From: Globisporangium splendens
Taxonomy: Eukaryota; Oomycota; Peronosporomycetes; Pythiales; Pythiaceae
DNA: 64,000 nucleotides
Assembly: GCA_006386115.1 (NCBI GenBank)
Contig: VFIW01000028.1
Coordinates: 186,001 to 250,000, forward strand
Direction: 5' to 3'
Shown here: in pieces, positions 1-64,000 of the stretch
How the letters are laid out: each line of letters opens with the position of its first letter
How positions within the stretch are numbered: the first letter of the stretch is position 1
Notes under the pieces: model-generated
The model's database searches: none
Told to the model about the DNA's origin: nothing
Seen by the model: the letters and a program-made list of their open reading frames with translations, nothing else
Program-made: the position numbers and the translations under genes

Positions 1-41
1 AGCTGAATAGGATAAACCTGGAGCACGAGGACAAGAAGTAG

Positions 42-613
42 GAGAGCGATGAAGATGTGGCGGCAAAAAACGAAGACGATGCGGACAGCAAACAGGAGCA
101 GCAGGAACGAGAAGCAGATAGCGCTCGCATTGCCAGTGGCAGCAAGCTCAATTCTCTGTTCTCCTCTGTCGCCGGATACACTCTGAAGACTTGGTTTGGC
201 AGTCTGATTACTTCGGTTAAGTCGGTTCGAAACTACTGCATTCGGTGGATGAGGTAGGTAATCACTTGCTGCACACAGCCGATGGAATTCTCGGTTCGCT
301 CGCAAGCGGGAACGCTGAGTATACTGGCGATGAGGACGTGAATGACGATGCCTTGGCAGCGCGGCGACTCATGTTGCTGGCGTTGCATGAAAATGCCGAC
401 ACGTACTTGGAGCCTCCGATGGACGCGGAAACATCTACAAAGTGGAAGACTGCGACACAGAGTGATGAGCTGGAGACGGTGAAAGCAGAAGTACTGGAGC
501 ATTATCCTGCGGTTGTGGAGAAATTCTCGGAACTTGTGCCATCGGCGATCGATGCTGAGACGTTCTGGATGCACTACATCTACAATGCGTCGCTGCTCGC
601 TGTTCAAGAATAG
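42..613 (+). CDS. 3' part of a BSD-domain protein gene, with a frame change
   Basis: The window opens inside this gene. One frame is open from 42 to 257 (Lys/Glu/Asp-rich, then a stretch beginning SKLNSLFSSVAGYTLKTWFG). A second frame, open from 221, continues to a stop at 611-613. The second frame carries LHTADGILGSL and, near the end, FSELVPSAIDAETFWMHYIY, which matches the BSD domain pattern (hydrophobic spacing, then F-W-x-x-Y) found in TFIIH p62, synapse-associated and DOS2-like proteins. The two frames differ by one nucleotide around 222-230 and no convincing intron is visible there, so this is either a one-base lesion, a sequencing error or a very short exon boundary. An AG at 40-41 could be the acceptor of an upstream intron. 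No ATG is visible, so the 5' exon is outside the window. The BSD assignment is fairly firm; the function of the protein is unknown. Confidence 0.5.
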
Positions 614-771
614 CGTGGTGCAGATTTGCTCTTCTTCGTGGGAAGGTGCCGCTGTCACCATGATCTTTATCTTTATAAGTTGAGGTATATTTAGGTTCAT
701 CTTCGTGACCTACAATATCCATTCTCCTACCTAATCTTCATTGCGAATTTCATCTAGGAGTGTAAATGTGT

Positions 772-2205
772 CTATAGCGCGGATTGCAATAGATCACTTC
801 TGAATGCTAAATAATCTTTGACCAGGATGGCATGTTCTCTTGGTCCTATGTGAGGCTGCCTTGTGTTGTCCAATGACCTTGGGTCTTCCGAACTTCGCAT
901 AAGCCAATGCATGACGTCGTTGTCAAGATCCTGGGTGAGATTGTTGAAAGCAGCTCGATGAGTTGGGAAGTGAACCTGCGTTGAGGTTCTGGTGTCCATG
1001 GCTAGGTTGGCGGCTGAGTCCGCCATCTTGTTGAAGGCACGGTAGTGATGGTACCATCCTCGGATGTCGATGCAATCCGCGAGTCGTCGACTTGTCTGGT
1101 ATAAACGTGCCAATCGGTGCTGTCGAGGGGACCGATGCATTCTCTGTTGGGAGATAATGAGTGCACTGTCTCCAATCACGTACAACGGTTCGAAGTGACT
1201 GCGTTGGGCTTCTCGAAGTCCATGTATGAGACCCCAGTACTCGGCAAAATTGTTGGTCGTGTCCTTCCTGCTATACGCCATGCTCGCGGCCCAAATTAAA
1301 CTGGCTGTGTGCGAGTCCTTATGGACACGCACGGTAATGGATCCAGTCCCTCCTGGTCCTGGATTGCCGCGTGATCCACCATCGAAAAACAACAGGTAAA
1401 CGCCGCGAGTATCACTTGGAGTCAAGGGGATGGCGTCGGTTTGGCTGAGAAAGCAGTCGACATAGCCCTTGAGAACTGCCGCAACCGTGTGACCGTCCGA
1501 GTCTCCAGCTTGCGCTTCAGCGAGTCGTGTGAGGTTTCGCATTCCTGCCTCTAATCTGGTCATCATGACCGCCATCTCAGAAGTCGATTCGATTGGATCC
1601 GAATCCATGCGTCGCAGATGCGCACACCAAATGGCTTGTATGAGCGACGCGCTCATATATCGCCACAGCATGTGTGCGACGGAATAGAGGTGATCTTGGA
1701 GATGTTCATTGGAGCACTTGTGTCCGATAATGTGTCTCTTGATCGTGGTCCATGCATGCCTTGGAGTATGTGGTAGATCCAGACTGAAGATCCAGATTGC
1801 GGGGTCGTGACCAGGAGTGATTCCGATCTTCGTCCATAGCGCATAAAAGTAGTTCCACACCAGTTTGGCTTTCGGACACTCCCAGAATAGATGTTGAACA
1901 GAAGATTGGACAACTTGGGAACATTCGGGATTCGAGCAGGATAGATCAGCTTTCTCATAGTTCCACATGGAGAGTCGGTTGGCTTTCAGCCGGAGAAGAG
2001 TCTGAGCGTATAAACTGTAATCCCTGGGATGTTGTGTAATTCGCTCCATTGGATTAATTGCAGTCCTGGCCACAGAGATCCTGCTGTATGGGCAGCTTTG
2101 TTGACTGCTGCATCTCGAGTATCTTTGCCAATTTGTGTCCTCGTTGCTGCAACTTGTTGCCGATAGAAAGATCTGGTCGTATTGTATCGTCCGTTGCCAC
2201 CCCAT
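772..2205 (-). pseudogene. LINE C-terminal segment: zinc region and RNase H
   Basis: This is the longest surviving frame of the LINE (477 codons including about 70 out-of-frame ones at its 5' end). The RNase H domain occupies about residues 270-420, with four acidic positions that look intact: Asp in FFDGG, Glu in NNFAEYWG, Asp in VIGDSALI and the terminal Asp in LAMD. RNase H would remove the RNA strand during target-primed reverse transcription. RNase H is found in only some LINE clades, and oomycete L1-like elements commonly have it at the C-terminus. With the upstream RT broken, the fragment has no evident autonomous role. Confidence 0.75.
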
Positions 2206-4406
2206 AGTTGCACGATTCTTGTGAAACGTGGATGTGCATGGAACGACACCTTCTGCCCGTTCAAGTCTCTTGTTGCCATGATGTCACAGTCCATTGCGGA
2301 GTGAACTGTATGCGTAGCTTTGACTAGGGTCGTGTCGACGTGGGTCAGAGTTGCTTCACTGGTGTGCAGATGCCATTCGTGGTTATAATGACGTTGCCCG
2401 TTGTACAGCCGAAGCACATTTGTTTGCTGTGGTCGATACAGAAGCTGTGGGAAGTTGGATACCAACGTAGCACATAACCGCTCGAGCGCTCGAATAGACG
2501 GCCGGGAGAATCCGGAGATTCCACATGTTGGGATGAAGTTAAGCACTCCTGGTCTTATCCACTCCCATCGAAGTATGTCGCCAGTTGTGCTGTTCCAACT
2601 GATAATGATGTGTGAGCAAGCTTGTAAGGGGAGCCGTTGGAATCAAGAAGCCACCCATCTGCAGTCGAGGTCATGTATGGCAGCCATTCTGCACAGAATG
2701 TCCCACGTAGCTTTCGTCCTTCAGCGATGATACCTGGAAGCCTGTCAGACATTTTAGAGCTGAGGTCGATCTGGAACACATCGCCGTCCCATTGAGTCTG
2801 CACAATTGTCGACTTGAAGTGCTCGTAACACCAACGTACATTATCACGTTCTCTGGGCTCATAGGGTCGAGAATGGAGCGACGCACATAATGCTGCGCCA
2901 GTTGTCCACATGTTATCACGAAGCTGGAGTGGCCGCCTTGGAATTGCATCGAGCGGCGTGATGTACGTCGAAGAAGCCCTTGTGTTGTGCAGCAAGATTT
3001 CCCCGATGACCTGATCGATGTGAGAGGTAGTGATTGCCCATCTGGAGACTGCTGTGGCACTCATCGTCATCAGCTCAGTTCTGATGTTGGGTACCGACAA
3101 GCCTCCATTCATTTTTTTGAGTTCAGCTTGTTCTTCCTTCATCCACGGTTTCGCAGGCTTACCATTCCTTGAGCCCCAGACAAATTGTTTCACTAGGTCG
3201 TGTAGCTGATTGACAATAGCCGTAGAGCTGGCCAGGAGCGCCTGGCCACGTAAAGCACTTTGGGTATGATGACGGCACTGGCAATTGCTGCGCGTTGGGC
3301 GACAGAGTGAGTTTTGAGACGCGCAAGTCGAAGTCTGACGCGTAAGGCTTGGATGCACTTGGACCAGTTACTTGCATTCGAAGGCGTTTGTCCGACTTGG
3401 ATGCCGATGTAGCGGCAATGTTCCTCACGTTGTAGCACATGAATGTCACTGACTGACTCTTCGGTGGAGCTATACTCCTTGTTCAGCGGTAATACTGCAG
3501 ATTTATGCCGATTGACTCGAAGCCCAGAAGCTGCTCCATATTTGTCCAGGATTGCAAACACGGTGTTGTGGTATTGTGGTACCACGATACCACACGATGA
3601 GTTGATGGCGACACTGCGGCTGTCGCCACCACCTCACCGCCGTCAACAACCAGAACGTGACCACCAGTGGGCCTTCCTGTATCAGGACCCACTGGATTCT
3701 CGCCTTGGACCTCCAGGATTCTGGCTAGTGCCCGCAGGACAAGGTGAACACGTGGCAGCAAGAGCGAGACTCAAGTAGGACAAGGAAGGCAGGTCCTGGT
3801 GGTTGTTTGCATTAATTGATAATCACTTTGCATTTTGACTCCGAGCAGCAACATCATCGTCACAACATCGCGAGTGCGATAACACACGGCGTTAATATCC
3901 TTGGGATCGCTAAGATAAATGGCCGTGCCGTCTGCGTATCCTCCAAGTCTGACCTCAGTTGCGCATCCTGCTGCCTGGAGTTCAACGCCGTGTATTTCGT
4001 CACTCTCTTCGATTTTCCGATAAAGAACCTCTAACGCCAAGATGAAGAGAAGAGGGGCCAGCGGACATCCTTGACGAATTCCGGATGTTACGTTGTACTT
4101 TCTCGACAGGAAACCGTTGACAATGAACTTGTACGTGGTTTGAGAGTGTAACACCTTCACTAAGTGTACGAACTTCAATGGGAATCCAAGATGCTGGAGC
4201 GCTTGTGCCAGAAAGCTGCGATCGAGTGAATCATAGGCTTTAGCAAAATCAAGAAGCAACGCGATCGCTTTGGACATGGCGGGGTCGCTCGTGGCCCGCT
4301 GTTGTGCAGCCAATAACACATCGATCGTAGTCGGGATAGCTGTCACCATGATGTTGTCGGGGCTAGAAGGTGTCGGGACACTGCAAGATGGAGTGCAAAA
4401 TCGCAA
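772..4406 (-). mobile_element. Decayed LINE-1-type retrotransposon (reverse transcriptase + RNase H), minus strand
   Basis: This is a non-LTR element read in five successive frames. 3771-4406 holds the RT palm: LLLDFAKAYDSLDR (motif A), IRQGCPLAPLLF (motif B) and YADG in place of the catalytic YADD. 3193-3585 is the RT thumb (GAASGLRVNRHKSAVLPL). 2555-3358 and 1986-2546 are the connection. 772-2205 has a CCHC-like RT-associated zinc region (CSNPECSQ ... HLFWECPKAKLVW) and a C-terminal RNase H with its acidic residues in place (FDGGSRGNPGPGG, NNFAEY, VIGDSA, NKMADSAANLAMD). At least four frame changes and the YADD-to-YADG change make it inactive. The apurinic endonuclease half is missing, so it is 5'-truncated. 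About 180 bp at 3590-3770 fit no RT segment and may be an insertion. Confidence 0.85.
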
Positions 4407-4900
4407 GCTTCAAGGTCTTCGGGGAAAGTATCCATCGTCGTGCGCTACGCCTGCTACGGCGTACGCGTTGGACTTCGCCATTGGACATCAGTCACCTACG
4501 CCGCCCGAGATTCTCATCGTCAATCTCTCATCGTCAATCAGATGGTCACAGGTGATGCTAGTGCCATCATTCCAGCGAGCATTGCGGATGTGTGTTTTCC
4601 GTGCTGGGAAACAGGTCTCACCATGCGATCGTGTGGTTGTTGGTCACCAGCACTGGCGCCATCTGGACCATGCAGGAGTCCTCGACCACTTGCTGCGGTG
4701 GCCCTTCGACCACTATGACACTGCATGGTTGCTTTTGTTTGAACTACTTTCGCCAACAAAGTGTTTCATTTTCACGCCTCGCACAGTGACAGACGATTTC
4801 TACCAGTTCCACCCCATCGGCGCTCTCGGCGATCGTGATGGGTCGACCCTCGTGTTGAACTCGCAGATGAGGCTCGTGTTGGTTAGGATTTCGTCGTCTC
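4407..4900. other. Unassigned stretch between two LINEs
   Basis: About 500 bp between the RT end of the minus-strand LINE and the 5' truncation point of the next LINE copy. Short open frames on both strands show no recognisable motif. It may be the decayed N-terminal RT region of the first LINE. Confidence 0.3.
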
Positions 4901-5788
4901 GGCAACACTACAGAAACTGTGGTTTATCGTCACGTCAAGCATCCCAGTATTGCTATGGAGAACGAGAGTGGAAATAGTGCATGAACAACAACACGGCACT
5001 ATCGAAGAAAGCACCAAGCGTGTGTGGACAGCGTGTGTGATGCAAGTGCGAGCTGTGGCTCATCGGATGAGAACGCTCCAAGGAGAAAAGATCAATGCAA
5101 CGTGCCTGAGCCAACTGCTCAGCGTACTGGAGAGACAAGACTTGTCGCGCCAACTGGAAGCATGGGCGACGGCGCGTTTGTATTTCGATGGAGGTGCACG
5201 CGGCAACCCAGGTCCAGGAGGCAGCGGCTGGGCACTCATCTTCCTGAATGAACGAAGCAATCGATGGGAACTCAAAGCATGCGGCTATGCGTACATGGGA
5301 ACGGAAGTCACGAACAATTGGTGCGAATACAGCGCACTGAAAGATGGTCTGGCATACAGTGCACACTGCCTACAGCACTATGAAGTCAAGTTGGAAGTCT
5401 TCGGAGACAGTCAAATGATGATCGCAGCCCAGAACGGGTTCTCCTCAATACGCCAGACCGAGCTGTAGCCACTAGCAGATCGGGTAAATCAAATCATCGC
5501 CAACTTTGCGTGGATCTCCTGGAATCACACAAAACGAGAACAAAACAAAATGGCCGATCTTCTCGCCAACGTGGCAATGAACTTCAAGAGTGCGAAGATA
5601 CTCACCGACGAATCGCGGGGAAACGATCAAGTCCTTCTGTCCCAAGTTGCAGCTCTACTCGACAATGATATTGGTGCCACAACGTCAAAACTTAGAAACA
5701 CCTCGCTCTCGGCAGCGTTAATGAGACTCAGGAATCCTTAAACTGTATGTAGATCATACGTTAAATAGAATTATCTTCTCTCTCTCTC
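4900..5788 (+). mobile_element. 5'-truncated LINE copy 1 (RNase H end)
   Basis: This is the 3' end of a second LINE family. The frame from about 4905 encodes WRTRVEIVHEQQHG, then RNase H (LYFDGGARGNPGPGGSGW, VTNNWCEYSALK, VFGDSQMMIAAQ), and stops at 5466-5468. The same frame then continues to 5741 (WISWNHTKREQNKMADLLANVAMN). In the sister copy at 15923-17144 the stop codon position is Gln, so this is a nonsense mutation. The 3' end, about AGATCATACGTTAAATAGAA followed by CTTCTCTCTCTCTC, is shared with copy 2, so the pyrimidine dinucleotide tail is part of the element end. The tail stops a few bases before the stop codon of gene A on the other strand. Confidence 0.85.
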
Positions 5789-5793
5789 GCATC

Positions 5794-7002
5794 CTACGTG
5801 GTCTTGAGAATGCCGTTGATCACATTCACCATGACGTGCCACCAGGCTGTGACACCGCTGTGCAGCTTCTCAACGATCTCGGACTCGAGGGGGAACTCTG
5901 CGTGATGGAGCTTGAGGAACTTGGCGCGCTTCATGACAACCACCAACTCGGTGCTCCCACAAGGCAGCTGACGCCAGTGGGGACTCAACACAAACGCTGC
6001 CGTTATGTCTTTCCGAATCCGCTCGCGTGGCAGGTACGGGTACAACGTGTCATCGTCGACGTAGTCCACAGCGACGACCCCACAGGGACCACTTTCACGG
6101 TCATCGTAGTATTCAGCAAGCAACACGCCGTTGGACTCGACTGGAGTGCCGTGGACAGTGGAAAACAAGCGGTAGTTCGACACGCTGTTCTCGATCGTAA
6201 GATAGTCATCGCGGACAGTGATGAACCCTAACTGCTCGGAGATATTGATCTCGATATTGAACAAGTACTGCAGCAGCGCCTCGTAGACTTGCTTCACGCT
6301 CTTGACGTTGGCGAATTGCACGATGTCGAAGCCGGTCCCACAGCAATCGCCTTGATCGGTTTCAAATTGCTCCTCGGAGAGAAAGCTTTTCAAGGGGTCT
6401 ATCTCTTGCGACCGGATGCTAACATACTCAAGAGCATTGCGAAGCATCGGCTCCTTCATGTTCAACAGCGCCTGTCGACGTGAGTTCCAGTCAGAGCCAA
6501 GTCGAATGAACAAACTCAATGGATTGGTCTGTCCGCCACCCTAGCCAAGATGAATACCAAGAGTATATAAGGCGTTAATATAATGAGTGGTACGGATAAT
6601 GCGACCAAAGCATTGGAAACTCACCAAGAACGTTGAGACTGCCGAGCCCAGCGCCGCCAAACTAAACTGTTGGCTTTGAATTACCTGCTGCAGCGCCATG
6701 TTGTTAATCACTTGCTCCACGATCAGGTCGCCAGACTGCTTCGTCAAGGAATCGATCTGCGCTCCCAGACTCTGCATCTCCTTCAGCAGCAACGCCTTCT
6801 CCTCCTACGCATTAACGCAACGCATTTCCGTAACGCACGCCATATGCAAACAAATACTGAGCGAAGCCTCACGTACTTTCCGAGCTGTGAAGGTTGACTT
6901 GCGCTTGTGGCGCCGCACAGTCGGGTCTGGGTGCCCCCTGCTCGCGATAGCGCTAGGCTGAGCGTACGCCGCGCTGCTTCTTTCGCTCCGAAGCTGCTCC
7001 AT
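5794..7002 (-). CDS. Gene A: basic/coiled-coil tandem-family protein, clade 1
   Basis: Three exons on the minus strand: 7002-6877, 6804-6625 and 6540-5794; introns of 72 nt (GTACGT...TAG) and 84 nt (GTGAGT...TAG), both phase 0. Exon 1 starts at the only ATG after an upstream in-frame stop and ends KRKSTFTARK. Exon 2 begins EEKALLLKEMQSL, is predicted to be helical, and ends QQFSLAALGSAVSTFL. Exon 3 opens QTNPLSLFIRLGSDW and runs through the family motifs SVKQVYEALLQYLFNIEI, FITVRDDY, CGVVAVDYVDDDTLYPY and RKDITAAFVLSPHWR. The product is about 350 aa, with no signal peptide or membrane segment. The basic segment fused to a coiled coil suggests DNA or RNA contact and dimerisation. The exon 3 pattern, with its C-terminal amphipathic helix, is reminiscent of a START-like fold, but that is inference. 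The 3' end abuts LINE copy 1. Confidence 0.75.
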
Positions 7003-7424
7003 GCTCTCGTCCTGGACAGTCAAATTATTGACTCATCGACCGATCAAACTCGCGCAGGGCTCAAACCTGACAGTGACCGACACTCTTTGCAGCCCTACTC
7101 CCTGTCTCACCGTACAGATGGTACAGCCATCACTCTTGCACTGTGCACTTTTGATCTGAACTTCAGACTGTGTTCTCTTTCATCTACCTGCGTTGCCAAC
7201 TCGCTTGCAAGTGGATGGCACATGGTGAGATATAGCCGCCAGGATGCTTCTGGCGTTGTCCTGGAACGTAGGTTTGAGCTCGGTAGAAGTTCGGAAAATG
7301 TGTTCGTGAGATCGTTTACAGTAACTTGCAAGAAATCCTAAGGATTTATTTGTTGGTTGTTTTGAACGGATCCTGCGTTACTCGACAATGTGGATCTGAT
7401 TTTTATATCGTTCCCTCTTCCACG
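7003..7424. other. Intergenic: gene A 5' side to desaturase 3' end
   Basis: About 420 bp containing the presumed promoter of gene A (minus strand) and the 3' untranslated region of the desaturase. No clear TATA box, terminator or repeat was seen. Confidence 0.3.
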
Positions 7425-8543
7425 TTAAAACATTTGGTCTTCGGAGCGGCCAAAGAACACGCGACTAATTGTACGGTCGACGAACGAGAGTTGTTCGGTC
7501 ACCCCTTTCTTGAGCATTTCTTCGTGGACCTTGATCGCGAGGAGTTCCCGTTTGGCTGCAGCAGTACGGCTGCGCTTGAGGTCCGTGGCCAAGCCCACGG
7601 CCGCGCAAATGTCGATGAACAGCTTCGTCGGGTTCCACTGGCCCGATGTGATGCCCCACTCACTGGCAGCGTAGTCCGCGGGGTACTTGTGGTGGTAGTT
7701 GTGGTATCCCTCGCCGATGGCGCCGATGCTCACAAAGAGGTTCTCGACGGCGTTAATGTTGCGGTCGTACGGCTTGTACCCGAAGAAATGGGCGACGCTG
7801 TTGACGCACCAGGTCATGTGGAGCACCCAGACGTGGCGGAAGACACCTCCAACAAAGAACCCGATTAAGGCGTTTCCCATCCAGTAACCCACAAGCGTTG
7901 GGAACCCGTAGCACATGAGCAGCACTGTGGAGATGTAGTAGTTCTTCTGGAATCGGACAACAGGGTCTTCCAGCAAGTCGACAATGCTGACCTTCTTGCC
8001 AGCCAAGCGCACGTTCTGGTGCTTGCGCACCATGACCCAGCCCATGTGAGCAAAGAAGAAGCCACGCTGCGAGTTGTGCGGGTCGGCCGTCGTGTCCGAG
8101 CCCTTGTGGTGCACGCGGTGGTCGCGAGCCCATTCGAAGATGTTTCCCTGGAACGCCATCGAGTTACAGAGCATGAGGAACACGCGTAGCGGTAGCTTGG
8201 CCTTGTACGCCTTGTGCGACCAGAGACGATGCGCGCCGGCGGTGATGCCGAGTCCCGACAACCACCAGAACAGGATCCACAGCACGCCCAATTGCTTCCA
8301 GGACGCGAGCGGCACCACCTTCACAACCGCAAAAACGGCACCAACGTGCCAGAGCGCCAGCATAAACACGTTGTACCAGACGACCTCGGACCACTTGAAC
8401 GACGGTGTCGCGTCCTTCTCCTCGAGAAAATCATTGTCTTCCTCAGCGACTTGAGATGCGTCGTCTGCCGGCTTCGTGACTACGGGGACAGTTGACTTGG
8501 AGGTCGCGGCAGAAGCACGATGCGTCAGCACTTGCTCGGCCAT
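7425..8543 (-). CDS. Delta-9 acyl-CoA desaturase (stearoyl-CoA desaturase)
   Basis: Single-exon gene of 372 codons, ATG at 8543. It carries the three histidine boxes of membrane fatty-acyl desaturases: HRLWSH (105-110), HRVHH (142-146) and HNYHH (281-285), within the contexts GLGITAGAHRLWSH and GEGYHNYHHKYP typical of the acyl-CoA delta-9 group. Hydrophobic segments around 55-100, 120-132, 205-232 and 236-250 give the usual multi-span ER topology, with the di-iron site on the cytosolic face. The enzyme introduces the C9-C10 double bond into stearoyl/palmitoyl-CoA using cytochrome b5 and oxygen. Unlike fungal Ole1 there is no C-terminal cytochrome b5 domain, so it depends on a separate b5, as in animals. 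The frame is intact and it is the best-conserved housekeeping gene in the window. Confidence 0.95.
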   Translation of the reverse strand: MAEQVLTHRASAATSKSTVPVVTKPADDASQVAEEDNDFLEEKDATPSFKWSEVVWYNVFMLALWHVGAVFAVVKVVPLASWKQLGVLWILFWWLSGLGITAGAHRLWSHKAYKAKLPLRVFLMLCNSMAFQGNIFEWARDHRVHHKGSDTTADPHNSQRGFFFAHMGWVMVRKHQNVRLAGKKVSIVDLLEDPVVRFQKNYYISTVLLMCYGFPTLVGYWMGNALIGFFVGGVFRHVWVLHMTWCVNSVAHFFGYKPYDRNINAVENLFVSIGAIGEGYHNYHHKYPADYAASEWGITSGQWNPTKLFIDICAAVGLATDLKRSRTAAAKRELLAIKVHEEMLKKGVTEQLSFVDRTISRVFFGRSEDQMF

Positions 8544-9384
8544 GGCTCGCGAGGATCCGTTTTCGCAAAAGTTGCTGGGTGCTGGCGGCGCAGATAAAGA
8601 GCATCTGAGGTGGAGGTGCCGTCATAGCAAAGCGCAGCGAACAGCACCACACCACTCGTTCTGACTTCCATCCGCGCAAAGATCGTGCTGCAGATTTAGC
8701 GCACTTGAGAATAGATTTAAGAGTGTTTTTAGCACGTGCTGCTGATGTAATTTGCAATTTACTTGGCAAATAATCAGTTTGGTTGGGTGCTTTTAATAGG
8801 AGTGATTCTAAAAATGAGGCGAAACGAACTTGAACATGGCGAGTAAGCTTTCCTTTGGATTGTGGTCACATTTTTGCAACCTGGTGGATTCCGGCGACAA
8901 CCATTGGATAAAATTGATCGCAGCTGATTTTTGGAAAGCGCGCTTTGTTTGGAATTGAACAAACAGCGATCTTGTAGGACTGAGCGAAGTGGTGGACTTC
9001 GAGAAACTGATTTCAACTCCCGACTGCGCACATGTTGAGTTGGCCGAACCTGGTGCATGAGCGTGTTCTTACAAAGCACTGGTGCACAGTACAGTGTAGC
9101 ACTCCTAGGTACTGCTGAAAAAGAGTACCCTTGCTGCTCTCTGTGGACTCGTCACTCTCTCCCCTCCTCCTGGTTGACAAGGTATAACACAATCGACGAG
9201 AAAACGCTCTCATCCTCTCGCGGTCAGTGCAGTCATCTTCCCTGCATACCTCTCTGCAGTGGAGGACCAGAAGCTCTCGTCATGAGCTGGTAGTATCGAT
9301 AGATCTTAGGCCATGGTCGAGCAGGTATCGCTCCATCTGTCTCTTTGTTCTTCATTCGCCTGCTAGCTTGACTTGGTGGTTGAT
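8544..9384. other. Desaturase upstream region; no gene seen
   Basis: About 840 bp that must include the desaturase promoter (its ATG is at 8543, reading left). Short open frames here look like chance. No retroelement motif or RNA gene was recognised. Confidence 0.3.
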
Positions 9385-9818
9385 TGCCCCATCAGCACGA
9401 CAGTGCGCGAAGACTGCGAATTCGACGACGACGAGAGCGTTGCGAACTGCCGACTCGTGTCCACACCACCGAGTAGCGGGCCACCCAGGGAATCCAATTG
9501 CGTGCTCTTCTCTCAGTCTTCGAGTCTGGCGAGCTTTTGGCAAGTGCAGGGGAAGCGTGTGGAGTCTTCATGGTCGACCTTGTCGATGATGATGCGCTGT
9601 ATCCGTACTCCCCACACAAGCGAGTCAGCAAGGACACCGCATCTCAAGCAAACGTTTGCTGGCCACGTGCTCGTGGTGAGGGTGGTGCGCACGGAAACCC
9701 TGAAGCTGCACCACCCACAGTTTGGCGTCGACGACGAGATCCTTCAGGGGCCAAGGGAAACATCTCCGAGTGGAAATCCGTCATGGTGAAGTCCCTGCGC
9801 GAGACCCTCACGAAATAA
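9385..9818 (+). pseudogene. Relic of the tandem family (exon 3 fragment), plus strand
   Basis: Pieces of family exon 3 appear in changing frames. About 9400-9470 reads ISTTVREDCEFDDDESVANCRLVS (the TVRDDYD...YRLLS block). 9555-9640 reads ACGVFMVDLVDDDALYPYSPHKRVSKDT. About 9680-9740 reads VVRVVRTETLKLHHPQFGVDDEI in another frame. 9760-9818 ends WKSVMVKSLRETLTK plus a stop. At least two indels are needed, the segment between YRLLS and CGV is shortened, and exons 1-2 are not visible upstream. It lies opposite in strand to neighbours A and C. Confidence 0.75.
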
Positions 9819-10257
9819 TGAGCGCGCGTGCACTGTGTACATTAGAACGTGACGAGAGAAGCGCTGGAAGGAGAAACGACTTTGCTCGTGGTTGACTCCT
9901 GCGTTTATGCATGCTGTGATTTGGTTCGTTTAAAGAGAGGGACGTACAAGAACATCAAGCAATCGGGTTGGTTGGAACAGAGTTTTGGCTCATATATTCA
10001 TTTCAGCAGTGTAGGTTAGGCTGGTCCCAGTTGGAGCAAATACAGTGGACGAGGTGAGTGAATGCATGGCAATGCTTGCTTCCTGTCCAGAGTATGTGAA
10101 TCCAGCGCAAGGTGCGCAAAAAACAAAGTATCAAGTCGCCGAATAAACACATGGTGCTGATATTTAGACTTCGAAGCTTGCGGCAATACGTGTAGCTCTC
10201 TATCCAGCACCGAGCTGCTTTAAAGCTGATCATATAAGCGCTTGTTTTTACCTTCTC
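9819..10257. other. Intergenic; nothing recognised
   Basis: About 440 bp between the family relic and the stop of gene C; no coding, repeat or RNA signal was seen on either strand. Confidence 0.3.
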
Positions 10258-11686
10258 TTAACGCGATGCATGCGGAAGATGCAGTGCCTCACGGATCGCA
10301 TTCACCATCACGTCGCCCCAGTCGGCAAGCATCTCTTTCGACGACACGGAGTTCCTAGATTTAGCATCCTGGTGCAGTTTGAGGAATTTCCCTCGGGACA
10401 CCGACACCACGAGCTCCTCGCCATCCTCTCCGTCACGCTTCTTTCTCATGCACTGGGTGAGCATGATCGCCAGTCTCACATCTTTACGAACACGCTCGCT
10501 TGGTTGGTAAGGATAAAGCGTGTCTTCGTCGACGTTGTCGACAGCGACGACCCCACACGCACTCCCACTCTCGTGCTCGTGGCTTTGGTAGAACTTGGCG
10601 AAGAACACACCATTCGACTCGACGCAGAGTCCGTTCTGAATCGACAAGAGCCGATAATTGGCGATGTTGTTCTCGACGTAGTCGTAGTCTTCTCGCACGG
10701 TGAGCTGGTCGAGCTTCTCGGTCACCGTGATCTCGATGTTCATCATGTGCTGCAGCAGCGCATCGTATACTTGCTTCACGCTCGTGACTCCGTAGAACTG
10801 GTCCACGTCGAACCGCGCACAGCACGGATGCCCAAGAGCGTCTTCGTACTTCTCGATCGAGACATGGGGCTTCAAGGGATCGATGTATCTCGACCGCGCA
10901 ACGAGGTACTCGTACGCGTTCTGGAGCTTCATGTCTTTCATGCGCAGCAGCGTTTGACGTCGCTCAAGCGGATCGCTGCCGAGGTGAATAAACGAATACA
11001 ACGGATTCGTTTGGTCGTGGTGCTGTCGGAGCCACAAACATCCACATGGTTAGCATTGAGCTATCGAAAACCATCTCCATCGTAATCTCCTTACCAAGAA
11101 TCCCGACGCAACAGACTGCGTCGTCGCCATCGAGATCTGCTGGGCGCGAATCGTGTCTCTCAGTCGGTCATTGTTGTTTTCCTGTTCTTTCAGAGGGGCT
11201 CCAGCCGCTTGGGCTTGCTCGCGGAGGTACTGCAGCCGCGCTTCCAGCACTGTCATTTCCTTCACAAGGAGCTCCTTCTCTTCCTGCGAAAATACCACAT
11301 ACCCGCGCGCAATTCTCGCATTAGTCCACGCATTCTCCCCGCCACGCACACACCCATCATAATAAACCAGCGCATACTTTTCGCGCCGTGAACGTCGACT
11401 TGCGCGGTCGTAGTCGTTGCCGCGGCCGTCTCACTGGGTCTGCGCTCAGAAGGCGCCGCTTGCTGCTGCGTGGGTCTGTGTCAACGAGACCCGAGAGCGT
11501 CAGGACGTTCCAACTGCTCGCATCCGGTGATTTCGTTCGGGATTCCACACAGCTGCTGTGCTCACTGCTGCTGCCGTGGCTGCCAGAATCGGCCAACGGA
11601 CTCGTGTCGCCATCGCCGCGGATGAGAGGGGAGTCCACAGTGTCCACCTGCGCAGGACGCGCGTCCCCGTCGCACGTCAGGGTCAT
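10258..11686 (-). CDS. Gene C: basic/coiled-coil tandem-family protein, clade 1
   Basis: Exons on the minus strand: 11686-11378, 11283-11095 and 11022-10258 (about 420 aa). Introns are 94 nt (GTATGC...CAG) and 72 nt (GTAAGG...CAG), phase 0. Exon 1 is long (103 codons), Ser/Asp-rich, and ends in RQRLRPRKSTFTARK. Exon 2 starts EEKELLVKEMTVLEARLQYL, a clear heptad-like helix, and ends AQQISMATTQSVASGFL. Exon 3 opens HHDQTNPLYSFIHLGSD and contains DPLKPHVS, SVKQVYDALLQHMMNIEI, LTVREDYDY, CGVVAVDNVDEDTLYPY, ERVRKDV, FLKLHQ and a terminal helix WGDVMVNAIREAL. The ATG at 11686 is the first in a frame open across the exon. A 25-nt poly-A (plus strand) lies about 150 bp upstream of the start. Tandem, same strand, with gene D immediately upstream. 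Confidence 0.78.
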
Positions 11687-11835
11687 CGCTGCGAGAGAAA
11701 TAGCAGCGCTGACAGAGCCTCACGCACGTTCTTCCAAGGCGAGATGGGAATGATGACCAAATCTGTGGGAGGTGTGAACAGGAATGATGGTCGTTTCCAG
11801 ACTCTGCTCCGATCTGCACATCTGCACATTCCGTG

Positions 11836-11860
11836 AAAAAAAAAAAAAAAAAAAAAAAAA
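11836..11860 (+). repeat. Poly-A tract, 25 nt
   Basis: An uninterrupted run of 25 A on the plus strand (T on the gene C strand), about 150 bp upstream of the gene C start. It could be slippage-expanded promoter poly-T or the tail of a retroposed fragment; no insert is recognisable next to it. Confidence 0.9.
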
Positions 11861-12264
11861 CTCAATCAGCCGATTGATAGTTCATTGCCGACACGCTGAA
11901 ACAACTGCCGGCGGACTGTTAAGAGCAGCCGTCCATCGTTGCCTCAGCGCGTAGCATGGCTTCTGTCAGTACACACAACTAGTACATGAACATGTGTGAG
12001 GTAACTTTGCATGAATGACAATGGACTGTATCCTTATGACGCAGCTCATCGCACCATCCAGTCAGCGACCGTGCTGGTGCTTGTTCACAGACTAGTGCCA
12101 ATAACTGCTTGGAATAGTAGGAATTCATGGTGGTCTTGTTAATGTGATTGCCTTTACCGATTTCCCCCACAGCTGCCGAAGCTACAGCTAGCGTCGATAC
12201 GTCGATCTGGTCACAGCGTCGGATCCATAAATTGACCAAACATTGTGCTGGCAAACGGGGACTT
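11861..12264. other. Intergenic C-D spacer
   Basis: About 400 bp between the poly-A tract and the gene D stop codon. It must hold the gene D 3' end and distal gene C promoter; no motif was recognised. Confidence 0.3.
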
Positions 12265-13490
12265 TCACCTCGCTCGACTGAGGATTTCGTCCACGGACTT
12301 GACCATCACGCGCCCCCAGCGCGCAATCTCTTCTTGCAGGTCGTGCATCGCACCTGACGAAACCTCGAATTCGGGGCGATGTAGCTTGATGAATTTGCCT
12401 TGCGACAAGACCACGACCAGCTCCTCGCCTTCTTTGCCGTCGCGTCGCTTGCGCATGTGAGGCGTGAACACCATCGCCATTACGGCATCCTTTCGTACAC
12501 GCTCACGAGGTGTGTACGGGAAGAGGTCGTCTTGATCCACTGCATCGATCGTTATGATGCCATAGGGACCACCATTGCCGACCAAGCCGTCGTCGCCACC
12601 CTCGCTGTACTTGGCGAAAAGAACCGCATTCGATTCGACCATCACGTCACTCACGCTGGACAGGAAGCGAACGTTGAATACGCTTTTGTTGTTTACGTGG
12701 TCGCAGTCGTCCCGAACCGTGATGTGGCCGAGTTGCTCGGAAATCGTGATCTCGACATTCATGAAGTACTGCATAAAGGCGTCGTACACCTGCTTGACAC
12801 TCGAGACGTTCTCGAACCGCCTCACATCGAAGTGCATCCAGCAGTAGTCACCGCGCTCGGTCTCGAAACGCTCGTCGGAGCGATGAAGCTTGAGCGGATC
12901 GAGCAAGTGCGAGCGTGTCGCGATGTACGTGGACGCATTGAGAAGATTCTGCTCCTTCAACTCGGTCAGCACTCTGCGCCGTTCGTCCCAGTCCGCACCG
13001 AGGTGAATGGACGTGCTCAGTGGGTTCGTCTGGTCGGTATTCTAAACGAAAAGACATGACAATTTGGTTTGCAACAGATTGACCTTCGTGATGACAACTG
13101 CTGCGATGGATAGTTTAAGCCGTACCAGTAGACCAGAGACGATTGATTGCGTCGATGCGACCACAAGATGGTGTCCTCGGATCATGTGCCTCAACAGCAC
13201 GTTGGTGTGCTGCTTCTGAATGAACTCGCCGCCTGCCTTGCGCCATCGTAGACAGCTCGCATATTTTTCAAGCGTCTGTAACTCAGCGAGGAGCGACGCC
13301 TTCTCTTCCTAAACACACACACACACGCATGCATTCATCAATCATGTCAGCCTTAGAATATCATGGCGAAATGCGCGCACCACCGCGGTTTGTGAAGACA
13401 ACAACGAGACGAAGAGCGACAGACTTTGCGAACGACGAACGTCGACTTGCGCGCTTTCCTCTTCTTTGGCGGACTGCCGCTGACTCGCAT
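12265..13490 (-). CDS. Gene D: basic/coiled-coil tandem-family protein, clade 1
   Basis: Exons on the minus strand: 13490-13425, 13308-13126 and 13041-12265; introns of 116 nt (unusual donor GTCTGT, acceptor TAG) and 84 nt (GTACGG...TAG), phase 0. Exon 1 uses the only ATG in its open frame, giving a short N-terminus, MRVSGSPPKKRKARKSTF plus VVRK. The frame is open further upstream without an ATG, so a longer or extra exon is possible. Exon 2 begins EEKASLLAELQTLEKY and ends VVASTQSIVSGLL. Exon 3 begins NTDQTNPLSTSIHLGADW and contains SVKQVYDAFMQYFMNVEI, ITVRDDCDH, YGIITIDAVDQDDLFPY, RERVRKDAVMAMVFTPHMRKR and WGRVMVKSVDEIL. It is divergent from gene E, sharing an intergenic region of about 400 bp. 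Confidence 0.7.
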
Positions 13491-13895
13491 CTCGTCTGTT
13501 CCTGCCTGCGTCTTGGCCTCGTGCTGGCGCTGCGTGCTGGGGTGGAATTCGCTGTTGCTGGTGGTTTTCTGCCTCGCACCGGCGCCGCTGTCGCGTAATG
13601 AGTCGGCATGAAGCAATGCCGGAAAAGTGAGCCTTCCGATTACTTGGATGTGAGACCGTACACAACGTCGCTATTCCGGATAATCCTCTCCCTTTCGTAT
13701 GATACCATGTCTTGTATACAGGATCCCATCACGAGTGTTGGTCTCAGGAGTAATCATTTGACCCGTTTGAGAATAATCATGTGACCGTGTGATCTGATTG
13801 GCTGGTGATTATGGCTCTGGAGCTCAACTGTCGCACTTTTACCCACGCGCGACTCGACGCGAGGAGGCAGCGACGGGAGAGGCGCATTTCACAAC
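13491..13895. promoter_or_regulatory. Shared divergent promoter region of genes D and E
   Basis: Genes D and E start about 405 bp apart on opposite strands, so this segment must carry both promoters unless gene D has a further upstream exon. An ATTGG (CCAAT-type) sequence lies at about 13798. The start codons of both genes are the first in their frames. Confidence 0.45.
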
Positions 13896-15451
13896 ATGGA
13901 GCTCCCACCGCAGTGCTACGAGTACATGCAGCCGCCTGCACAAGCGGCTGAGAAAGCGCCACTGCGCCACGAAGTCGCGCCAGTGGACGCCATCTCGTTG
14001 CTGCTCTTGGAGGACGACGACGATGGGTTGATGGCACCTGAGCTGCTCGATCCTGGCGCTCTTCCAAGCGCGAGCGGAGAGCCACAGATGATGGGGGTGC
14101 AAGCAACAGGGAACGTGGTTACGGAGCATGAAAGCGGATCCATGGGGAAAAATGCTAGCATCAGTGAGATGCACGCGGAGCTACTGGAAATGCTCCAGAC
14201 ATCATCTGACTTGGGTGGTCAGCAGCGAGATGAGAACTATCTCGTGGGCAAGAAACGACAAAACCCAGACACTGCAGGACGCAAGTTGTCAACTTCTCGC
14301 CGGAATCGCAAGTCGACGTGGCTGGCGCGGAAGGTTGGTGCTAGTTTATATGACATCGTTCTCGTTTGTGTGCTTACTCGTTGCATGATGTGATGCCGCC
14401 ACGTACAGGAGGAAAAAGAGCAGTTGTTGGACGAGGTGGCAACGCTCGAAGTGCTTGCGACGGTTCTAAAGACCCGCGAAGAGGGAAAACAGAGGACGCT
14501 CTGCGAGAGAGACATCTGCAACGCTATGCTGCGCCAGGCTTCACGAAGCCAACAGCTCTATGTGGCTTCTGCCCAGTCGGGTATCTCGGGACTTCTGGTG
14601 AGTTGGCTTGCTGAATGTTAGGATGCGCGATGTGAAGTGCCGAAATGAACATATTCTTATATGTTGATTGTTTGGTCTTCACCACAACCCAGGCGTCGGA
14701 TCCGACCAATCCTCTGAGTACTTTCATTCGCCTTGGCACCGACTGGGACGAGCGTCGGCGAGCATTAACGACCATGAAGGAGCTCAAAATACGTCATGCA
14801 TGTGAGTACGTGTCCGCTCGGTCGCTCGCTCTGGATCCACTCAAGCCCTACTTCTCCGACGAACTGTTTGAGAACGACAATGGGGATTACAACTGTGTGC
14901 GGTTCCAGATGATTCAATTCAAGAACGCCAAGAGCGTGCGGCAAGTATACGACGCACTGCTCTCGTACCTGCACAACATGGAGATCAGAATTTCAGAGTG
15001 TCTGGGCCATATCACTGTGCGAGACGAGTACGACAGCATAGAGCAAAGTATCGCCAACTACCGGTTGCTTACCACAGAGAGCGGCGTCCTCGTCGAGTCC
15101 AACAGTGCGCTTTTTCTCAAGTACTTCGATGCGCACGAACTTTCCCAAGGCGCACCTTGTGGCGTCATCACGACCGATTTCGTCAATGAAGACCAATTAC
15201 ACCCGTACTCGCCGCAGCAGAGGATACGCAAAGATATCACCGCAACCGCGGTGCTCACTCCCCATGTGTCTGTGAAACCGAATGGGGACGAAGAGTTCGT
15301 GGTCACAATGTCGCGAGCCTCATTCGTCACACTGCACCACGCTGAGTTCGCTGTCGCATCGGACGCAATCCAAGATATTCGCGAAGAAATGGCGCGCTGG
15401 GGTGACGTGATGATCTCTAGTATCAACGAATCAATTCGCTCCAAGATGTGA
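13896..15451 (+). CDS. Gene E: basic/coiled-coil tandem-family protein, clade 1
   Basis: Exons 13896-14333, 14409-14597 and 14693-15451 (about 461 aa, the longest N-terminus of the clade); introns of 75 nt (GTTGGT...CAG) and 95 nt (GTGAGT...CAG), phase 0. Exon 1 is acidic (an EDDDD run near residue 40) and ends NRKSTWLARK. Exon 2 opens EEKEQLLDEVATLEVLATVL and ends SRSQQLYVASAQSGISGLL. Exon 3 opens SDPTNPLSTFIRLGTDWDER and carries DPLKPYFSDELFE, SVRQVYDALLSYLHNMEI, ITVRDEYD, YRLLTTESGVLVESN, CGVITTDFVNEDQLHPY, QRIRKDIT, FVTLHHAEF and WGDVMISSINESI. An acidic activation-like N-terminus, a basic-coiled coil and a globular C-terminal domain together look like a regulator; this is inference only. 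LINE copy 2 lies immediately downstream. Confidence 0.8.
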
Positions 15452-15874
15452 GGTGTGAACAGCGAGCAAAGAGTAATAATGAACGCATTTCACATTGTCC
15501 TAGGTCAAAGTCGATCTTCGTAAGAAAAATGCTGCTACTTTGATGTTCTCGTTATTCTCGAGTGCCGCAGTCTGTCATAACAAACAAAAATCCTTGGTCC
15601 AACCTCGAGGATCCTCACCATTCCAACTTTGTGAGACCAACCCGCTGGACGTTTGTTTGTTTATATGTGCTTCCCTCCACACCTACGACCTCGGCTACTC
15701 TACAGAACCAGATCAGCCGAAATCACCTCATTCGTGAGACTTGTCGTGTGAAGGGCCGGCTGATAAGCGCAACGCCACTCGAAAAAGCGTCCATCGCGTC
15801 GCCAATCAAGGCAAATGCCCACAGGAGAAGCAGAGTGAGTCTCATATTGGCTCACTCATCTAGCATCGTGTCTC
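15452..15874. other. Gene E 3' region up to LINE copy 2
   Basis: About 420 bp with no recognisable gene; presumably gene E 3' UTR and spacer into which LINE copy 2 inserted, 3' end first. Confidence 0.3.
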
Positions 15875-17630
15875 AGAGAGAGAGAGAAGGTAATTCTATT
15901 TAACGTATGATCTACATACAGTTTAAGGATTCCTGAGTCTCATTAACACTGCTGACAGTGAGGTGTTTCTAAGTTTTGACGGTGTGGCACCAATATCATT
16001 GTCGAGTAGAGCTGCAACTTGGGACAGAAGGACTTGATCGTTTCCCCGCGATTCGTCGGTGAGTATCTTCGCACTCTTGAAGTTCATTGCCACGTTGGCG
16101 AGAAGATCGGCCATTTTGTTTTGTTCTCGTTTTGTGTGATTCCAGGAGATCCACGCAAAGTTGGCGATGATTTGGTTTACCCGAACTGCTAGTGGCTGCA
16201 ACTCGGTCTGGCGTATTGAGGAGAACCCGTTCTGGGCTGCGATCATCATTTGACTGTCTCCGAAGACTTCCAACTTGACTTCATAGTGCTGTAGGTAGTG
16301 TGCACTGTATGCCAGACCATCTTTCAGTGCGCTGTATTCGCACCAATTGTTCGTGACTTCGGTCCCATGTACGCATAGCCGCATGCTTTGAGTTCCCATC
16401 GATTGCTTCGTTCATTCAGGAAGATGAGTGCCCAACCGCTGCCTCCTGGACCTGGGTTGCCGCGTGCACCTCCATCGAAATACAAACGCGCCGTCGCCCA
16501 TGCTTCCAGTTGCCGCGACAAGTCTTGTCTCTCCAGTACGCTGAGCAGTTGGCTCAGGCAAGTTGCATTGATCTTTTCTCCTTTGAGCGTTCTCATCCGA
16601 TGAGCCACAGCTCGCACTTGCATCACACACGCAGTCCACACACGCTTGGTGCTTTCTTCGATAGTGCCGTGTTGCTGTTCATGCACTATTTCCACTCTCG
16701 TTCTCCATAGCAATACTGGGATGCTTGACGTGACGATAAACCACAGTTTCTGTAGTGCTGTCGAGTGTTCCGGAGTAATGAACCCGAAGTGCTTTTCCAA
16801 TTCCCGGAGCAAAGATCGTTGACCTGGCGGGGCTGAGCGGCTAGCAATATGAGGCAGGAAGAGATTGAGTGCTTGCTCCGTCAATGCTCGGCCAATCCAT
16901 CGCCCGAGGAAGCCGTCCACGCGGCTTGTGCTCGCTTGCAACTCCAGACTATGTGTAGATAGTTTCTTTTGTCTCCCCACATCCGGCATTGCTTGGACAC
17001 GCCGAAGACTCGATCCTTCCCGGATGGAACAGGTTGAGCTGCATCGTAGAAATCCGGTATGTCGTCCACATCTGATACGGTGTAAGACATCCTCGTTGCT
17101 TCCATAGATCTGCTGGTAGCCGATACTGCACATGACTGTACCACTGATCAGTTTTCGCGACTTCGTTGAGCTTGTCTACGAGTACTCCGAGACCTTGATA
17201 CAGCTTGCTGTGCAGCCTCCGTGTTCTTGCTCGGTCAATTTTCTTCTGGATGCTGTTTGGGGCATACGCTCATGCACCAGCCACGGACCGTGAGTCGTGA
17301 ACGGGTGCGGTTTGAATGTCCACCCTACAGTTTTTATTTCTTCTTCGATCATTGCAACGTCTTGTTGGCAGGTAGCATCCCCGGTCCAGTCGGTCACTGT
17401 CCAGAGAACTCCGTTTGCTTGCCGTTGCATCTGAATGTAGTCCGTGTGGCTCCTCTCCGATACTGGCACCGCGATGATGGTTCCCATGCCGTTGCTGATC
17501 CACTTGTACTCTCGTTTTGTGTGTTTCCTGCTCCACGGCTCCTGCTGACAGATTAGCTGGTTGCCTGAATCGATTTCTAGTAGTGCTGGGAAGAGCTCCT
17601 GACATCCACGTACAATGCGCATTCGTCAAT
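15875..17630 (-). mobile_element. 5'-truncated LINE copy 2 (zinc region + RNase H)
   Basis: A longer copy of the LINE at 4900-5788, on the other strand. From 5' to 3' it reads 17622-17176 (pre-zinc region, WTFKPHPFTTHGPWLVHERM), 17144-16881 (zinc region CRMWGDKRNYLHIVWSCKRAQ), 17133-16324 (linker and start of RNase H, LYFDGGARGNPGPGG), and 16399-15923 (rest of RNase H to LMRLRNP). A one-base deletion after GYAYMG splits RNase H, and a second frame change lies in the zinc region. Copy 1 is intact at both places but has a nonsense codon that copy 2 lacks. The 3' tail CTTCTCTCTCTCTC is shared with copy 1. The 5' truncation falls about 20-25 bp from the start codon of gene F. Confidence 0.85.
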
Positions 17631-17646
17631 TGCTCAATTTCTGGAG

Positions 17647-19220
17647 ATGCAGGAGTCGCATCGTCAAAATAGCGGAACTGAGTCAAGCGCCGAGGTGTTT
17701 GCGACGCCAAACGACCAATTTGCCTCAGTGGAGGTGGTCGTAAGGGAGTGTGAGGCAGTGACTCCGCTGCCGTTTTCCGTGGAGCCTGCTGCGTCTGTGG
17801 TCGACTCCATGCTGAACATTGATGCGTATGATGTTGAGCTCCTCCTACAGCAACTGGAGTCCATCAACACCGATTTTCCCATCGACAGTTTCATCAAATC
17901 TACAGCATCAATGCCAACAGAGACAGCGACGCGCGCGGACGCTGGTGTGGATGGCAGCGACTTGACACATCAGAACCGAGAGAAGAAGAAGCGGAGAAAA
18001 GCAACCGTTGTTGCGGTCAATCAAGACAAAAAAGTGCGCAAGTCGACACACTGCCCGAAGGGTACAAGATGTAGCGACAACTGCACAGTATTTTCACAGA
18101 TGCGAGCTCATGTTGATTGTTGTGTTCCTGCTTCTTCTTCTTTTATGAAATAGGAAGAGAAAGAAGCGCTGCTGCAGGAAATGCGCGAGCTGGAGAGACG
18201 ACTCGAGTGCCTGATGCACCGGTCTGGGCAATTTAGTGGCAAAATCGACGAATCAGAGCTCGGTAATGCGATGCTGCGAGAAGCGATCCGAGATCAGCAG
18301 CTATCGATGGCGACCGCACAATCCGTTTTGTCTGGGTATCTGGTACGTGCTTCGACCGATACATTAGCTTCACTTTTGACGGTTGCAATGCTCACACCAT
18401 TTTTCTCTGCTGTATGTGAGTTGCTCACTAGAACCGCGACTACATTAGTCCGTTGAATATGTCCATTCGCCTTGGCACCGATTGGGACGAACGTCGCCAG
18501 ACCCTGCTCGCGATGAAGGAGCGGAAAATTCGGAATGCATACGAGTACGTCGCGGTGCGGTCCAAGTTTCTCGATCCATTGAAACCCCACATATCTGATG
18601 AACGGTTCGAAAACGCACAGGGAGATTACTGTTGTGTTTGGTTCGACGCAATTCAGTTTGAGAAGGTCAATAGTGTCAAACAAGTGTACGATGCCATGGT
18701 GGGGTACTTGCTGAGCATGGAGATTAGTATCACTGAGCGACTCGGGAATCTCACGGTTCGGGACGATTACGACTTTGTTGATGACAACACGATGTCGAGT
18801 TACCGCCTGTTGTCCACGGAAAACGGTGTCGCGGTCGAGACAAATGGCGCGATGTTCGGCAAGTATTTCGAGAGTCACGAGCTCTCGAATGGGAGTCCAT
18901 GCGGTGTCATCACGGTGGATTTCGTGGACGAAGACAAATTGCACCCATATCAACCCCACGAACGCGTGCGAAAGGATACCAGCGCTGCGATTGTGCTGAC
19001 GCCACATTGGCGCAAGCGAGCGAGAGCAGAAGGAGAATATGATAATGGCGCCGACGAGGACGAGCTCGTCGTCACGATGTCACGAAGTGGTACCATCAAG
19101 TTACACAAGCCCGAATTTCTGATCGAACCGCGTGTGCTGCAAGAGATGCGCGAAAACGCCGATGGATGGCGAAACCTGATGATCAAGTCGATCCACGAAT
19201 TGCTGTGTGTCCATTTGTAG
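17647..19220 (+). CDS. Gene F: tandem-family protein, clade 1, with atypical exon 1-2 junction
   Basis: Exon 1 17647-18060/61, exon 2 18154/58-18342 and exon 3 18432-19220 (about 463 aa). Exon 1 has the usual acidic part and NLS-like KKKRRK, but the conserved end is altered: KVRKSTHCPK instead of KSTFxxRK, followed by GGTACA rather than a clean GT. Two solutions keep the frame: a donor one base later (GTACAA at 18062) paired with a shifted acceptor (GAAG at 18154-18157), or loss of function of the normal junction. Exon 2 (EEKEALLQEMRELERRLECL ... QQLSMATAQSVLSGYL) and exon 3 (LGTDWDERRQTLLAMK, DPLKPHISDERFE, SVKQVYDAMVGYLLSMEI, LTVRDDYDF, CGVITVDFVDEDKLHPY, RVRKDTSAAIVLTPHWRKR) are intact. 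Intron 2 is 89 nt (GTACGT...TAG). LINE copy 2 lies about 20 bp upstream of the ATG, so the original promoter may be displaced. Confidence 0.65.
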
Positions 19221-19897
19221 GGGTATGGTGCTTCGAGTAGGCGGCTGTAGTTCGGTTTAGTGATTCCAGCTGGAGGTATTCATGAAGGCGTCTTGGCAGT
19301 AACGCCAAATGTGCTGTGAGTAAAACTTGAATTGGTGAACGGATGAGTAGTTTCGTTTGCGCTGCCAAGTTGAAAACCTGCTGTGCTCGTTGTGCATTAG
19401 GTTCGCGTTGACCACAGAGTATTGTATCGCACCTAGTGGCTAGGTTCGCATGACAACCTGTTGATGTGCGGAGTCATTACAGTAACTTTAATTCAGCCGG
19501 TAATTTTTTGTATTTTCTTTTTTATATTTCTTACGAAAGCAGGACCGCGTAACCGTGCGCGAGACCGCCAAACTGTACGTGATCCGCTAAACCGTTGAAT
19601 CGCCATTCCAGGGATTCCAATGTGTGCCCCCGCGCACACCACCGTTGCTTCCCCCGCCTGGTGACGCACGCAGCCGCCCAAGGTTCGTATCTGTGTGGCT
19701 GACCTTTGTTTAATGACTACTTAGTCGTGCTGTGGTTCTTACAGTGTGGTGGTGTGCTGGTGTCTCATTCGGATTGGGAGAACAAATGAGCCCAAAATAA
19801 CTCGTCTCCTTGAGGTATCGGACAATGGAAAGGCAAACCGTGTGTGACTTGTGCGCGAAGTTGAAAACGTTGATGTGGGCACTATGTTCGAGGTTCC
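19221..19897. other. Spacer between gene F and the gypsy nest
   Basis: About 680 bp; holds the gene F 3' end. It does not resemble the missing 5' half of gypsy-2 or gypsy-5, which might have been expected here. No gene, RNA or repeat was recognised. Confidence 0.3.
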
Positions 19898-20552
19898 TGT
19901 AAGAGGGCGCTGTTCCAAACAGTCCCTCAAACACGGCACACACGCTTGTGCGGGACGAGGAAGTGATCTCCCGACTTGGAGGGAAGAACGAAGACTTGAG
20001 TACTTGGAGGAAAAATTGCAACTGAATTAAAAATGGTTATGGTTCCTGTCGCTACTTACAAATGAACCCCAAGGGATCCTACAGCTTTTATAACTAAAAC
20101 CTAAACGTACACAATAAAAACTACGAATCTGATATATAAAACCTTGGGTACATTGAGGTTGAACCCACGGGATATTCTAGAAGCTTGATCTTCAAGTCTT
20201 GTATAAAATACCTGCAAAGTGATTGGCTTGCGCCATTCACTTCAGGCGGCAGAGACACGTCGGTCTCGTCGCCAGTCCAGTTTCCCAAGCAGGAACCATC
20301 ACTCAGTACTTGATTAGTACATGGATGTTATCACTCTGTACTGATTAGTACATGAGAACAACATTCCGCACTGATCAGCACAGAGAACACTCGTGACGTC
20401 ATCGAATGACGTCACACGTGCATGTGGGGACTGTATTACTGTAATCCCTTTTGTTATTTGTGTCTCCACAAAGCACGCTGAAGGTGGTGTGTGCCACACT
20501 AGATCTGGGAACAGATCCACCTTCATGTAATGGCTGGTTATGGCCCATTACA
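19898..20552 (-). repeat. Gypsy-1 3' LTR (655 bp)
   Basis: Terminal repeat matching 26907-27559 and the reverse complement of 30124-30775, ends TGTAA...TTACA. It contains the tandem CRE palindromes and G-box (20394-20420) and repeated TGATTAGTACATG motifs (about 20308-20355). The start codon of the antisense frame (20530) lies inside it. Confidence 0.92.
20394..20420. promoter_or_regulatory. Two CRE palindromes and a G-box in the gypsy-1 LTR
   Basis: TGACGTCA occurs at 20394-20401 and again at 20407-20414, forming a 10-bp inverted repeat with a 3-base centre, and CACGTG follows at 20415-20420. TGACGTCA is the classical CREB/ATF bZIP site and CACGTG the bHLH/bZIP G-box. The same array is present at 27401-27427 (5' LTR); in the 30124-30775 LTR one CRE is mutated to TGATGTCA. 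Confidence 0.75.
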
Positions 20553-21696
20553 TCATCCCCTCCTTAAAGTCACAAGTACCTTGTGTACTTTTGCAGACCT
20601 TTCGGAGCAGTTCACTTTCCAATTGGCAATGAAGCGACCAAGTGACCAAGTGAACCGTGAAGAACGTCCGTCGTCCAAGCGACAGCAGACAGCTCCAGAA
20701 CTCTTTGACATTTCTCCCATTCTGAAGAAGAAGGGGGAGCTCGAGTTCTACAAGGAGCGGTTCTTCAGTTGGTGTCGGATCAACGATCGCGATGATCCGA
20801 ACCAACACATCGCAGCCCAGAGAGACTCATGGCGAACATTTGTTCGTCTTGAGAACGAGAACAAGATGGAGCGTCTTCTTCGTCGTGGCAATGCTCGTGC
20901 CGAGAGAAGAACTCCCGCTGACGACAGAGCGAACCGTAGCTCTGGTCGTCGTAGTGTCGTCCCTGGCGACGCTACAAGTAGTTCTCATAGCTGCGGACCA
21001 CGTCGGGAACATCAGACTCCAATGTCTGACGAGGCTCCCACGTGTCCGAGCTCGGTGGATATCCACGCCACCGAACTCTGTAGAAGCGTTGATGGTTCGA
21101 CTGCTTCTTTCCTCGACGATGAGCCGGTCGATCTTCATGATCAACAATCGGCTCAACCACCCAGCGATGCTCTCCCTGAGAGTCTAACAACGGGGGTGGG
21201 GCTGAACGAGAAAACGATTGATCGACTTTGGAAGTGGAAGAGTGCTCATCGTGGGCAAATCGGGGCTTTGCAGCAGCGTTGTTCGACACTTGAGGAACGC
21301 TGCGAGAGTCTCGAGAACCTTGTCGCCGATCATGAGTCGAAGATCGACGTCCTGACAGAAGGTTCTGCCCAGTGTTCGGCTTTGGAGTCCCGTTATGAGG
21401 AACGGTTCCAACAGGTTCAGGACGAACTTGTTCGACTCCGGAAGAACGAGAAGTCTCGTGAGTTGGCTCACGATCGCCTGTTGCGCTCTGTGGAAGAGGC
21501 AGGTTCGGCTCTCGAGGTACTTCGTGGCGAGTACCATTCTCGTCTTCAAGCGTTGGAGGCAGTGAAGGACCAACCCTTCGACGTCCTGCAACTCCTGTAC
21601 GCCGAGAAGAATCTCCAGAGCGATGAGCTGTTTGCTCTTCGCAATCAAGTGGAGAAACTTCACGATCAGCTCGATCGTTTACGGAAGATCTCGTAG
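20530..21696 (+). CDS. Antisense ORF of gypsy-1 (coiled-coil protein, 388 codons)
   Basis: This frame is on the strand opposite to gag-pol, beginning at an ATG inside the 3' LTR; a second, perhaps likelier, start is Met34 (20629). Residues 35-55 are Lys/Arg-rich with a bipartite NLS look (KRPSDQ ... SSKRQQ). Residues 60-105 look folded (FDISPILKKKGELEFYKERF). Residues 130-225 are low complexity. About 230-388 form a long coiled coil (LQQRCSTLEERCESLENLV ... LRNQVEKLHDQLDRLRKIS). It overlaps the 3' end of pol by 725 nt (20972-21696). The sister copy 28980-30146 keeps all 388 codons with about a dozen substitutions and no stop. No known family is recognised. Antisense genes near the 3' end are known in some plant Tat-lineage gypsy elements and in deltaretroviruses; a role in regulating the element is inference. 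Confidence 0.6.
   Translation: MAGYGPLHHPLLKVTSTLCTFADLSEQFTFQLAMKRPSDQVNREERPSSKRQQTAPELFDISPILKKKGELEFYKERFFSWCRINDRDDPNQHIAAQRDSWRTFVRLENENKMERLLRRGNARAERRTPADDRANRSSGRRSVVPGDATSSSHSCGPRREHQTPMSDEAPTCPSSVDIHATELCRSVDGSTASFLDDEPVDLHDQQSAQPPSDALPESLTTGVGLNEKTIDRLWKWKSAHRGQIGALQQRCSTLEERCESLENLVADHESKIDVLTEGSAQCSALESRYEERFQQVQDELVRLRKNEKSRELAHDRLLRSVEEAGSALEVLRGEYHSRLQALEAVKDQPFDVLQLLYAEKNLQSDELFALRNQVEKLHDQLDRLRKIS
20553..20565 (-). promoter_or_regulatory. Gypsy-1 polypurine tract
   Basis: Read on the minus strand, AAGGAGGGGATGA lies immediately before the 3' LTR (TGTAATGG...). It would prime plus-strand DNA synthesis. The identical tract precedes the gypsy-2 LTR at 30111-30123. Confidence 0.85.
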
Positions 21697-24600
21697 GATC
21701 CGCAGATCCACTTGGAAGGTAAGGCTTCAGTCTACCCACATAAAATGTCGGGTGTAGACGCATGCGTGTAGGTATGTCTAGCGTGTATGCATCACCATTG
21801 CATTTCACTACCTTGAACGGTCCAATGAACCTTGGCAGAAGCTTCGAGCTTCCCAAGTTGGACACTGCATGTTCAGGCGGGTTCGCCGTGCTAAGTAATA
21901 CAAGATCATTGATCTTGTAAACTTGCTTGTTCTTCCTTCCGCTCTTGTCTGCTTGTTCCTTTTGCAGATCCTGAGCCTTCGCGATTGCGTCTCGAACAAA
22001 CCTCACAACGGCTTGTCTCCTCACAACAAAGTCATCGACTTGCTGCTCTTCACGACTTGTTAGGCCGTCGAGGGGTTTCATCGAGTCAAAATTGGCTTTC
22101 AACTCGGAAGCAGCATTCAGGTCGTAAGACGACTTCGGCTTGTTTCCATGAGCCGGAGTCCCTCCCCCACTCAAGGTAGAGACCTCACCCATTATGGAAG
22201 CAGGCACTCGAGGGTGAATGCCATAGTTCACATAAAATGGAGAGTGACCTGTCGAGATATGCGTGGAGTTGTTCAACGCAAACTCGGCAAGAGGGAGAAA
22301 CCCACTCCACTCTTTGAAAGACGTTGCGCAGCTGCGCAACACGTCTTCGAGGACACGATTCACTCGCTCTGTTTGACTGTCCGTTTCAGGGTGTGCCGCT
22401 GTTGACATGGACAACTTGGTGTCCAGAAGTCCGAACAGTGCACGCCAGAACTTGGACGTGAAACGGGTGTCACGGTCAGACACGATCTCGACCGGTAGTC
22501 CGTGTAGACGGAATACGACGCCTACAAAGACCTTGGCAGTCTTCTCAGCTGAGATCTTGTCCGAAACAGGCGCAAGATGAACCATCTTGCTGAATCGGTC
22601 CACAAACACAAGGACGCCATTGCGTCCATGTGTGTCTCTTGGAAGTCCGAATACGAAACCCATACTCACAGACTTCCAACTGTCCGATGGGACAGCCAAT
22701 GAACGAAGTGGTGCCTGCGTGGAACCAGAAGGTTTCGCTCGTTGGCAGATCTCGCAAGTCCTCACATACTTGCGCACCCACTTGTACATGTGTGGCCAGT
22801 AGTAATCCCGGGAAAGACTGAGAAACGTTTTCTCACGTCCGAGGCGGCCACCCGAAGGACTGTCATGGTACTCATACAAGAGTCGATGACGCAGACCTTC
22901 GTCGTTGGGAACAACAACCCTTGCTGTATCCCCTTGTTCGACCGCATAGTACAACAACCTATTGTGTACTCGGAAGCGGTGAACTCGCGATCTTGTGCGC
23001 GACGGAAGACCTTGCAGTGCTTTGTCGGAAGGGTCCTTGAAGTACTTCAACAAGTCCTGACATGTTTCGTCAGACTTGTACCCTTCGACGATCTCTTCTC
23101 GCACTGTAGTCGCAGCTCGCACCGCGATCGCTTGAACATCTTCACAGAGTCGACGTGCTCCGTCCGTGTCTTCACTCTTGGTCTTCGGATCGTAATCCGG
23201 ACGTCTTGACAGCGCATCGGCTAAGATGTTCGTCTTGCCTGGCTTGTAGTGTACAACGAAGTTGTACTCTGCAAAGAAGGAGAACCACCTCGCCATTCTT
23301 TGCGACAAATGAGGAGTCTTCACTGCCGTACGCAGGGATGCGTGGTCAGTGCAGACAGCAAAGCGCTCCTCGCCAAGCAGATACACACGGAACTTGACCA
23401 AAGAATACTTCATCGCCAGAAGTTCCTTGTCGTGAACTGTGTAGTTCCGTTCTGCGGGTCGGAGTTGTCGTGACTGATACGACACAACTCGTTCGTGACC
23501 CTCATCATCGTGTTGCGTCAACACACAACCGATGGCATAGTCGCTCGCATCGCAGACGACGTGGAACGGCTTGTCGTGGTTTGGCAGAGCCAACACAGGA
23601 GCTTCTCGAAGACTCCTCTTGACTTCTTCGAACGCCGCCTGATGGTCTTTCGACCACTTCCACTCAACGTCTTTCTTCAAGAGTTGTGTGAGGGGTTGCA
23701 CCAACGCTGCATAATTGCGCGTGTACTTGTGCAAGTAGTTGGCTAAACCCAACCATTGTCGCAGCTGTTTGACATTCTGAGGCACTGGCCAATCGTCAAT
23801 AGCTTTGACCTTCTCCGGATCGACTCGAACACCGCTCTTGCCCACAAAACAACCGAGAACAGGGATCTCGGGGGAGAAGAACATGCACTTCTTCAAGTTT
23901 GCGTAGAGTTTGTTCTCGCGCATGACCTGGAAAACTTGACGAAGATGATCGAGATGAACATCGACATCAGACTTCCCATTCGTGGTCTTACTGTGAACGA
24001 AAATGTCGTCAAAGTAACTTGGTGCAAATGTTCGCAGAGGACGAGGAACGTTCGTGACCATTCGATTGAAGGTCGCAAGAGCATTCTTCAGTCCCTGTGG
24101 CATCACTAACTATTCCCACAGCATACCACTCGGGGTACTCACTGCGGTTAGTGGGACATCGTCTTCGCGCATTCGAATCTGATAGAACCCATCTTTCAGA
24201 TCGATAGCACTAAAGACGGTGCTGCCAACCATTCCATCAAGGATCATGTCCTTGCGTGGAACCGGAGTCTGGGCCGGAATGGTAGCGTCGTTCAGCTCGT
24301 TGAAAGCGTGAACAATGCGCCAACCTCCAGTTGCCTTCTTCACACAGAAAGTGGGGCTGCAATGCGGAGACTTACTCTCTCGCACATGACCAGCCTTAGC
24401 ACGTTGTGCAAAGAACTCGTCGATTGCCTCGACTTGTTCCTTTGGCAACGGCCACTGTCTTGTGATGCAGTACTTCGTGCCAGGAAGTACATCAATCTCA
24501 TGACGAATGCCTCTGTCGAATGGCAACTCGTCCGGCACCTTGTCAGGGAAAATATCTTCATATTCCCTGGCAAGCGCATACACGGGGTTCTTCTTGAGGG

Positions 24601-25156
24601 CGTCCCACGACTGCTCCTCGAATCTTTCCTTCCGTGTCTTTTCGTCCAACACATCTGCATCCGCACTAGATGCTGTGTTGACGAAGCCTTCGTCGACCAT
24701 TTCGACGATCGCACACACCTGCGCAATATCGCCTCTCGCTAGGCTGCGCTCCAGTGTCTTCTTGCTCATTGATGGCAAGGAAATCAACTCTTGGACTGAA
24801 CTTGGAGGATTTTCAATCTTCACGTGACGGATTACATCCACGTCACCTTCTTCATTGTAGACCGCGATATTCACGAACTCGCTTGGAATGTCTTGTGCTT
24901 GGACACTCCCTTCGTCATCACCACTTGTACCTTGATCAGGGGTACTCAAAATTCTTGGCGAAAAACTTCTCTTGCTGGTCTTCTTCTTGTCTTGGGAAGG
25001 GTGTTTGTTCCACTTCCATTCACTCTTGTCAACGCCATCACGAACCTTGTCGTCGTCGATGGCAAAGGAGACAGTCTTTTTCTGGCGCCTGACTGCTCCA
25101 CTTCCGTTCATCTTCTTTAAAATGGGTACCGCTTGTGAACATGGGGGCCATCGCAC
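20972..25156 (-). pseudogene. Gypsy-1 pol: reverse transcriptase, RNase H, integrase, chromodomain
   Basis: One frame from 25156 to 20972 interrupted only by TAG at 24110-24112, where the gypsy-3 protein has Trp (GMLWEWLVMPQGLKNAPATF context). The RT palm has YFDDIFVHS; RNase H begins VVCDASDYAIGCVL. Integrase has its zinc region (HDSPSGGRLGREKTF ... CEICQRAKP). Its core reads SVSMGFVFGLP where the catalytic first Asp should be (gypsy-2 and gypsy-3 have SMDF); SDRDTRF and QTERVN keep the other two acids. The C-terminal part is GPFKVVKCNGDAYTLDIPTR, then a ~160-residue disordered linker and a chromodomain (RFYRVRWRGYPPSSDTWEP). The linker and chromodomain are encoded opposite the antisense frame. 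The first in-frame ATG (KKMNGSG) lies six bases after the protease stop codon, so reinitiation could start it. Confidence 0.9.
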
Positions 25157-25896
25157 ACCGCAATATCACAAGGGCCATCTGGGATCTCTTCCACAGATGT
25201 ATACACCCATACCACTTCATCCGTTGTTGTGCAGCACAAGTCAACATCGCGTGACTTGCCAACGGAGATCTTCATATTCATCCAGTCAATGCTAGGTTGG
25301 TAACGCTTCAACCACGGCATTCCCAGGATGATATCAAACTTGTCATCGAGGTCGAGTAAAATGAACTCGTCTTCACCTCGGAAATCTTCACACTTGATTG
25401 CCAAACGCGCCACGCGCTTCGGCATCTTCACAGTTGACCCATTTGCCAACCGGACAATCATCATCTTTTCTTCATTCGTATCAGGCACGAAGACGCCATG
25501 CCTGACGATCACTTCATTTCGAACAAAGTTGTTCGACGCACCAGTGTCAACCAAAGCTCGTAGAGGCGTTGCAATACCGTCTACATGAACTTTGTGAACG
25601 ATCAAACTTGACATTTGACTGACACTCTTCTCACTCATAGTGGAAACTGCATGTGCTTGATGCACATAGGGGTCAGAGTCCTGTGTCTCCACAACGTCCA
25701 CAGTCCTCTTTTCCGGGCCAGTAGGAGGCCCCTCCCCTACTGTCCATTCCCGTTTTTTGGCCCAAGTGACCGCTCGAACCGACGACCGTAAGAACGATCG
25801 TGGTTGTTCGAACGAGCACCCTGTGTCGTTTGCCGACCCGGCAAAGACACCTTGCAGTTCCGAGCAATGTGACCCGGCTTCCCGCAATGGAAACAC
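25117..25896 (-). CDS. Gypsy-1 protease frame
   Basis: This frame lies -1 relative to gag and overlaps its last 160 nt. It contains the retropepsin active site ALVDTGASNNFV and the flap/second-half motif FDIILGMPWLKRYQPSIDW, so it is a retroviral-type aspartic protease that would process Gag and Pol. It has no ATG of its own near the start and is most simply reached by frameshifting at the slippery heptamer at 25752-25758. It ends at TAA (25117-25119), just ahead of the pol frame, which is again -1. Confidence 0.82.
   Translation of the reverse strand: MFPLREAGSHCSELQGVFAGSANDTGCSFEQPRSFLRSSVRAVTWAKKREWTVGEGPPTGPEKRTVDVVETQDSDPYVHQAHAVSTMSEKSVSQMSSLIVHKVHVDGIATPLRALVDTGASNNFVRNEVIVRHGVFVPDTNEEKMMIVRLANGSTVKMPKRVARLAIKCEDFRGEDEFILLDLDDKFDIILGMPWLKRYQPSIDWMNMKISVGKSRDVDLCCTTTDEVVWVYTSVEEIPDGPCDIAVCDGPHVHKRYPF
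25719..25758 (-). promoter_or_regulatory. Putative -1 ribosomal frameshift signal, gag/protease of gypsy-1
   Basis: In the gag frame the sequence reads CCA AAA AAC, so the heptamer A AAA AAC (25758-25752) has the X XXY YYZ form in correct phase. After a 9-nt spacer, CAGTAGGGG (25742-25734) can pair with CTCCTACTG (25727-25719) in a 9-bp stem with one G-U and a 6-nt loop. The gag stop codon lies within the stem. The -1 frame leads straight into the protease. Confidence 0.8.
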
Positions 25897-26786
25897 TTCC
25901 CATCGTTGCGAGGACGCTCATTTCCAGGCGTGGAAATGTACGAGATGTCCATGGGCTCGGGACCGTCATGCGCAACATTTGATTGCCGCATTGGTCTTGA
26001 CGCGAACCCATGGAACTTCGCTTGCTTGATGCTGAACTCTTCTTGCATCGCGCGTTCAATGGCTTCGTCCAGCGTCTTGGGATACTCGCGGAACAATTGG
26101 TTCCGAATCGGATCATCGTTCAGACCCGTCATGAACGTCACGACTTGCGTCGGAACGTCAATCGGCTCGTCGACGATGCTCGACACCAAGTAACGAGCAC
26201 GTTGTGCATACGAGTGAAGGTCGAAACGGCCTTGACGAAGCTTGAGGAACTCGGCGCGTGCACGCAACTCACTCTGTGGAGGTTCAAACGCCTTCTTGAG
26301 CTCGGTCTTGAAATGACCGTAGCTGGGGAAGCAGTTTAGATCGGCTAAACGCTTGCCATACGCCCAGCTCTTCGCACGACTCGCAAGGTTGGACATCGCG
26401 AACAACACTTGCTGCGAAGGGTCTCGCAGTTGTCTTGCAGTGATCGCTGCATCCAACTCGACGAACCATCGTGAGAGGGGTTCGTTCTCTCCGCCACGAT
26501 ACGAAGAGACGTCAAGCTTCAGTGGCACCGTCCTGATTGAGGAAACAGGGGTTGCGACCTGCTTCCGGGAGGACATGATCTCGTGGTGCATGAAGCTGAC
26601 CACCGCGCTCTTCTGGTCCTCCGGAGACGCCGATCGAAGCAGGCTGACCACGGCAGCCTCTCCGATGACATCTCGCATGCGCTCAAGCGCCATCCACTCA
26701 TGAGAAGACAAATGAGGGAAACCCACAATAGTCAACTCGACAGTTTCCGGTACTGCTGGACCGAGTGGGGTTCCTGTAGCATCCAT
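25737..26786 (-). CDS. Gypsy-1 Gag
   Basis: Intact 349-aa capsid/nucleocapsid protein, ATG at 26786. The central region (LSRWFVELDAAITARQL ... SWAYGKRLADL ... FEPPQSELRARAEFLKLRQG) has the pattern of the Ty3/gypsy retrotransposon gag family, followed by a CCHC zinc knuckle CFHCGKPGHIARNC and a basic tail. It packages the RNA and forms the particle. It terminates inside the hairpin of the frameshift signal. Confidence 0.88.
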   Translation of the reverse strand: MDATGTPLGPAVPETVELTIVGFPHLSSHEWMALERMRDVIGEAAVVSLLRSASPEDQKSAVVSFMHHEIMSSRKQVATPVSSIRTVPLKLDVSSYRGGENEPLSRWFVELDAAITARQLRDPSQQVLFAMSNLASRAKSWAYGKRLADLNCFPSYGHFKTELKKAFEPPQSELRARAEFLKLRQGRFDLHSYAQRARYLVSSIVDEPIDVPTQVVTFMTGLNDDPIRNQLFREYPKTLDEAIERAMQEEFSIKQAKFHGFASRPMRQSNVAHDGPEPMDISYISTPGNERPRNDGKCFHCGKPGHIARNCKVSLPGRQTTQGARSNNHDRSYGRRFERSLGPKNGNGQ

Positions 26787-26893
26787 GTTCCAAACAAGGA
26801 CGCTCGCAGGGTCTTGGGCAGGAATGCGCGACGTGCTTCAAAGCCGCGTCGTCAAACCTCTTCACTTCACTGGGTCGTTGGAAGGACCGCTCG

Positions 26894-26904
26894 AAGTGCT
26901 ACCA
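26894..26904 (-). promoter_or_regulatory. Gypsy-1 primer-binding site
   Basis: TGGTAGCACTT on the minus strand, two bases inside the 5' LTR end; begins with TGG as required for pairing to a tRNA CCA end. The same 11-mer with the same spacing is in gypsy-3, and TGGGAGCACTT in gypsy-4. The tRNA would end AAGTGCTACCA; its identity was not determined. Confidence 0.75.
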
Positions 26905-26906
26905 GG

Positions 26907-27559
26907 TGTAAGAGGGCGCTGTTCACAACAGTCCCCCAAACACGGCACACACGCTTGTGCGGGACGAGGAAGCGATCTCCCGACTTGTAGGGAGGAAGAA
27001 GACTTGAGGGCTTGGAGGAAAAATTGCAACTGAATTGAAAAGGTTACGGTTCCTGTCGCTACTTACAAATGAACCCCAAGGGATCCTACAGGTTTTATAA
27101 CTAAAACCTAAACATACACAATATAACCTATGAATCTGATATATAAAACCTTGGGTACACTGAGGTTGAACCTACGGGATCTTCTAGAAGATTGAACTTC
27201 AAGTCTTGTATAAAATCCCTGCAAAGTGATTGGCTCGCGCCACTCACTCCAGGTGGCAGAGACACGTCGGTCTCGTCGCCAGTCCAGTTTCCCAAGTAGG
27301 AACCATCACTCAGTACTTGGTTAGTACATGGATGTCATTACTCTGTACTGATTAGTACATGAGAACAACATTCTGCACTGATCAGCACAGAGAACACTCG
27401 TGACGTCATCGAATGACGTCACACGTGCATGTGGGGACTGTATTACTGTAATCCCTTTTGTTATTTGTGTCTCCACAAAGCACGCTGAAGGTGGTGTGTG
27501 CCACACTAGATCTGGGAACAGATCCACCTTCATGTAATGGCTGGTTATGGCCCATTACA
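26907..27559 (-). repeat. Gypsy-1 5' LTR (653 bp)
   Basis: Direct repeat of 19898-20552 with scattered substitutions and the same CRE/CRE/G-box array (27401-27427). Its outer end is joined directly to the integrase region of gypsy-2 at 27560. Confidence 0.92.
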
Positions 27560-29704
27560 GCTGCGACTGGAGTGCGAGAAGAGATCGTCGAAGGGTACAA
27601 GTCTGACGAAACATGTCAGGACTTGTTGAAGCACTTCAAGGACCCTTCCGACAAAGCACTGCAAGGTCTTCCGTCGCGCACAAGATCGCGAGTTCACACG
27701 CTTCCGAGTACACAATGGGTTGTTGTACTGGCGGTCGAACAAGGGGATACAGCAAGGGTTGTTGTTCCCAACGACGAAGGTCTGCGTCATCGACTCTTGT
27801 ATGAGTACCATGACAGTCCTTCGGGTGGCCATCTCGGACGTGAGAAAACGTTTCTCAGTCTTTCCCAGGATTACTACTGGCCACACATGTACAAGTGGGT
27901 ACGCAAGTATGTGAGGACTTGCGAGGTCTGCCAACGAGTGAAACCCTCTGGTTCCACGCAGGCACCACTTCGTTCATTGGCTGTCCCATCGGACAGTTGG
28001 AAGTCTGTGAGTATGGATTTCATATTCGGACTTCCACGTGACACACATGGACGCAATGGCATCCTTGTGTTTGTGGACCGATTCAGCAAGATGGTTCATC
28101 TTGCGCCTGTTTCGGACAAGATCTCTGCTGAGAAGACTGCCAAGGTCTTTGTAGACGTCGTATTCCGTCTACACGGACTACCAGTCGAGATCGTGTCTGA
28201 CCGTGACACCCGTTTCACGTCCAAGTTCTGGCGTGCACTGTTCGGACTTCTGGACACCAAGTTGTCCATGTCAACAGCGGCACACCCTGAAACGGACAGT
28301 CAAACAGAGCGAGTGAATCGTGTCCTCGAAGACGTGTTGCGCAGCTGCGCAACGTCTTTCAAAGAGTGGAGTGGGTTTCTCCCTCTTGCCGAGTTTGCGT
28401 TGAACAACTCCACGCATGTCTCGACAGGTCACTCTCCATTTTATGTGAACTATGGCATTCACCCTCGAGTGCCTGCTTCCATAATGGGTGAGGTCTCTAC
28501 CTTAAGTGGGAGAGGGACTCCGGCTCATGGAAACAAGCCGAAGTCGTCTTACGACCTGAATGCTGCTTCCGAGTTGAAAGCCAATTTTGACTCGATGAAA
28601 CCCCTCGACGACCTAACAAGTCGTGAAGGGCAGCAAGTCGATGACTTTATTGTGAGGAGACAAGCCGTTGTGAGGTTTGTTCGAGACGCAATCGCGAAGG
28701 CTCAGGATCTGCAAAAGGAACAAGCAGACAAGAGCGGAAGGAAGAACAAGCAAGTTTATAAGATCAACGATCTTGTATTACTTAGCACGGCGAACCTGCC
28801 TGGACATGCAGTGTCCAACTTGGGAAGCTCGAAGCTTCTGCCAAGGTTCATTGGACCGTTCAAGGTAGTGAAATGCAATGGTGATGCCCACACGCTAGAC
28901 ATACCTACACGCATGCGTCTACACCCGACATTTTATGTGGGTAGACTAAAGCCTTACCTTCCAAGTGGATCTGCGGATCCTACGAGATCTTCCGCAAACG
29001 ATCGAGCTGATCGTGAAGCTTCTCCACTTGATTGCGAAGAGCAAACAGCTCATCGCTCTGGAGATTCTTCTCGACGTACAGGAGTTGCAGGACGTCGAAG
29101 GATTGGTCCTTCACTGCCTCCAACGCTTGAAGACGAGAATGGTACTCGCCACGAAGTACCTCGAGAGCCGAACCTGCTTCTTCCACAGAGCGCAACAGGC
29201 GATCGTGAGCCAACTCGCGAGACTTCTCGTTCTTCTGGAGTCGAACAAGTTCGTCCTGAACCTGTTGGAACCGTTCCTCATAACGGGACTCCAAAGCCGA
29301 ACACTGGGCAGAACCTTCTGTCAGGACGTCGATCTTCGACTCATGATCGGCGACAAGGTTCTCGAGACTCTCGCAGCGTTCCTCAAGTGTCGAACAACGC
29401 TGCTGCAAAGCCCCGATTTGCCCACGATGAGCACTCTTCCACTTCCAAAGTCGATCAATCGTTTTCTCGTTCAGCCCCACCCCCGTTGTTAGACTCTCAG
29501 GGAGAGCATCGCTGGGTGGTTGAGCCGATTGTTGATCATGAAGATCGACCGGCTCATCGTCGAGGAAAGAAGCAGTCGAACCATCAACGCTTCTACAGAG
29601 TTCGGTGGCGTGGATATCCACCGAGCTCGGACACGTGGGAGCCACGTCAGACATTGGAGTCTGATGTTCCCGACGTGGTCCGCAGCTACGAGAACTGCTT
29701 GTAG
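27560..29704 (+). pseudogene. Gypsy-2 integrase-chromodomain (truncated pol)
   Basis: Open for about 714 codons after the junction, and by chance open backwards into the LTR. Integrase has all three acids (SMDFIFGLP, SDRDTRF, QTERVN) and the HHCC zinc region (CEVCQRVKP), so the catalytic core that is damaged in gypsy-1 is intact here. Near the N-terminus a one-base insertion (about 27693) and a one-base loss (about 27730) compensate, changing roughly a dozen residues (HTLPSTQWVVVL against HRFRVHNRLLYY). Chromodomain RFYRVRWRGYPPSSDTWEP. Without RT it cannot mobilise itself but could supply integrase in trans if expressed. Confidence 0.85.
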
Positions 29705-30146
29705 CGTCGCCAGGGACGACACTACGACGACCAGAGCTGGGATTCGCTCTGTCGTCATCGGGAGTTCTTCTTTCGGCACGAGCATTGCCACGACGAAGAA
29801 GACGCTCCATCTTGTTCTCGTTCTCAAGACGAACAAATGTTCGCCATGAGTCTCGCTGAGCTGCGATGTGTTGGTTCGGATCATCGCGATCGTTGATCCG
29901 ACGCCAACTGAAGAACCGCTCCTTGTAGAACTCGAGCTCCCCCTTCTTCTTCAGAATGGGAGAAATGTCGAAGAGTTCTGGAGCTATCTGCTGTCGCTTG
30001 GACGACGGACGTTCTTCACGGTTCACTTGGTCACTTGGTCGCTTCATTGCCAATTGGAAAGTGAACTGCTCCGAAAGGTCTGCAAAAGTACACAAGGTAC
30101 TTGTGACTTTAAGGAGGGGATGATGTAATGGGCCATAACCAGCCAT
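28980..30146 (-). CDS. Antisense ORF of gypsy-2 (coiled-coil protein, 388 codons)
   Basis: Second copy of the antisense frame: same length, same start inside the LTR (30146), same stop. Differences from the gypsy-1 copy are substitutions only (for example QQT/QQI, SWCR/SWRR, RANR/RANP, SDEA/SDVA, RLRK/RLQK, QPFD/QSFD, LYAE/LYVE). It overlaps the sense integrase-chromodomain frame by 725 nt. Codon position 1 of one strand lies opposite codon position 1 of the other, as in gypsy-1. Basic N-terminus, acidic low-complexity middle, C-terminal coiled coil. Function unknown. Confidence 0.58.
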   Translation of the reverse strand: MAGYGPLHHPLLKVTSTLCTFADLSEQFTFQLAMKRPSDQVNREERPSSKRQQIAPELFDISPILKKKGELEFYKERFFSWRRINDRDDPNQHIAAQRDSWRTFVRLENENKMERLLRRGNARAERRTPDDDRANPSSGRRSVVPGDATSSSRSCGPRREHQTPMSDVAPTCPSSVDIHATELCRSVDGSTASFLDDEPVDLHDQQSAQPPSDALPESLTTGVGLNEKTIDRLWKWKSAHRGQIGALQQRCSTLEERCESLENLVADHESKIDVLTEGSAQCSALESRYEERFQQVQDELVRLQKNEKSRELAHDRLLRSVEEAGSALEVLRGEYHSRLQALEAVKDQSFDVLQLLYVEKNLQSDELFALRNQVEKLHDQLDRLRKIS

Positions 30147-30775
30147 TACATGAAGGTGGATCTGTCCACAGATCTAGTGTGGCACACACCACCTTCAGCG
30201 TGCATTGTGGAGACACAAATAACAAAGGGATTACAGTAATACAGTCCCCACATGCACGTGTGACGTCATTCGATGATGTCACGAGTGTTCTCTGTGCTGA
30301 TCAGTGCAGAATGTCGTTCTCATGTACTAACCAGTACAGAGTAATGACATCCATGTACTAATCAAGTACTGAGTGATGGTTCCTGCTTGGGAAACTACAC
30401 TGACGACGAGACCTGCGTGTCTCTGCCACCTGGAGTGAATGGCGCGAGCCAATCACTTTGCAGGGATTTTATACAAGACTTGAAGTTCAAGCTTCTAGAA
30501 GATCCCGTAGGTTCAACTTCAGTGTACCCAAGGTTTTATATATTAGATTCATAGGTTTTATTGTGTATGTTTAGGTTTTAGTTATAAAACCTGTAGGATC
30601 CCTTGGGGTTCATTTGTAAGTAGCGACAGGAACCGTAACCTTTTCAATTCAGTTGCAATTTTTCCTCCAAGCCCTCAAGTCTTCTTCCTCCCTACAAGTC
30701 GGGAGATCGCTTCCTCGTCCCGCACAAGCGTGTGTGCCGTGTTTGGGGGACTGTTGTGAACAGCGCCCTCTTACA
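30124..30775 (+). repeat. Gypsy-2 3' LTR (652 bp)
   Basis: Inverted relative to the gypsy-1 LTRs, TGTAATGGGCC...CTCTTACA, preceded by polypurine tract AAGGAGGGGATGA (30111-30123). One of the two CRE sites is mutated to TGATGTCA. Confidence 0.92.
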
Positions 30776-31683
30776 GGAAATCGCTAATGAAGATTATGGG
30801 AATCAAGCTGAGCATGACAACATCACACAGACCTCAAGCGGACGGCCAAACAGAGCGCCAGAACTTGGTGCTGGAAGACGCACTGCGGTGTGTGGTATCA
30901 TACCATGGGGGCGATTGGAATCGACACCTTGGAACAATCGAGTATGCGCACGCAACACTTGTGAACGCTTCAACGAAAATGTCACCCTTTGAGCTGGACA
31001 CTGGACGTAAAGTATCCAACTTGATCTCTCAAGAGATGAACGGAATAATCTCGTCCGACTTTACTGTGTCAATTGCAGAGTATGCAAAGCGGTTTGCAAC
31101 TGAGCGACAGAAAATCGTGAACCAAGCACGAATGAACCTGCTCCAAGCTCAATAAAGACAGAAGAAGTATTATGACAAAAAGCGACGAGATGTTAACTTC
31201 AAATCAGGTGACTTGGTGTTGTTAGACACGAGAAACTTGCCATTGAAAACGGTAAATGTCAACACAGATTTGAAGAAAGGGAAACTGGCAGCAAAGAAAA
31301 TTGGTCCATTTGAAATAGAGCACATGGTGAATGACAACGTTGCGAAGCTGAAACTACCTAGAACCAAGCAAAGACTCAATCCGACATTCAACATCGATCT
31401 TCTATCACCTTACCGTGGTGACATTTCGAAGTTTCCTGGCCGTCCGTTGCCAAAAGTTACCCCAGTTATCTCAGACAAAGAAACTGGCGAAGAGCTTAAC
31501 ATTGTAGAGCAACTCCTGAAGTTTCGACAGTTCAATCGTCAGAGGAAGTGGCTTGTGAAGTGGCATGGCTTACATTCCCACGAGAGTACATGGGAACGAG
31601 AACGTTCAATCAAGCATGTTTCGCATTGGCATCGACTTACACAAGACTTTCACAATTGCCAACGCGAAGTCAAGTCCGGGGGA
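30776..31683 (+). pseudogene. Gypsy-5: integrase C-terminal half and chromodomain
   Basis: Starts mid-integrase right after the gypsy-2 LTR: KSLMKIMGIKLSMTTSHRPQ, ADGQTERQN with the catalytic Glu, then the C-terminal integrase region (DLVLLDTRNLPLKTV, IGPFEIEHMVNDNVAKLKL) and a chromodomain (RKWLVKWHGLHSHESTWERE). A TAA at 31153-31155 replaces the Glu found in gypsy-4 (QAQERQKKYYD). The rest of the element, 5' of this point, is not in the window, so the left half was lost when gypsy-1/2 rearranged. Related to gypsy-4 but clearly a different copy and older. Confidence 0.85.
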
Positions 31684-31817
31684 TGTCATGAGCTGAGGTG
31701 GCTGGCATGGCTTCCAACCAATGACTTCATGCCAGCGCACCTTCGCAACTGTCTGGCATCCGTGCGTCTAGAAATAGAAGCAGGTGCTGGGCACAGCTTC
31801 CATGTTTTCAGACAAGT
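31684..31817 (+). repeat. Gypsy-5 3' LTR, left part (interrupted)
   Basis: Follows a purine tract AGTCCGGGGGA and begins TGTCATGAGC. After 134 bp it is cut by gypsy-4. The target duplication CAAGT (31813-31817 and 46802-46806) shows where it resumes; the continuation may end at a TTACA at 47140, giving an LTR of roughly 470 bp. Confidence 0.6.
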
Positions 31818-32253
31818 TGTAACGGTTTGGGTATTCTTGAGATCTGATTGGTCGAAAGTCGGAAAGTCGGAACTTGATTGGATGAAAGTCGGGGACGATG
31901 GCTTGGACTCGGAGGAGGAGGTGGCAACTCGATGGCAAATTGGAAAGTGAATTGAATGGAGGACTTAGTTCGCTAGCGCTACGTCTAAGCCTCCCTGCAT
32001 GCATGCCTATCCTTTTCTTCAACTGATTCGACTTTTCTTCCTATCCAGGTGTCCTGCCTGCACCTGTATTTTTATCTGACTAGTTCCATATAACTGTATA
32101 TATTAGTGTTACATATGAATGAGAGCCTGACCTCGGACTCGAGGTCAGGCACACGTTACACATGCCACGACGCTCCGCACGCTAGGCACGTGCGAAGTCA
32201 GGCACATGCCGATCCTACGCGCGTGCCTGGCGTGCGAGGTCAGGCACACGTGA
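31818..32253 (-). repeat. Gypsy-4 3' LTR (436 bp)
   Basis: Matches 46364-46801 with a few substitutions. Near its right end it contains repeated GAGGTCAGGCAC/CGTGCCTGGCG type inverted motifs (about 32140-32250). Flanked on the left by CAAGT. Confidence 0.92.
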
Positions 32254-33900
32254 CATCCCCCCAGACTTGACTTCGCGTTGGGAGTCTTGAAACTCTTGAA
32301 GGAGTCGATTCCAATGCGAAACATGGCGGATGTTCTTCTCGTATTCCCACGTACTCTCGTGCGCAGGATACCCGAGCCACTTGACCAACCACATTCGTTG
32401 GCGGTTGTGGGTTTTACTGCGAAGTAATGCTTCCACAACGTGCAGAGCCTCACCAGTCTCGTCGCCGAGGATCACGGGGGCTGCCTTCGGAATTGGTCTT
32501 GAATGGAACTTGGTTGGATTCTCAACGTAGTGGCTAAGCAACTCCACATTGAACGCTGGATGCAAGCGCTTCATGTTTGGAGGAAACACCAATCGAGCCA
32601 CATTCTTGTTCACTATTGAGTCGATCTTAAACGGTCCAACCTTCTTCGCTGCCAACTTCGCCTTTTGGAGAGAGGTGCTTTGAGCGACCGTCTTCAAGGG
32701 TAGATTCTTCGTATCTAACATAACGAGATCGCCAGTGTTAAATTCTACCTCGCGACGCTTCCTGTCGTAGTATTTCTTCTGGCGCTCTTGAGCTTGCTTG
32801 AGGTTCTCTTGGGCTAGCTTGACGACTTGTTGGCACTTCTCCGCAAAGTTCTTGGCAAACTCAGCTATATTTACTGGTTCGAAGTTTCCTTCGTCGACGC
32901 CGAACTCTTGGGCAATTAGGTTGCGCACCTTTCTTCCAGTGTCGACTTCAAACGGTGTGAACTTGGTCGACTCATTAACGAGAGTTGCATGAGCAAACTC
33001 GATCGTTCCAAGGTGGCTCACCCAATCGTCTCCATGGTATGACACCATGCATCGCAGCGCATCTTCCAACACGAGGTTCTGACGTTCAGTTTGTCCGTCT
33101 GCTTGCGCGCGATGAGATGTTGTCATGCTCAGCTTGATACCCACGAGCTTGGTCAGCGACTTCCAAAAGACCGACGTGAACTTGGGATCGCGGTCACTGA
33201 TGATGACCTTCGGCAAACCGTGGTGACGAACCACTGCCTCGAAGAATACCTTGGCGGTACCTTCGTCATCTGCTGTCGAGTGTGTTGGATGGTACTTTGG
33301 ACGCTTCGACAACTTGTCCACCGTGACAAGGATTGCATCAAAACCTTCGGACACTGGAAGTCCAGTGATGAAATCCATCGACACAACATCCCAGCATTCT
33401 TGGGGCGTCGGAATTGGCATCATCAAGCCGATCTTCTTCCGATTGTTCGACTTCCATCATGCACAAGTCTGGCAACTGCCAACATACTCGTGAATGTCTT
33501 TTTCCAAGGCGGGCCAGTAATACCATTGAGCCGCCTTTAGCTGTGTTCGACGAACTCCTGGATGAGTAGCCACAGGAGCATCGTGAAACTCTTGAATAAC
33601 ATCTGTGACCAACTTGCTCGAGTTTGGTACACACAATCGCAACACCGGGTGCTTCGTTCGCAAGAACAGAAGACCGTTGCGCTTCTCGAACTTCTCGTTC
33701 CCTTCGCGACTCTGCCACACTTCGGCAAAACTTGGGTCGCGGGAATAGCCAGCTTGAAAGGCTTTCTTCGTCGCTTCGGACAAGTGAACACTTGCCCACT
33801 GCGTGTCGACAGTGTGGACTTGCTCTTGCCGCACTGCCACGGCGCGTCTCTCCCCCGAAAGTCCACAGCGGAGAGAAAGACGGAGCAATCCGAATCTGGC
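32254..33900 (-). pseudogene. Gypsy-4 integrase and chromodomain
   Basis: Integrase zinc region (HDAPVATHPGVRRTQLKAAQWYYW, CQTCA), an in-frame TGA at 33457-33459, then the catalytic core with all three acids (SMDFITGLP, ISDRDPKF, DGQTERQN), C-terminal region (GDLVMLDTKNLPLKTV) and chromodomain (RQRMWLVKWLGYPAHESTWEYE). The reading frame passes directly into the LTR. A frame change near 33850-33950 separates it from RNase H. The zinc region differs from gypsy-1/3, placing it in another family. Confidence 0.85.
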
Positions 33901-35741
33901 AAGTGACGTAGAAATGCCGCGGACACCACATGACGAGAAATAGACTGCGACCGAGCGTGACACGTATCATCGCAAGCGTGCACTTCGGGAGTCGAAACTA
34001 CGGGCAACTCATCGTATTGCTTGACTTCTTCCGGTCCTGGTCGAGACAAGGCATCAGCCACCACATTGGTACTGCCTTTCACGTGGTGCAGGACAAAATC
34101 AAACTGGGAGAAGAACGTCAGCATCCGCGCAAGCTTGGGAGTCACCTTCGGATGATGTAGCATCCACCGACAAGCCGAATTGTCCGTAAACACATCGAAC
34201 TGACGACCATGAAGGTAGCGTCGCCACTTTGACAACGCAAACTTGATTGCGAGCAGCTCTTTCTCATGAGCAGGCCACTTTTCCTCATACTGCCCAAACT
34301 TCTTTGAATAGAAGGCAATGGGAGCGTCAAACCCGTCGATCTTTTGAGACAAGACACCGCCCATGCAGTAGCCCGAGGCATCCGTTGTTACCGTGAACCG
34401 CCAGTCAAAGTCAGGTAAACGCAACGTCGGAGCCTGTTGCAGTGCCAACTTCAAGGCACGAAAGGCGTGATCGTGTTCGGATGACCATGTCCACTCTGCA
34501 TCCTTCTTGATCAGCCTATGCAGCGGCAACGCAATCCGCGCAAAGTCGCAAATAAACCGACGATAGTATCCGGCGAGACCGAGAAAACTCAGCAATGTCT
34601 TCTGCGTCGTCGGAGTAGGATACTTCTCGATCGCGATTGTCTTCTTTGCGTCGACTTGGATCCCTTCAGCCATGACTGTGTGACCGAGGAAATGGACACT
34701 GGACTTGCCAAACTCGCACTTGGACAGGCGAGCGTACAACTTCTCATGACGGAGGACTTCACAGACCATCGCCAGATGTTGCGCATGATCTTTCATCGAG
34801 CGGGAAAAGATGCAGATGTCGTCGAGATGCACGACAACAAACTTGAATTTACCAAAGAGTACTCGCATAAGACGAGACCATACTCCCGGCATACCCGCTA
34901 ATCCCATCGGAGCGACACACCATTGGTACGTTTCCTTTTGCGACCTAAAAGCCGTGTAAGGACGACTGTCAGGCTTCACGCGCATCTGGTGATAACCTTG
35001 CGCGAGGTCGATCACCGTGAATACCGTCGCGCCGAGCATCTGATCTAAGAGTTCCTCTATGTGTGGTAGAGGAATCTTGGGGATCTTCGTCTGGCTGTTG
35101 ACATACCGATAGTCGATGACCCAACGTATCGGCACCTTTGTGTTGCCACTGCGCAGCCATTCAGCGCGCTTCACAGCCATACCCGTCGCAGGATCCTTTT
35201 TCGGAACACCGAAGATATTGGAGATCCATGGGGAGTTCGATACTTCAATCCATCCCTTCTTCACGTTGTCGCGAACGAACTCTTCCAACGCGTCTTGCTC
35301 TGTCTTGGACAGACGAAACGGCGGGCGCGAGCTTGGCACTGCGTCTGGCTTCGGCTGGAGCTCAAAGTTCACAGCACGCTCTGGCGGTAAGCCATCCGGA
35401 AGTAACTCCGGGAAACAGTCCGCGAACCGATCAATGACAGGTTTCAACTCTGGCGGGACGACTGGAGAAATGTCGTTAACTGCGGACACCTTTACGACGA
35501 ACAACTCTTCATACTCTGCATTCTTGATCTTGGAGCAGATTTCACTACCGCTGCGCTCGTGCACAGAGGTGTCTTCCGGCAATGCAAACGTCTGCTTTCT
35601 CCAATCAATGATCGGGTTGTGCTTGACGAACCATGGCTGACCGAAGATGACATCGTGGCTGTTGGGTAGATCCCACTCCGTGAACTGCATTGCCTCAAAC
35701 TTCTTGTCTTGTACTTGGCACGATGCTTCCACCTCGTTCGC
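33850..35741 (-). pseudogene. Gypsy-4 reverse transcriptase and RNase H
   Basis: Second half of the protease (DVIFGQPWFVKHNPIIDW), then RT: FVRDNVKKGWIEVSNSPW, RWVIDYRYVN, TVIDLAQGYHQMRV, FKFVVVHLDDICIFS (catalytic pair as HLDD), FLGLAGYYRRFI; RNase H follows (FTVTTDASGYCMGGVL ... DVFTDNSACRWM ... VADALSRPG). Apart from the stop at 35742-35744 and the frame change at the 3' end it is uninterrupted. Confidence 0.85.
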
Positions 35742-36604
35742 TTATTTCTTGGTCCTTCTGCCGTCGAATCCTTGCGCTTCGATCACTGCTGCATTCAGCA
35801 CTTTCTTCACCAACCCACGCTGGATCAGGTTGGTCGAGGCACCGCTGTCAATCAAAATGCCCACATCATTACCATCAACACGGCCGTCCACCACGAACAG
35901 GTTGCTCTTACGCGCAATGCCCACTGCGTTTAGCTCCACATTGTCAAACACAATGGGATAATCCACTTCATCCACTGTCGCCAGGTTGTGTTCAACCATT
36001 GGACCTGATCGACGAGCACTCTGAGTCGGACGCTGATATCTTGAATTGCGCGTCGTCTGTGGCGTATTCGCATGTCGCTGCTGGCGCGGTGCACGACACT
36101 CTGACGCTCGATGTCCAGGTCGATTGCAATTGAAACAAAGGCGCTGACGCAAGCACTCTTCACGACCCAGGACTCGGACATTGTCCACTTCCATTGGACT
36201 TGCACCATTCAGTTGGTATTGGCGATTATCGAAACGCCTGTACCTCGGTTCTGAATGGGATCGATTTCCATCCGCAGAGCGACGATGCGAACGGTCATAG
36301 TCCAGCGCTAGAGTGATGGCTTCCGACAGCGTTGAACATCGGCGATAACGCACCTCCGTTCGGATCGCTGGAGCTAATCCTCGCACAAAATACATGATCT
36401 TGTCGAGCTCACTCATCTCTTGTACTTGTGTGATAACATGCCTAAAACGACTGACGTAGTCGTCGAGGCCTCGACTCTGACCCTGGGATAGCTCACCCAA
36501 CTGGTCACGCAAACGCTCTTGTAGATCAGCGGGAACAAATTCGTTTCCTAGTTCTAGGAAGAATTGGTCAACCGTCTCAATCTCTGTCTTCTTCACAATG
36601 AACC
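35742..36604 (-). pseudogene. Gypsy-4 Gag C-terminal part and protease start
   Basis: Continues gag from the gypsy-3 insertion point (the duplicated GAACC). It includes a retrotransposon-gag region (FVPADLQERLRDQLGELSQG), a CCHC knuckle CFNCNRPGHRASEC and the protease active site ILIDSGASTNLI. It ends at a TAA (35742-35744) in the middle of the protease domain, with the same frame continuing afterwards, so this is a nonsense change and not a gag terminator. Confidence 0.85.
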
Positions 36605-37139
36605 TGTAACCGGACACTTCCGAGTTACGCAGCACGGTACGTGTGTGAGGAAGCGTATTCAACGCTTCTCTCAAGGACTCTGTTCCGAGAGCGGTTGCCT
36701 GCTTCCTGCAGTGCAACAATCGGTTACCTATAGGTCTCTATAGAGTAACCGTCGATAACCAAAGACTTTAGTTAACGGTAAAAATGGAACTGTTTATTTG
36801 TTGGAGGTTGCCCTCTGTAGGACAACCTGGATTATCTTTATGTAACTATGAACAATAGCAATCTCAAGTGTAATTACTCCCCATGGGGCAATGAGTGGCT
36901 ATGAAAGACTAACGCTAGTTGTCTTATGTGATTGGGTGAAATGCATGTTCAATTATGTCCAATCGGAGGCGCCGTCACTCAGACTGGCTGCCGGCTCCAC
37001 CGTGAAGGTTCGAGCAAGTACGACGAACCTCATGGTTCGGTCTTAAACTTGTTGCGCGTACTCTACGTACCGCAAGGTTCGGTTTGGTTGTGTGGCACAA
37101 CACAAGTGCGTAACCATGTTACAGTGTAACCCCGTTACA
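36605..37139 (-). repeat. Gypsy-3 3' LTR (535 bp)
   Basis: TGTAACCGG...CCGTTACA on the plus strand; direct repeat of 44623-45152 with scattered differences. Flanked on the left by GAACC. Confidence 0.93.
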
Positions 37140-37323
37140 CCACCCCCCACTTAAAGTGCGAAACACTCGAAGGGTCGGTGTGAGAAACGTGTGGATCTCG
37201 CGCGTGTGCGCCGAGAAAGGGGAACATTCGTGTATTCCTCGGGAAAGAGCACAGCGGCGACGCGTGCGTTAATTTCACCGAGTGTTGGCACATATAGTCA
37301 CTGTGCTCGCGCACGTGAGTATC

Positions 37324-38868
37324 ATGGCCACCAACAAAGCTGTCCGCGAGAAGCTCGCGCGACAAAAAGGGGAAGGCGTCGGCACTCTCGTCGAGACTCT
37401 GCGCAAACGCGAGGAAGACAGAGAGGTCGCGTCGAGCGCAAGACGAACGACGGTCACCGCGGATGCGGTCGACGTGCCTGCGGAGAGCGACGGCAGGTCT
37501 GCTCCCACATCTGATAGCGCTCCTGCTATAAGCAGTGAGCTGCGATTCGGAGATCTCCCTTCCGTGAAGCCGCTGTTCGCGCGTGCTTTGGAAGAGGAGG
37601 AAGCGACTGAGGAATTCCTCGTCGTTGACAATGACGGGAGCTCGCTTGAAGACGAGGGAGCGCTCACCATGAAGCTCGGCTCCATCGACGAGTGGGTCGA
37701 GTACGAGGAGTTGCAAAGCGAGCGACACGCCGCTTATCTCCACGAGCTCGAGCGAGATCCATCCGCTGACGTCTCGATGTATCGGACGAAGGAGGAAAAT
37801 GACGCCGTTGAGGCTGTCAACAATCGTAAGAGGAAGCACGAAGTCCTCATTACAAACGAAGAGGCAGGAGTGCGAGCCATCGTTCACGATGAGCTCAAGT
37901 ACTCACTGCCCGAAATGCCGCCGCCAGAACTATGGCCGGCTGGCAAGACCGCATCGAATCTGCTCGCGAGAGCTAGACTTTGTGCGTGGGACTATGACGC
38001 TCAATTTAAAAATTGGCGTGAAAAGCGATTGCGGGGTGAAAATGGGGAATTGCGTATTCACCCGATCCCAGTCGTCCTCTTTGTTGGAGAGACGGAAGAA
38101 GAGTACGATGCCGACTTCATGTCGTGCATCAGTAAAATTAAGGGAGGTAGCACTCGCACAGTGTCTACCGATCCGACAGCGCAACGCAGTCAACGCATGC
38201 AATTTGCAGTTGACCGTGTTCGTCTGTTTCGCTCCAAGCAGGGCGGTGGCACGCCTCTGCGAGCGGGTGGTCGCGCTGGTATCAGGCGACAAATTACTCG
38301 CGCGAATGACAGTCCCTCAGTTGCGCCTCAAAGGCGTCAACAAGATCCGGGACGTCTTCGCGAAGGCGCTCAGCAGGCTCCCACGAGCTCTGCGACACAT
38401 CGTACCCACGCCACTTCACAAGGTAGTGGGTGTTCCCCTTACGCCGCTGCACACGCAGCAGGCGCTCAACATGGTAGTGGCGCTGTCCCTGCTTGTCAAT
38501 CAGCGGGACAGGTGGCGCCCTACTTCGCTTCAGCATCGGTGGTTGCACCAGATGCGATGGTTCAGATGGTTCACGCGAACGCATCGTCTTTGGGGGCGCT
38601 ACAGCAAGACGTCCGTACCCTTCGCCAGCAATATCTGGACGAAACCTCGCTGTTGAAGCAGAGGGTGACAGCGCTTGAGACGGAGCTGAAGGAAGCTCGT
38701 CAGATGCTGGAGGAGTACCATGTCCGCGGGAAGCACTTCCACGCGAGGTACGCTCCGCGAGTGAAGACGCTTTGGGAGAGGCACAACGCGCTCGTGTCTC
38801 GATGGGCGGCGTCTGAGCCCCCTGATGAGACCGACGTGCTCCCGCACTGGGATAAGAATCCACAGTAG
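37324..38868 (+). CDS. Antisense ORF of gypsy-3 (about 514 aa, C-terminal coiled coil)
   Basis: Opposite to pol, beginning at the ATG at 37324, 185 bp inside the 3' LTR; the frame is open from 37282. N-terminus MATNKAVREKLARQKGEG, with two acidic stretches (ALEEEEATEEFLVVDNDGSS). A middle part looks folded (MPPPELWPAGKTASNLLARA, RIHPIPVVLFVGETEEEYDADF), then a low-complexity Ala/Gln/His part, then a coiled coil of about 70 residues (LGALQQDVRTLRQQYLDE, LKQRVTALETELKEARQML). It overlaps the 3' end of pol by 575 nt (38294-38868) with the same strand phase as in gypsy-1, although the protein shows little similarity beyond GALQQ and the coiled coil. Unknown family; intact. Confidence 0.6.
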   Translation: MATNKAVREKLARQKGEGVGTLVETLRKREEDREVASSARRTTVTADAVDVPAESDGRSAPTSDSAPAISSELRFGDLPSVKPLFARALEEEEATEEFLVVDNDGSSLEDEGALTMKLGSIDEWVEYEELQSERHAAYLHELERDPSADVSMYRTKEENDAVEAVNNRKRKHEVLITNEEAGVRAIVHDELKYSLPEMPPPELWPAGKTASNLLARARLCAWDYDAQFKNWREKRLRGENGELRIHPIPVVLFVGETEEEYDADFMSCISKIKGGSTRTVSTDPTAQRSQRMQFAVDRVRLFRSKQGGGTPLRAGGRAGIRRQITRANDSPSVAPQRRQQDPGRLREGAQQAPTSSATHRTHATSQGSGCSPYAAAHAAGAQHGSGAVPACQSAGQVAPYFASASVVAPDAMVQMVHANASSLGALQQDVRTLRQQYLDETSLLKQRVTALETELKEARQMLEEYHVRGKHFHARYAPRVKTLWERHNALVSRWAASEPPDETDVLPHWDKNPQ

Positions 38869-41800
38869 CGTCATGGTAGCGTTTCAGCAAACCCACGTAG
38901 AACACGGGGTGCGTTGCCATTCTCGTTGGGAGATCGAGCTTGTAATTCAAGTCTCCAATCTTCTCCACAACAGTGTATGGCCCGATGAATCGTGGCAACA
39001 ACTTACTCCCGCTGGGGAGCGTTGTGACTGCATCGTTTGGTAGGTTTTTAATGCTTAAAAGCACTTTATCACCCACACAAAACGTTTGTTTGTTCTTTCT
39101 ACCCGATTTATCGGCGTAGAGCTTTTGCTTGTCTTGCGCAGCAGCTAGTTGGTCGCGTACGCGACGCAACAATGCTGCGCGCTCATCGACAAATTGCCGC
39201 GCTGCCGCGACGGCTTTGTCTTGCTTTTTCGTTGCTCTCGCAGCGCGTGCTGCAGAGAGATCTATTTCTGCGCCGGTGGGTGACACCGCGCGTCCTTCCA
39301 TTCGTGGCTGACGCTCACACGAGCAGTCGCCTGATTCCGTCTGAGACTGGCTATTTTTAGCACGAGTACCGTAACTCAGTACCGTGGGAGAGCCATCTAT
39401 AGACACACGAGTACCGTAACTCGGTACCGTGGGTGATCCATCTTTAGGGACACGTGTACCGTAACTCAGTACCGTGCCCGACATGTCAATACTCTGCGTG
39501 CTGTCCGGTAAGACCGTGACAGATTCGGAACGCGATCGCACAGGCGGCGCATCGCGCGCGTCCACGTGAGCGGTCGACACCACGTCCGGTGACGGAGATC
39601 GCGCGCTCGCATCGAGCGCAGCGAGTTGCCCTCCCACCGCAGAACGTTCGACGCCCTCGAACAGAGTGGCGGGTACGCGCGGGTGCCGCAGTGAGTTAAA
39701 ATAGAACGGAGTCACGGCCGTAGAGGCGTGCTCACTGCTATTTATAGCAAACTCGGCGTACGGCAGCCAGCGGCTCCAGTCGCGGGGATGATCGACAGCG
39801 ATGCTGCGAAGAATATCCTCGACGACACGGTTCACGCGCTCAGTTTGCCCGTCTGTCTCGGGGTGATCGGCAGTGGACAACGCCAGATCTGTGCCGAGCA
39901 GGCGAAAGAGTTCGCGCCAAAAGGCAGCGGTAAAACGCGGGTCCCGGTCTGATACAATAGACTCGGGCAAGCCGTGATAGCGGAACACGTGCTCTAAAAA
40001 TAGGCACGCCGTCTCTTGCGCAGTGACATGCTTGCGCACAGGTGCAACATGCACCATTTTGCTCAGTCGGTCGACGAACACGACGACGCCTGTGTTGCGC
40101 GCCTTGTCTTCCGGGAAACCGAAGACGAAATCCATGCTGACCGACTTCCAGCAGTCTTGCGGAATCGGCAGCGGATGCAGCGGCGCTTTGTTCTTGCCCG
40201 CAGGCTTCACGCGCTGGCACTGCTCGCATGAGCGTACATAATTGGCCACCCATTTGTATTGGTGTGGCCACCAAAACACATTAGACACTTGCAAGAAGGT
40301 CTTTTCACGTCCGAGATGCCCACTCGCTGGTGCATCGTGAAACTCATGCAGGATCGAAAGTTTCAGATCCTGGTCATGCGGTACATACACACGCGGGTAA
40401 TCAAAGTTGGACAGTCGATGCCACAACAACCCGTCGTGGTAACTAAACCGAGCAAGCTTTGACTCGAGTTTGGCAGGCAATGACTCTTTGGACGAGCCGT
40501 CAAAGTGAGCAATCAACAAGCGACATTCATCGTCCTTTGCATAAAGCGACTGAATGTTGTCCTTGAGCTTTGTTTGCACTCGACTGATGCTCAGATGCAT
40601 GAGATCAGGAGTGCGCTCCAAACACAGGGCGTCAGAGCTGTCGTCAACGCTCGACTCGTAATCTGGACGGCGCGAGAGCGCGTCCGCCAGAACATTTTCC
40701 TTTCCTGGTTTGTATTCGACCCGAAAGTTGAACTCGGAGAAGAAAGCAAGCCATCGCGCCATTCGCTGCGATAAATGGGGGGAATTAATCGCGGTCCGCA
40801 AGGACGCGTGATCCGTGTACACAACGAACGGTGTCGCACCCAAAAGGTGGACCCTGAACTTCAAGAGGGCGTACTTGATCGCAAGCAGCTCCTTGTCGTG
40901 CACAGGATAATTCTTTTCAGCTGCTTTAAGCAGTCTGCTTTGGTATGATACGACGCGCTCATGGCCGTCATCATCCTTCTGCATCAGCGCACAGCCAATT
41001 GCAAAATCGCTGGCATCGCACACGACACTGAAGGCTTTCGTGTGGTCCGGCAACGCCAGGACAGGAGCGCGAACTAGCGACTCCTTCACGTCAATGAATG
41101 CATTCATGACATCATTCGTCCAGTCCCACTCGACATCCTTTTTCAAGAGATGCGTGAGCGGACGGACTCTTGCCGCATAGTTGTGGCTGTACTTGTGCAA
41201 GTAATTTGCCAAGCCAAGCCACTTGCGCAAGTCCTTGACATTCTTTGGGATCGGCCAGTCGGCGATCGCCTTGATCTTCTCTGGGTCCGCGCGGACGCCA
41301 GCTTTGCCAACATAGCAGCCCAGGATCGGTATCTCTGAGGCGCCAAAGATGCATTTCTTCAGGTTGCAATACAGACTGTTGTCTCGTAAGCACTGCAACA
41401 CTGAGCGCAAATGTCTCTTGTGCACGTCAACGGCACTGAGATCTCCTTCGGCACGACTGTGCACGAAGATGTCATCGAAATAGCTCGGTGCATACGCACG
41501 ATGAGGACGCAGAAGATGCGTTACCAGACGGTTGAACGTCGCTGGTGCATTCTTCAAACCTTGCGGCATAACGAGCCACTCCCACAGCATCCCGCTGGGT
41601 GTGCTTACTGCCGTCAAGGGAACGTCACTCTCTCGCATGAGGATCTGATAGAACCCATCCATCAGATCCAGTGCGGAGAACACTGTCGAGCCGCCCATGG
41701 AGTCGATCAAGACATCCTTTCTTGGGATCGGCGTTTGTGCTGGAATGGTGGCGGCGTTCAGCTTGTTGAAAGCGTGAACAATGCGCCAGCCACCAGTCGC

Positions 41801-42154
41801 TTTCCGCACACAAAACGTGGGTGAGCTATGTGGAGACTTGCTTTCTCTCACATGACCGGCGAGGGCTCGTTTCGCGAAGAACTCGTCGATTGCCTCAACC
41901 TGCTCGCGGGGCAGCGGCCATTGTCTGGTCACGCAATATTTGCTCCCGGGCTCGAGGTCAATCTCGTGCCGTACGCCACGATCAACGGGCAGGGCACTTG
42001 GCACTTTGTCGGGAAACACATCTTTGAACTCCCACAATAAGTCAAAGTATGGACTGCCTTTCACGGCGTCCCAATCCTGAGCAGCAAACCGTTTCTGTTT
42101 GTCTGGCTCCAAAACACTCTCATCCGCAGTGGACGAGGTGCATAGGTTCGCCAC
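38294..42154 (-). CDS. Gypsy-3 pol: RT, RNase H, integrase, chromodomain (1286 codons)
   Basis: Long intact frame. RT from about residue 90 (RQWPLPREQVEAIDEFFAKR, SALDLMDGFYQILMRE, WLVMPQGLKNAPATFNRL, YFDDIFVHS). RNase H about 330-450 (VVCDASDFAIGCAL, VYTDHASLRTAI, LADALSRRPDY). Integrase about 570-850 with zinc region (HDAPASGHLGREKTF, CEQCQRVKP) and complete acid triad (SMDFVFGFP, VSDRDPRF, DGQTERVN). Next comes a linker with three copies of a (V/G)(P/L)SYGTR unit, the integrase C-terminal region (KLLPRFIGPYTVVEKIGDLN), a disordered segment, and a chromodomain (THYLVKWRGYDVSQSSWEP). The start is set by a frame change near 42150, so the true protein probably begins upstream in another frame. 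The last 575 nt are opposite the antisense frame. Confidence 0.9.
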   Translation of the reverse strand: MANLCTSSTADESVLEPDKQKRFAAQDWDAVKGSPYFDLLWEFKDVFPDKVPSALPVDRGVRHEIDLEPGSKYCVTRQWPLPREQVEAIDEFFAKRALAGHVRESKSPHSSPTFCVRKATGGWRIVHAFNKLNAATIPAQTPIPRKDVLIDSMGGSTVFSALDLMDGFYQILMRESDVPLTAVSTPSGMLWEWLVMPQGLKNAPATFNRLVTHLLRPHRAYAPSYFDDIFVHSRAEGDLSAVDVHKRHLRSVLQCLRDNSLYCNLKKCIFGASEIPILGCYVGKAGVRADPEKIKAIADWPIPKNVKDLRKWLGLANYLHKYSHNYAARVRPLTHLLKKDVEWDWTNDVMNAFIDVKESLVRAPVLALPDHTKAFSVVCDASDFAIGCALMQKDDDGHERVVSYQSRLLKAAEKNYPVHDKELLAIKYALLKFRVHLLGATPFVVYTDHASLRTAINSPHLSQRMARWLAFFSEFNFRVEYKPGKENVLADALSRRPDYESSVDDSSDALCLERTPDLMHLSISRVQTKLKDNIQSLYAKDDECRLLIAHFDGSSKESLPAKLESKLARFSYHDGLLWHRLSNFDYPRVYVPHDQDLKLSILHEFHDAPASGHLGREKTFLQVSNVFWWPHQYKWVANYVRSCEQCQRVKPAGKNKAPLHPLPIPQDCWKSVSMDFVFGFPEDKARNTGVVVFVDRLSKMVHVAPVRKHVTAQETACLFLEHVFRYHGLPESIVSDRDPRFTAAFWRELFRLLGTDLALSTADHPETDGQTERVNRVVEDILRSIAVDHPRDWSRWLPYAEFAINSSEHASTAVTPFYFNSLRHPRVPATLFEGVERSAVGGQLAALDASARSPSPDVVSTAHVDARDAPPVRSRSESVTVLPDSTQSIDMSGTVLSYGTRVPKDGSPTVPSYGTRVSIDGSPTVLSYGTRAKNSQSQTESGDCSCERQPRMEGRAVSPTGAEIDLSAARAARATKKQDKAVAAARQFVDERAALLRRVRDQLAAAQDKQKLYADKSGRKNKQTFCVGDKVLLSIKNLPNDAVTTLPSGSKLLPRFIGPYTVVEKIGDLNYKLDLPTRMATHPVFYVGLLKRYHDATVDSYPSAGARRSHQGAQTPPIETRARCASPKASSLAERTSRGSASRGHGTPPASDELPSAPSQALSPSASTARFRPDIAGEGYGRLAVAPPKTMRSREPSEPSHLVQPPMLKRSRAPPVPLIDKQGQRHYHVERLLRVQRRKGNTHYLVKWRGYDVSQSSWEPAERLREDVPDLVDAFEAQLRDCHSRE
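39357..39482. repeat. Three tandem ~57-bp units in gypsy-3 pol
   Basis: Direct repeats containing GTACCGTAACTC(A/G)GTACCGTG, encoding the SYGTR motif three times in the pol linker. Slightly diverged copies. Confidence 0.8.
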
Positions 42155-43389
42155 GCGTGAAACGCAGTCGGAACGACGATCTCGCGGATCTGATCACGCT
42201 CTAGATCCGTAAGAAAGAGCTCATAGCTCATTTCTTCGAGGGATACAATCGCCTCAGCGGTACTCGGCGGCTCATGGAGCGCCGCAAATTCAGCGAAGAA
42301 CACTTCGTCTGATGCGTTTGCTTCCGGACTGCGTGTCGCGCGTCTGAGCGCCACTTCAACGTGAGCGCGATCTATTGACGGATCCGAGATCCTGTCGAAG
42401 GCGCGCAGCGAAGTTGCTGCTGCATTGAGAGATGGGGCAATCATACGCGAGGCGGCCGTTTCCTCAGCAACAGATGCCAATGCACTGTCTCTCTCGCGAG
42501 CTGACAACTTGCGTAGCCCTCGTCGGTTGATGCGAACACGCGACCTCGCGGTTCTGAGCTCCAGTACTGCACCGTCAGGGTGGTACGAGCTGGTTGGCGC
42601 GTGTACACCTGTACTGTCGCTGTCACTTGCGGGGGCTGGCTCGGATGCTCTGGAGCCGCACACTTGCGCACCAGTGTCCACGTCTGGCTTTCTGGCGCTT
42701 CCGCACAAACTGGGCTACCTGCCGCAGTTGATCTCTTTGCTGGGCTCCCTGCCTCAGCGCACCTTCTAGCTGGGCTCCCTGCCACAGCGTGAGTGTTTTG
42801 AGCGGGGCTCGCTGCCGCCGCATGTCTTCCTGCTGGGCTCCCTGCCACAGCGTGTTCAAAGCTCGCATCCATTGCGTGGAAATATTCCCGCAACCTTCGC
42901 TCTCCATCAGAGGAAGGGGTGGAGCTTCCGATTGTGCGTGCTCGCCAATCGATCCAAGGCTGATGTTTCGCCAGCCAAGGCATCCCTAGGATGAGGTCGT
43001 ACCTCGACCCCATCGCTGGTACCACGAACGTTTCTTTGCAGACAAAGTCGCAAAAACTGAAAGAGAGTTCGACTTGAACCCCTTCAGTGTGTACTGTCGA
43101 CCCATCGGCCAGACGCACGATCATCTTCTCGCGCTTGCCACTGTGGACAAGTCGCTCATACGCTTGCAGACTCTGTTCCAGAGCTGCCTTCGAGACGAAG
43201 TTCTGTGACGCACCGCAGTCAACAAGAACCGTCATTTTCTTCTCATAGCCTTCACATCGGCGCTATATACCAACATCTCACTCGGAGCCTTGTTGTCAAG
43301 AGCTCCTGGGACTAAGCTTCCCATCTGCACGACTCTAGTAGTCGGCGACGCCGAAGCTATAGAGTCTGTCTCAGTAGAGCGTCCCGCTT
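42155..43389 (-). pseudogene. Gypsy-3 protease and pre-RT region, frame-disrupted
   Basis: Three frames in succession. 43389-43232 continues gag after a -1 shift (KGKRNVSVEAGRSTETDSIA). 43235-42441 holds the protease active site TVLVDCGASQNFVS (Cys replacing Thr in DTGA) and YDLILGMPWLAKHQPWIDW, then an AGSPA-type repeat stretch. 42708-42061 is the acidic pre-RT segment (FFAEFAALHEPPSTAEAIVS). Every transition is in the -1 direction. The first is explained by a slippery site; the one just before the protease active site falls within a conserved motif and is most likely a one-base mutation. Confidence 0.75.
42700..42870. repeat. Short tandem repeats in the gypsy-3 protease linker
   Basis: Imperfect repeats built on GCTGGGCTCCCTGCC, encoding repeated AGSPA(R/K) units in the protease frame. 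Confidence 0.7.
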
Positions 43390-44550
43390 CTACCGAGACA
43401 TTCCGTTTCCCTTTCTTGCCACAGCGGATCTGCCACCTCGATGAGCGTGGTTGCTGCGCGGCGTTTGGTAGTCTCTCGCCTGGTTTCCAGTGCGAGGAGC
43501 GGGCTGCCTTGGAGCGGGACACTTCGACTGATAGTGTCCTCGCTTGCCACAATTAAAGCAGGTCACTTCGGCGCTGCTGAGATCCATTGGTGTCGGACCA
43601 TGGAAGCGCCGCTCATTCGTGACTGCTCGGTGGCTGTGATGCGCGCCGTTGTGGCGGCCAGCATTCCAATCAGGTCGGCTGACTCTGAACGATTGCTGCT
43701 CAACGAGCGCAATGCGGATCGCATCTTCCATCGTGGCCGGCAAGCGTTGGTACAACTCCTGACGCGCTGGTCCACTGTTGAGGCCGTTGAGAAACGCAGG
43801 CACTTTCACAGACTCAGGCAAAGGGCTGGTCGTGATCGCCGCGCACAGGCTTCTCATCTCCTGGATGTATCGTTCCAGTGAGAGCTTCCCTTGTTTCAAG
43901 GAGAAGAAACGACCTTGCAACAGCACCTCGTTGTTCGGAGGCTGATACATGGCGGTGATTCTCGCACGGAAAATATCCCACGTGTCGAATGCACACTCAT
44001 CGGCGAGCAGCGTCGAGAATGCCCATTCCGACGCTCGACCGCGCAGGTTCGAGATGGCGTAAGACACCATCTGCTCGTTGCTGTCGATGAGCTGAGCCTT
44101 GGCGCAACGCTCCACGGCGAGCAGCCAGTGGATGAGCTTGTCGCCATCCGCACCATCGAATTTCGGAGCGTCGATCTTGACAGCTCTTGGGCGGGGAGTT
44201 TGGGACGTGGGTGTCTGAGGCGCAGAAGCCGCACTCGACAAAGACGTGGCTGCACCAGCAACCACAGATACCACTCGCTCGAGCGCTTCGCGCGACTCAG
44301 CAGCTGAGCGCAGCATCTCTGCGGTCAAGCTTGCGGTGGCTTGCATTTGTGCTTGCGCACTTCGCTCTCCTTCGAGGCGCTGAGCGTTCGAGAAGTTCTC
44401 GAACTGCTCGAGTCGAAAGATTTGCTGTTCCGGCGACGCCGAGAGCACGTCTAGGGCGACTTGGTCGCCTAGCGCTTGTGCCATTCGGGTCAGCACACTC
44501 CGGTGTTCAGCCGAGAGGTGCGGGAACTGCGCAGGGTCAACTGACGCCAT
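43390..44550 (-). CDS. Gypsy-3 Gag
   Basis: Intact 386-aa protein, ATG at 44550. Gag core (KLIHWLLAVERCAKAQLI, FRARITAMYQPPNNEVLLQG, FSLKQGKLSLERYIQEMRSL), CCHC knuckle CFNCGKRGHYQSKC and basic C-terminus. Near the end the gag frame reads AAG GGA AAC, giving an in-phase heptamer G GGA AAC that matches the position of the A AAA AAC heptamer of gypsy-1, shortly before the gag stop (43390-43392). Confidence 0.88.
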   Translation of the reverse strand: MASVDPAQFPHLSAEHRSVLTRMAQALGDQVALDVLSASPEQQIFRLEQFENFSNAQRLEGERSAQAQMQATASLTAEMLRSAAESREALERVVSVVAGAATSLSSAASAPQTPTSQTPRPRAVKIDAPKFDGADGDKLIHWLLAVERCAKAQLIDSNEQMVSYAISNLRGRASEWAFSTLLADECAFDTWDIFRARITAMYQPPNNEVLLQGRFFSLKQGKLSLERYIQEMRSLCAAITTSPLPESVKVPAFLNGLNSGPARQELYQRLPATMEDAIRIALVEQQSFRVSRPDWNAGRHNGAHHSHRAVTNERRFHGPTPMDLSSAEVTCFNCGKRGHYQSKCPAPRQPAPRTGNQARDYQTPRSNHAHRGGRSAVARKGNGMSR

Positions 44551-44622
44551 TATGAATCCTTGAGGAAGCGATTCAGGCAGTCACCTCTGCCGGGTCGTAG
44601 ATTGACTACAAGTGCTACCAGT

Positions 44623-45152
44623 TGTAACCGGACACTTCCGAGTTACGCAGCACGGTACGTGTGTGAGGAAGCGTATTCAACGCTTCTCTCAAGGACTCCG
44701 TTCCGAGAGCGGTTGCCTGCTTCCTGCAGTGCAACAATCGGTTACCTATAGGTCTCTATAGAGTAACCGTCGATAACCAAAGACTCAGTTAACGGTAAAA
44801 ATGGAACTGTTTATTTGTTGGAGGTTGCCCTCTGTAGGACAACCTGGATTATCTTTATGTAACTATGAACAATAGCAATCTAAAGTGTAATTACTCCCCA
44901 TGGGGCAATGAGTGGCTATGAAAGACTAACGCTAGTTGTCTTATGTGATTGGACGAAATGCATGTTCAATTATGTCCAATTGGAGGCGCCGTCACTCTGG
45001 CTGCCGGCTCCACCGTGAAGGTTCGAGCAAGTACGACGAACCTCATGGTTCGGTCTTAAACTTGTTGCGAGTACTCTACGTACCGCAAGGTTCGGTTTGG
45101 TTGTGTGGCACAACACAAGTGCGTAACCATGTTACAGTGTAACCCCGTTACA
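44623..45152 (-). repeat. Gypsy-3 5' LTR (530 bp)
   Basis: Pair of 36605-37139; followed on the right by the GAACC duplication and the interrupted gypsy-4 gag. Primer-binding site TGGTAGCACTT (minus) at 44610-44620, two bases inside. Confidence 0.93.
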
Positions 45153-45443
45153 GAACCACTGGGCAGCTCCCTGCCGCAGGGTTCCTCCCAACATCGCCAA
45201 AAGGCGTGGCTGTAGGCTAGCATCCTGTCTGTCAATGTTCCTCGCCTTTAAATAGTCTCCGACTTGCTCTTTATACAATTGGAACGATTCTTGTAACGCT
45301 CCACTATAAACCGGTAATTTACATCCCTCTGATTTTTTCTCTGACTCCCGTTTCACTTGCTGGAACTCTCGGATCATCTCTGCTTGCTGGTTTAGCACTG
45401 CCAGCATACTCTGCAACAACTGGGCATTCGTTGGTTCGTTCAT
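45153..45443 (-). pseudogene. Gypsy-4 Gag N-terminal part
   Basis: ATG at 45443; MNEPTNAQLLQSMLAVLNQQ, a helical N-terminus, then KLPVYSGALQESFQLYKEQV and LRQGAAQWF, where gypsy-3 interrupts it. The frame resumes exactly at 36604 once one copy of the duplicated pentanucleotide is discounted. Confidence 0.88.
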
Positions 45444-45604
45444 CTTTGTACTTTTCTTGACTTGACTTCACACTCGGTATTTTACGTAACCGGTTTCACT
45501 TGACTTGGCAGGCAGGGACGGGAGTCGAGGTTCTATCTTATGGGATCTTAAAAACCAGTATAATACGAAGCTATACTTTTATTTTTTTATTTCTTTGTTC
45601 TTTT

Positions 45605-45955
45605 TTAGTCGAACTTAGGCGGAGGAACTTGACCTGGACGCAGCTTAGCCTTCCTAGTACCAGTACTCGATGCCGGTGGATCACGCAGCACGCCGCGAAA
45701 GCACTCGCTTATCCCGTCGGACGCGTCGACGATTCCTTGAGCGGTCCGGATTAGAGCCTTCTTTGCGCGTTTCTTCTTCAGCTTGTCTGGACACTTATCC
45801 ACGTGCTTCTCTAGCACTTCACAGATCCGGAAAGCCTTCGTCAGACAGTTTACGAGGTCTTGACGCGCTTTATCAGCTTCTGCAGGTTTTGGCACGCCTA
45901 AGTACGTAAAGCTGCCTTGAATCGGAACCTGCTTGACGCGCGGCTTCTTGGGCAT
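45605..45955 (-). CDS. Leader ORF between 5' LTR and gag of gypsy-4 (116 aa)
   Basis: ATG-initiated frame in the same orientation as gag, in the ~900-bp leader. Lys-rich (DKCPDKLKKKRAKKALIRTA) with several Cys and no recognised domain. It may be an extra element protein, captured host sequence, or chance. Different frame from gag. Confidence 0.35.
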   Translation of the reverse strand: MPKKPRVKQVPIQGSFTYLGVPKPAEADKARQDLVNCLTKAFRICEVLEKHVDKCPDKLKKKRAKKALIRTAQGIVDASDGISECFRGVLRDPPASSTGTRKAKLRPGQVPPPKFD

Positions 45956-46363
45956 CGAGTTGGGGAGGATATCAAATCTGGGAGTTCACAATCACAGCCT
46001 TGATCCTCTAATGAGGGCTTCACCTAGGCACGCCTGACGATGACACCACGGAATAACACCCTAAAGAACACAGACAGTTAGGGCGAACTCGAGACACCGT
46101 GTCACTATTAGAGAAACCGAGGTAGACCAGAACACAGAATTACGCACAAAAGCACGACTGGCTCAATACTACAGGAGTTACTGCCACAGAACACCAAAGG
46201 GTCAACGCACCGACAATGATTCCGGGATTTATGTCACTAAAAGCAACACCCGTTCAGAAAGCGGCTCGAATTACAACCTCGGAGGTGCCTGGCTTGGACG
46301 ACGACGGCGACTTGAACGCTTGAAAACGGCCACACTCCCCCCCGGACGCAAAGTGCTCCCAGA

Positions 46364-46801
46364 TGTAATGGTTTGGGTCTTCTTGAGATCTGATTGGTCG
46401 AAAGTCGGAAAGTCGGTACTTGATTGGATGAAAGTCGGGGACGATGGCTTGGACTCGGAGGAGGAGGTGGCAACTCGATGGCAAATTGGAAAGTGAATTG
46501 AATGGAGGACTTAGTTCGCTAGCGCTACGTCTAAGCCTCCCTGCATGCATGCCTATCCTTTTCTTCAACTGATTCGACTTTTCTTCCTATCCAGGTGTCC
46601 TGCCTGCACCTGTATTTTTTTCTGACTAGTTCCATATAACTGTATATATTAGTGTTACATATGCATGAGAGCCTGACCTCGAGTTCAAGGTCAGGCACAC
46701 GTTACACATACCACGACGCTCCGCACGCTAGGCACGTGCGAAGTCAGGCACATGCCGATCCTGCGCGCGTGCCTGGCGTGCGAGGTCAGGTACACGTGAC
46801 A
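46364..46801 (-). repeat. Gypsy-4 5' LTR (438 bp)
   Basis: Pair of 31818-32253; followed by the duplicated CAAGT at 46802-46806. A primer-binding site TGGGAGCACTT (minus) lies at 46351-46361. Confidence 0.92.
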
Positions 46802-47293
46802 CAAGTCTGGATACATGGAAGCACACCTTTAAGTAATAGCAAAACGAATATAAAAAGAGTGCATATATGAATACCAAGCTAAAAGGAAGAGAAGAAAAGA
46901 AAAGAAACAGGGAAAGACGTTGGCCGTAGGACACAAAGAGAAACAAGAGGGGCTCCATGAGAGCACATGCATATCGTAGGAATTCACATGCCGATAAACC
47001 ATTCATAATTCAACATACCGTCTTCCCCACAAGTGTCCCTACCAAACAACCGTCCGACCCTCAATAGAAGAACCTCCACAGAAGCTGCAAAACGTCACAT
47101 CACACAATATCCAACTGAGTACTGAAATAGTGTAGTTACAGAGCGATATCTTACTCCAGTACACATCCGACTCTTTGCTCAAGAGTGATGGTCACTAATG
47201 CTGATTCGTATTCTCGAGAGCTCCTCCAATAATCGCGCGACATGGTGCCGATTACGCCTGCCAAATCCGAGCAACCATTTGCAGAAACACCAC
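46802..47293. other. Gypsy-5 LTR remainder and old gene G upstream sequence
   Basis: From 46802 to perhaps 47140 the sequence is what followed the gypsy-4 insertion site, presumably gypsy-5 LTR. From about 47155 to 47293 it is similar to 61005-61155 upstream of gene K (CAGTACAC-TCCGACTC, GATGGTC, GCGACATGGT, GCAGAAAC). It is therefore the original upstream region of gene G, now separated from it by the copia element. Confidence 0.6.
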
Positions 47294-47502
47294 TGACAGA
47301 ATACCGGTTTTATGATCAGTATTTGGGAAAGGTCTCGGTAGTGCAATGGTATGGCAGTTGGTAGTAAACAGACTGGGCATGGTCTGCATGCATGTGTAGT
47401 GAGCTCGTCACACAGGTGGCGAGCTCAGTCTCCAAGAACAAGTCTCTGTAACAAGTTGTATATCTTTTGGTGTAGCAACAGGGTGAGTGTGCGTTTACGA
47501 CA
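47294..47502 (+). repeat. Copia 5' LTR (209 bp)
   Basis: Direct repeat of 52805-53013, no difference noticed. Flanked on the left by ACCAC. Confidence 0.93.
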
Positions 47503-47516
47503 GGGTTATGAGCCCA
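47503..47516 (+). promoter_or_regulatory. Copia primer-binding site, internal tRNA-Met type
   Basis: GGGTTATGAGCCCA follows the LTR directly. Its complement, TGGGCTCATAACCC, has the form of a Met-tRNA anticodon stem-loop (CAT anticodon), not a tRNA 3' CCA end. Drosophila copia is known to be primed by a half-molecule of initiator tRNA-Met cut in the anticodon loop. Confidence 0.7.
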
Positions 47517-47576
47517 AGACTGCGTGAGCCTGCATAACCGAAGACTTGCGCGCTAGAAAACAAGACACAGAGAACC

Positions 47577-48371
47577 ATGGCGTCGCTGAGCGCCAAGATC
47601 GAGCTCTCGGCGAAAGGGATCCCGGTCAACTGGGACGGCAAGAACTGGGAGTATTACAAAGCGATGATGAGGGCGATTTTCGGAGAGAACGAGCTCTTGG
47701 AGATCGCAACTGGAACGCTGAAGGAGGACCAAAACTGGGACGACGCACGCAAGGCGAAATTCAAGACCCAACAAGCGAAGATCTTCCGCCTCATCATGAG
47801 TTCACTGAACATGAATCTCGCGAATAAATTTCTGAACCACCAGTGTGGATCAGATATCTGGGCAGACTTTGTGAAGACGTACGAGGGACATGCAGACCCG
47901 CTTCGCAAGTCGTTTGAGATCCGGCGTTTGGTTCAGCAACTCCAAAACTACGAATGCAAGCACGGCGATATGGAGACTCACATCACCGCCATGTTTCGCA
48001 TCCGTGACCGTCTTGCGCTCTTACAACATGCCGTACAGAGCGAAGACATGATTGCTGCTCTACTCAAGGCAATGCCGAAATCTCAAGAGTATCGCGAACT
48101 GAAGAGATCGATTCGAATTGGAGCGAGCGCGCAGAACTACACCCCTGAAGGCGTGCGCGATATGATTCTGCTAGCAGAGGCCGAAATGCTCGAAGAAGAT
48201 ACGTGTGAGCGGAAGATCGCAATGAGTTTGCGTGACGACGGCAGCCTGAGAAAGCGCTCCAAGCACCAGAAGCAAAAGAAATCGCAACCTTCAAGTGCGA
48301 AACAAGGTTCGTGTTACCGATGCGGTGAGCAAGGACATATTGCACGATATTGTCCAAGCCCATTACCGTGA
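47577..48371 (+). CDS. Copia Gag
   Basis: 264 aa, ATG at 47577. N-terminal SAKGIPVNWDGKNWEYYKAMM is the UBN2/DUF4219-type start of copia Gag; the middle region (IRRLVQQLQNYECKHGDMET) is typical; the CCHC zinc knuckle CYRCGEQGHIARYC occupies residues 246-259. Forms the particle and binds RNA. It ends five codons after the knuckle, overlapping the pol frame (-1) by 22 nt. Confidence 0.92.
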   Translation: MASLSAKIELSAKGIPVNWDGKNWEYYKAMMRAIFGENELLEIATGTLKEDQNWDDARKAKFKTQQAKIFRLIMSSLNMNLANKFLNHQCGSDIWADFVKTYEGHADPLRKSFEIRRLVQQLQNYECKHGDMETHITAMFRIRDRLALLQHAVQSEDMIAALLKAMPKSQEYRELKRSIRIGASAQNYTPEGVRDMILLAEAEMLEEDTCERKIAMSLRDDGSLRKRSKHQKQKKSQPSSAKQGSCYRCGEQGHIARYCPSPLP

Positions 48372-51300
48372 GTGGGGTCACAGCAGCGGCTGGAGGCGAG
48401 CAGAAACACAGAATCAATATGAAGACGGCAGGCGCAGCTGCAAAGAAACGTGCTGGGACTTGTGTCTCGACACGTGATCGGAAAAAGCTGCAGAGGCAAA
48501 CTCAAAAACGTGTCAACGACAACGATGGAGATCGTCCAAAGCAAGTGAATGCTGACCTAGTGGATCCTGATTCAGGCGAAGCAGAGACGGAAGTACTTGC
48601 GTGCTACGACGAAAGAGGCATCGATGTTGACCGAGCGAATCCTGAAGAAGATGAAGCAAACCTTGAAGCAGGAACTACCGATATTATTGAAGAAATGAGC
48701 GATAATGCCGCACAGTCTCCATGTGAATGGCACTTTGACACTGGGTGCAACATTCATATTGTGGGTTGCAAGGATTACTTCACTACCTACCGTGACTTCC
48801 GCGAGGAAGAGAAATGCGAAGGAAGTTTGACTGGCTTTGTGAGGCAGGCGAACGTGACGGCGAAAGGAACGGGTCGCATCTTGTTGACGACGCGATGCGG
48901 AAGCAAGAACGGAGCGGGAAAAGATACTGTATTCTTCCTGGATGATGTGATGTTTGTTCCGCACGCTGCGTCCAACCTTTTGTCACCTGGTCTAGCGATC
49001 AGACAAGGGTTCGAGTTGGAGTTCGACAAATCGAGAAATGCGTTGCAGTTGTGGAAGAATGGCGAGCTTTGCGTAGAAGCCGAGCACGATGAAGAAAACG
49101 ACATTTGGCCGTTCACAGCGTACAACAATTTCCTCAATACGAACGTCGAGATCCCGCAGAAGAGTAGAGTGGTTGGATACACTCGTGCTGATGGTGTGGC
49201 TGACCTGCGAACGTGGCATACGCGTTTAGGCCATACTTGCCCGCAGTACCTGAAGATCATGGTGGATCGAGGGATGGTGGAGGGCATGCAACTGAAGAAG
49301 CGCGATAACATTTTTTGCGACGCTTGCCAGCTAGCCAAGCAGAGACGCAAGACGCATGCAAGAGAGATCGCGCATGACACCAAACACCCAAACGAGGTTG
49401 TGTATGCAGACCTCTTGAGCCCAGGACATCACAGCAAAGGAAATGTCAGCCAAATGCTGGTGATCATGGATGGGTATTCGCGCTTCCTGTCGATTTATCT
49501 GTTGAAATGCAAAGCAGATACGAATGCGCGAATGATGGACTACGTGAAATTGGTCGAGCGCCAAGCTGAACCTTTCAAGGTGAAACTCGTGGTGACCGAC
49601 AAAGGCACGGAGTTCGAGAATAAGGAGATCAAGCACTGGTATGCATCGCAGGGAATCGCACACCTGATAGTGGGACCGAGAGCACAGCAGCAGAATCCAG
49701 TTGAACGTGCAAATCAATCGATTTTGAAGATGATCAAGGTGCAGCTCAAACATTCTGGATTGCCTCCAGTACTGTGGACCGATGCAGCGACAAATGCGGT
49801 TTACATAAAGAACCGTGTATACACAAAGGGGACGAACGGCGTCACACCATGGGAAAAGTTCCACACCAAGCGCCCAGATTTGCATCATATTCGGACATTT
49901 GGAGCAATTGCGTACGCTCACGTGCCAAGATCAGAGCGCAGCAACAAACTCGATGACAATTGCGTTGTTGGGTACCTCTTGGGCTATGAGGAAGGTGTTA
50001 TTGGCTGCAAGATCTACTGTCCTGAGAGCAGAACAAGAAGGTTTGTCTCTGACGTTCAAGTGAACGAGAACATCCTCTATAAGGACAGGCACAAGTCAGA
50101 AGCGCAAAGCGAATTCGAGAGATGGTTCCAGCCTGACACTCCGATCGATGAGGAGGGGAACCTTGAGATTGAATCGAACGAAGAGTCAGACATCGACCAA
50201 GACGTTGAAAGCACCGTAAGCAATGATTCTATGTACGCGAACAAAAATGAAGGTCGTGCGTCCAGCGAACGATTCAGCAAATTGAAGATCGACAACATCA
50301 GAAGCGAAGACACCGCAGAAGACCACGATGAGCCTATGTGTGTCATTGGTGGAAGCGACAGAGCTGAAGATGATGCCGACAAAGTAACGATCGAATTCAC
50401 TACCGAAGATGTTGATGCAGAACCTGCAAATGTGGGCGATGACAGCGAGGGTAACGAGATCGCAAGCGAAATCAGAGTAGGCAATGAGATTGCTAGCTAC
50501 AATCAACATGAAAATGTTGGTCAAGAGACGTGTTTGAACATGTCTGAGAGTGAACATGATAGTGACAGTGATGGCGTTGGCTCAGAGAATAGTGACTCCG
50601 ACGGTGAACCGAGCGAATGGCAGTTCCTTGCTGCTGACGCAAATGCAAACCATTCCCTGATTGAACGCACTGAGTACGACGAAGCGGAAAGTGTGCAGGA
50701 AATCAACGATGAACTCCATTCGCGTGACAATGAATATGTCATGGAATCGCTCCAGAACGAATGTAACTACGAGTCCAAGCCTGTGGTGTACAACGATGGC
50801 GATGATGGGGATGATCCGTGGAGTGATGACAAAGACATTTGTGGTGAGTTTGAAGAGCAGAGCAGTATGAAAATCGAATTACCTGAAGTGGGCGAACACG
50901 CGTCATCGAGCGGCGCAGATGTGACACAAGGCCATAAGCGGCTGGATGCTGAAGTACGAGGGTGTGAGCCGATTTTGCCTGAAACGTCTACCACCTTGTC
51001 GATCGATACAAGAATGCACACGGATCAACATGGGCTAATGCCTACACAAATGATTGGAAGCAGAAGAAAGTTACCAGTCGAGTACGAAGAAGACGAACAC
51101 ACAAGACCAAAACGCAACGTGAAGCTCCCAAAAAAGTATGACGATTTCTTGATCTATTCAGCGCTGAATAGAAAGGAGAAATACACTGATCGATTGCGTC
51201 CACAAGACATTCGAGTTCCACGAAACTATCGCGAAGCTATGCGATCGCTGCAGATGATTGAATGGAAGCGAGCTATGGATGAGGAGATGAACGCACTCCG

Positions 51301-52777
51301 TGCCAAACAAGTCCTGGAGCCAATTGATCGTATTCCAGAGGAGAAACACGCAATTTCGTCACGATGGGTGTTGTCAGTGAAGACCGACAATGAAGGATAC
51401 ATCGAGAAGTACAAGGCACGTCTTGTTGCGAGGGGATTTAAGCAGATCATGGGTGTGGACTTCCACGAGACATTTTCGCCCGTTGCTCGAATCTCTTCCT
51501 TCCGGCTGCTCCTTGCACTGGCCACGCATCTGAACTTGAAATTGTGGCAAGCGGACATCAATACAGCATACCTGAACGCTGAACTTCATGAAGTACAGTA
51601 CCTACAAGGGATTGAAGGATTTCCTGGACCGAATGCGTACGTAGTACGAAAGGCGCTGTATGGCCTGCGCCAATCAGGTCGCGAGTGGAACTCGGAGATA
51701 AACAAATGGTTTGTCGAAAACAAGTTCAAGAGATGCAGAACTGAACCGTGTCTGTACGTGTTCGACATGGACGGCATTCTTGCACTCGTGTTGGTGTACG
51801 TCGATGACTTGATCTGCGCAACGAACTACGAAGCCTTCAAGACGGACCTTTTCAAGAAACTGGACAACAAGTACGGGATCAAAGACTTGGGAAAGCTGCA
51901 TCAATATCTAGCCATTCAAGTGGAACAGAACGAGAAATCGATCACAATCCACCAGGAACAATACGCGAAGACAATCCTCGAGCGGTTTGGTTTCGATAGC
52001 GGCTCGAACTCAACGCGGATCCCAATGGAAGCAACTGCGAAATACACAAGCAACACAAAGCCAAAGGAAGAAAGTGAAAGAGAGAAGTTCGCTTACAGGG
52101 AGGCAATTGGAGCCCTGATGTACCTCGTGACATGCACGCGACCAGACATGACGTATGCGGTCGGACAGCTCAGTCGTTTCGTGGAAAACCCTAGTGAGCA
52201 GCACGTCGGTGGCGTCAAGAAAATCCTCCGATACCTCATTGGCACCAAGCGCAAAGGAATCACGTACCACCGCGGCGAAACGATTGACTTGGGTATCCAT
52301 GTGCACGGGTTCGCTGATAGTGATTGGGCGGGCGACTTGGAGACGCGTAAGAGCACTACGGGCTTTGTTTTCACTCTGAGTGGAGGAGCAGTTTCCTGGA
52401 CGTCACGACGCCAGACGATTACTGCCCAGTCGACAGCAGAAGCTGAATATGTTGCTGCCTGTGAAGCATGTATGGAAGGCAAGACACTACTCAATCTGTT
52501 GCGAGAGATCAAACCAGATGAAGAGAGCGAGCTGATAATCGGAGTTGATAACCACAGTTCATACATCATGGCGACCGATCCAACGTTTAGCAGAAAGACG
52601 AGGCATATCGAGATGAAATGGCATTACGTCAGAGAGCAGGTCGAGAATGGACACGTGCGACTCTGGAAGGTAAAGAGTGCGGAGAACCCTGCAGATCTCT
52701 TTACGAAGCCGCTGCCGAAAGACAAATTGATCAAGCTCACAGCCATTATCGGGATGAACACACCTGAAACAGATTGA
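48350..52777 (+). CDS. Copia pol: protease, integrase, reverse transcriptase, RNase H
   Basis: 1475 codons, open throughout, first ATG at residue 24. Protease site WHFDTGCNIHIVG near 128; pre-integrase HHCC (WHTRLGHTCPQYL ... CDACQLAKQ) near 287-325. Integrase acids are Asp in VYADLLSPG (about 353), Asp in VVTDKGTEF (417) and Glu in NPVERANQ (452). An acidic, low-complexity spacer of about 350 residues follows (580-930), longer than usual. RT is EWKRAMDEEMNAL, KARLVARGFKQ, QADINTAYLNAEL, ALYGLRQSGREW, VLVYVDDLICAT. RNase H is GFADSDWAGDLETRKSTTGF, AEAEYVA, TRHIEMKWHYVRE. Order PR-IN-RT-RH is the copia order. How ribosomes reach this -1 frame is unclear: no X XXY YYZ heptamer is seen in the ~45-nt overlap window. 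Confidence 0.93.
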   Translation: MSKPITVSGVTAAAGGEQKHRINMKTAGAAAKKRAGTCVSTRDRKKLQRQTQKRVNDNDGDRPKQVNADLVDPDSGEAETEVLACYDERGIDVDRANPEEDEANLEAGTTDIIEEMSDNAAQSPCEWHFDTGCNIHIVGCKDYFTTYRDFREEEKCEGSLTGFVRQANVTAKGTGRILLTTRCGSKNGAGKDTVFFLDDVMFVPHAASNLLSPGLAIRQGFELEFDKSRNALQLWKNGELCVEAEHDEENDIWPFTAYNNFLNTNVEIPQKSRVVGYTRADGVADLRTWHTRLGHTCPQYLKIMVDRGMVEGMQLKKRDNIFCDACQLAKQRRKTHAREIAHDTKHPNEVVYADLLSPGHHSKGNVSQMLVIMDGYSRFLSIYLLKCKADTNARMMDYVKLVERQAEPFKVKLVVTDKGTEFENKEIKHWYASQGIAHLIVGPRAQQQNPVERANQSILKMIKVQLKHSGLPPVLWTDAATNAVYIKNRVYTKGTNGVTPWEKFHTKRPDLHHIRTFGAIAYAHVPRSERSNKLDDNCVVGYLLGYEEGVIGCKIYCPESRTRRFVSDVQVNENILYKDRHKSEAQSEFERWFQPDTPIDEEGNLEIESNEESDIDQDVESTVSNDSMYANKNEGRASSERFSKLKIDNIRSEDTAEDHDEPMCVIGGSDRAEDDADKVTIEFTTEDVDAEPANVGDDSEGNEIASEIRVGNEIASYNQHENVGQETCLNMSESEHDSDSDGVGSENSDSDGEPSEWQFLAADANANHSLIERTEYDEAESVQEINDELHSRDNEYVMESLQNECNYESKPVVYNDGDDGDDPWSDDKDICGEFEEQSSMKIELPEVGEHASSSGADVTQGHKRLDAEVRGCEPILPETSTTLSIDTRMHTDQHGLMPTQMIGSRRKLPVEYEEDEHTRPKRNVKLPKKYDDFLIYSALNRKEKYTDRLRPQDIRVPRNYREAMRSLQMIEWKRAMDEEMNALRAKQVLEPIDRIPEEKHAISSRWVLSVKTDNEGYIEKYKARLVARGFKQIMGVDFHETFSPVARISSFRLLLALATHLNLKLWQADINTAYLNAELHEVQYLQGIEGFPGPNAYVVRKALYGLRQSGREWNSEINKWFVENKFKRCRTEPCLYVFDMDGILALVLVYVDDLICATNYEAFKTDLFKKLDNKYGIKDLGKLHQYLAIQVEQNEKSITIHQEQYAKTILERFGFDSGSNSTRIPMEATAKYTSNTKPKEESEREKFAYREAIGALMYLVTCTRPDMTYAVGQLSRFVENPSEQHVGGVKKILRYLIGTKRKGITYHRGETIDLGIHVHGFADSDWAGDLETRKSTTGFVFTLSGGAVSWTSRRQTITAQSTAEAEYVAACEACMEGKTLLNLLREIKPDEESELIIGVDNHSSYIMATDPTFSRKTRHIEMKWHYVREQVENGHVRLWKVKSAENPADLFTKPLPKDKLIKLTAIIGMNTPETD

Positions 52778-52804
52778 GGTCCAAAGTATCTTTGGAGGGA
52801 AGAG

Positions 52805-53013
52805 TGACAGAATACCGGTTTTATGATCAGTATTTGGGAAAGGTCTCGGTAGTGCAATGGTATGGCAGTTGGTAGTAAACAGACTGGGCATGGTCTGCAT
52901 GCATGTGTAGTGAGCTCGTCACACAGGTGGCGAGCTCAGTCTCCAAGAACAAGTCTCTGTAACAAGTTGTATATCTTTTGGTGTAGCAACAGGGTGAGTG
53001 TGCGTTTACGACA
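52805..53013 (+). repeat. Copia 3' LTR (209 bp)
   Basis: Ends 40 bp before the start codon of gene G, in the same orientation, so its promoter could drive that gene. Flanked on the right by ACCAC. Confidence 0.93.
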
Positions 53014-53053
53014 ACCACGTGCGGCGCGCACAAACGAGAGCGAGAAAGGAGGC

Positions 53054-54474
53054 ATGATGGGGCACTTCGACCTGGCAGCGCAGCTCCGCGCGCAACTGAG
53101 CGCCCAGGCGATGCAGCAGCAGTTCGCTCCATGGCCAGCGCCGTTGCCGCTTGCTGAACCCGTGGACACCGTCGCTGGCGTCGACGGCGCTCAAGATACC
53201 ACCAGTTCCGACAGCTCAGACCATCAGAGTGCAAAGAAGCAAAAGACGACGACCACGCCCAAAACAAGCGACACAAGTGGGCGTCGTCGTAAGAAGCCGA
53301 CGTACTACGTGCGCAAGGTCGCTTTCAAAATGACTCGTGGCTTTTCTTATTGCTTTCTCAAAGGTCTCAGTATCGTGCTGATGTGTTCGTGCTCCGTAGG
53401 ATGAGATGAAAGAGCTGCAGCTGGAGATTGACGCGTTGCAAGCGCGACTCCAGACTCTGGAGGAGGCGAAGAGACTTGGGGTCAGTCCGAGTGAATTGGG
53501 TGATCTCAACAACACTGTTGACATGCATCTGCGAGATGTAGTCCACAGTCAGCAGCTCTCCATCGCGAGTGTCCAGTCGGTGCTGGGTGGTTACTTGGTA
53601 CGAGCATATTAGTCGCTCGTACCTTTTCTAATGTTGTATTTCTTGTCCGCTTAGCATTTATGTCTCTGTGCTTGATCTTTAGAACAAAACAGACCGACTC
53701 CCGCATGAATCGACCATCTGCCTCGGCAAAGACCGAGCAGAGCGCCATGCGACGCTATTGGCCATGAAAGACAAGAAGCTGGAGGATTCGTTGCGGTACC
53801 TGGCAGAGCGAACGAGGTTCTTGGATCCGATGATACCTCATGCAGAATCGTGTCGGTACATCGCGCCATCGGGAACGTATTGCTGCATGTGCCTCGACAT
53901 TACACATTTTGAAGGAGCCAAAAGTGCCAAGCAGGTGTTTGACGCCCTCATGTTTTACTTTTTCAACATGGAAATCAGTATCTCAGAAATAGTCGGTGAC
54001 CTCACGATTCGAGAAGACGACGGTGTGTGGCATGATGGCGTGTTCCAGAGCCGCATCGTGTCGAATGTGACCCAAGACGTCCAAGTTGAAATAAACTCGG
54101 CCATGTTCAGTGCGTTCTACGACCGGCACGACGAGTACGGCGGGGGGCGGCCGTTTGGCGTGATCGCGAGTGATTTCGTGAATGTCGATGAGTTGCACCC
54201 ATACCTCCCGACCAAACGGGTTCGTGAGGACGTTACTGCGCTGCTGACAGTCAGCTCGGAAACTCGCACGAAGATCAACGCGTACGGCGAGCAAGAAGAG
54301 GAGCTCGTGGTCGTTCTGACGCGATCGTGCTTACTTCGGTTGGATCATGGCGAGTTGTCATTACCGCCACACGTGGTTCAGCTGATGCGAGACAGTATTG
54401 GCAAGTGGGGGAACGCGATGCTCTTGAAAGCAAGAGAGATCGTATATTCACAAGTTCCAGGTTCGAGCCGATAA
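53054..54474 (+). CDS. Gene G: basic/coiled-coil tandem-family protein, clade 2
   Basis: Exons 53054-53317, 53400-53597 and 53683-54474 (about 417 aa); introns of 82 nt (GTCGCT...TAG) and 85 nt (GTACGA...TAG), phase 0. Two consecutive ATGs at 53054 and 53057; the start matches gene K by LRAQ...APWPA. Exon 1 ends GRRRKKPTYYVRK. Exon 2 begins DEMKELQLEIDALQARLQTL and ends SQQLSIASVQSVLGGYL. Exon 3: ICLGKDRAERHATLLAMKDK, LRYLAERTRFLDPMIPHAES, SAKQVFDALMFYFFNMEI, LTIREDD, FGVIASDFVNVDELHPY, RVREDVTALLTV, LLRLDHGE. The copia element lies 40 bp upstream and cuts the gene from its old upstream region. The first ~515 nt of exon 3 are nearly identical to gene K, the rest is not. Confidence 0.8.
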
Positions 54475-55100
54475 TTCAACCAATTTTCGCAGTAAACAGT
54501 ACCAGAATACTCTGCAAGAAGCTACTTGGGTGTGTGAGGTCAAGTCTTTCCCGTGGATATGCAAGGCGGTAAATAGTGATCTTGTACAACTCCACAATGT
54601 CGCCAGAGATCAGGGATCCAGAATTGAGGCTGTAGAATCCGCTCACTAGCCGTTATATACAGCAGTAAACAAGACTAATCTTAAAACAACGATCAAATTC
54701 GAAATATCTGATCACTCGAACTAGGCAAGTCACAGCGCATTCCACTTCCATCGCTGCTGCTGCAAAAAGCTCACATTAGAAACGCGATTTTCGCGGCAAG
54801 ATCGCGTTTTGGTTTCGTGTGGCGGGGGAAAGTCACATTAGAACCCTTCAATTAAATCACCTTCACAAAGTAGTACGTGGCGATGCTCAAAGGATCGATC
54901 ATCTGATCCATTATATAAGTTATTTAACATAAATTATGTATAAATGTATAATGAGCAGATACTGGATGCTCGACATGTTGAGGCAAAGTAGAAGCAAGCC
55001 GACACCTTGAGGCAAAGCCGAATTGGGAGTCGTGAGTGCTGGTCATTTCCCACATCGCGAAAGCAACACGAATTTGTCAACCTGGTGTCACCATTCCCAA
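54475..55100. other. G-H spacer with a small inverted repeat
   Basis: About 625 bp. AAACGCGAT at 54780-54788 and ATCGCGTTT at 54801-54809 form a perfect 9-bp inverted repeat with a 12-nt loop, between two CACATTAGAA direct repeats (about 54772 and 54835). No gene seen. The repeat could be a decayed small transposon or a transcript hairpin. Confidence 0.4.
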
Positions 55101-56576
55101 ATGCGCAATCAAGCGACTGTCATGAATGATGGCGCGCAATCGCTGCGTCAACACGGCGCGTTTGTGCGTGATTTTGCGTCGACAGAGGCGCGTAAACGCA
55201 CTGGCGATTCCAGTGGCACCACCAAGTTCCTTCTCCCCCGTCCAATCCTTTCAGCAGAAGGCACGTGCAGCACTGATAGCTACGAAAATAGCAAGTGTTC
55301 GCAGCAGCACGGTCCCGAAAATCCAAAGAAACCGAGACAGGAAGCAGCAGGAAAGCGGGCGAATGGCAACGCGGTAGCGCGGCGACAGAGGAAAGCGACG
55401 TACCACGTGCGCAAGGTTCGTGGAATATGACGTGTTGTCTTCGGTGAGATGCTCCTGACGCTCACTCCGATTATTATATAAAAATGCACGTTGGGTGGTT
55501 CTATAATAGGAAGAGAAGAGCAGCCTGCTGGCGGAGCTGAAGAGGTTGCAAGCTCAAGTGCAAACGCTTCAGAACCAAAAGTGCTGCGACCAAGCGACTC
55601 TAGACCATACCACCAGTGTTGCCAATCCGCTGTTGCGAGACGTCGTGCAAGAGCAAGAGTGCGCCATTGCGAGTGTTCAGTCCGTCGTCAGCGGCTACCT
55701 GGTAAGTGACACCTCGTCGTACTGAGTGCGACGCACTCGACTGACATGAGTCAATTTGTCCTGTGCACCTAGAGCAAACAGACCAGCCTTCCCTTTCAAG
55801 TGAACATCGCTCTGGGCAAAGATCCAAGCAAGCGTCATGCTACTCTTGTGGCGATCAAGGAGACTCAAATTCGGAACTCGCTGCGGTACCTCACGGAGCG
55901 GACTCGGTTTCTGGATCCAAGTGCACCGCACGCTGAATCCTCTCAGTGTGTGACCCCAAACGGAGGGTTTTGCTGGCGACGCCTCGACCGCACGGTCTTT
56001 GAGACCGCCAAGAGCACGCGGCAAGTGTTTGATGCGCTCATATTCTTTCTGCTCAACAAGGAGATCATTATCTCCGAGGTACTTGGAGACCTCACGCTCC
56101 GTGAAGACGACAGCGCGTGGCACCAAGGCGTGTTTCAGAGCCGCATCGTGTCGAACGTGACCCGTGACGTCCAGGTGGAAACGAATTCAGCCCTGTTTAG
56201 CGCGTTCTACGACCAGCACGACACGTGTGGGGGAGGTCGGCCGTTTGGCGTCATCACCACCGACTTCGTGAATGCTGATGAACTGTATCCATACTCCCCC
56301 ACTGAACGGGTACGTTCCGATGTCACAGCGGTCTCGACCATTACCTCAGAAGTCCGCACAGGAGTCAACTCAAGTGGTGAGGAGGAAGACGAGCTGGTGG
56401 TCGTCTTGACGAGAGTCTGTTTGCTCCAGCTGCACAATACCGAGTTGCAGTTGCCATCGTCTGTTATTCAAGAAATACGCGACAACATTGGTAAGTGGGG
56501 GGAACTAATGCTCACGACAGTGAAGGAGACCGTTTATCGCCAAGCTGCACACCAAGTAAAGCTGATGAAATCGTAG
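55101..56576 (+). CDS. Gene H: basic/coiled-coil tandem-family protein, clade 2
   Basis: Exons 55101-55415, 55510-55701 and 55773-56576 (about 436 aa); introns of 94 nt (GTTCGT...TAG) and 71 nt (GTAAGT...TAG), phase 0. The first ATG in the open frame is 55101; a second is at 55122. Exon 1 ends RRQRKATYHVRK. Exon 2 begins EEKSSLLAELKRLQAQVQTL and ends EQECAIASVQSVVSGYL. Exon 3: KQTSLPFQVNIALGKDPSKR, LRYLTERTRFLDPSAPHAES, STRQVFDALIFFLLNKEI, LTLREDDSAWHQGVFQSRIV, FGVITTDFVNADELYPY, ERVRSDVTAV, LVVVLTRVCLLQLHNTE, WGELMLTTVKETVY. Typical of clade 2 in having HAES and REDD in place of the clade 1 DPLKPH and RDDY motifs. Confidence 0.8.
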
Positions 56577-56879
56577 CTGCTAGAGGGAGGATTTGATTAT
56601 GTGGTAGGCTGGACGCACAGCAGGACGCATGCGGCGCTTGGACTATTCAGATATCAGAAATGGCAGCACAGATTCACAATGTCCACCTCCGGGGACAAAG
56701 TTGCATTTTTATCTTCGACAGCTACCGGCTTATTGGTATTCCACGGGCAAGTAGCTAGCAACGTCAAGTATTGTGGGTGAATGATCATCACTAGCTTTCA
56801 GATCGCTTCACGATATTTTGGACAAAGTGAGACCTGCACAGTAGCCCAAATACAACGAGCGCTTGTGCACTGGATATAG
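56577..56879. other. Spacer before the membrane-protein gene
   Basis: About 300 bp; may contain the gene H 3' end and a first exon of the downstream membrane-protein gene, whose open frame begins at a possible acceptor (TATAG at 56875-56879) without an ATG. Confidence 0.3.
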
Positions 56880-59180
56880 ATTTTCTATAGCAGATTTGCG
56901 GGTGTCACCACGGATGCGATCGATGTCTGGGCGTACAAACTTGACTCACTGTCGATTCCGACGAGAGCGCTCGCTGCACGCTTGAACGTGACGATGTATC
57001 CGCGATACGTGTTGTACCTGGAGACATGCAACGACACAATGCTGCCACTGGGGACGACGTTCGCAATGCTCGACGGCTTGATCTCGGCGGTTGTCAGGCA
57101 GTATTTTTCAGCATCGAATGGCTCTGCAGTCTTCCATTTTGTGACGAGATCACAACGGATCGATCGGCTGTACCACTTTCTCGTGAAGCCGTTTTCCATA
57201 CGCACGGGATTGCGAAGCCACAGCGTGCAATACTTTGCGCCGAGCATCGCCCACGATCAAGCCCACCTGCACATCTGTCATCCCCGCTCGTACCATTTCT
57301 CGCGATCTGATCGACCTATTCTGTGTAGCTTGCCAGTGCAATGGATGGGTGCGCACCCAAAGTTTGGCGCCTCGGTGCAGGTGCCGATATGGGAGCACCT
57401 CGCATTGCGCCTAGAGTCGTTGAAAACGCAATACCCAGAGCTCCAGCTAAACCTCACGATCATTACGTCTCGATTGATGCTCTGGAATAAATCCTGGGCG
57501 TAGCTCCCGGTCGTTCGGTACGCAGCCCAGACGCTCGAGATATCGACGTTTGTCCGTGGCCAAAAGTGCGTGACGGCAACAACAGATGAGGATCCAGAGA
57601 CCACGATTTTGGACTGTCCCACGGTGTTTGTCGACGACTACCGGTACGAGCGCGCTCTCGTCCTCAACGACGCCGAGGGGTGGTACACAAGCACGAGTTT
57701 GCTGCGTGGCGCCGGTCAGCTGTTTGTGTGGATCCGCGTCGTGTCGTTGGCGATCGGATGCTACGCTACCCGTGCTGCGGAGCTCAAATTCCATCGTGCA
57801 AAATGGTACACCAAGTTGTACTACACGGGCTCGGCACTGGCCAAGATCCCGAGCCACGTGATCATCTACGGCAACTGGCTGCCGATCGTGTGCTACGCAG
57901 TCGCGCATTTCATTGACGGAGCGTTGATCCATTTGATTAACAACACGGTCTGGTCAACGGTGAATGGCACCATCGACTTTCAACCAGTCAGGTACTTCAC
58001 GATCCCGTCGATCCAGATGCGGAATATCTGGCTCATCGCGCTGTACTTGAAACTCGCCACGGTCGCACACCAGAAGATCTCGCGTGCGCGCACAAGACGG
58101 TGGACCGTGCAGCATGGGATTCTCGGCATCCGCGGTATGCTTTTTGGATTACTGTCGTCACTTACAGTGTTTGGCTGTCTGCGAGCGCACCAGTTTCGGG
58201 ATTCCTCGGTTCTCGCGTTTCACTTGCTGCCCAGGTATCAGCCACTGTTGAGTGCCGAACTAGGGTTTGAGGTGAACAATGCGACCGAGTTTGGCTTTCG
58301 CTTTGACGTCAAGATGCTGTGTGTCGCCATGGCTGTGGTCACGCTCGCAGGTCTCGCTGTACACGTGCTGTTTATTATGCGCGGGTCATCAGCGAAGCCA
58401 AAGCCAATCGACACCTTCGCGCTGTCCTGTCACTCTTACTACGTACCTCACAGCGCCAAGACGCTCTGGCCAGAAGGATCCGCATTGGTGTATTGGCGCA
58501 TGAGATTGATCCTTCCGGGTGCACTCCGAACTGGCGGTAGCAACAGCGTCGCACCAGCGCCTCATCCCATGCAGCATCCGATCGCGGATCCAGAAAGAGC
58601 ACGAGATGAAGCTTCACTTGGCTCAGTTGTCAGCATACCGCCCCAGTGCCTATACTGTGGCTATTCACGTCGTGAGAAGAGACTTCAAAAAGCCCGCTGG
58701 CATATAATCCAGGGCTGCCCAGCCCGCAACAACCTCATCGACATGGATACGCGATCCCGCGCACACTGGTCCGCTGTTCGACTCGAGAACATCGCAATGC
58801 TCACGGACCCAGTCGTGCTGCTCAAGCTGTTCGTAATTGGACACCAGTTCTTCATCTACCGCTCTACCTTCATCCGTGAAAGCAGGAGGACACTTTTGCC
58901 ACCCTTAGCCCTGGGAGACGTCGATCTTCGCCCACCAGCGCCAGCGAGAGGCATCAACGAGGATGAGTGTCTTCCTCAGATGGACGCAATCGAAGTGGAC
59001 GATGAGACTGTACCAAGAAGCCGATTGTATCTCGTGCCCTACAAGCTGCGCGATGCGTTCACGAGCTTTACGCCCATACCCGAGTGCATTGACAAGGAGC
59101 TCTTCCTCATGCGCTACGAATTGATCGCGATGACGCACTCCGGGTCGTTGCCATGGACACTGCTCGTGAACTGCGGGTGA
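56880..59180 (+). pseudogene. Multi-span membrane protein gene with one in-frame TAG
   Basis: One frame is open from 56880 to the stop at 59178-59180 except for TAG at 57501-57503, after WNKSWA. Sequence on both sides of it reads like one protein (NLTIITSRLMLW ... LPVVRYAAQTLEISTFVRG), and the fragment at 62700-62960 covers the same point. Hydrophobic segments lie at LFVWIRVVSLAIGCYA, LPIVCYAVAHFIDGALIHLI, NIWLIALYLKLATVA, GMLFGLLSSLTVFGCL and LCVAMAVVTLAGLAVHVLFI, so at least five membrane spans are expected, with a soluble C-terminal part (CLYCGYSRREKRLQKARW, a possible single CxxC). No family with known function is recognised; it looks like the large oomycete-specific transmembrane families. 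A 5' exon with the start codon was not identified. It could be a recent pseudogene, or the segment after 57570 (536 codons) could be made alone. Confidence 0.6.
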
Positions 59181-59369
59181 TCCTTCTGATTAGGACATAG
59201 AAAGGGGGACCTCTGAGGACTAATGAATGAAGGTCCTCCTTGTATTGTTCCTGCCTGTGCGTCATCCTGGCGAGTCGCAGTTGACAACGATTGCGCACAA
59301 TTCCCAGCGGCTGCGGCTCAAGCGACATTACCTCACTTTGCTTCATCCGTACTCGGCCACAAGCGCACG

Positions 59370-60877
59370 ATGGCGTCGCTGAAGACGGACTCGGAACTGC
59401 TGCTGGACAACTCGACTGAGAGCCTCACGCTCCCCGACCTGACGTTCTTCCACGCGCTCACGACGGCCAGCAGCAACCCCAAGTCCCGCATGAAGCGAGC
59501 GCGACCGTTTGCCGCAGAGCGCGAGAGCGACGACGATGGCCGCACAAGCGACGATTCGCACTCCTCTGCGACCACGACGACACCATTGTTGGTGGCCGTT
59601 ACGTCTCCTTGGAGCAGCAGTGATAGCGGGAACGGAGTGGTGGTGCCTAGGACACCATCTCCCGTGGCTGTGATTCCCAGAGCCAAGCATCGCAAGCGCT
59701 CGCATGAAATGAATCGGGTGCGTTTTGCTTGCATCGTTCGATATAGGAAATGTCGCCTTTTGGTCATAGAGTTATGGTGCATACGATTGTGCAAGTACAG
59801 GAAGCAAAGGAGAAGTTGCAGGAGGAGCTGTGGTATTTGGAAGCGCGAGTGGCGCTGTTGAAGCATGAGGCTGGGATGGTTGCGCCTCAAGTCATCGAGT
59901 CCAAGCGCGCGCTGGGAGGGGAGCTTCGCGACGCCGTTCTCCAGCAGCATCTCACACTGGCTACGGCGCAATCCATGTTCTCAGACCTCACTGTACGTGG
60001 ATTTTTGTGCGTGTGTACTCCAGGTATCTTCATACTTGAACACTAACTTATGACCTTTTCAACACAGAACTGTCGCGCCACGAGCCCACTAGAGAGCTAC
60101 ATCCACTTGACAACCGATTGGCAGCAGCGGCGAAGCTTACTCTTGGCGATGAAAGATCGAAAAATTGATGCCGCGCATCGTTTCCTGCTCGAACGCACGC
60201 GGTTCATGAATCCGTTCCAGGAGTGCAGCGAGCAATCGCGATACGTCACGGAAGACGGAGATTTATGCACAATCAAGATGGACGTGACCCCATTCGAAGG
60301 CGTTGCGAGCGTGCGTCAAGTGTTCAACGCCATGCAGTTCTACCTAATGAACCTCGAGATCACGCTCACCGAAATGTCGGGCAACGTCACGGTCCGCGAG
60401 AACGATGAGAACGACGAGACAACCGTGTTGCAGCACCGACTGGTCACGTCCGAGCGCGGCGGTGTACTCGTTGAGAAAAACACTGTGCTCTTCCTCGACA
60501 CGTCAGGGCTCGATTGCGACAATGTGGATGACCAGAGTGCGATGATTACAGTCGACTTCGTGGACCGAGACGACCTGTACCCGTACTGTCCGAGCCAGCG
60601 ACTCCGGAAAGACGCGACGTCCGTCATGAAGTTGTCGGCGCACCGGCGCAAGCGCAATAGAGTCGTCCCTTCTGGCACTGGTGGTGAGGTAACCGAGGAA
60701 GATGCCGAGTTTGTGGTCGTGCTCACGCGGTGGTTTCTTGTGCGAGTGCGACGGCCCGAGATCGCGGTGTCTGAGAGCATTGTGCGCAGCATCGCTGAAG
60801 ATCTCACAGGCGGCGTCGACCTCATGATCAAGTCCATGAGAGAAGGCGTGTACCCGACTTCGCCAGGCGGGCAATAG
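59370..60877 (+). CDS. Gene J: divergent member of the tandem family
   Basis: Exons 59370-59717, 59801-59992 and 60068-60877 (about 449 aa); introns of 83 nt (GTGCGT...CAG) and 75 nt (GTACGT...CAG), phase 0. The frame is open upstream with another ATG at 59223. Exon 1 is Ser/Thr-rich and ends KHRKRSHEMNR: it keeps basic residues but has lost the ST-aromatic-xx-RK motif seen in the others. Exon 2 begins EAKEKLQEELWYLEARVALL and ends QHLTLATAQSMFSDLT. Exon 3: YIHLTTDWQQRRSLLLAMKD, LLERTRFMNPFQECSEQ, SVRQVFNAMQFYLMNLEI, VTVREND, ITVDFVDRDDLYPY, QRLRKDATSVMKLSAHRRKR, FVVVLTRWFLVRVRRPE, VDLMIKSMREGVY. It lies between the membrane-protein gene and gene K. Confidence 0.75.
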
Positions 60878-61168
60878 GCTCGCGCCTTGCGAATCCTCCC
60901 ATCCAAAGTAGGCGAAGCAATCTCGAGACCCGATCCAAGGTTACCCACGTGTCGTGACCAAAATTTGACCATGACATTTAATCAGCAAGTCTTTAATATA
61001 TTATTTCAGTACACTTCCGACTCGATGCAGTCAGAATGATGGTCGCTGGTTCATATCACTTTTGACGAGCCACTCACAGGACGAGCGACATGGTTGTCGT
61101 TGCTGATTGCGCATGAAGGAGAGAGCGAACTCCAACCAGTAGCAGAAACCCCACGCGAAAGACAAGGA
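60878..61168. promoter_or_regulatory. Gene K upstream region
   Basis: About 290 bp. The part from about 61005 is conserved with the displaced gene G upstream sequence at 47155-47293, which makes this the best candidate for the ancestral clade 2 promoter. Confidence 0.45.
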
Positions 61169-62564
61169 ATGGCAGAGTCAACGCCCCAACTACGAGCGCA
61201 ACGGGTTGCGCAGACGATGCAGCGACTGTGCGCTCCATGGCCAGCGGCGTGGGCGGTTGCGGACCCACCTGCGGACAGTGCCTTTGGCGCTCCAGAGACT
61301 GACAGTTCGGACCACCAGAGTGCAAAGAAGCAAAAGACGATGAGCACGCGCAAAACAAGCGACATAAGTGGGCGGCGTCGTAAGAAGCCGACGTACTACG
61401 TGCGCAAGGTGCGTTGCAATGCACTCGTAGCTTTCCGATTGCGTTCACAAAGGTTTCAGTATCGTGCTGATGTATTCGTGCTCCGTAGGATGAGATGAAA
61501 GAGCTGCAGCTGCAGATCGATGTCTTGCAAGCTCGACTCGAGACTTTGGAGGAAGCCAAGACGCTTGGGGTCATGCTGAGAGACCTGGATGGTCCCAATG
61601 ACCCTCCTGCTGACACGGACATTCGAGGCTTAGTGCAAAGTCAACAGTACTCCATTGCGAGTGTCCAATCGGCGCTGGCAGGCTACTTGGTGCGTGTGAA
61701 TTTGCTCGATCATGCAGTTGCATATGAGGAGCAGGTTGACTTACCTGCTTACTCTTTGTCCTTCTCCTGCGTGATCTTTAGAATAAAACAGACCGACTCC
61801 CGCATGAATCGACCATCTGCCTTGGCAAAGACCGAGCAGAGCGCCATGCGACGCTATTGGCCATGAAAGACAAGAGGCTGGAGGATTCGTTGCGGTACCT
61901 GGCAGAGCGAACGAGGTTCTTGGATCCGATGATACCTCATGCAGAATCGTGTCGGTACATCGCGCCATCGGGAACGTATTGCTACATGAACCTTGATATT
62001 ACTCAGTTTGAAGGAGCCAAAAGTGCCAAGCAGGTGTTTGACGCCCTCATGTTTTTCTTTTTCAACATGGAAATCAGTATCTCAGAAATAGTCGGTGACC
62101 TCACGATTCGAGAAGACGACGGCGTGTGGCATGATGGCGTGTTCCAGATCCGCATCGTGTCGAATGTGACCCAAGACGTCCAAGTTGAAATAAACTCGGC
62201 CATGTTCAGTGCGTTCTACGACCGGCACGACGAGTACGGCGGAGGGCGGCCGTTTGGCGTGATCGCGGGTGATTTCGTGAATGTCGATGAGTTGCACCCG
62301 TATTCACCGACCGAACGAATTCGTTACGATGTCACAGGTGTGCTGAGCGTCGCGGAGGAAATACGAACGACAATCAGTGCCGACGGTGAGGAACAGGAGG
62401 ACCTTGTAGTCGTTTTAAGACGGTCCAGCTTGCTCCGAATGCGCCCCACTCAGTTTCCACTTCCGCCACACGTAATTCAGGGAATGCGAGATGGTATTAC
62501 AAAGTGGGAGGATGCGATGCTTCTGAAGACGAAAGAGGTCGTGTCTTCGCTAGTTTCCAGCTGA
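61169..62564 (+). CDS. Gene K: basic/coiled-coil tandem-family protein, clade 2
   Basis: Exons 61169-61408, 61489-61689 and 61782-62564 (about 407 aa); introns of 80 nt (GTGCGT...TAG) and 92 nt (GTGCGT...TAG), phase 0. The ATG at 61169 was chosen because the following residues (ESTPQLRAQRVAQTMQRLCA) align with gene G. Exon 1 ends GRRRKKPTYYVRK. Exon 2 begins DEMKELQLQIDVLQARLETL and ends SQQYSIASVQSALAGYL. Exon 3 follows gene G closely as far as VDELHPY and then differs (RIRYDVTGVLSVAEEIRTTI, LVVVLRRSSLLRMRPTQFPL). The downstream flank carries a fragment of the membrane-protein gene, so K and its neighbour look like a second copy of a family-gene + membrane-gene block. Confidence 0.82.
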
Positions 62565-62699
62565 TTGATCTCGCTCTGGGGATGCAGCAAGACACGATGA
62601 ATCTTCATGGCAACATGTTCCAGGCGCGCAGACTGCGGATGCATACACGACCAAATCCATTTGCACCATGTCTGGCCGGTCGACTGGGGATGTGTGAAC

Positions 62700-62960
62700 T
62701 GCGAGTGTAAATGACTGGAGCAATTCCAGGGTACGCCTCCTGTCGTTCAGTGTGTTGCCGAGACGCTCGAGACTTCGACACTTGTCCGTGGTTCGCTACT
62801 GCGACAATGGATGAGGAATCTAGAGACGTCGTCTTTGGCACAAGTGCGAGTCTGCTGTGCGGCATCGGCCAGTTATACTGTGGCGCCGCGTGGCTGCGTT
62901 GACGATCAGATGTTACGCTGCGCGTGCTGCGAAACCCAAGTGAGATACCAATGGCTTTCG
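62700..62960 (+). pseudogene. Fragment of the membrane-protein gene
   Basis: Similar to 57490-57800: matching blocks include GTCGTTC(A/G)GT, GACGCTCGAGA, CGAC(G/A)(T/C)TTGTCCGTGG, GATGAGGA and the GTTTGCTGCG/GTCTGCTGTGCGGC region, followed by TACGCT(A/G)CGCGTGCTGCG. Several frame changes; no sequence matching the rest of the gene follows. It records a partial duplication of the locus 56880-59180. Confidence 0.65.
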
Positions 62961-63091
62961 AAATGATTCGGACAGCAAGACTAGAATACGCATCAATTCG
63001 TATGTGGCGTCGAGAGTAGGATGCGATGTATAATAGATAATTTGTAACACATTCGAGAAATGTTTCGTTTCTTTTCTTCATACGTGTATCT

Positions 63092-63337
63092 ATTCATTCG
63101 GACAAAGCACGACCGCCTCAGAACGACCACCAGCTCGTCCTCTCCCTCACCGCCGGAGTTAGTTTTCTTGTGTATTTCTTCCGCGACACTGAGCACACCC
63201 GTGGCATCATACCAGACCCGTTCGGTGGGGGAGCAAGGATACAGCTCATCGACGTCAACAAAGTCACCTGCGATGGCGCCAAACGATCGTCCTCCGCCAT
63301 ACTCTTCGTGCTGATCGTAGAATGCACTGAACATGGC
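63092..63337 (-). pseudogene. Relic of the tandem family (exon 3 fragment), minus strand
   Basis: Minus-strand sequence AMFSAFYDQHEEYGGGRSFG, DFVDVDELYPCSPTERVWYD, TGVLSVAEEIHKK, DELVVVLRRSCFVRMN is closest to gene K. The 5' and 3' parts of the exon are missing and the segment is inverted relative to gene K, so it arose by an inverted partial duplication. Confidence 0.8.
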
Positions 63338-63406
63338 CCCCTGCCGTACTCGTTGTTTCTGTTGTCGTTGCCTCCATAAAACGTATTGTTCAACAGAAAG
63401 CTGCAA

Positions 63407-63556
63407 CTAGTCCAGCTCCACAAACTGCAGCAGCGCAGTGTGCAGCTCCATCTCGGTCATAGGCGCTTCCCGCACCAGCAGAATGGCTGTGCCAGCCGGC
63501 GATTGAAGCAGAAGTGCTGATCTCGCTGGTGGTGCGGATGCGTCAGTTGCACCCCA
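63407..63556 (-). other. Possible 3' end of an unidentified gene
   Basis: An open minus-strand stretch ending in TAG (63407-63409) reads PAGTAILLVREAPMTEMELH and ends ALLQFVELD. Composition looks coding, but the frame closes upstream at 63557 and no splice site was established. Confidence 0.2.
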
Positions 63557-64000
63557 TCAATCGTTCAATTGATCGGAGCATTTCGCTTGTGTTCCACTTG
63601 GCGTTTGGGTGCGTTTCGGTTGGGTCTGCTGGAAAGTGCAGAATGGCCATCACTCTGTCCCTTTTAAATGCCTACTGTATGATTGTGATTGGCTGGCCAT
63701 TCATGGAAGTGGCGTAATCACCAAAAAGTCCGACAATTTGATTTAGAAAGGTCTTGAACCATTTAAAACTGGTTGGTAACAACAATACAAAGGATGTGGA
63801 CAAGGCGAGGAAGGTTTTTAAATCCCCTGAATGCTGAGGCCAGACACCTTCGCTCTGCGCACACTCATCCAATCCTGGTCGTCTGTGCCATGATCTCAAA
63901 ACCTCTTACTACAAAATCTGTATATATGCACACCCTTCATAATACAATACAACCAATATACTGAAGCAACGTTATTTTTATGTTTGATAACCTTCATAAA
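63557..64000. other. Right edge; no gene recognised
   Basis: AT-rich towards the end; short frames only. Confidence 0.3.

What the first reader, a model, noticed from the sequence alone, without database searches (positions are those of the whole stretch)
20530..21696. Long antisense gene starting in the 3' LTR of a chromodomain gypsy element
A 388-codon frame runs opposite to pol, with its first ATG inside the LTR, an NLS-like basic N-terminus and a ~150-residue coiled coil. The sister copy at 28980-30146 is open over the same 388 codons with substitutions only, while the sense genes of both copies carry disabling changes or truncation. Comparable architecture is known for 3'-LTR-driven antisense genes of deltaretroviruses and for antisense ORFs in some plant gypsy lineages. 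I know of no description for oomycete chromoviruses.
Basis: partly seen in the sequence, partly recalled or inferred. Interest (0 to 1): 0.87.

Follow-up and report, generated by a model that had tools for sequence, protein, structure and literature searches.

The report
Hidden antisense gene in water-mould retrotransposons
A family of mobile DNA elements in the water mould Globisporangium splendens carries, on the strand opposite its own enzyme gene, a second protein-coding frame that natural selection has preserved across subfamilies, and it is predicted to make a coiled-coil protein that likely helps the element inside the nucleus.

Summary
The 388-codon antisense frame is real and codes under selection. 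The genome is Globisporangium splendens. The conserved part starts at codon 34 (20629), 76 nt outside the 3' LTR, so the LTR ATG is probably not the true start. Between subfamilies dN/dS is about 0.25 where the frame does not overlap pol (dS up to 1.44). In the overlap, shared variants spare the antisense protein but change pol's integrase-chromodomain linker freely; in the chromodomain pol is the better conserved. AlphaFold2 gives a small helical N-domain, a low-confidence middle opposite the chromodomain, and a 169-residue helix opposite the pol linker. A second element in the window has an antisense gene (37324-38868) with unrecognisably different sequence, the same layout, and dN/dS 0.30.

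Antisense genes at the 3' end of gypsy elements are a known kind (plants, fungal Boty); I found no oomycete report. New are two such families and the deep overlap with pol, dominated by the antisense gene. Transcription, localisation and function are untested. Close copies differ little, so their openness is weak evidence, and scored antisense copies carry more stops than scored integrase copies.

The parts
20629..21696 (+). antisense gene, conserved part: 355 codons from Met34 to stop
   Evidence: Met34 in all 18 aligned rows; dN/dS about 0.25 between subfamilies in codons 34-147; open frame
20530..20628 (+). in-frame upstream extension, codons 1-33; first 23 nt in the LTR, then the polypurine-tract complement; probably not translated
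   Evidence: LTR edge 20552; shared changes N7 S2, singletons N1 S4; deletions here in L003 and L005 leave codons 34 on open
20612..20627 (+). block matching the oomycete INR+FPR core-promoter pattern with one mismatch, just before Met34
   Evidence: INR core kept in L069, L070, L071; pattern from PMC3599244; function untested
19898..20552 (-). 3' LTR of element 1
   Evidence: 95% identical to 26907-27559
26907..27559 (-). 5' LTR of element 1
20972..24103 (-). pol piece with RT end, RNase H, integrase and chromodomain; overlaps the antisense gene at 20972-21696
20984..21163 (-). chromodomain of pol, opposite the low-confidence middle of the antisense protein
   Evidence: Pfam PF00385, E 9.7e-11, pol residues 981-1040; AF2
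21161..21693 (-). pol integrase-chromodomain linker, opposite the long helix; selection here follows the antisense frame
   Evidence: (shared changes 5.24 vs 1.32 per 100 opportunities)
28980..30146 (-). sister copy of the antisense frame (conserved start at 30047)
37324..38868 (+). second antisense gene, 514 codons, in another chromodomain element; same layout
38294..41698 (-). pol piece of the second element with chromodomain; overlaps the second antisense gene at 38294-38868
36605..37139 (-). 3' LTR of the second element; its antisense gene starts 185 nt outside it

Best explanation
The frame is a protein-coding antisense frame of a chromodomain Ty3/gypsy retrotransposon, kept by purifying selection from codon 34 on, and it is predicted to make an oligomeric coiled-coil protein that likely enters the nucleus and would act as an accessory factor for the element's own propagation. 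Shown: the open frame, relatives down to 42% identity, dN/dS about 0.25 outside the pol overlap, and selection on the antisense rather than the pol frame in the integrase-chromodomain linker. Predicted: a small helical N-domain (about 57-126), a likely disordered middle, one 169-residue helix, and a basic NLS-like start (KR, 13 residues, KRQQ or KRQR, seen by eye). Inferred: antisense transcription would start near Met34, just inside the 3' LTR, so one element would express gag-pol from the 5' LTR and the accessory protein from its 3' end. Inferred: each gene puts its flexible part opposite the folded part of the other, which is how two proteins can share one stretch of DNA. The step after nuclear entry (binding element DNA or chromatin, or modulating sense transcription) is a guess.
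For: dN/dS (NG86) in codons 34-147, which do not overlap pol: window copy vs L071 0.27, vs L070 0.24, vs L069 0.25 with dN 0.363 and dS 1.440; in the overlap 0.30, 0.38, 0.49. Variants shared by two or more of 32 close copies: N8 S12, w 0.22, p 0.0009, singletons w 0.86; five control frames of the same stretch gave shared w 1.37, 1.73, 1.77, 2.35 and 0.43 (33 copies). Overlap: aORF shared w 0.27 (p 1.5e-6), pol frame shared w 1.37; linker pol-changing/aORF-silent 29 vs pol-silent/aORF-changing 8, p 0.00013, singletons 11 vs 9. In 3 of 3 subfamily comparisons aORF identity exceeds pol identity in the linker and the reverse holds in the chromodomain. 79 homologous proteins, 42-97% identical. AF2 helices; heptad-like periodicity of 219-387 reached by 6 of 500 shuffles. 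A second antisense gene without BLASTP kinship, with the same layout and dN/dS 0.30 over 316 codons.
Against: No transcript, start site or protein was seen; no tool here can show one. Stops are commoner in the antisense frame than in integrase among scored copies: 21 of 106 (28 stops) against 3 of 121, though the lists are cut at different depths (best 106 of 500 and 121 of 877 candidates); so the protein may be dispensable for some transpositions or act in trans. 21 of 84 scored copies of the second gene have stops too (my count). Of 40 integrase-defined copies, 18 have no antisense frame in the list. Openness of close copies is weak evidence as they differ little. 25 of the 33 close copies were picked by similarity of the antisense protein, which favours conservation; near-neutral singletons suggest the bias is small. 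DNA of only four diverged copies could be fetched, all listed as open. The INR-like block is 15 nt from Met34, nearer than the 32-144 nt inferred in P. infestans, and the second gene has no clean match. No fold match of weight. AF2 pTM is 0.28 and 0.29. For the second gene the shared-variant test is weak (w 0.56, N14 S9) and its overlap uninformative.
Confidence: 0.5

Rival explanations
1. The protein is a brake: an HBZ-like or copy-number-control factor that dampens sense transcription or replication of the element.
For: Basic start plus long coil and antisense origin resemble the regulatory role suggested for antisense proteins of plant Retand elements by analogy with HTLV (PMC11963269 discussion; PMC7264820 sections 7-8). 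Stops are commoner than in integrase, as expected if loss does not stop transposition.
Against: A brake is hard to keep by selection among copies (inference), yet dN/dS is 0.22-0.30 in the main tests. No basic-zipper match in Pfam.
Confidence: 0.25
2. The protein is a cytoplasmic structural helper, for example for particle assembly or RNA packaging, rather than a nuclear factor.
For: Long single helix suited to oligomerisation; LINE-1 ORF1p coils appear among the weak profile matches (E 0.11 and 0.27).
Against: Conserved basic NLS-like start; no Gag or zinc-knuckle match for P0001.
Confidence: 0.15
3. The transcript matters, not the protein: antisense RNA that forms double strands with gag-pol RNA and feeds or blocks silencing.
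For: Small RNAs of both orientations map along Gypsy elements of P. infestans (PMC3522703, passages); proposed for plant antisense ORFs (PMC7264820 section 8).
Against: Selection follows the codons of this one frame, in two genes; an RNA role alone gives no such pattern.
Confidence: 0.05
4. By-product: the frame is open because pol and base composition happen to leave it open.
For: Another reverse frame over the same DNA is open for 164 codons in the window copy; 71 of 5000 recodings leave the second gene's overlap open.
Against: 2 of 5000 synonymous recodings keep the first overlap open; 26 of 5000 shuffles keep the non-overlapping part open and 0 of 5000 for the second gene; dN/dS; the pol linker follows the antisense constraint.
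Confidence: 0.02

Closest known systems
Antisense additional ORFs of plant Ty3/gypsy elements (Grande gene23, RIRE2, Retand ORF4/TRP28, PvRetro13)
   Same: Antisense to gag-pol, at the 3' end, in most copies, no clear homologue outside, some nuclear or thought DNA-binding (PMC7264820 sections 5-8; PMC11963269 abstract and discussion).
   Different: [quoted passage not shown] here two thirds of the gene (241 of 355 codons) lies opposite pol itself, chromodomain included. No Transposase_28 match.
brtn, antisense gene of the fungal Boty/BcGypsy1 element (Zhao et al. 2011)
   Same: Antisense extra gene in a gypsy element of a filamentous plant pathogen.
   Different: Only mentions and the title in a reference list were seen; sequence, overlap with pol and fold were not compared.
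HBZ-type antisense genes of deltaretroviruses
   Same: Antisense gene at the 3' end with a coiled-coil part (HBZ's zipper is recalled).
   Different: No basic-zipper match; conserved start lies outside the LTR. HBZ details are recalled, apart from passages on HTLV antisense promoters and genes.
Oomycete LTR elements with chromodomain (Chronos, PMC5348765)
   Same: Oomycete gypsy elements with integrase-chromodomain.
   Different: The main text has 0 occurrences of 'antisense' or 'additional ORF' (12 of 18 passages seen); Chronos has an extra RNase H, which I did not test for here.

Membership tests
Antisense additional ORF of Ty3/gypsy elements (aORF-3R) | coding frame antisense to gag-pol at the 3' end of the element | tested here: met
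Antisense additional ORF of Ty3/gypsy elements (aORF-3R) | present in most copies with conservation like other element genes | tested here: met
   29 of 40 DNA-chosen copies open; shared w 0.22-0.27 vs pol upstream 0.18; but more stops than integrase among scored copies and 18 of 40 integrase-chosen copies unresolved
Antisense additional ORF of Ty3/gypsy elements (aORF-3R) | lies between pol and the 3' LTR | tested here: inconclusive
   only codons 34-147 do; 148-388 lie opposite pol (coordinates)
Antisense additional ORF of Ty3/gypsy elements (aORF-3R) | antisense transcription | not testable with these tools
   no transcript data available
Retand-type TRP28 antisense proteins | Transposase_28 domain | tested here: not met
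   not among the 14 Pfam families with E up to 1 for P0001, nor the 2 for P0002
Deltaretroviral HBZ | basic leucine-zipper domain | tested here: not met
   no bZIP family among those with E up to 1
Deltaretroviral HBZ | start or first exon in the 3' LTR | tested here: inconclusive
   longest frame starts in the LTR but the conserved start does not; no transcript start known
Deltaretroviral HBZ | represses sense transcription | not testable with these tools
   needs an expression test
Ty3/gypsy element with chromodomain | RT, RNase H, integrase and C-terminal chromodomain in pol, flanked by LTRs | tested here: met

The most novel reading that the evidence does not exclude
Oomycete chromodomain retrotransposons carry an ancient antisense accessory gene that has taken over the DNA of pol's integrase-chromodomain linker: the linker's amino acids are dictated by the antisense coil, each protein is disordered where the other folds, and this layout exists in two gene families whose N-terminal domains show no kinship, by convergence or by domain replacement.
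Probability: 0.5. Interest if true: 0.8.

Novelty: new variant of a known kind. Interest (0 to 1): 0.68.

Why it matters
It would extend antisense accessory genes of LTR elements to oomycetes, a further major group beside plants and fungi, and give a clear case of overlapping genes in which the antisense frame, not the enzyme gene, carries the selection over a long shared stretch. With many copies in several subfamilies it is a natural data set for how two proteins share one DNA stretch. It also warns that the gene catalogue of this pathogen lists dozens of clusters of such transposon frames as 'hypothetical protein'.

Tried and rejected

Paper searches for a precedent: oomycete terms (20 of 45, 13 of 13, 15 of 16, 7 of 7 papers listed); wider terms (20 of 32, 10 of 1544 listed); species. 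No listed title, abstract start or passage described an antisense gene in an oomycete element. Subscription papers are not held.

Full report
Observation. The window is G000:C120:186001-250000. Homologous proteins are named Globisporangium splendens and lie on contigs with the same lengths as contigs of G000, the window's own (567,272) among them. The frame 20530-21696 (+) is open for 388 codons and its sister 28980-30146 (-) likewise. Element 1 lies on the minus strand with LTRs at 19898-20552 and 26907-27559 and pol with RNase H, integrase and a chromodomain. The sister lies in the opposite orientation and is truncated at 27559.

Start. The LTR edge is at 20552, so only the first 23 nt of the long frame are LTR; the polypurine-tract complement follows. 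In an alignment of 18 family members that I chose from the 80 at hand, all have Met at codon 34 and 14 records begin there. Of 33 close copies, 28 are open over the whole length (two of them without the usual stop), L003 and L005 have a deletion around codons 30-33 and are open from there on, L004 and L032 have an in-frame stop, and L006 a frameshift that ends the frame near codon 344. Codons 1-33 show N7 S2 shared and N1 S4 single changes, too few to be firm. The gene probably begins at 20629, 76 nt outside the LTR. A block matching the published oomycete INR+FPR pattern (YCAYTYY, 2 nt, MWTTTNC; PMC3599244, abstract, passages and one section read) with one mismatch lies at 20612-20627; its INR core is kept in three diverged copies. 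The pattern with one mismatch occurs 9 times in the window where shuffles give 3.9, and the block is nearer to the ATG than inferred starts in P. infestans (32-144 nt), so it is a lead only.

Copies. The best 106 of 500 candidates by protein score include 85 without a stop and 21 with 28 stops in all. Of 40 copies chosen by DNA similarity of the frame, 26 are open in full, 3 open from codon 29, 4 have stops and 7 are not in the protein list. Of 40 copies chosen by integrase DNA, 18 have a listed open antisense frame, 4 a listed frame with stops, and 18 none in the list, which holds only its best-scoring hits. The best 121 of 877 integrase candidates include 3 with a stop. Private changes are few in this stretch (34 to 36 in codons 34-147 over 32-33 copies), so openness among close copies says little. 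Against simple youth, the two LTRs of element 1 differ by 5%, which may reflect age or recombination. The subfamilies are the test.

Selection outside the overlap. NG86 dN/dS in codons 34-147: 0.27 (L071), 0.24 (L070), 0.25 (L069, dN 0.363, dS 1.440). Among 32 close copies, shared variants are N8 S12 (w 0.22, p 0.0009) and singletons N26 S10 (w 0.86). Control frames of the same stretch gave shared w 1.37, 1.73, 1.77, 2.35 and 0.43 (33 copies).

Selection in the overlap. Here the antisense wobble base is pol's second codon base. Shared variants: antisense frame N24 S31 (w 0.27, p 1.5e-6), pol frame N43 S12 (w 1.37); pol upstream of the overlap N22 S44 (w 0.18). Sorting each possible change by its effect on both proteins, in the linker 21161-21693 pol-changing but antisense-silent variants occur at 5.24 per 100 opportunities, pol-silent but antisense-changing at 1.32, both-changing at 0.72, while singletons are flat at 1.99, 1.48 and 1.65 (33 copies). 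In the chromodomain part the shared counts are 3, 4 and 5 (1.60, 2.14, 1.35 per 100), too few to separate the frames. Between subfamilies, antisense identity exceeds pol identity in the linker (0.95 vs 0.88, 0.72 vs 0.56, 0.60 vs 0.46 for L071, L070, L069), and the reverse holds in the chromodomain (0.84 vs 0.90, 0.84 vs 0.89, 0.65 vs 0.76). NG86 of the antisense frame in the overlap, uncorrected for pol, is 0.30, 0.38 and 0.49. I read this as the pol linker being written by the antisense gene. 25 of the 33 close copies were chosen by antisense protein score, a bias toward conservation; near-neutral singletons suggest it is small.

Protein. Homologues: 79 with the single query, 42-97% identical, covering 26-96% of it, and 84 with the profile; most are G. 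splendens gene models called 'hypothetical protein, partial', the rest come from jgi, ena and lgn records without organism. AlphaFold2 (18 rows, mean pLDDT 70, pTM 0.28): low confidence to about 55, helices 71-126 (ten-residue means 83-93 from 61 to 120), low confidence 127-216, one helix 219-387 mostly above 90. The 3.5-residue periodicity of the helix is reached by 6 of 500 shuffles, that of the second gene's helix by 31 of 500. Residues 34-54 read MKR...KRQQ with K35, R36 and K50 invariant or nearly so, NLS-like by eye. No family or fold match of weight.

Second gene. The element at 36605-45152 has its own antisense frame, 37324-38868 (514 codons), starting 185 nt outside its LTR. BLASTP finds no kinship with the first. 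84 of 189 candidates were scored, 21 of them with stops (my count); 34 homologues reach down to 38%. Window copy against L072: codons 1-322, outside pol, dN 0.517, dS 1.697, w 0.30 over 316 codons; in the overlap too few changes (w 1.07). Its shared variants among 30 close copies are weak evidence (N14 S9, w 0.56). AlphaFold2 (mean pLDDT 58, pTM 0.29): better-predicted part about 190-306, low confidence 308-407, helix 409-495. By coordinates the chromodomain lies opposite about residues 334-385 and the pol linker opposite the helix, as in the first gene, and both genes overlap pol in the same phase. 71 of 5000 recodings leave its overlap open against 2 of 5000 for the first.

Modularity. A copy with integrase 95% identical to the window's (C12:838974) carries an antisense gene of the P0054 type (C12:840586, 92% to P0054); P0054 is 59% identical to P0001. 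L070 is near the window copy outside the overlap (dS 0.17) and far inside it (0.39); L071 shows the reverse (0.36 and 0.12). The 3' end thus seems exchanged between subfamilies, as template switching would do (inference).

Reading. I hold it shown that this is a protein-coding antisense frame under purifying selection, with a second gene of the same kind beside it. I infer that it is expressed from just inside the 3' LTR, that the protein oligomerises by its coil and enters the nucleus, and that it helps the element; the brake reading is the main rival. The excess of stops over integrase would fit a helper that is not strictly needed or works in trans.

Known kinds. Antisense extra genes at the 3' end are established for plant gypsy elements and for fungal Boty (PMC7264820 abstract and sections 5-8 read; PMC11963269 abstract and discussion read; PMC8365987 passages). 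A survey of oomycete LTR elements has no mention of antisense (PMC5348765, passages), and the searches listed no oomycete case. I therefore file it as a new variant of a known kind.

Noticed in passing
37324-38868 (+): A second antisense gene, without BLASTP kinship to the first, with the same layout in another chromodomain element.
   Followed up: yes
19898-30775: A complete element on the minus strand abuts a truncated sister on the plus strand at 27559; no target-site duplication is evident at the outer ends and the element's LTRs differ by 5%, so the pair may come from rearrangement.
   Followed up: partly
31935-31950 (-) and 46481-46496 (-): Two perfect INR+FPR matches inside a 441-bp repeat (31815-32255 and 46361-46801, 97% identical) that looks like an LTR of another element; 15 of 16 bases equal the block before the antisense gene.
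   Followed up: partly
P0084, P0088, P0046: NCBI gene models join antisense genes with Gag or Copia domains; annotation artefacts across neighbouring elements seem likely.
   Followed up: no
G000:C12:838974-841626: Integrase 95% identical to the window's beside an antisense gene of the 59% type: 3' modules seem exchanged between subfamilies.
   Followed up: partly
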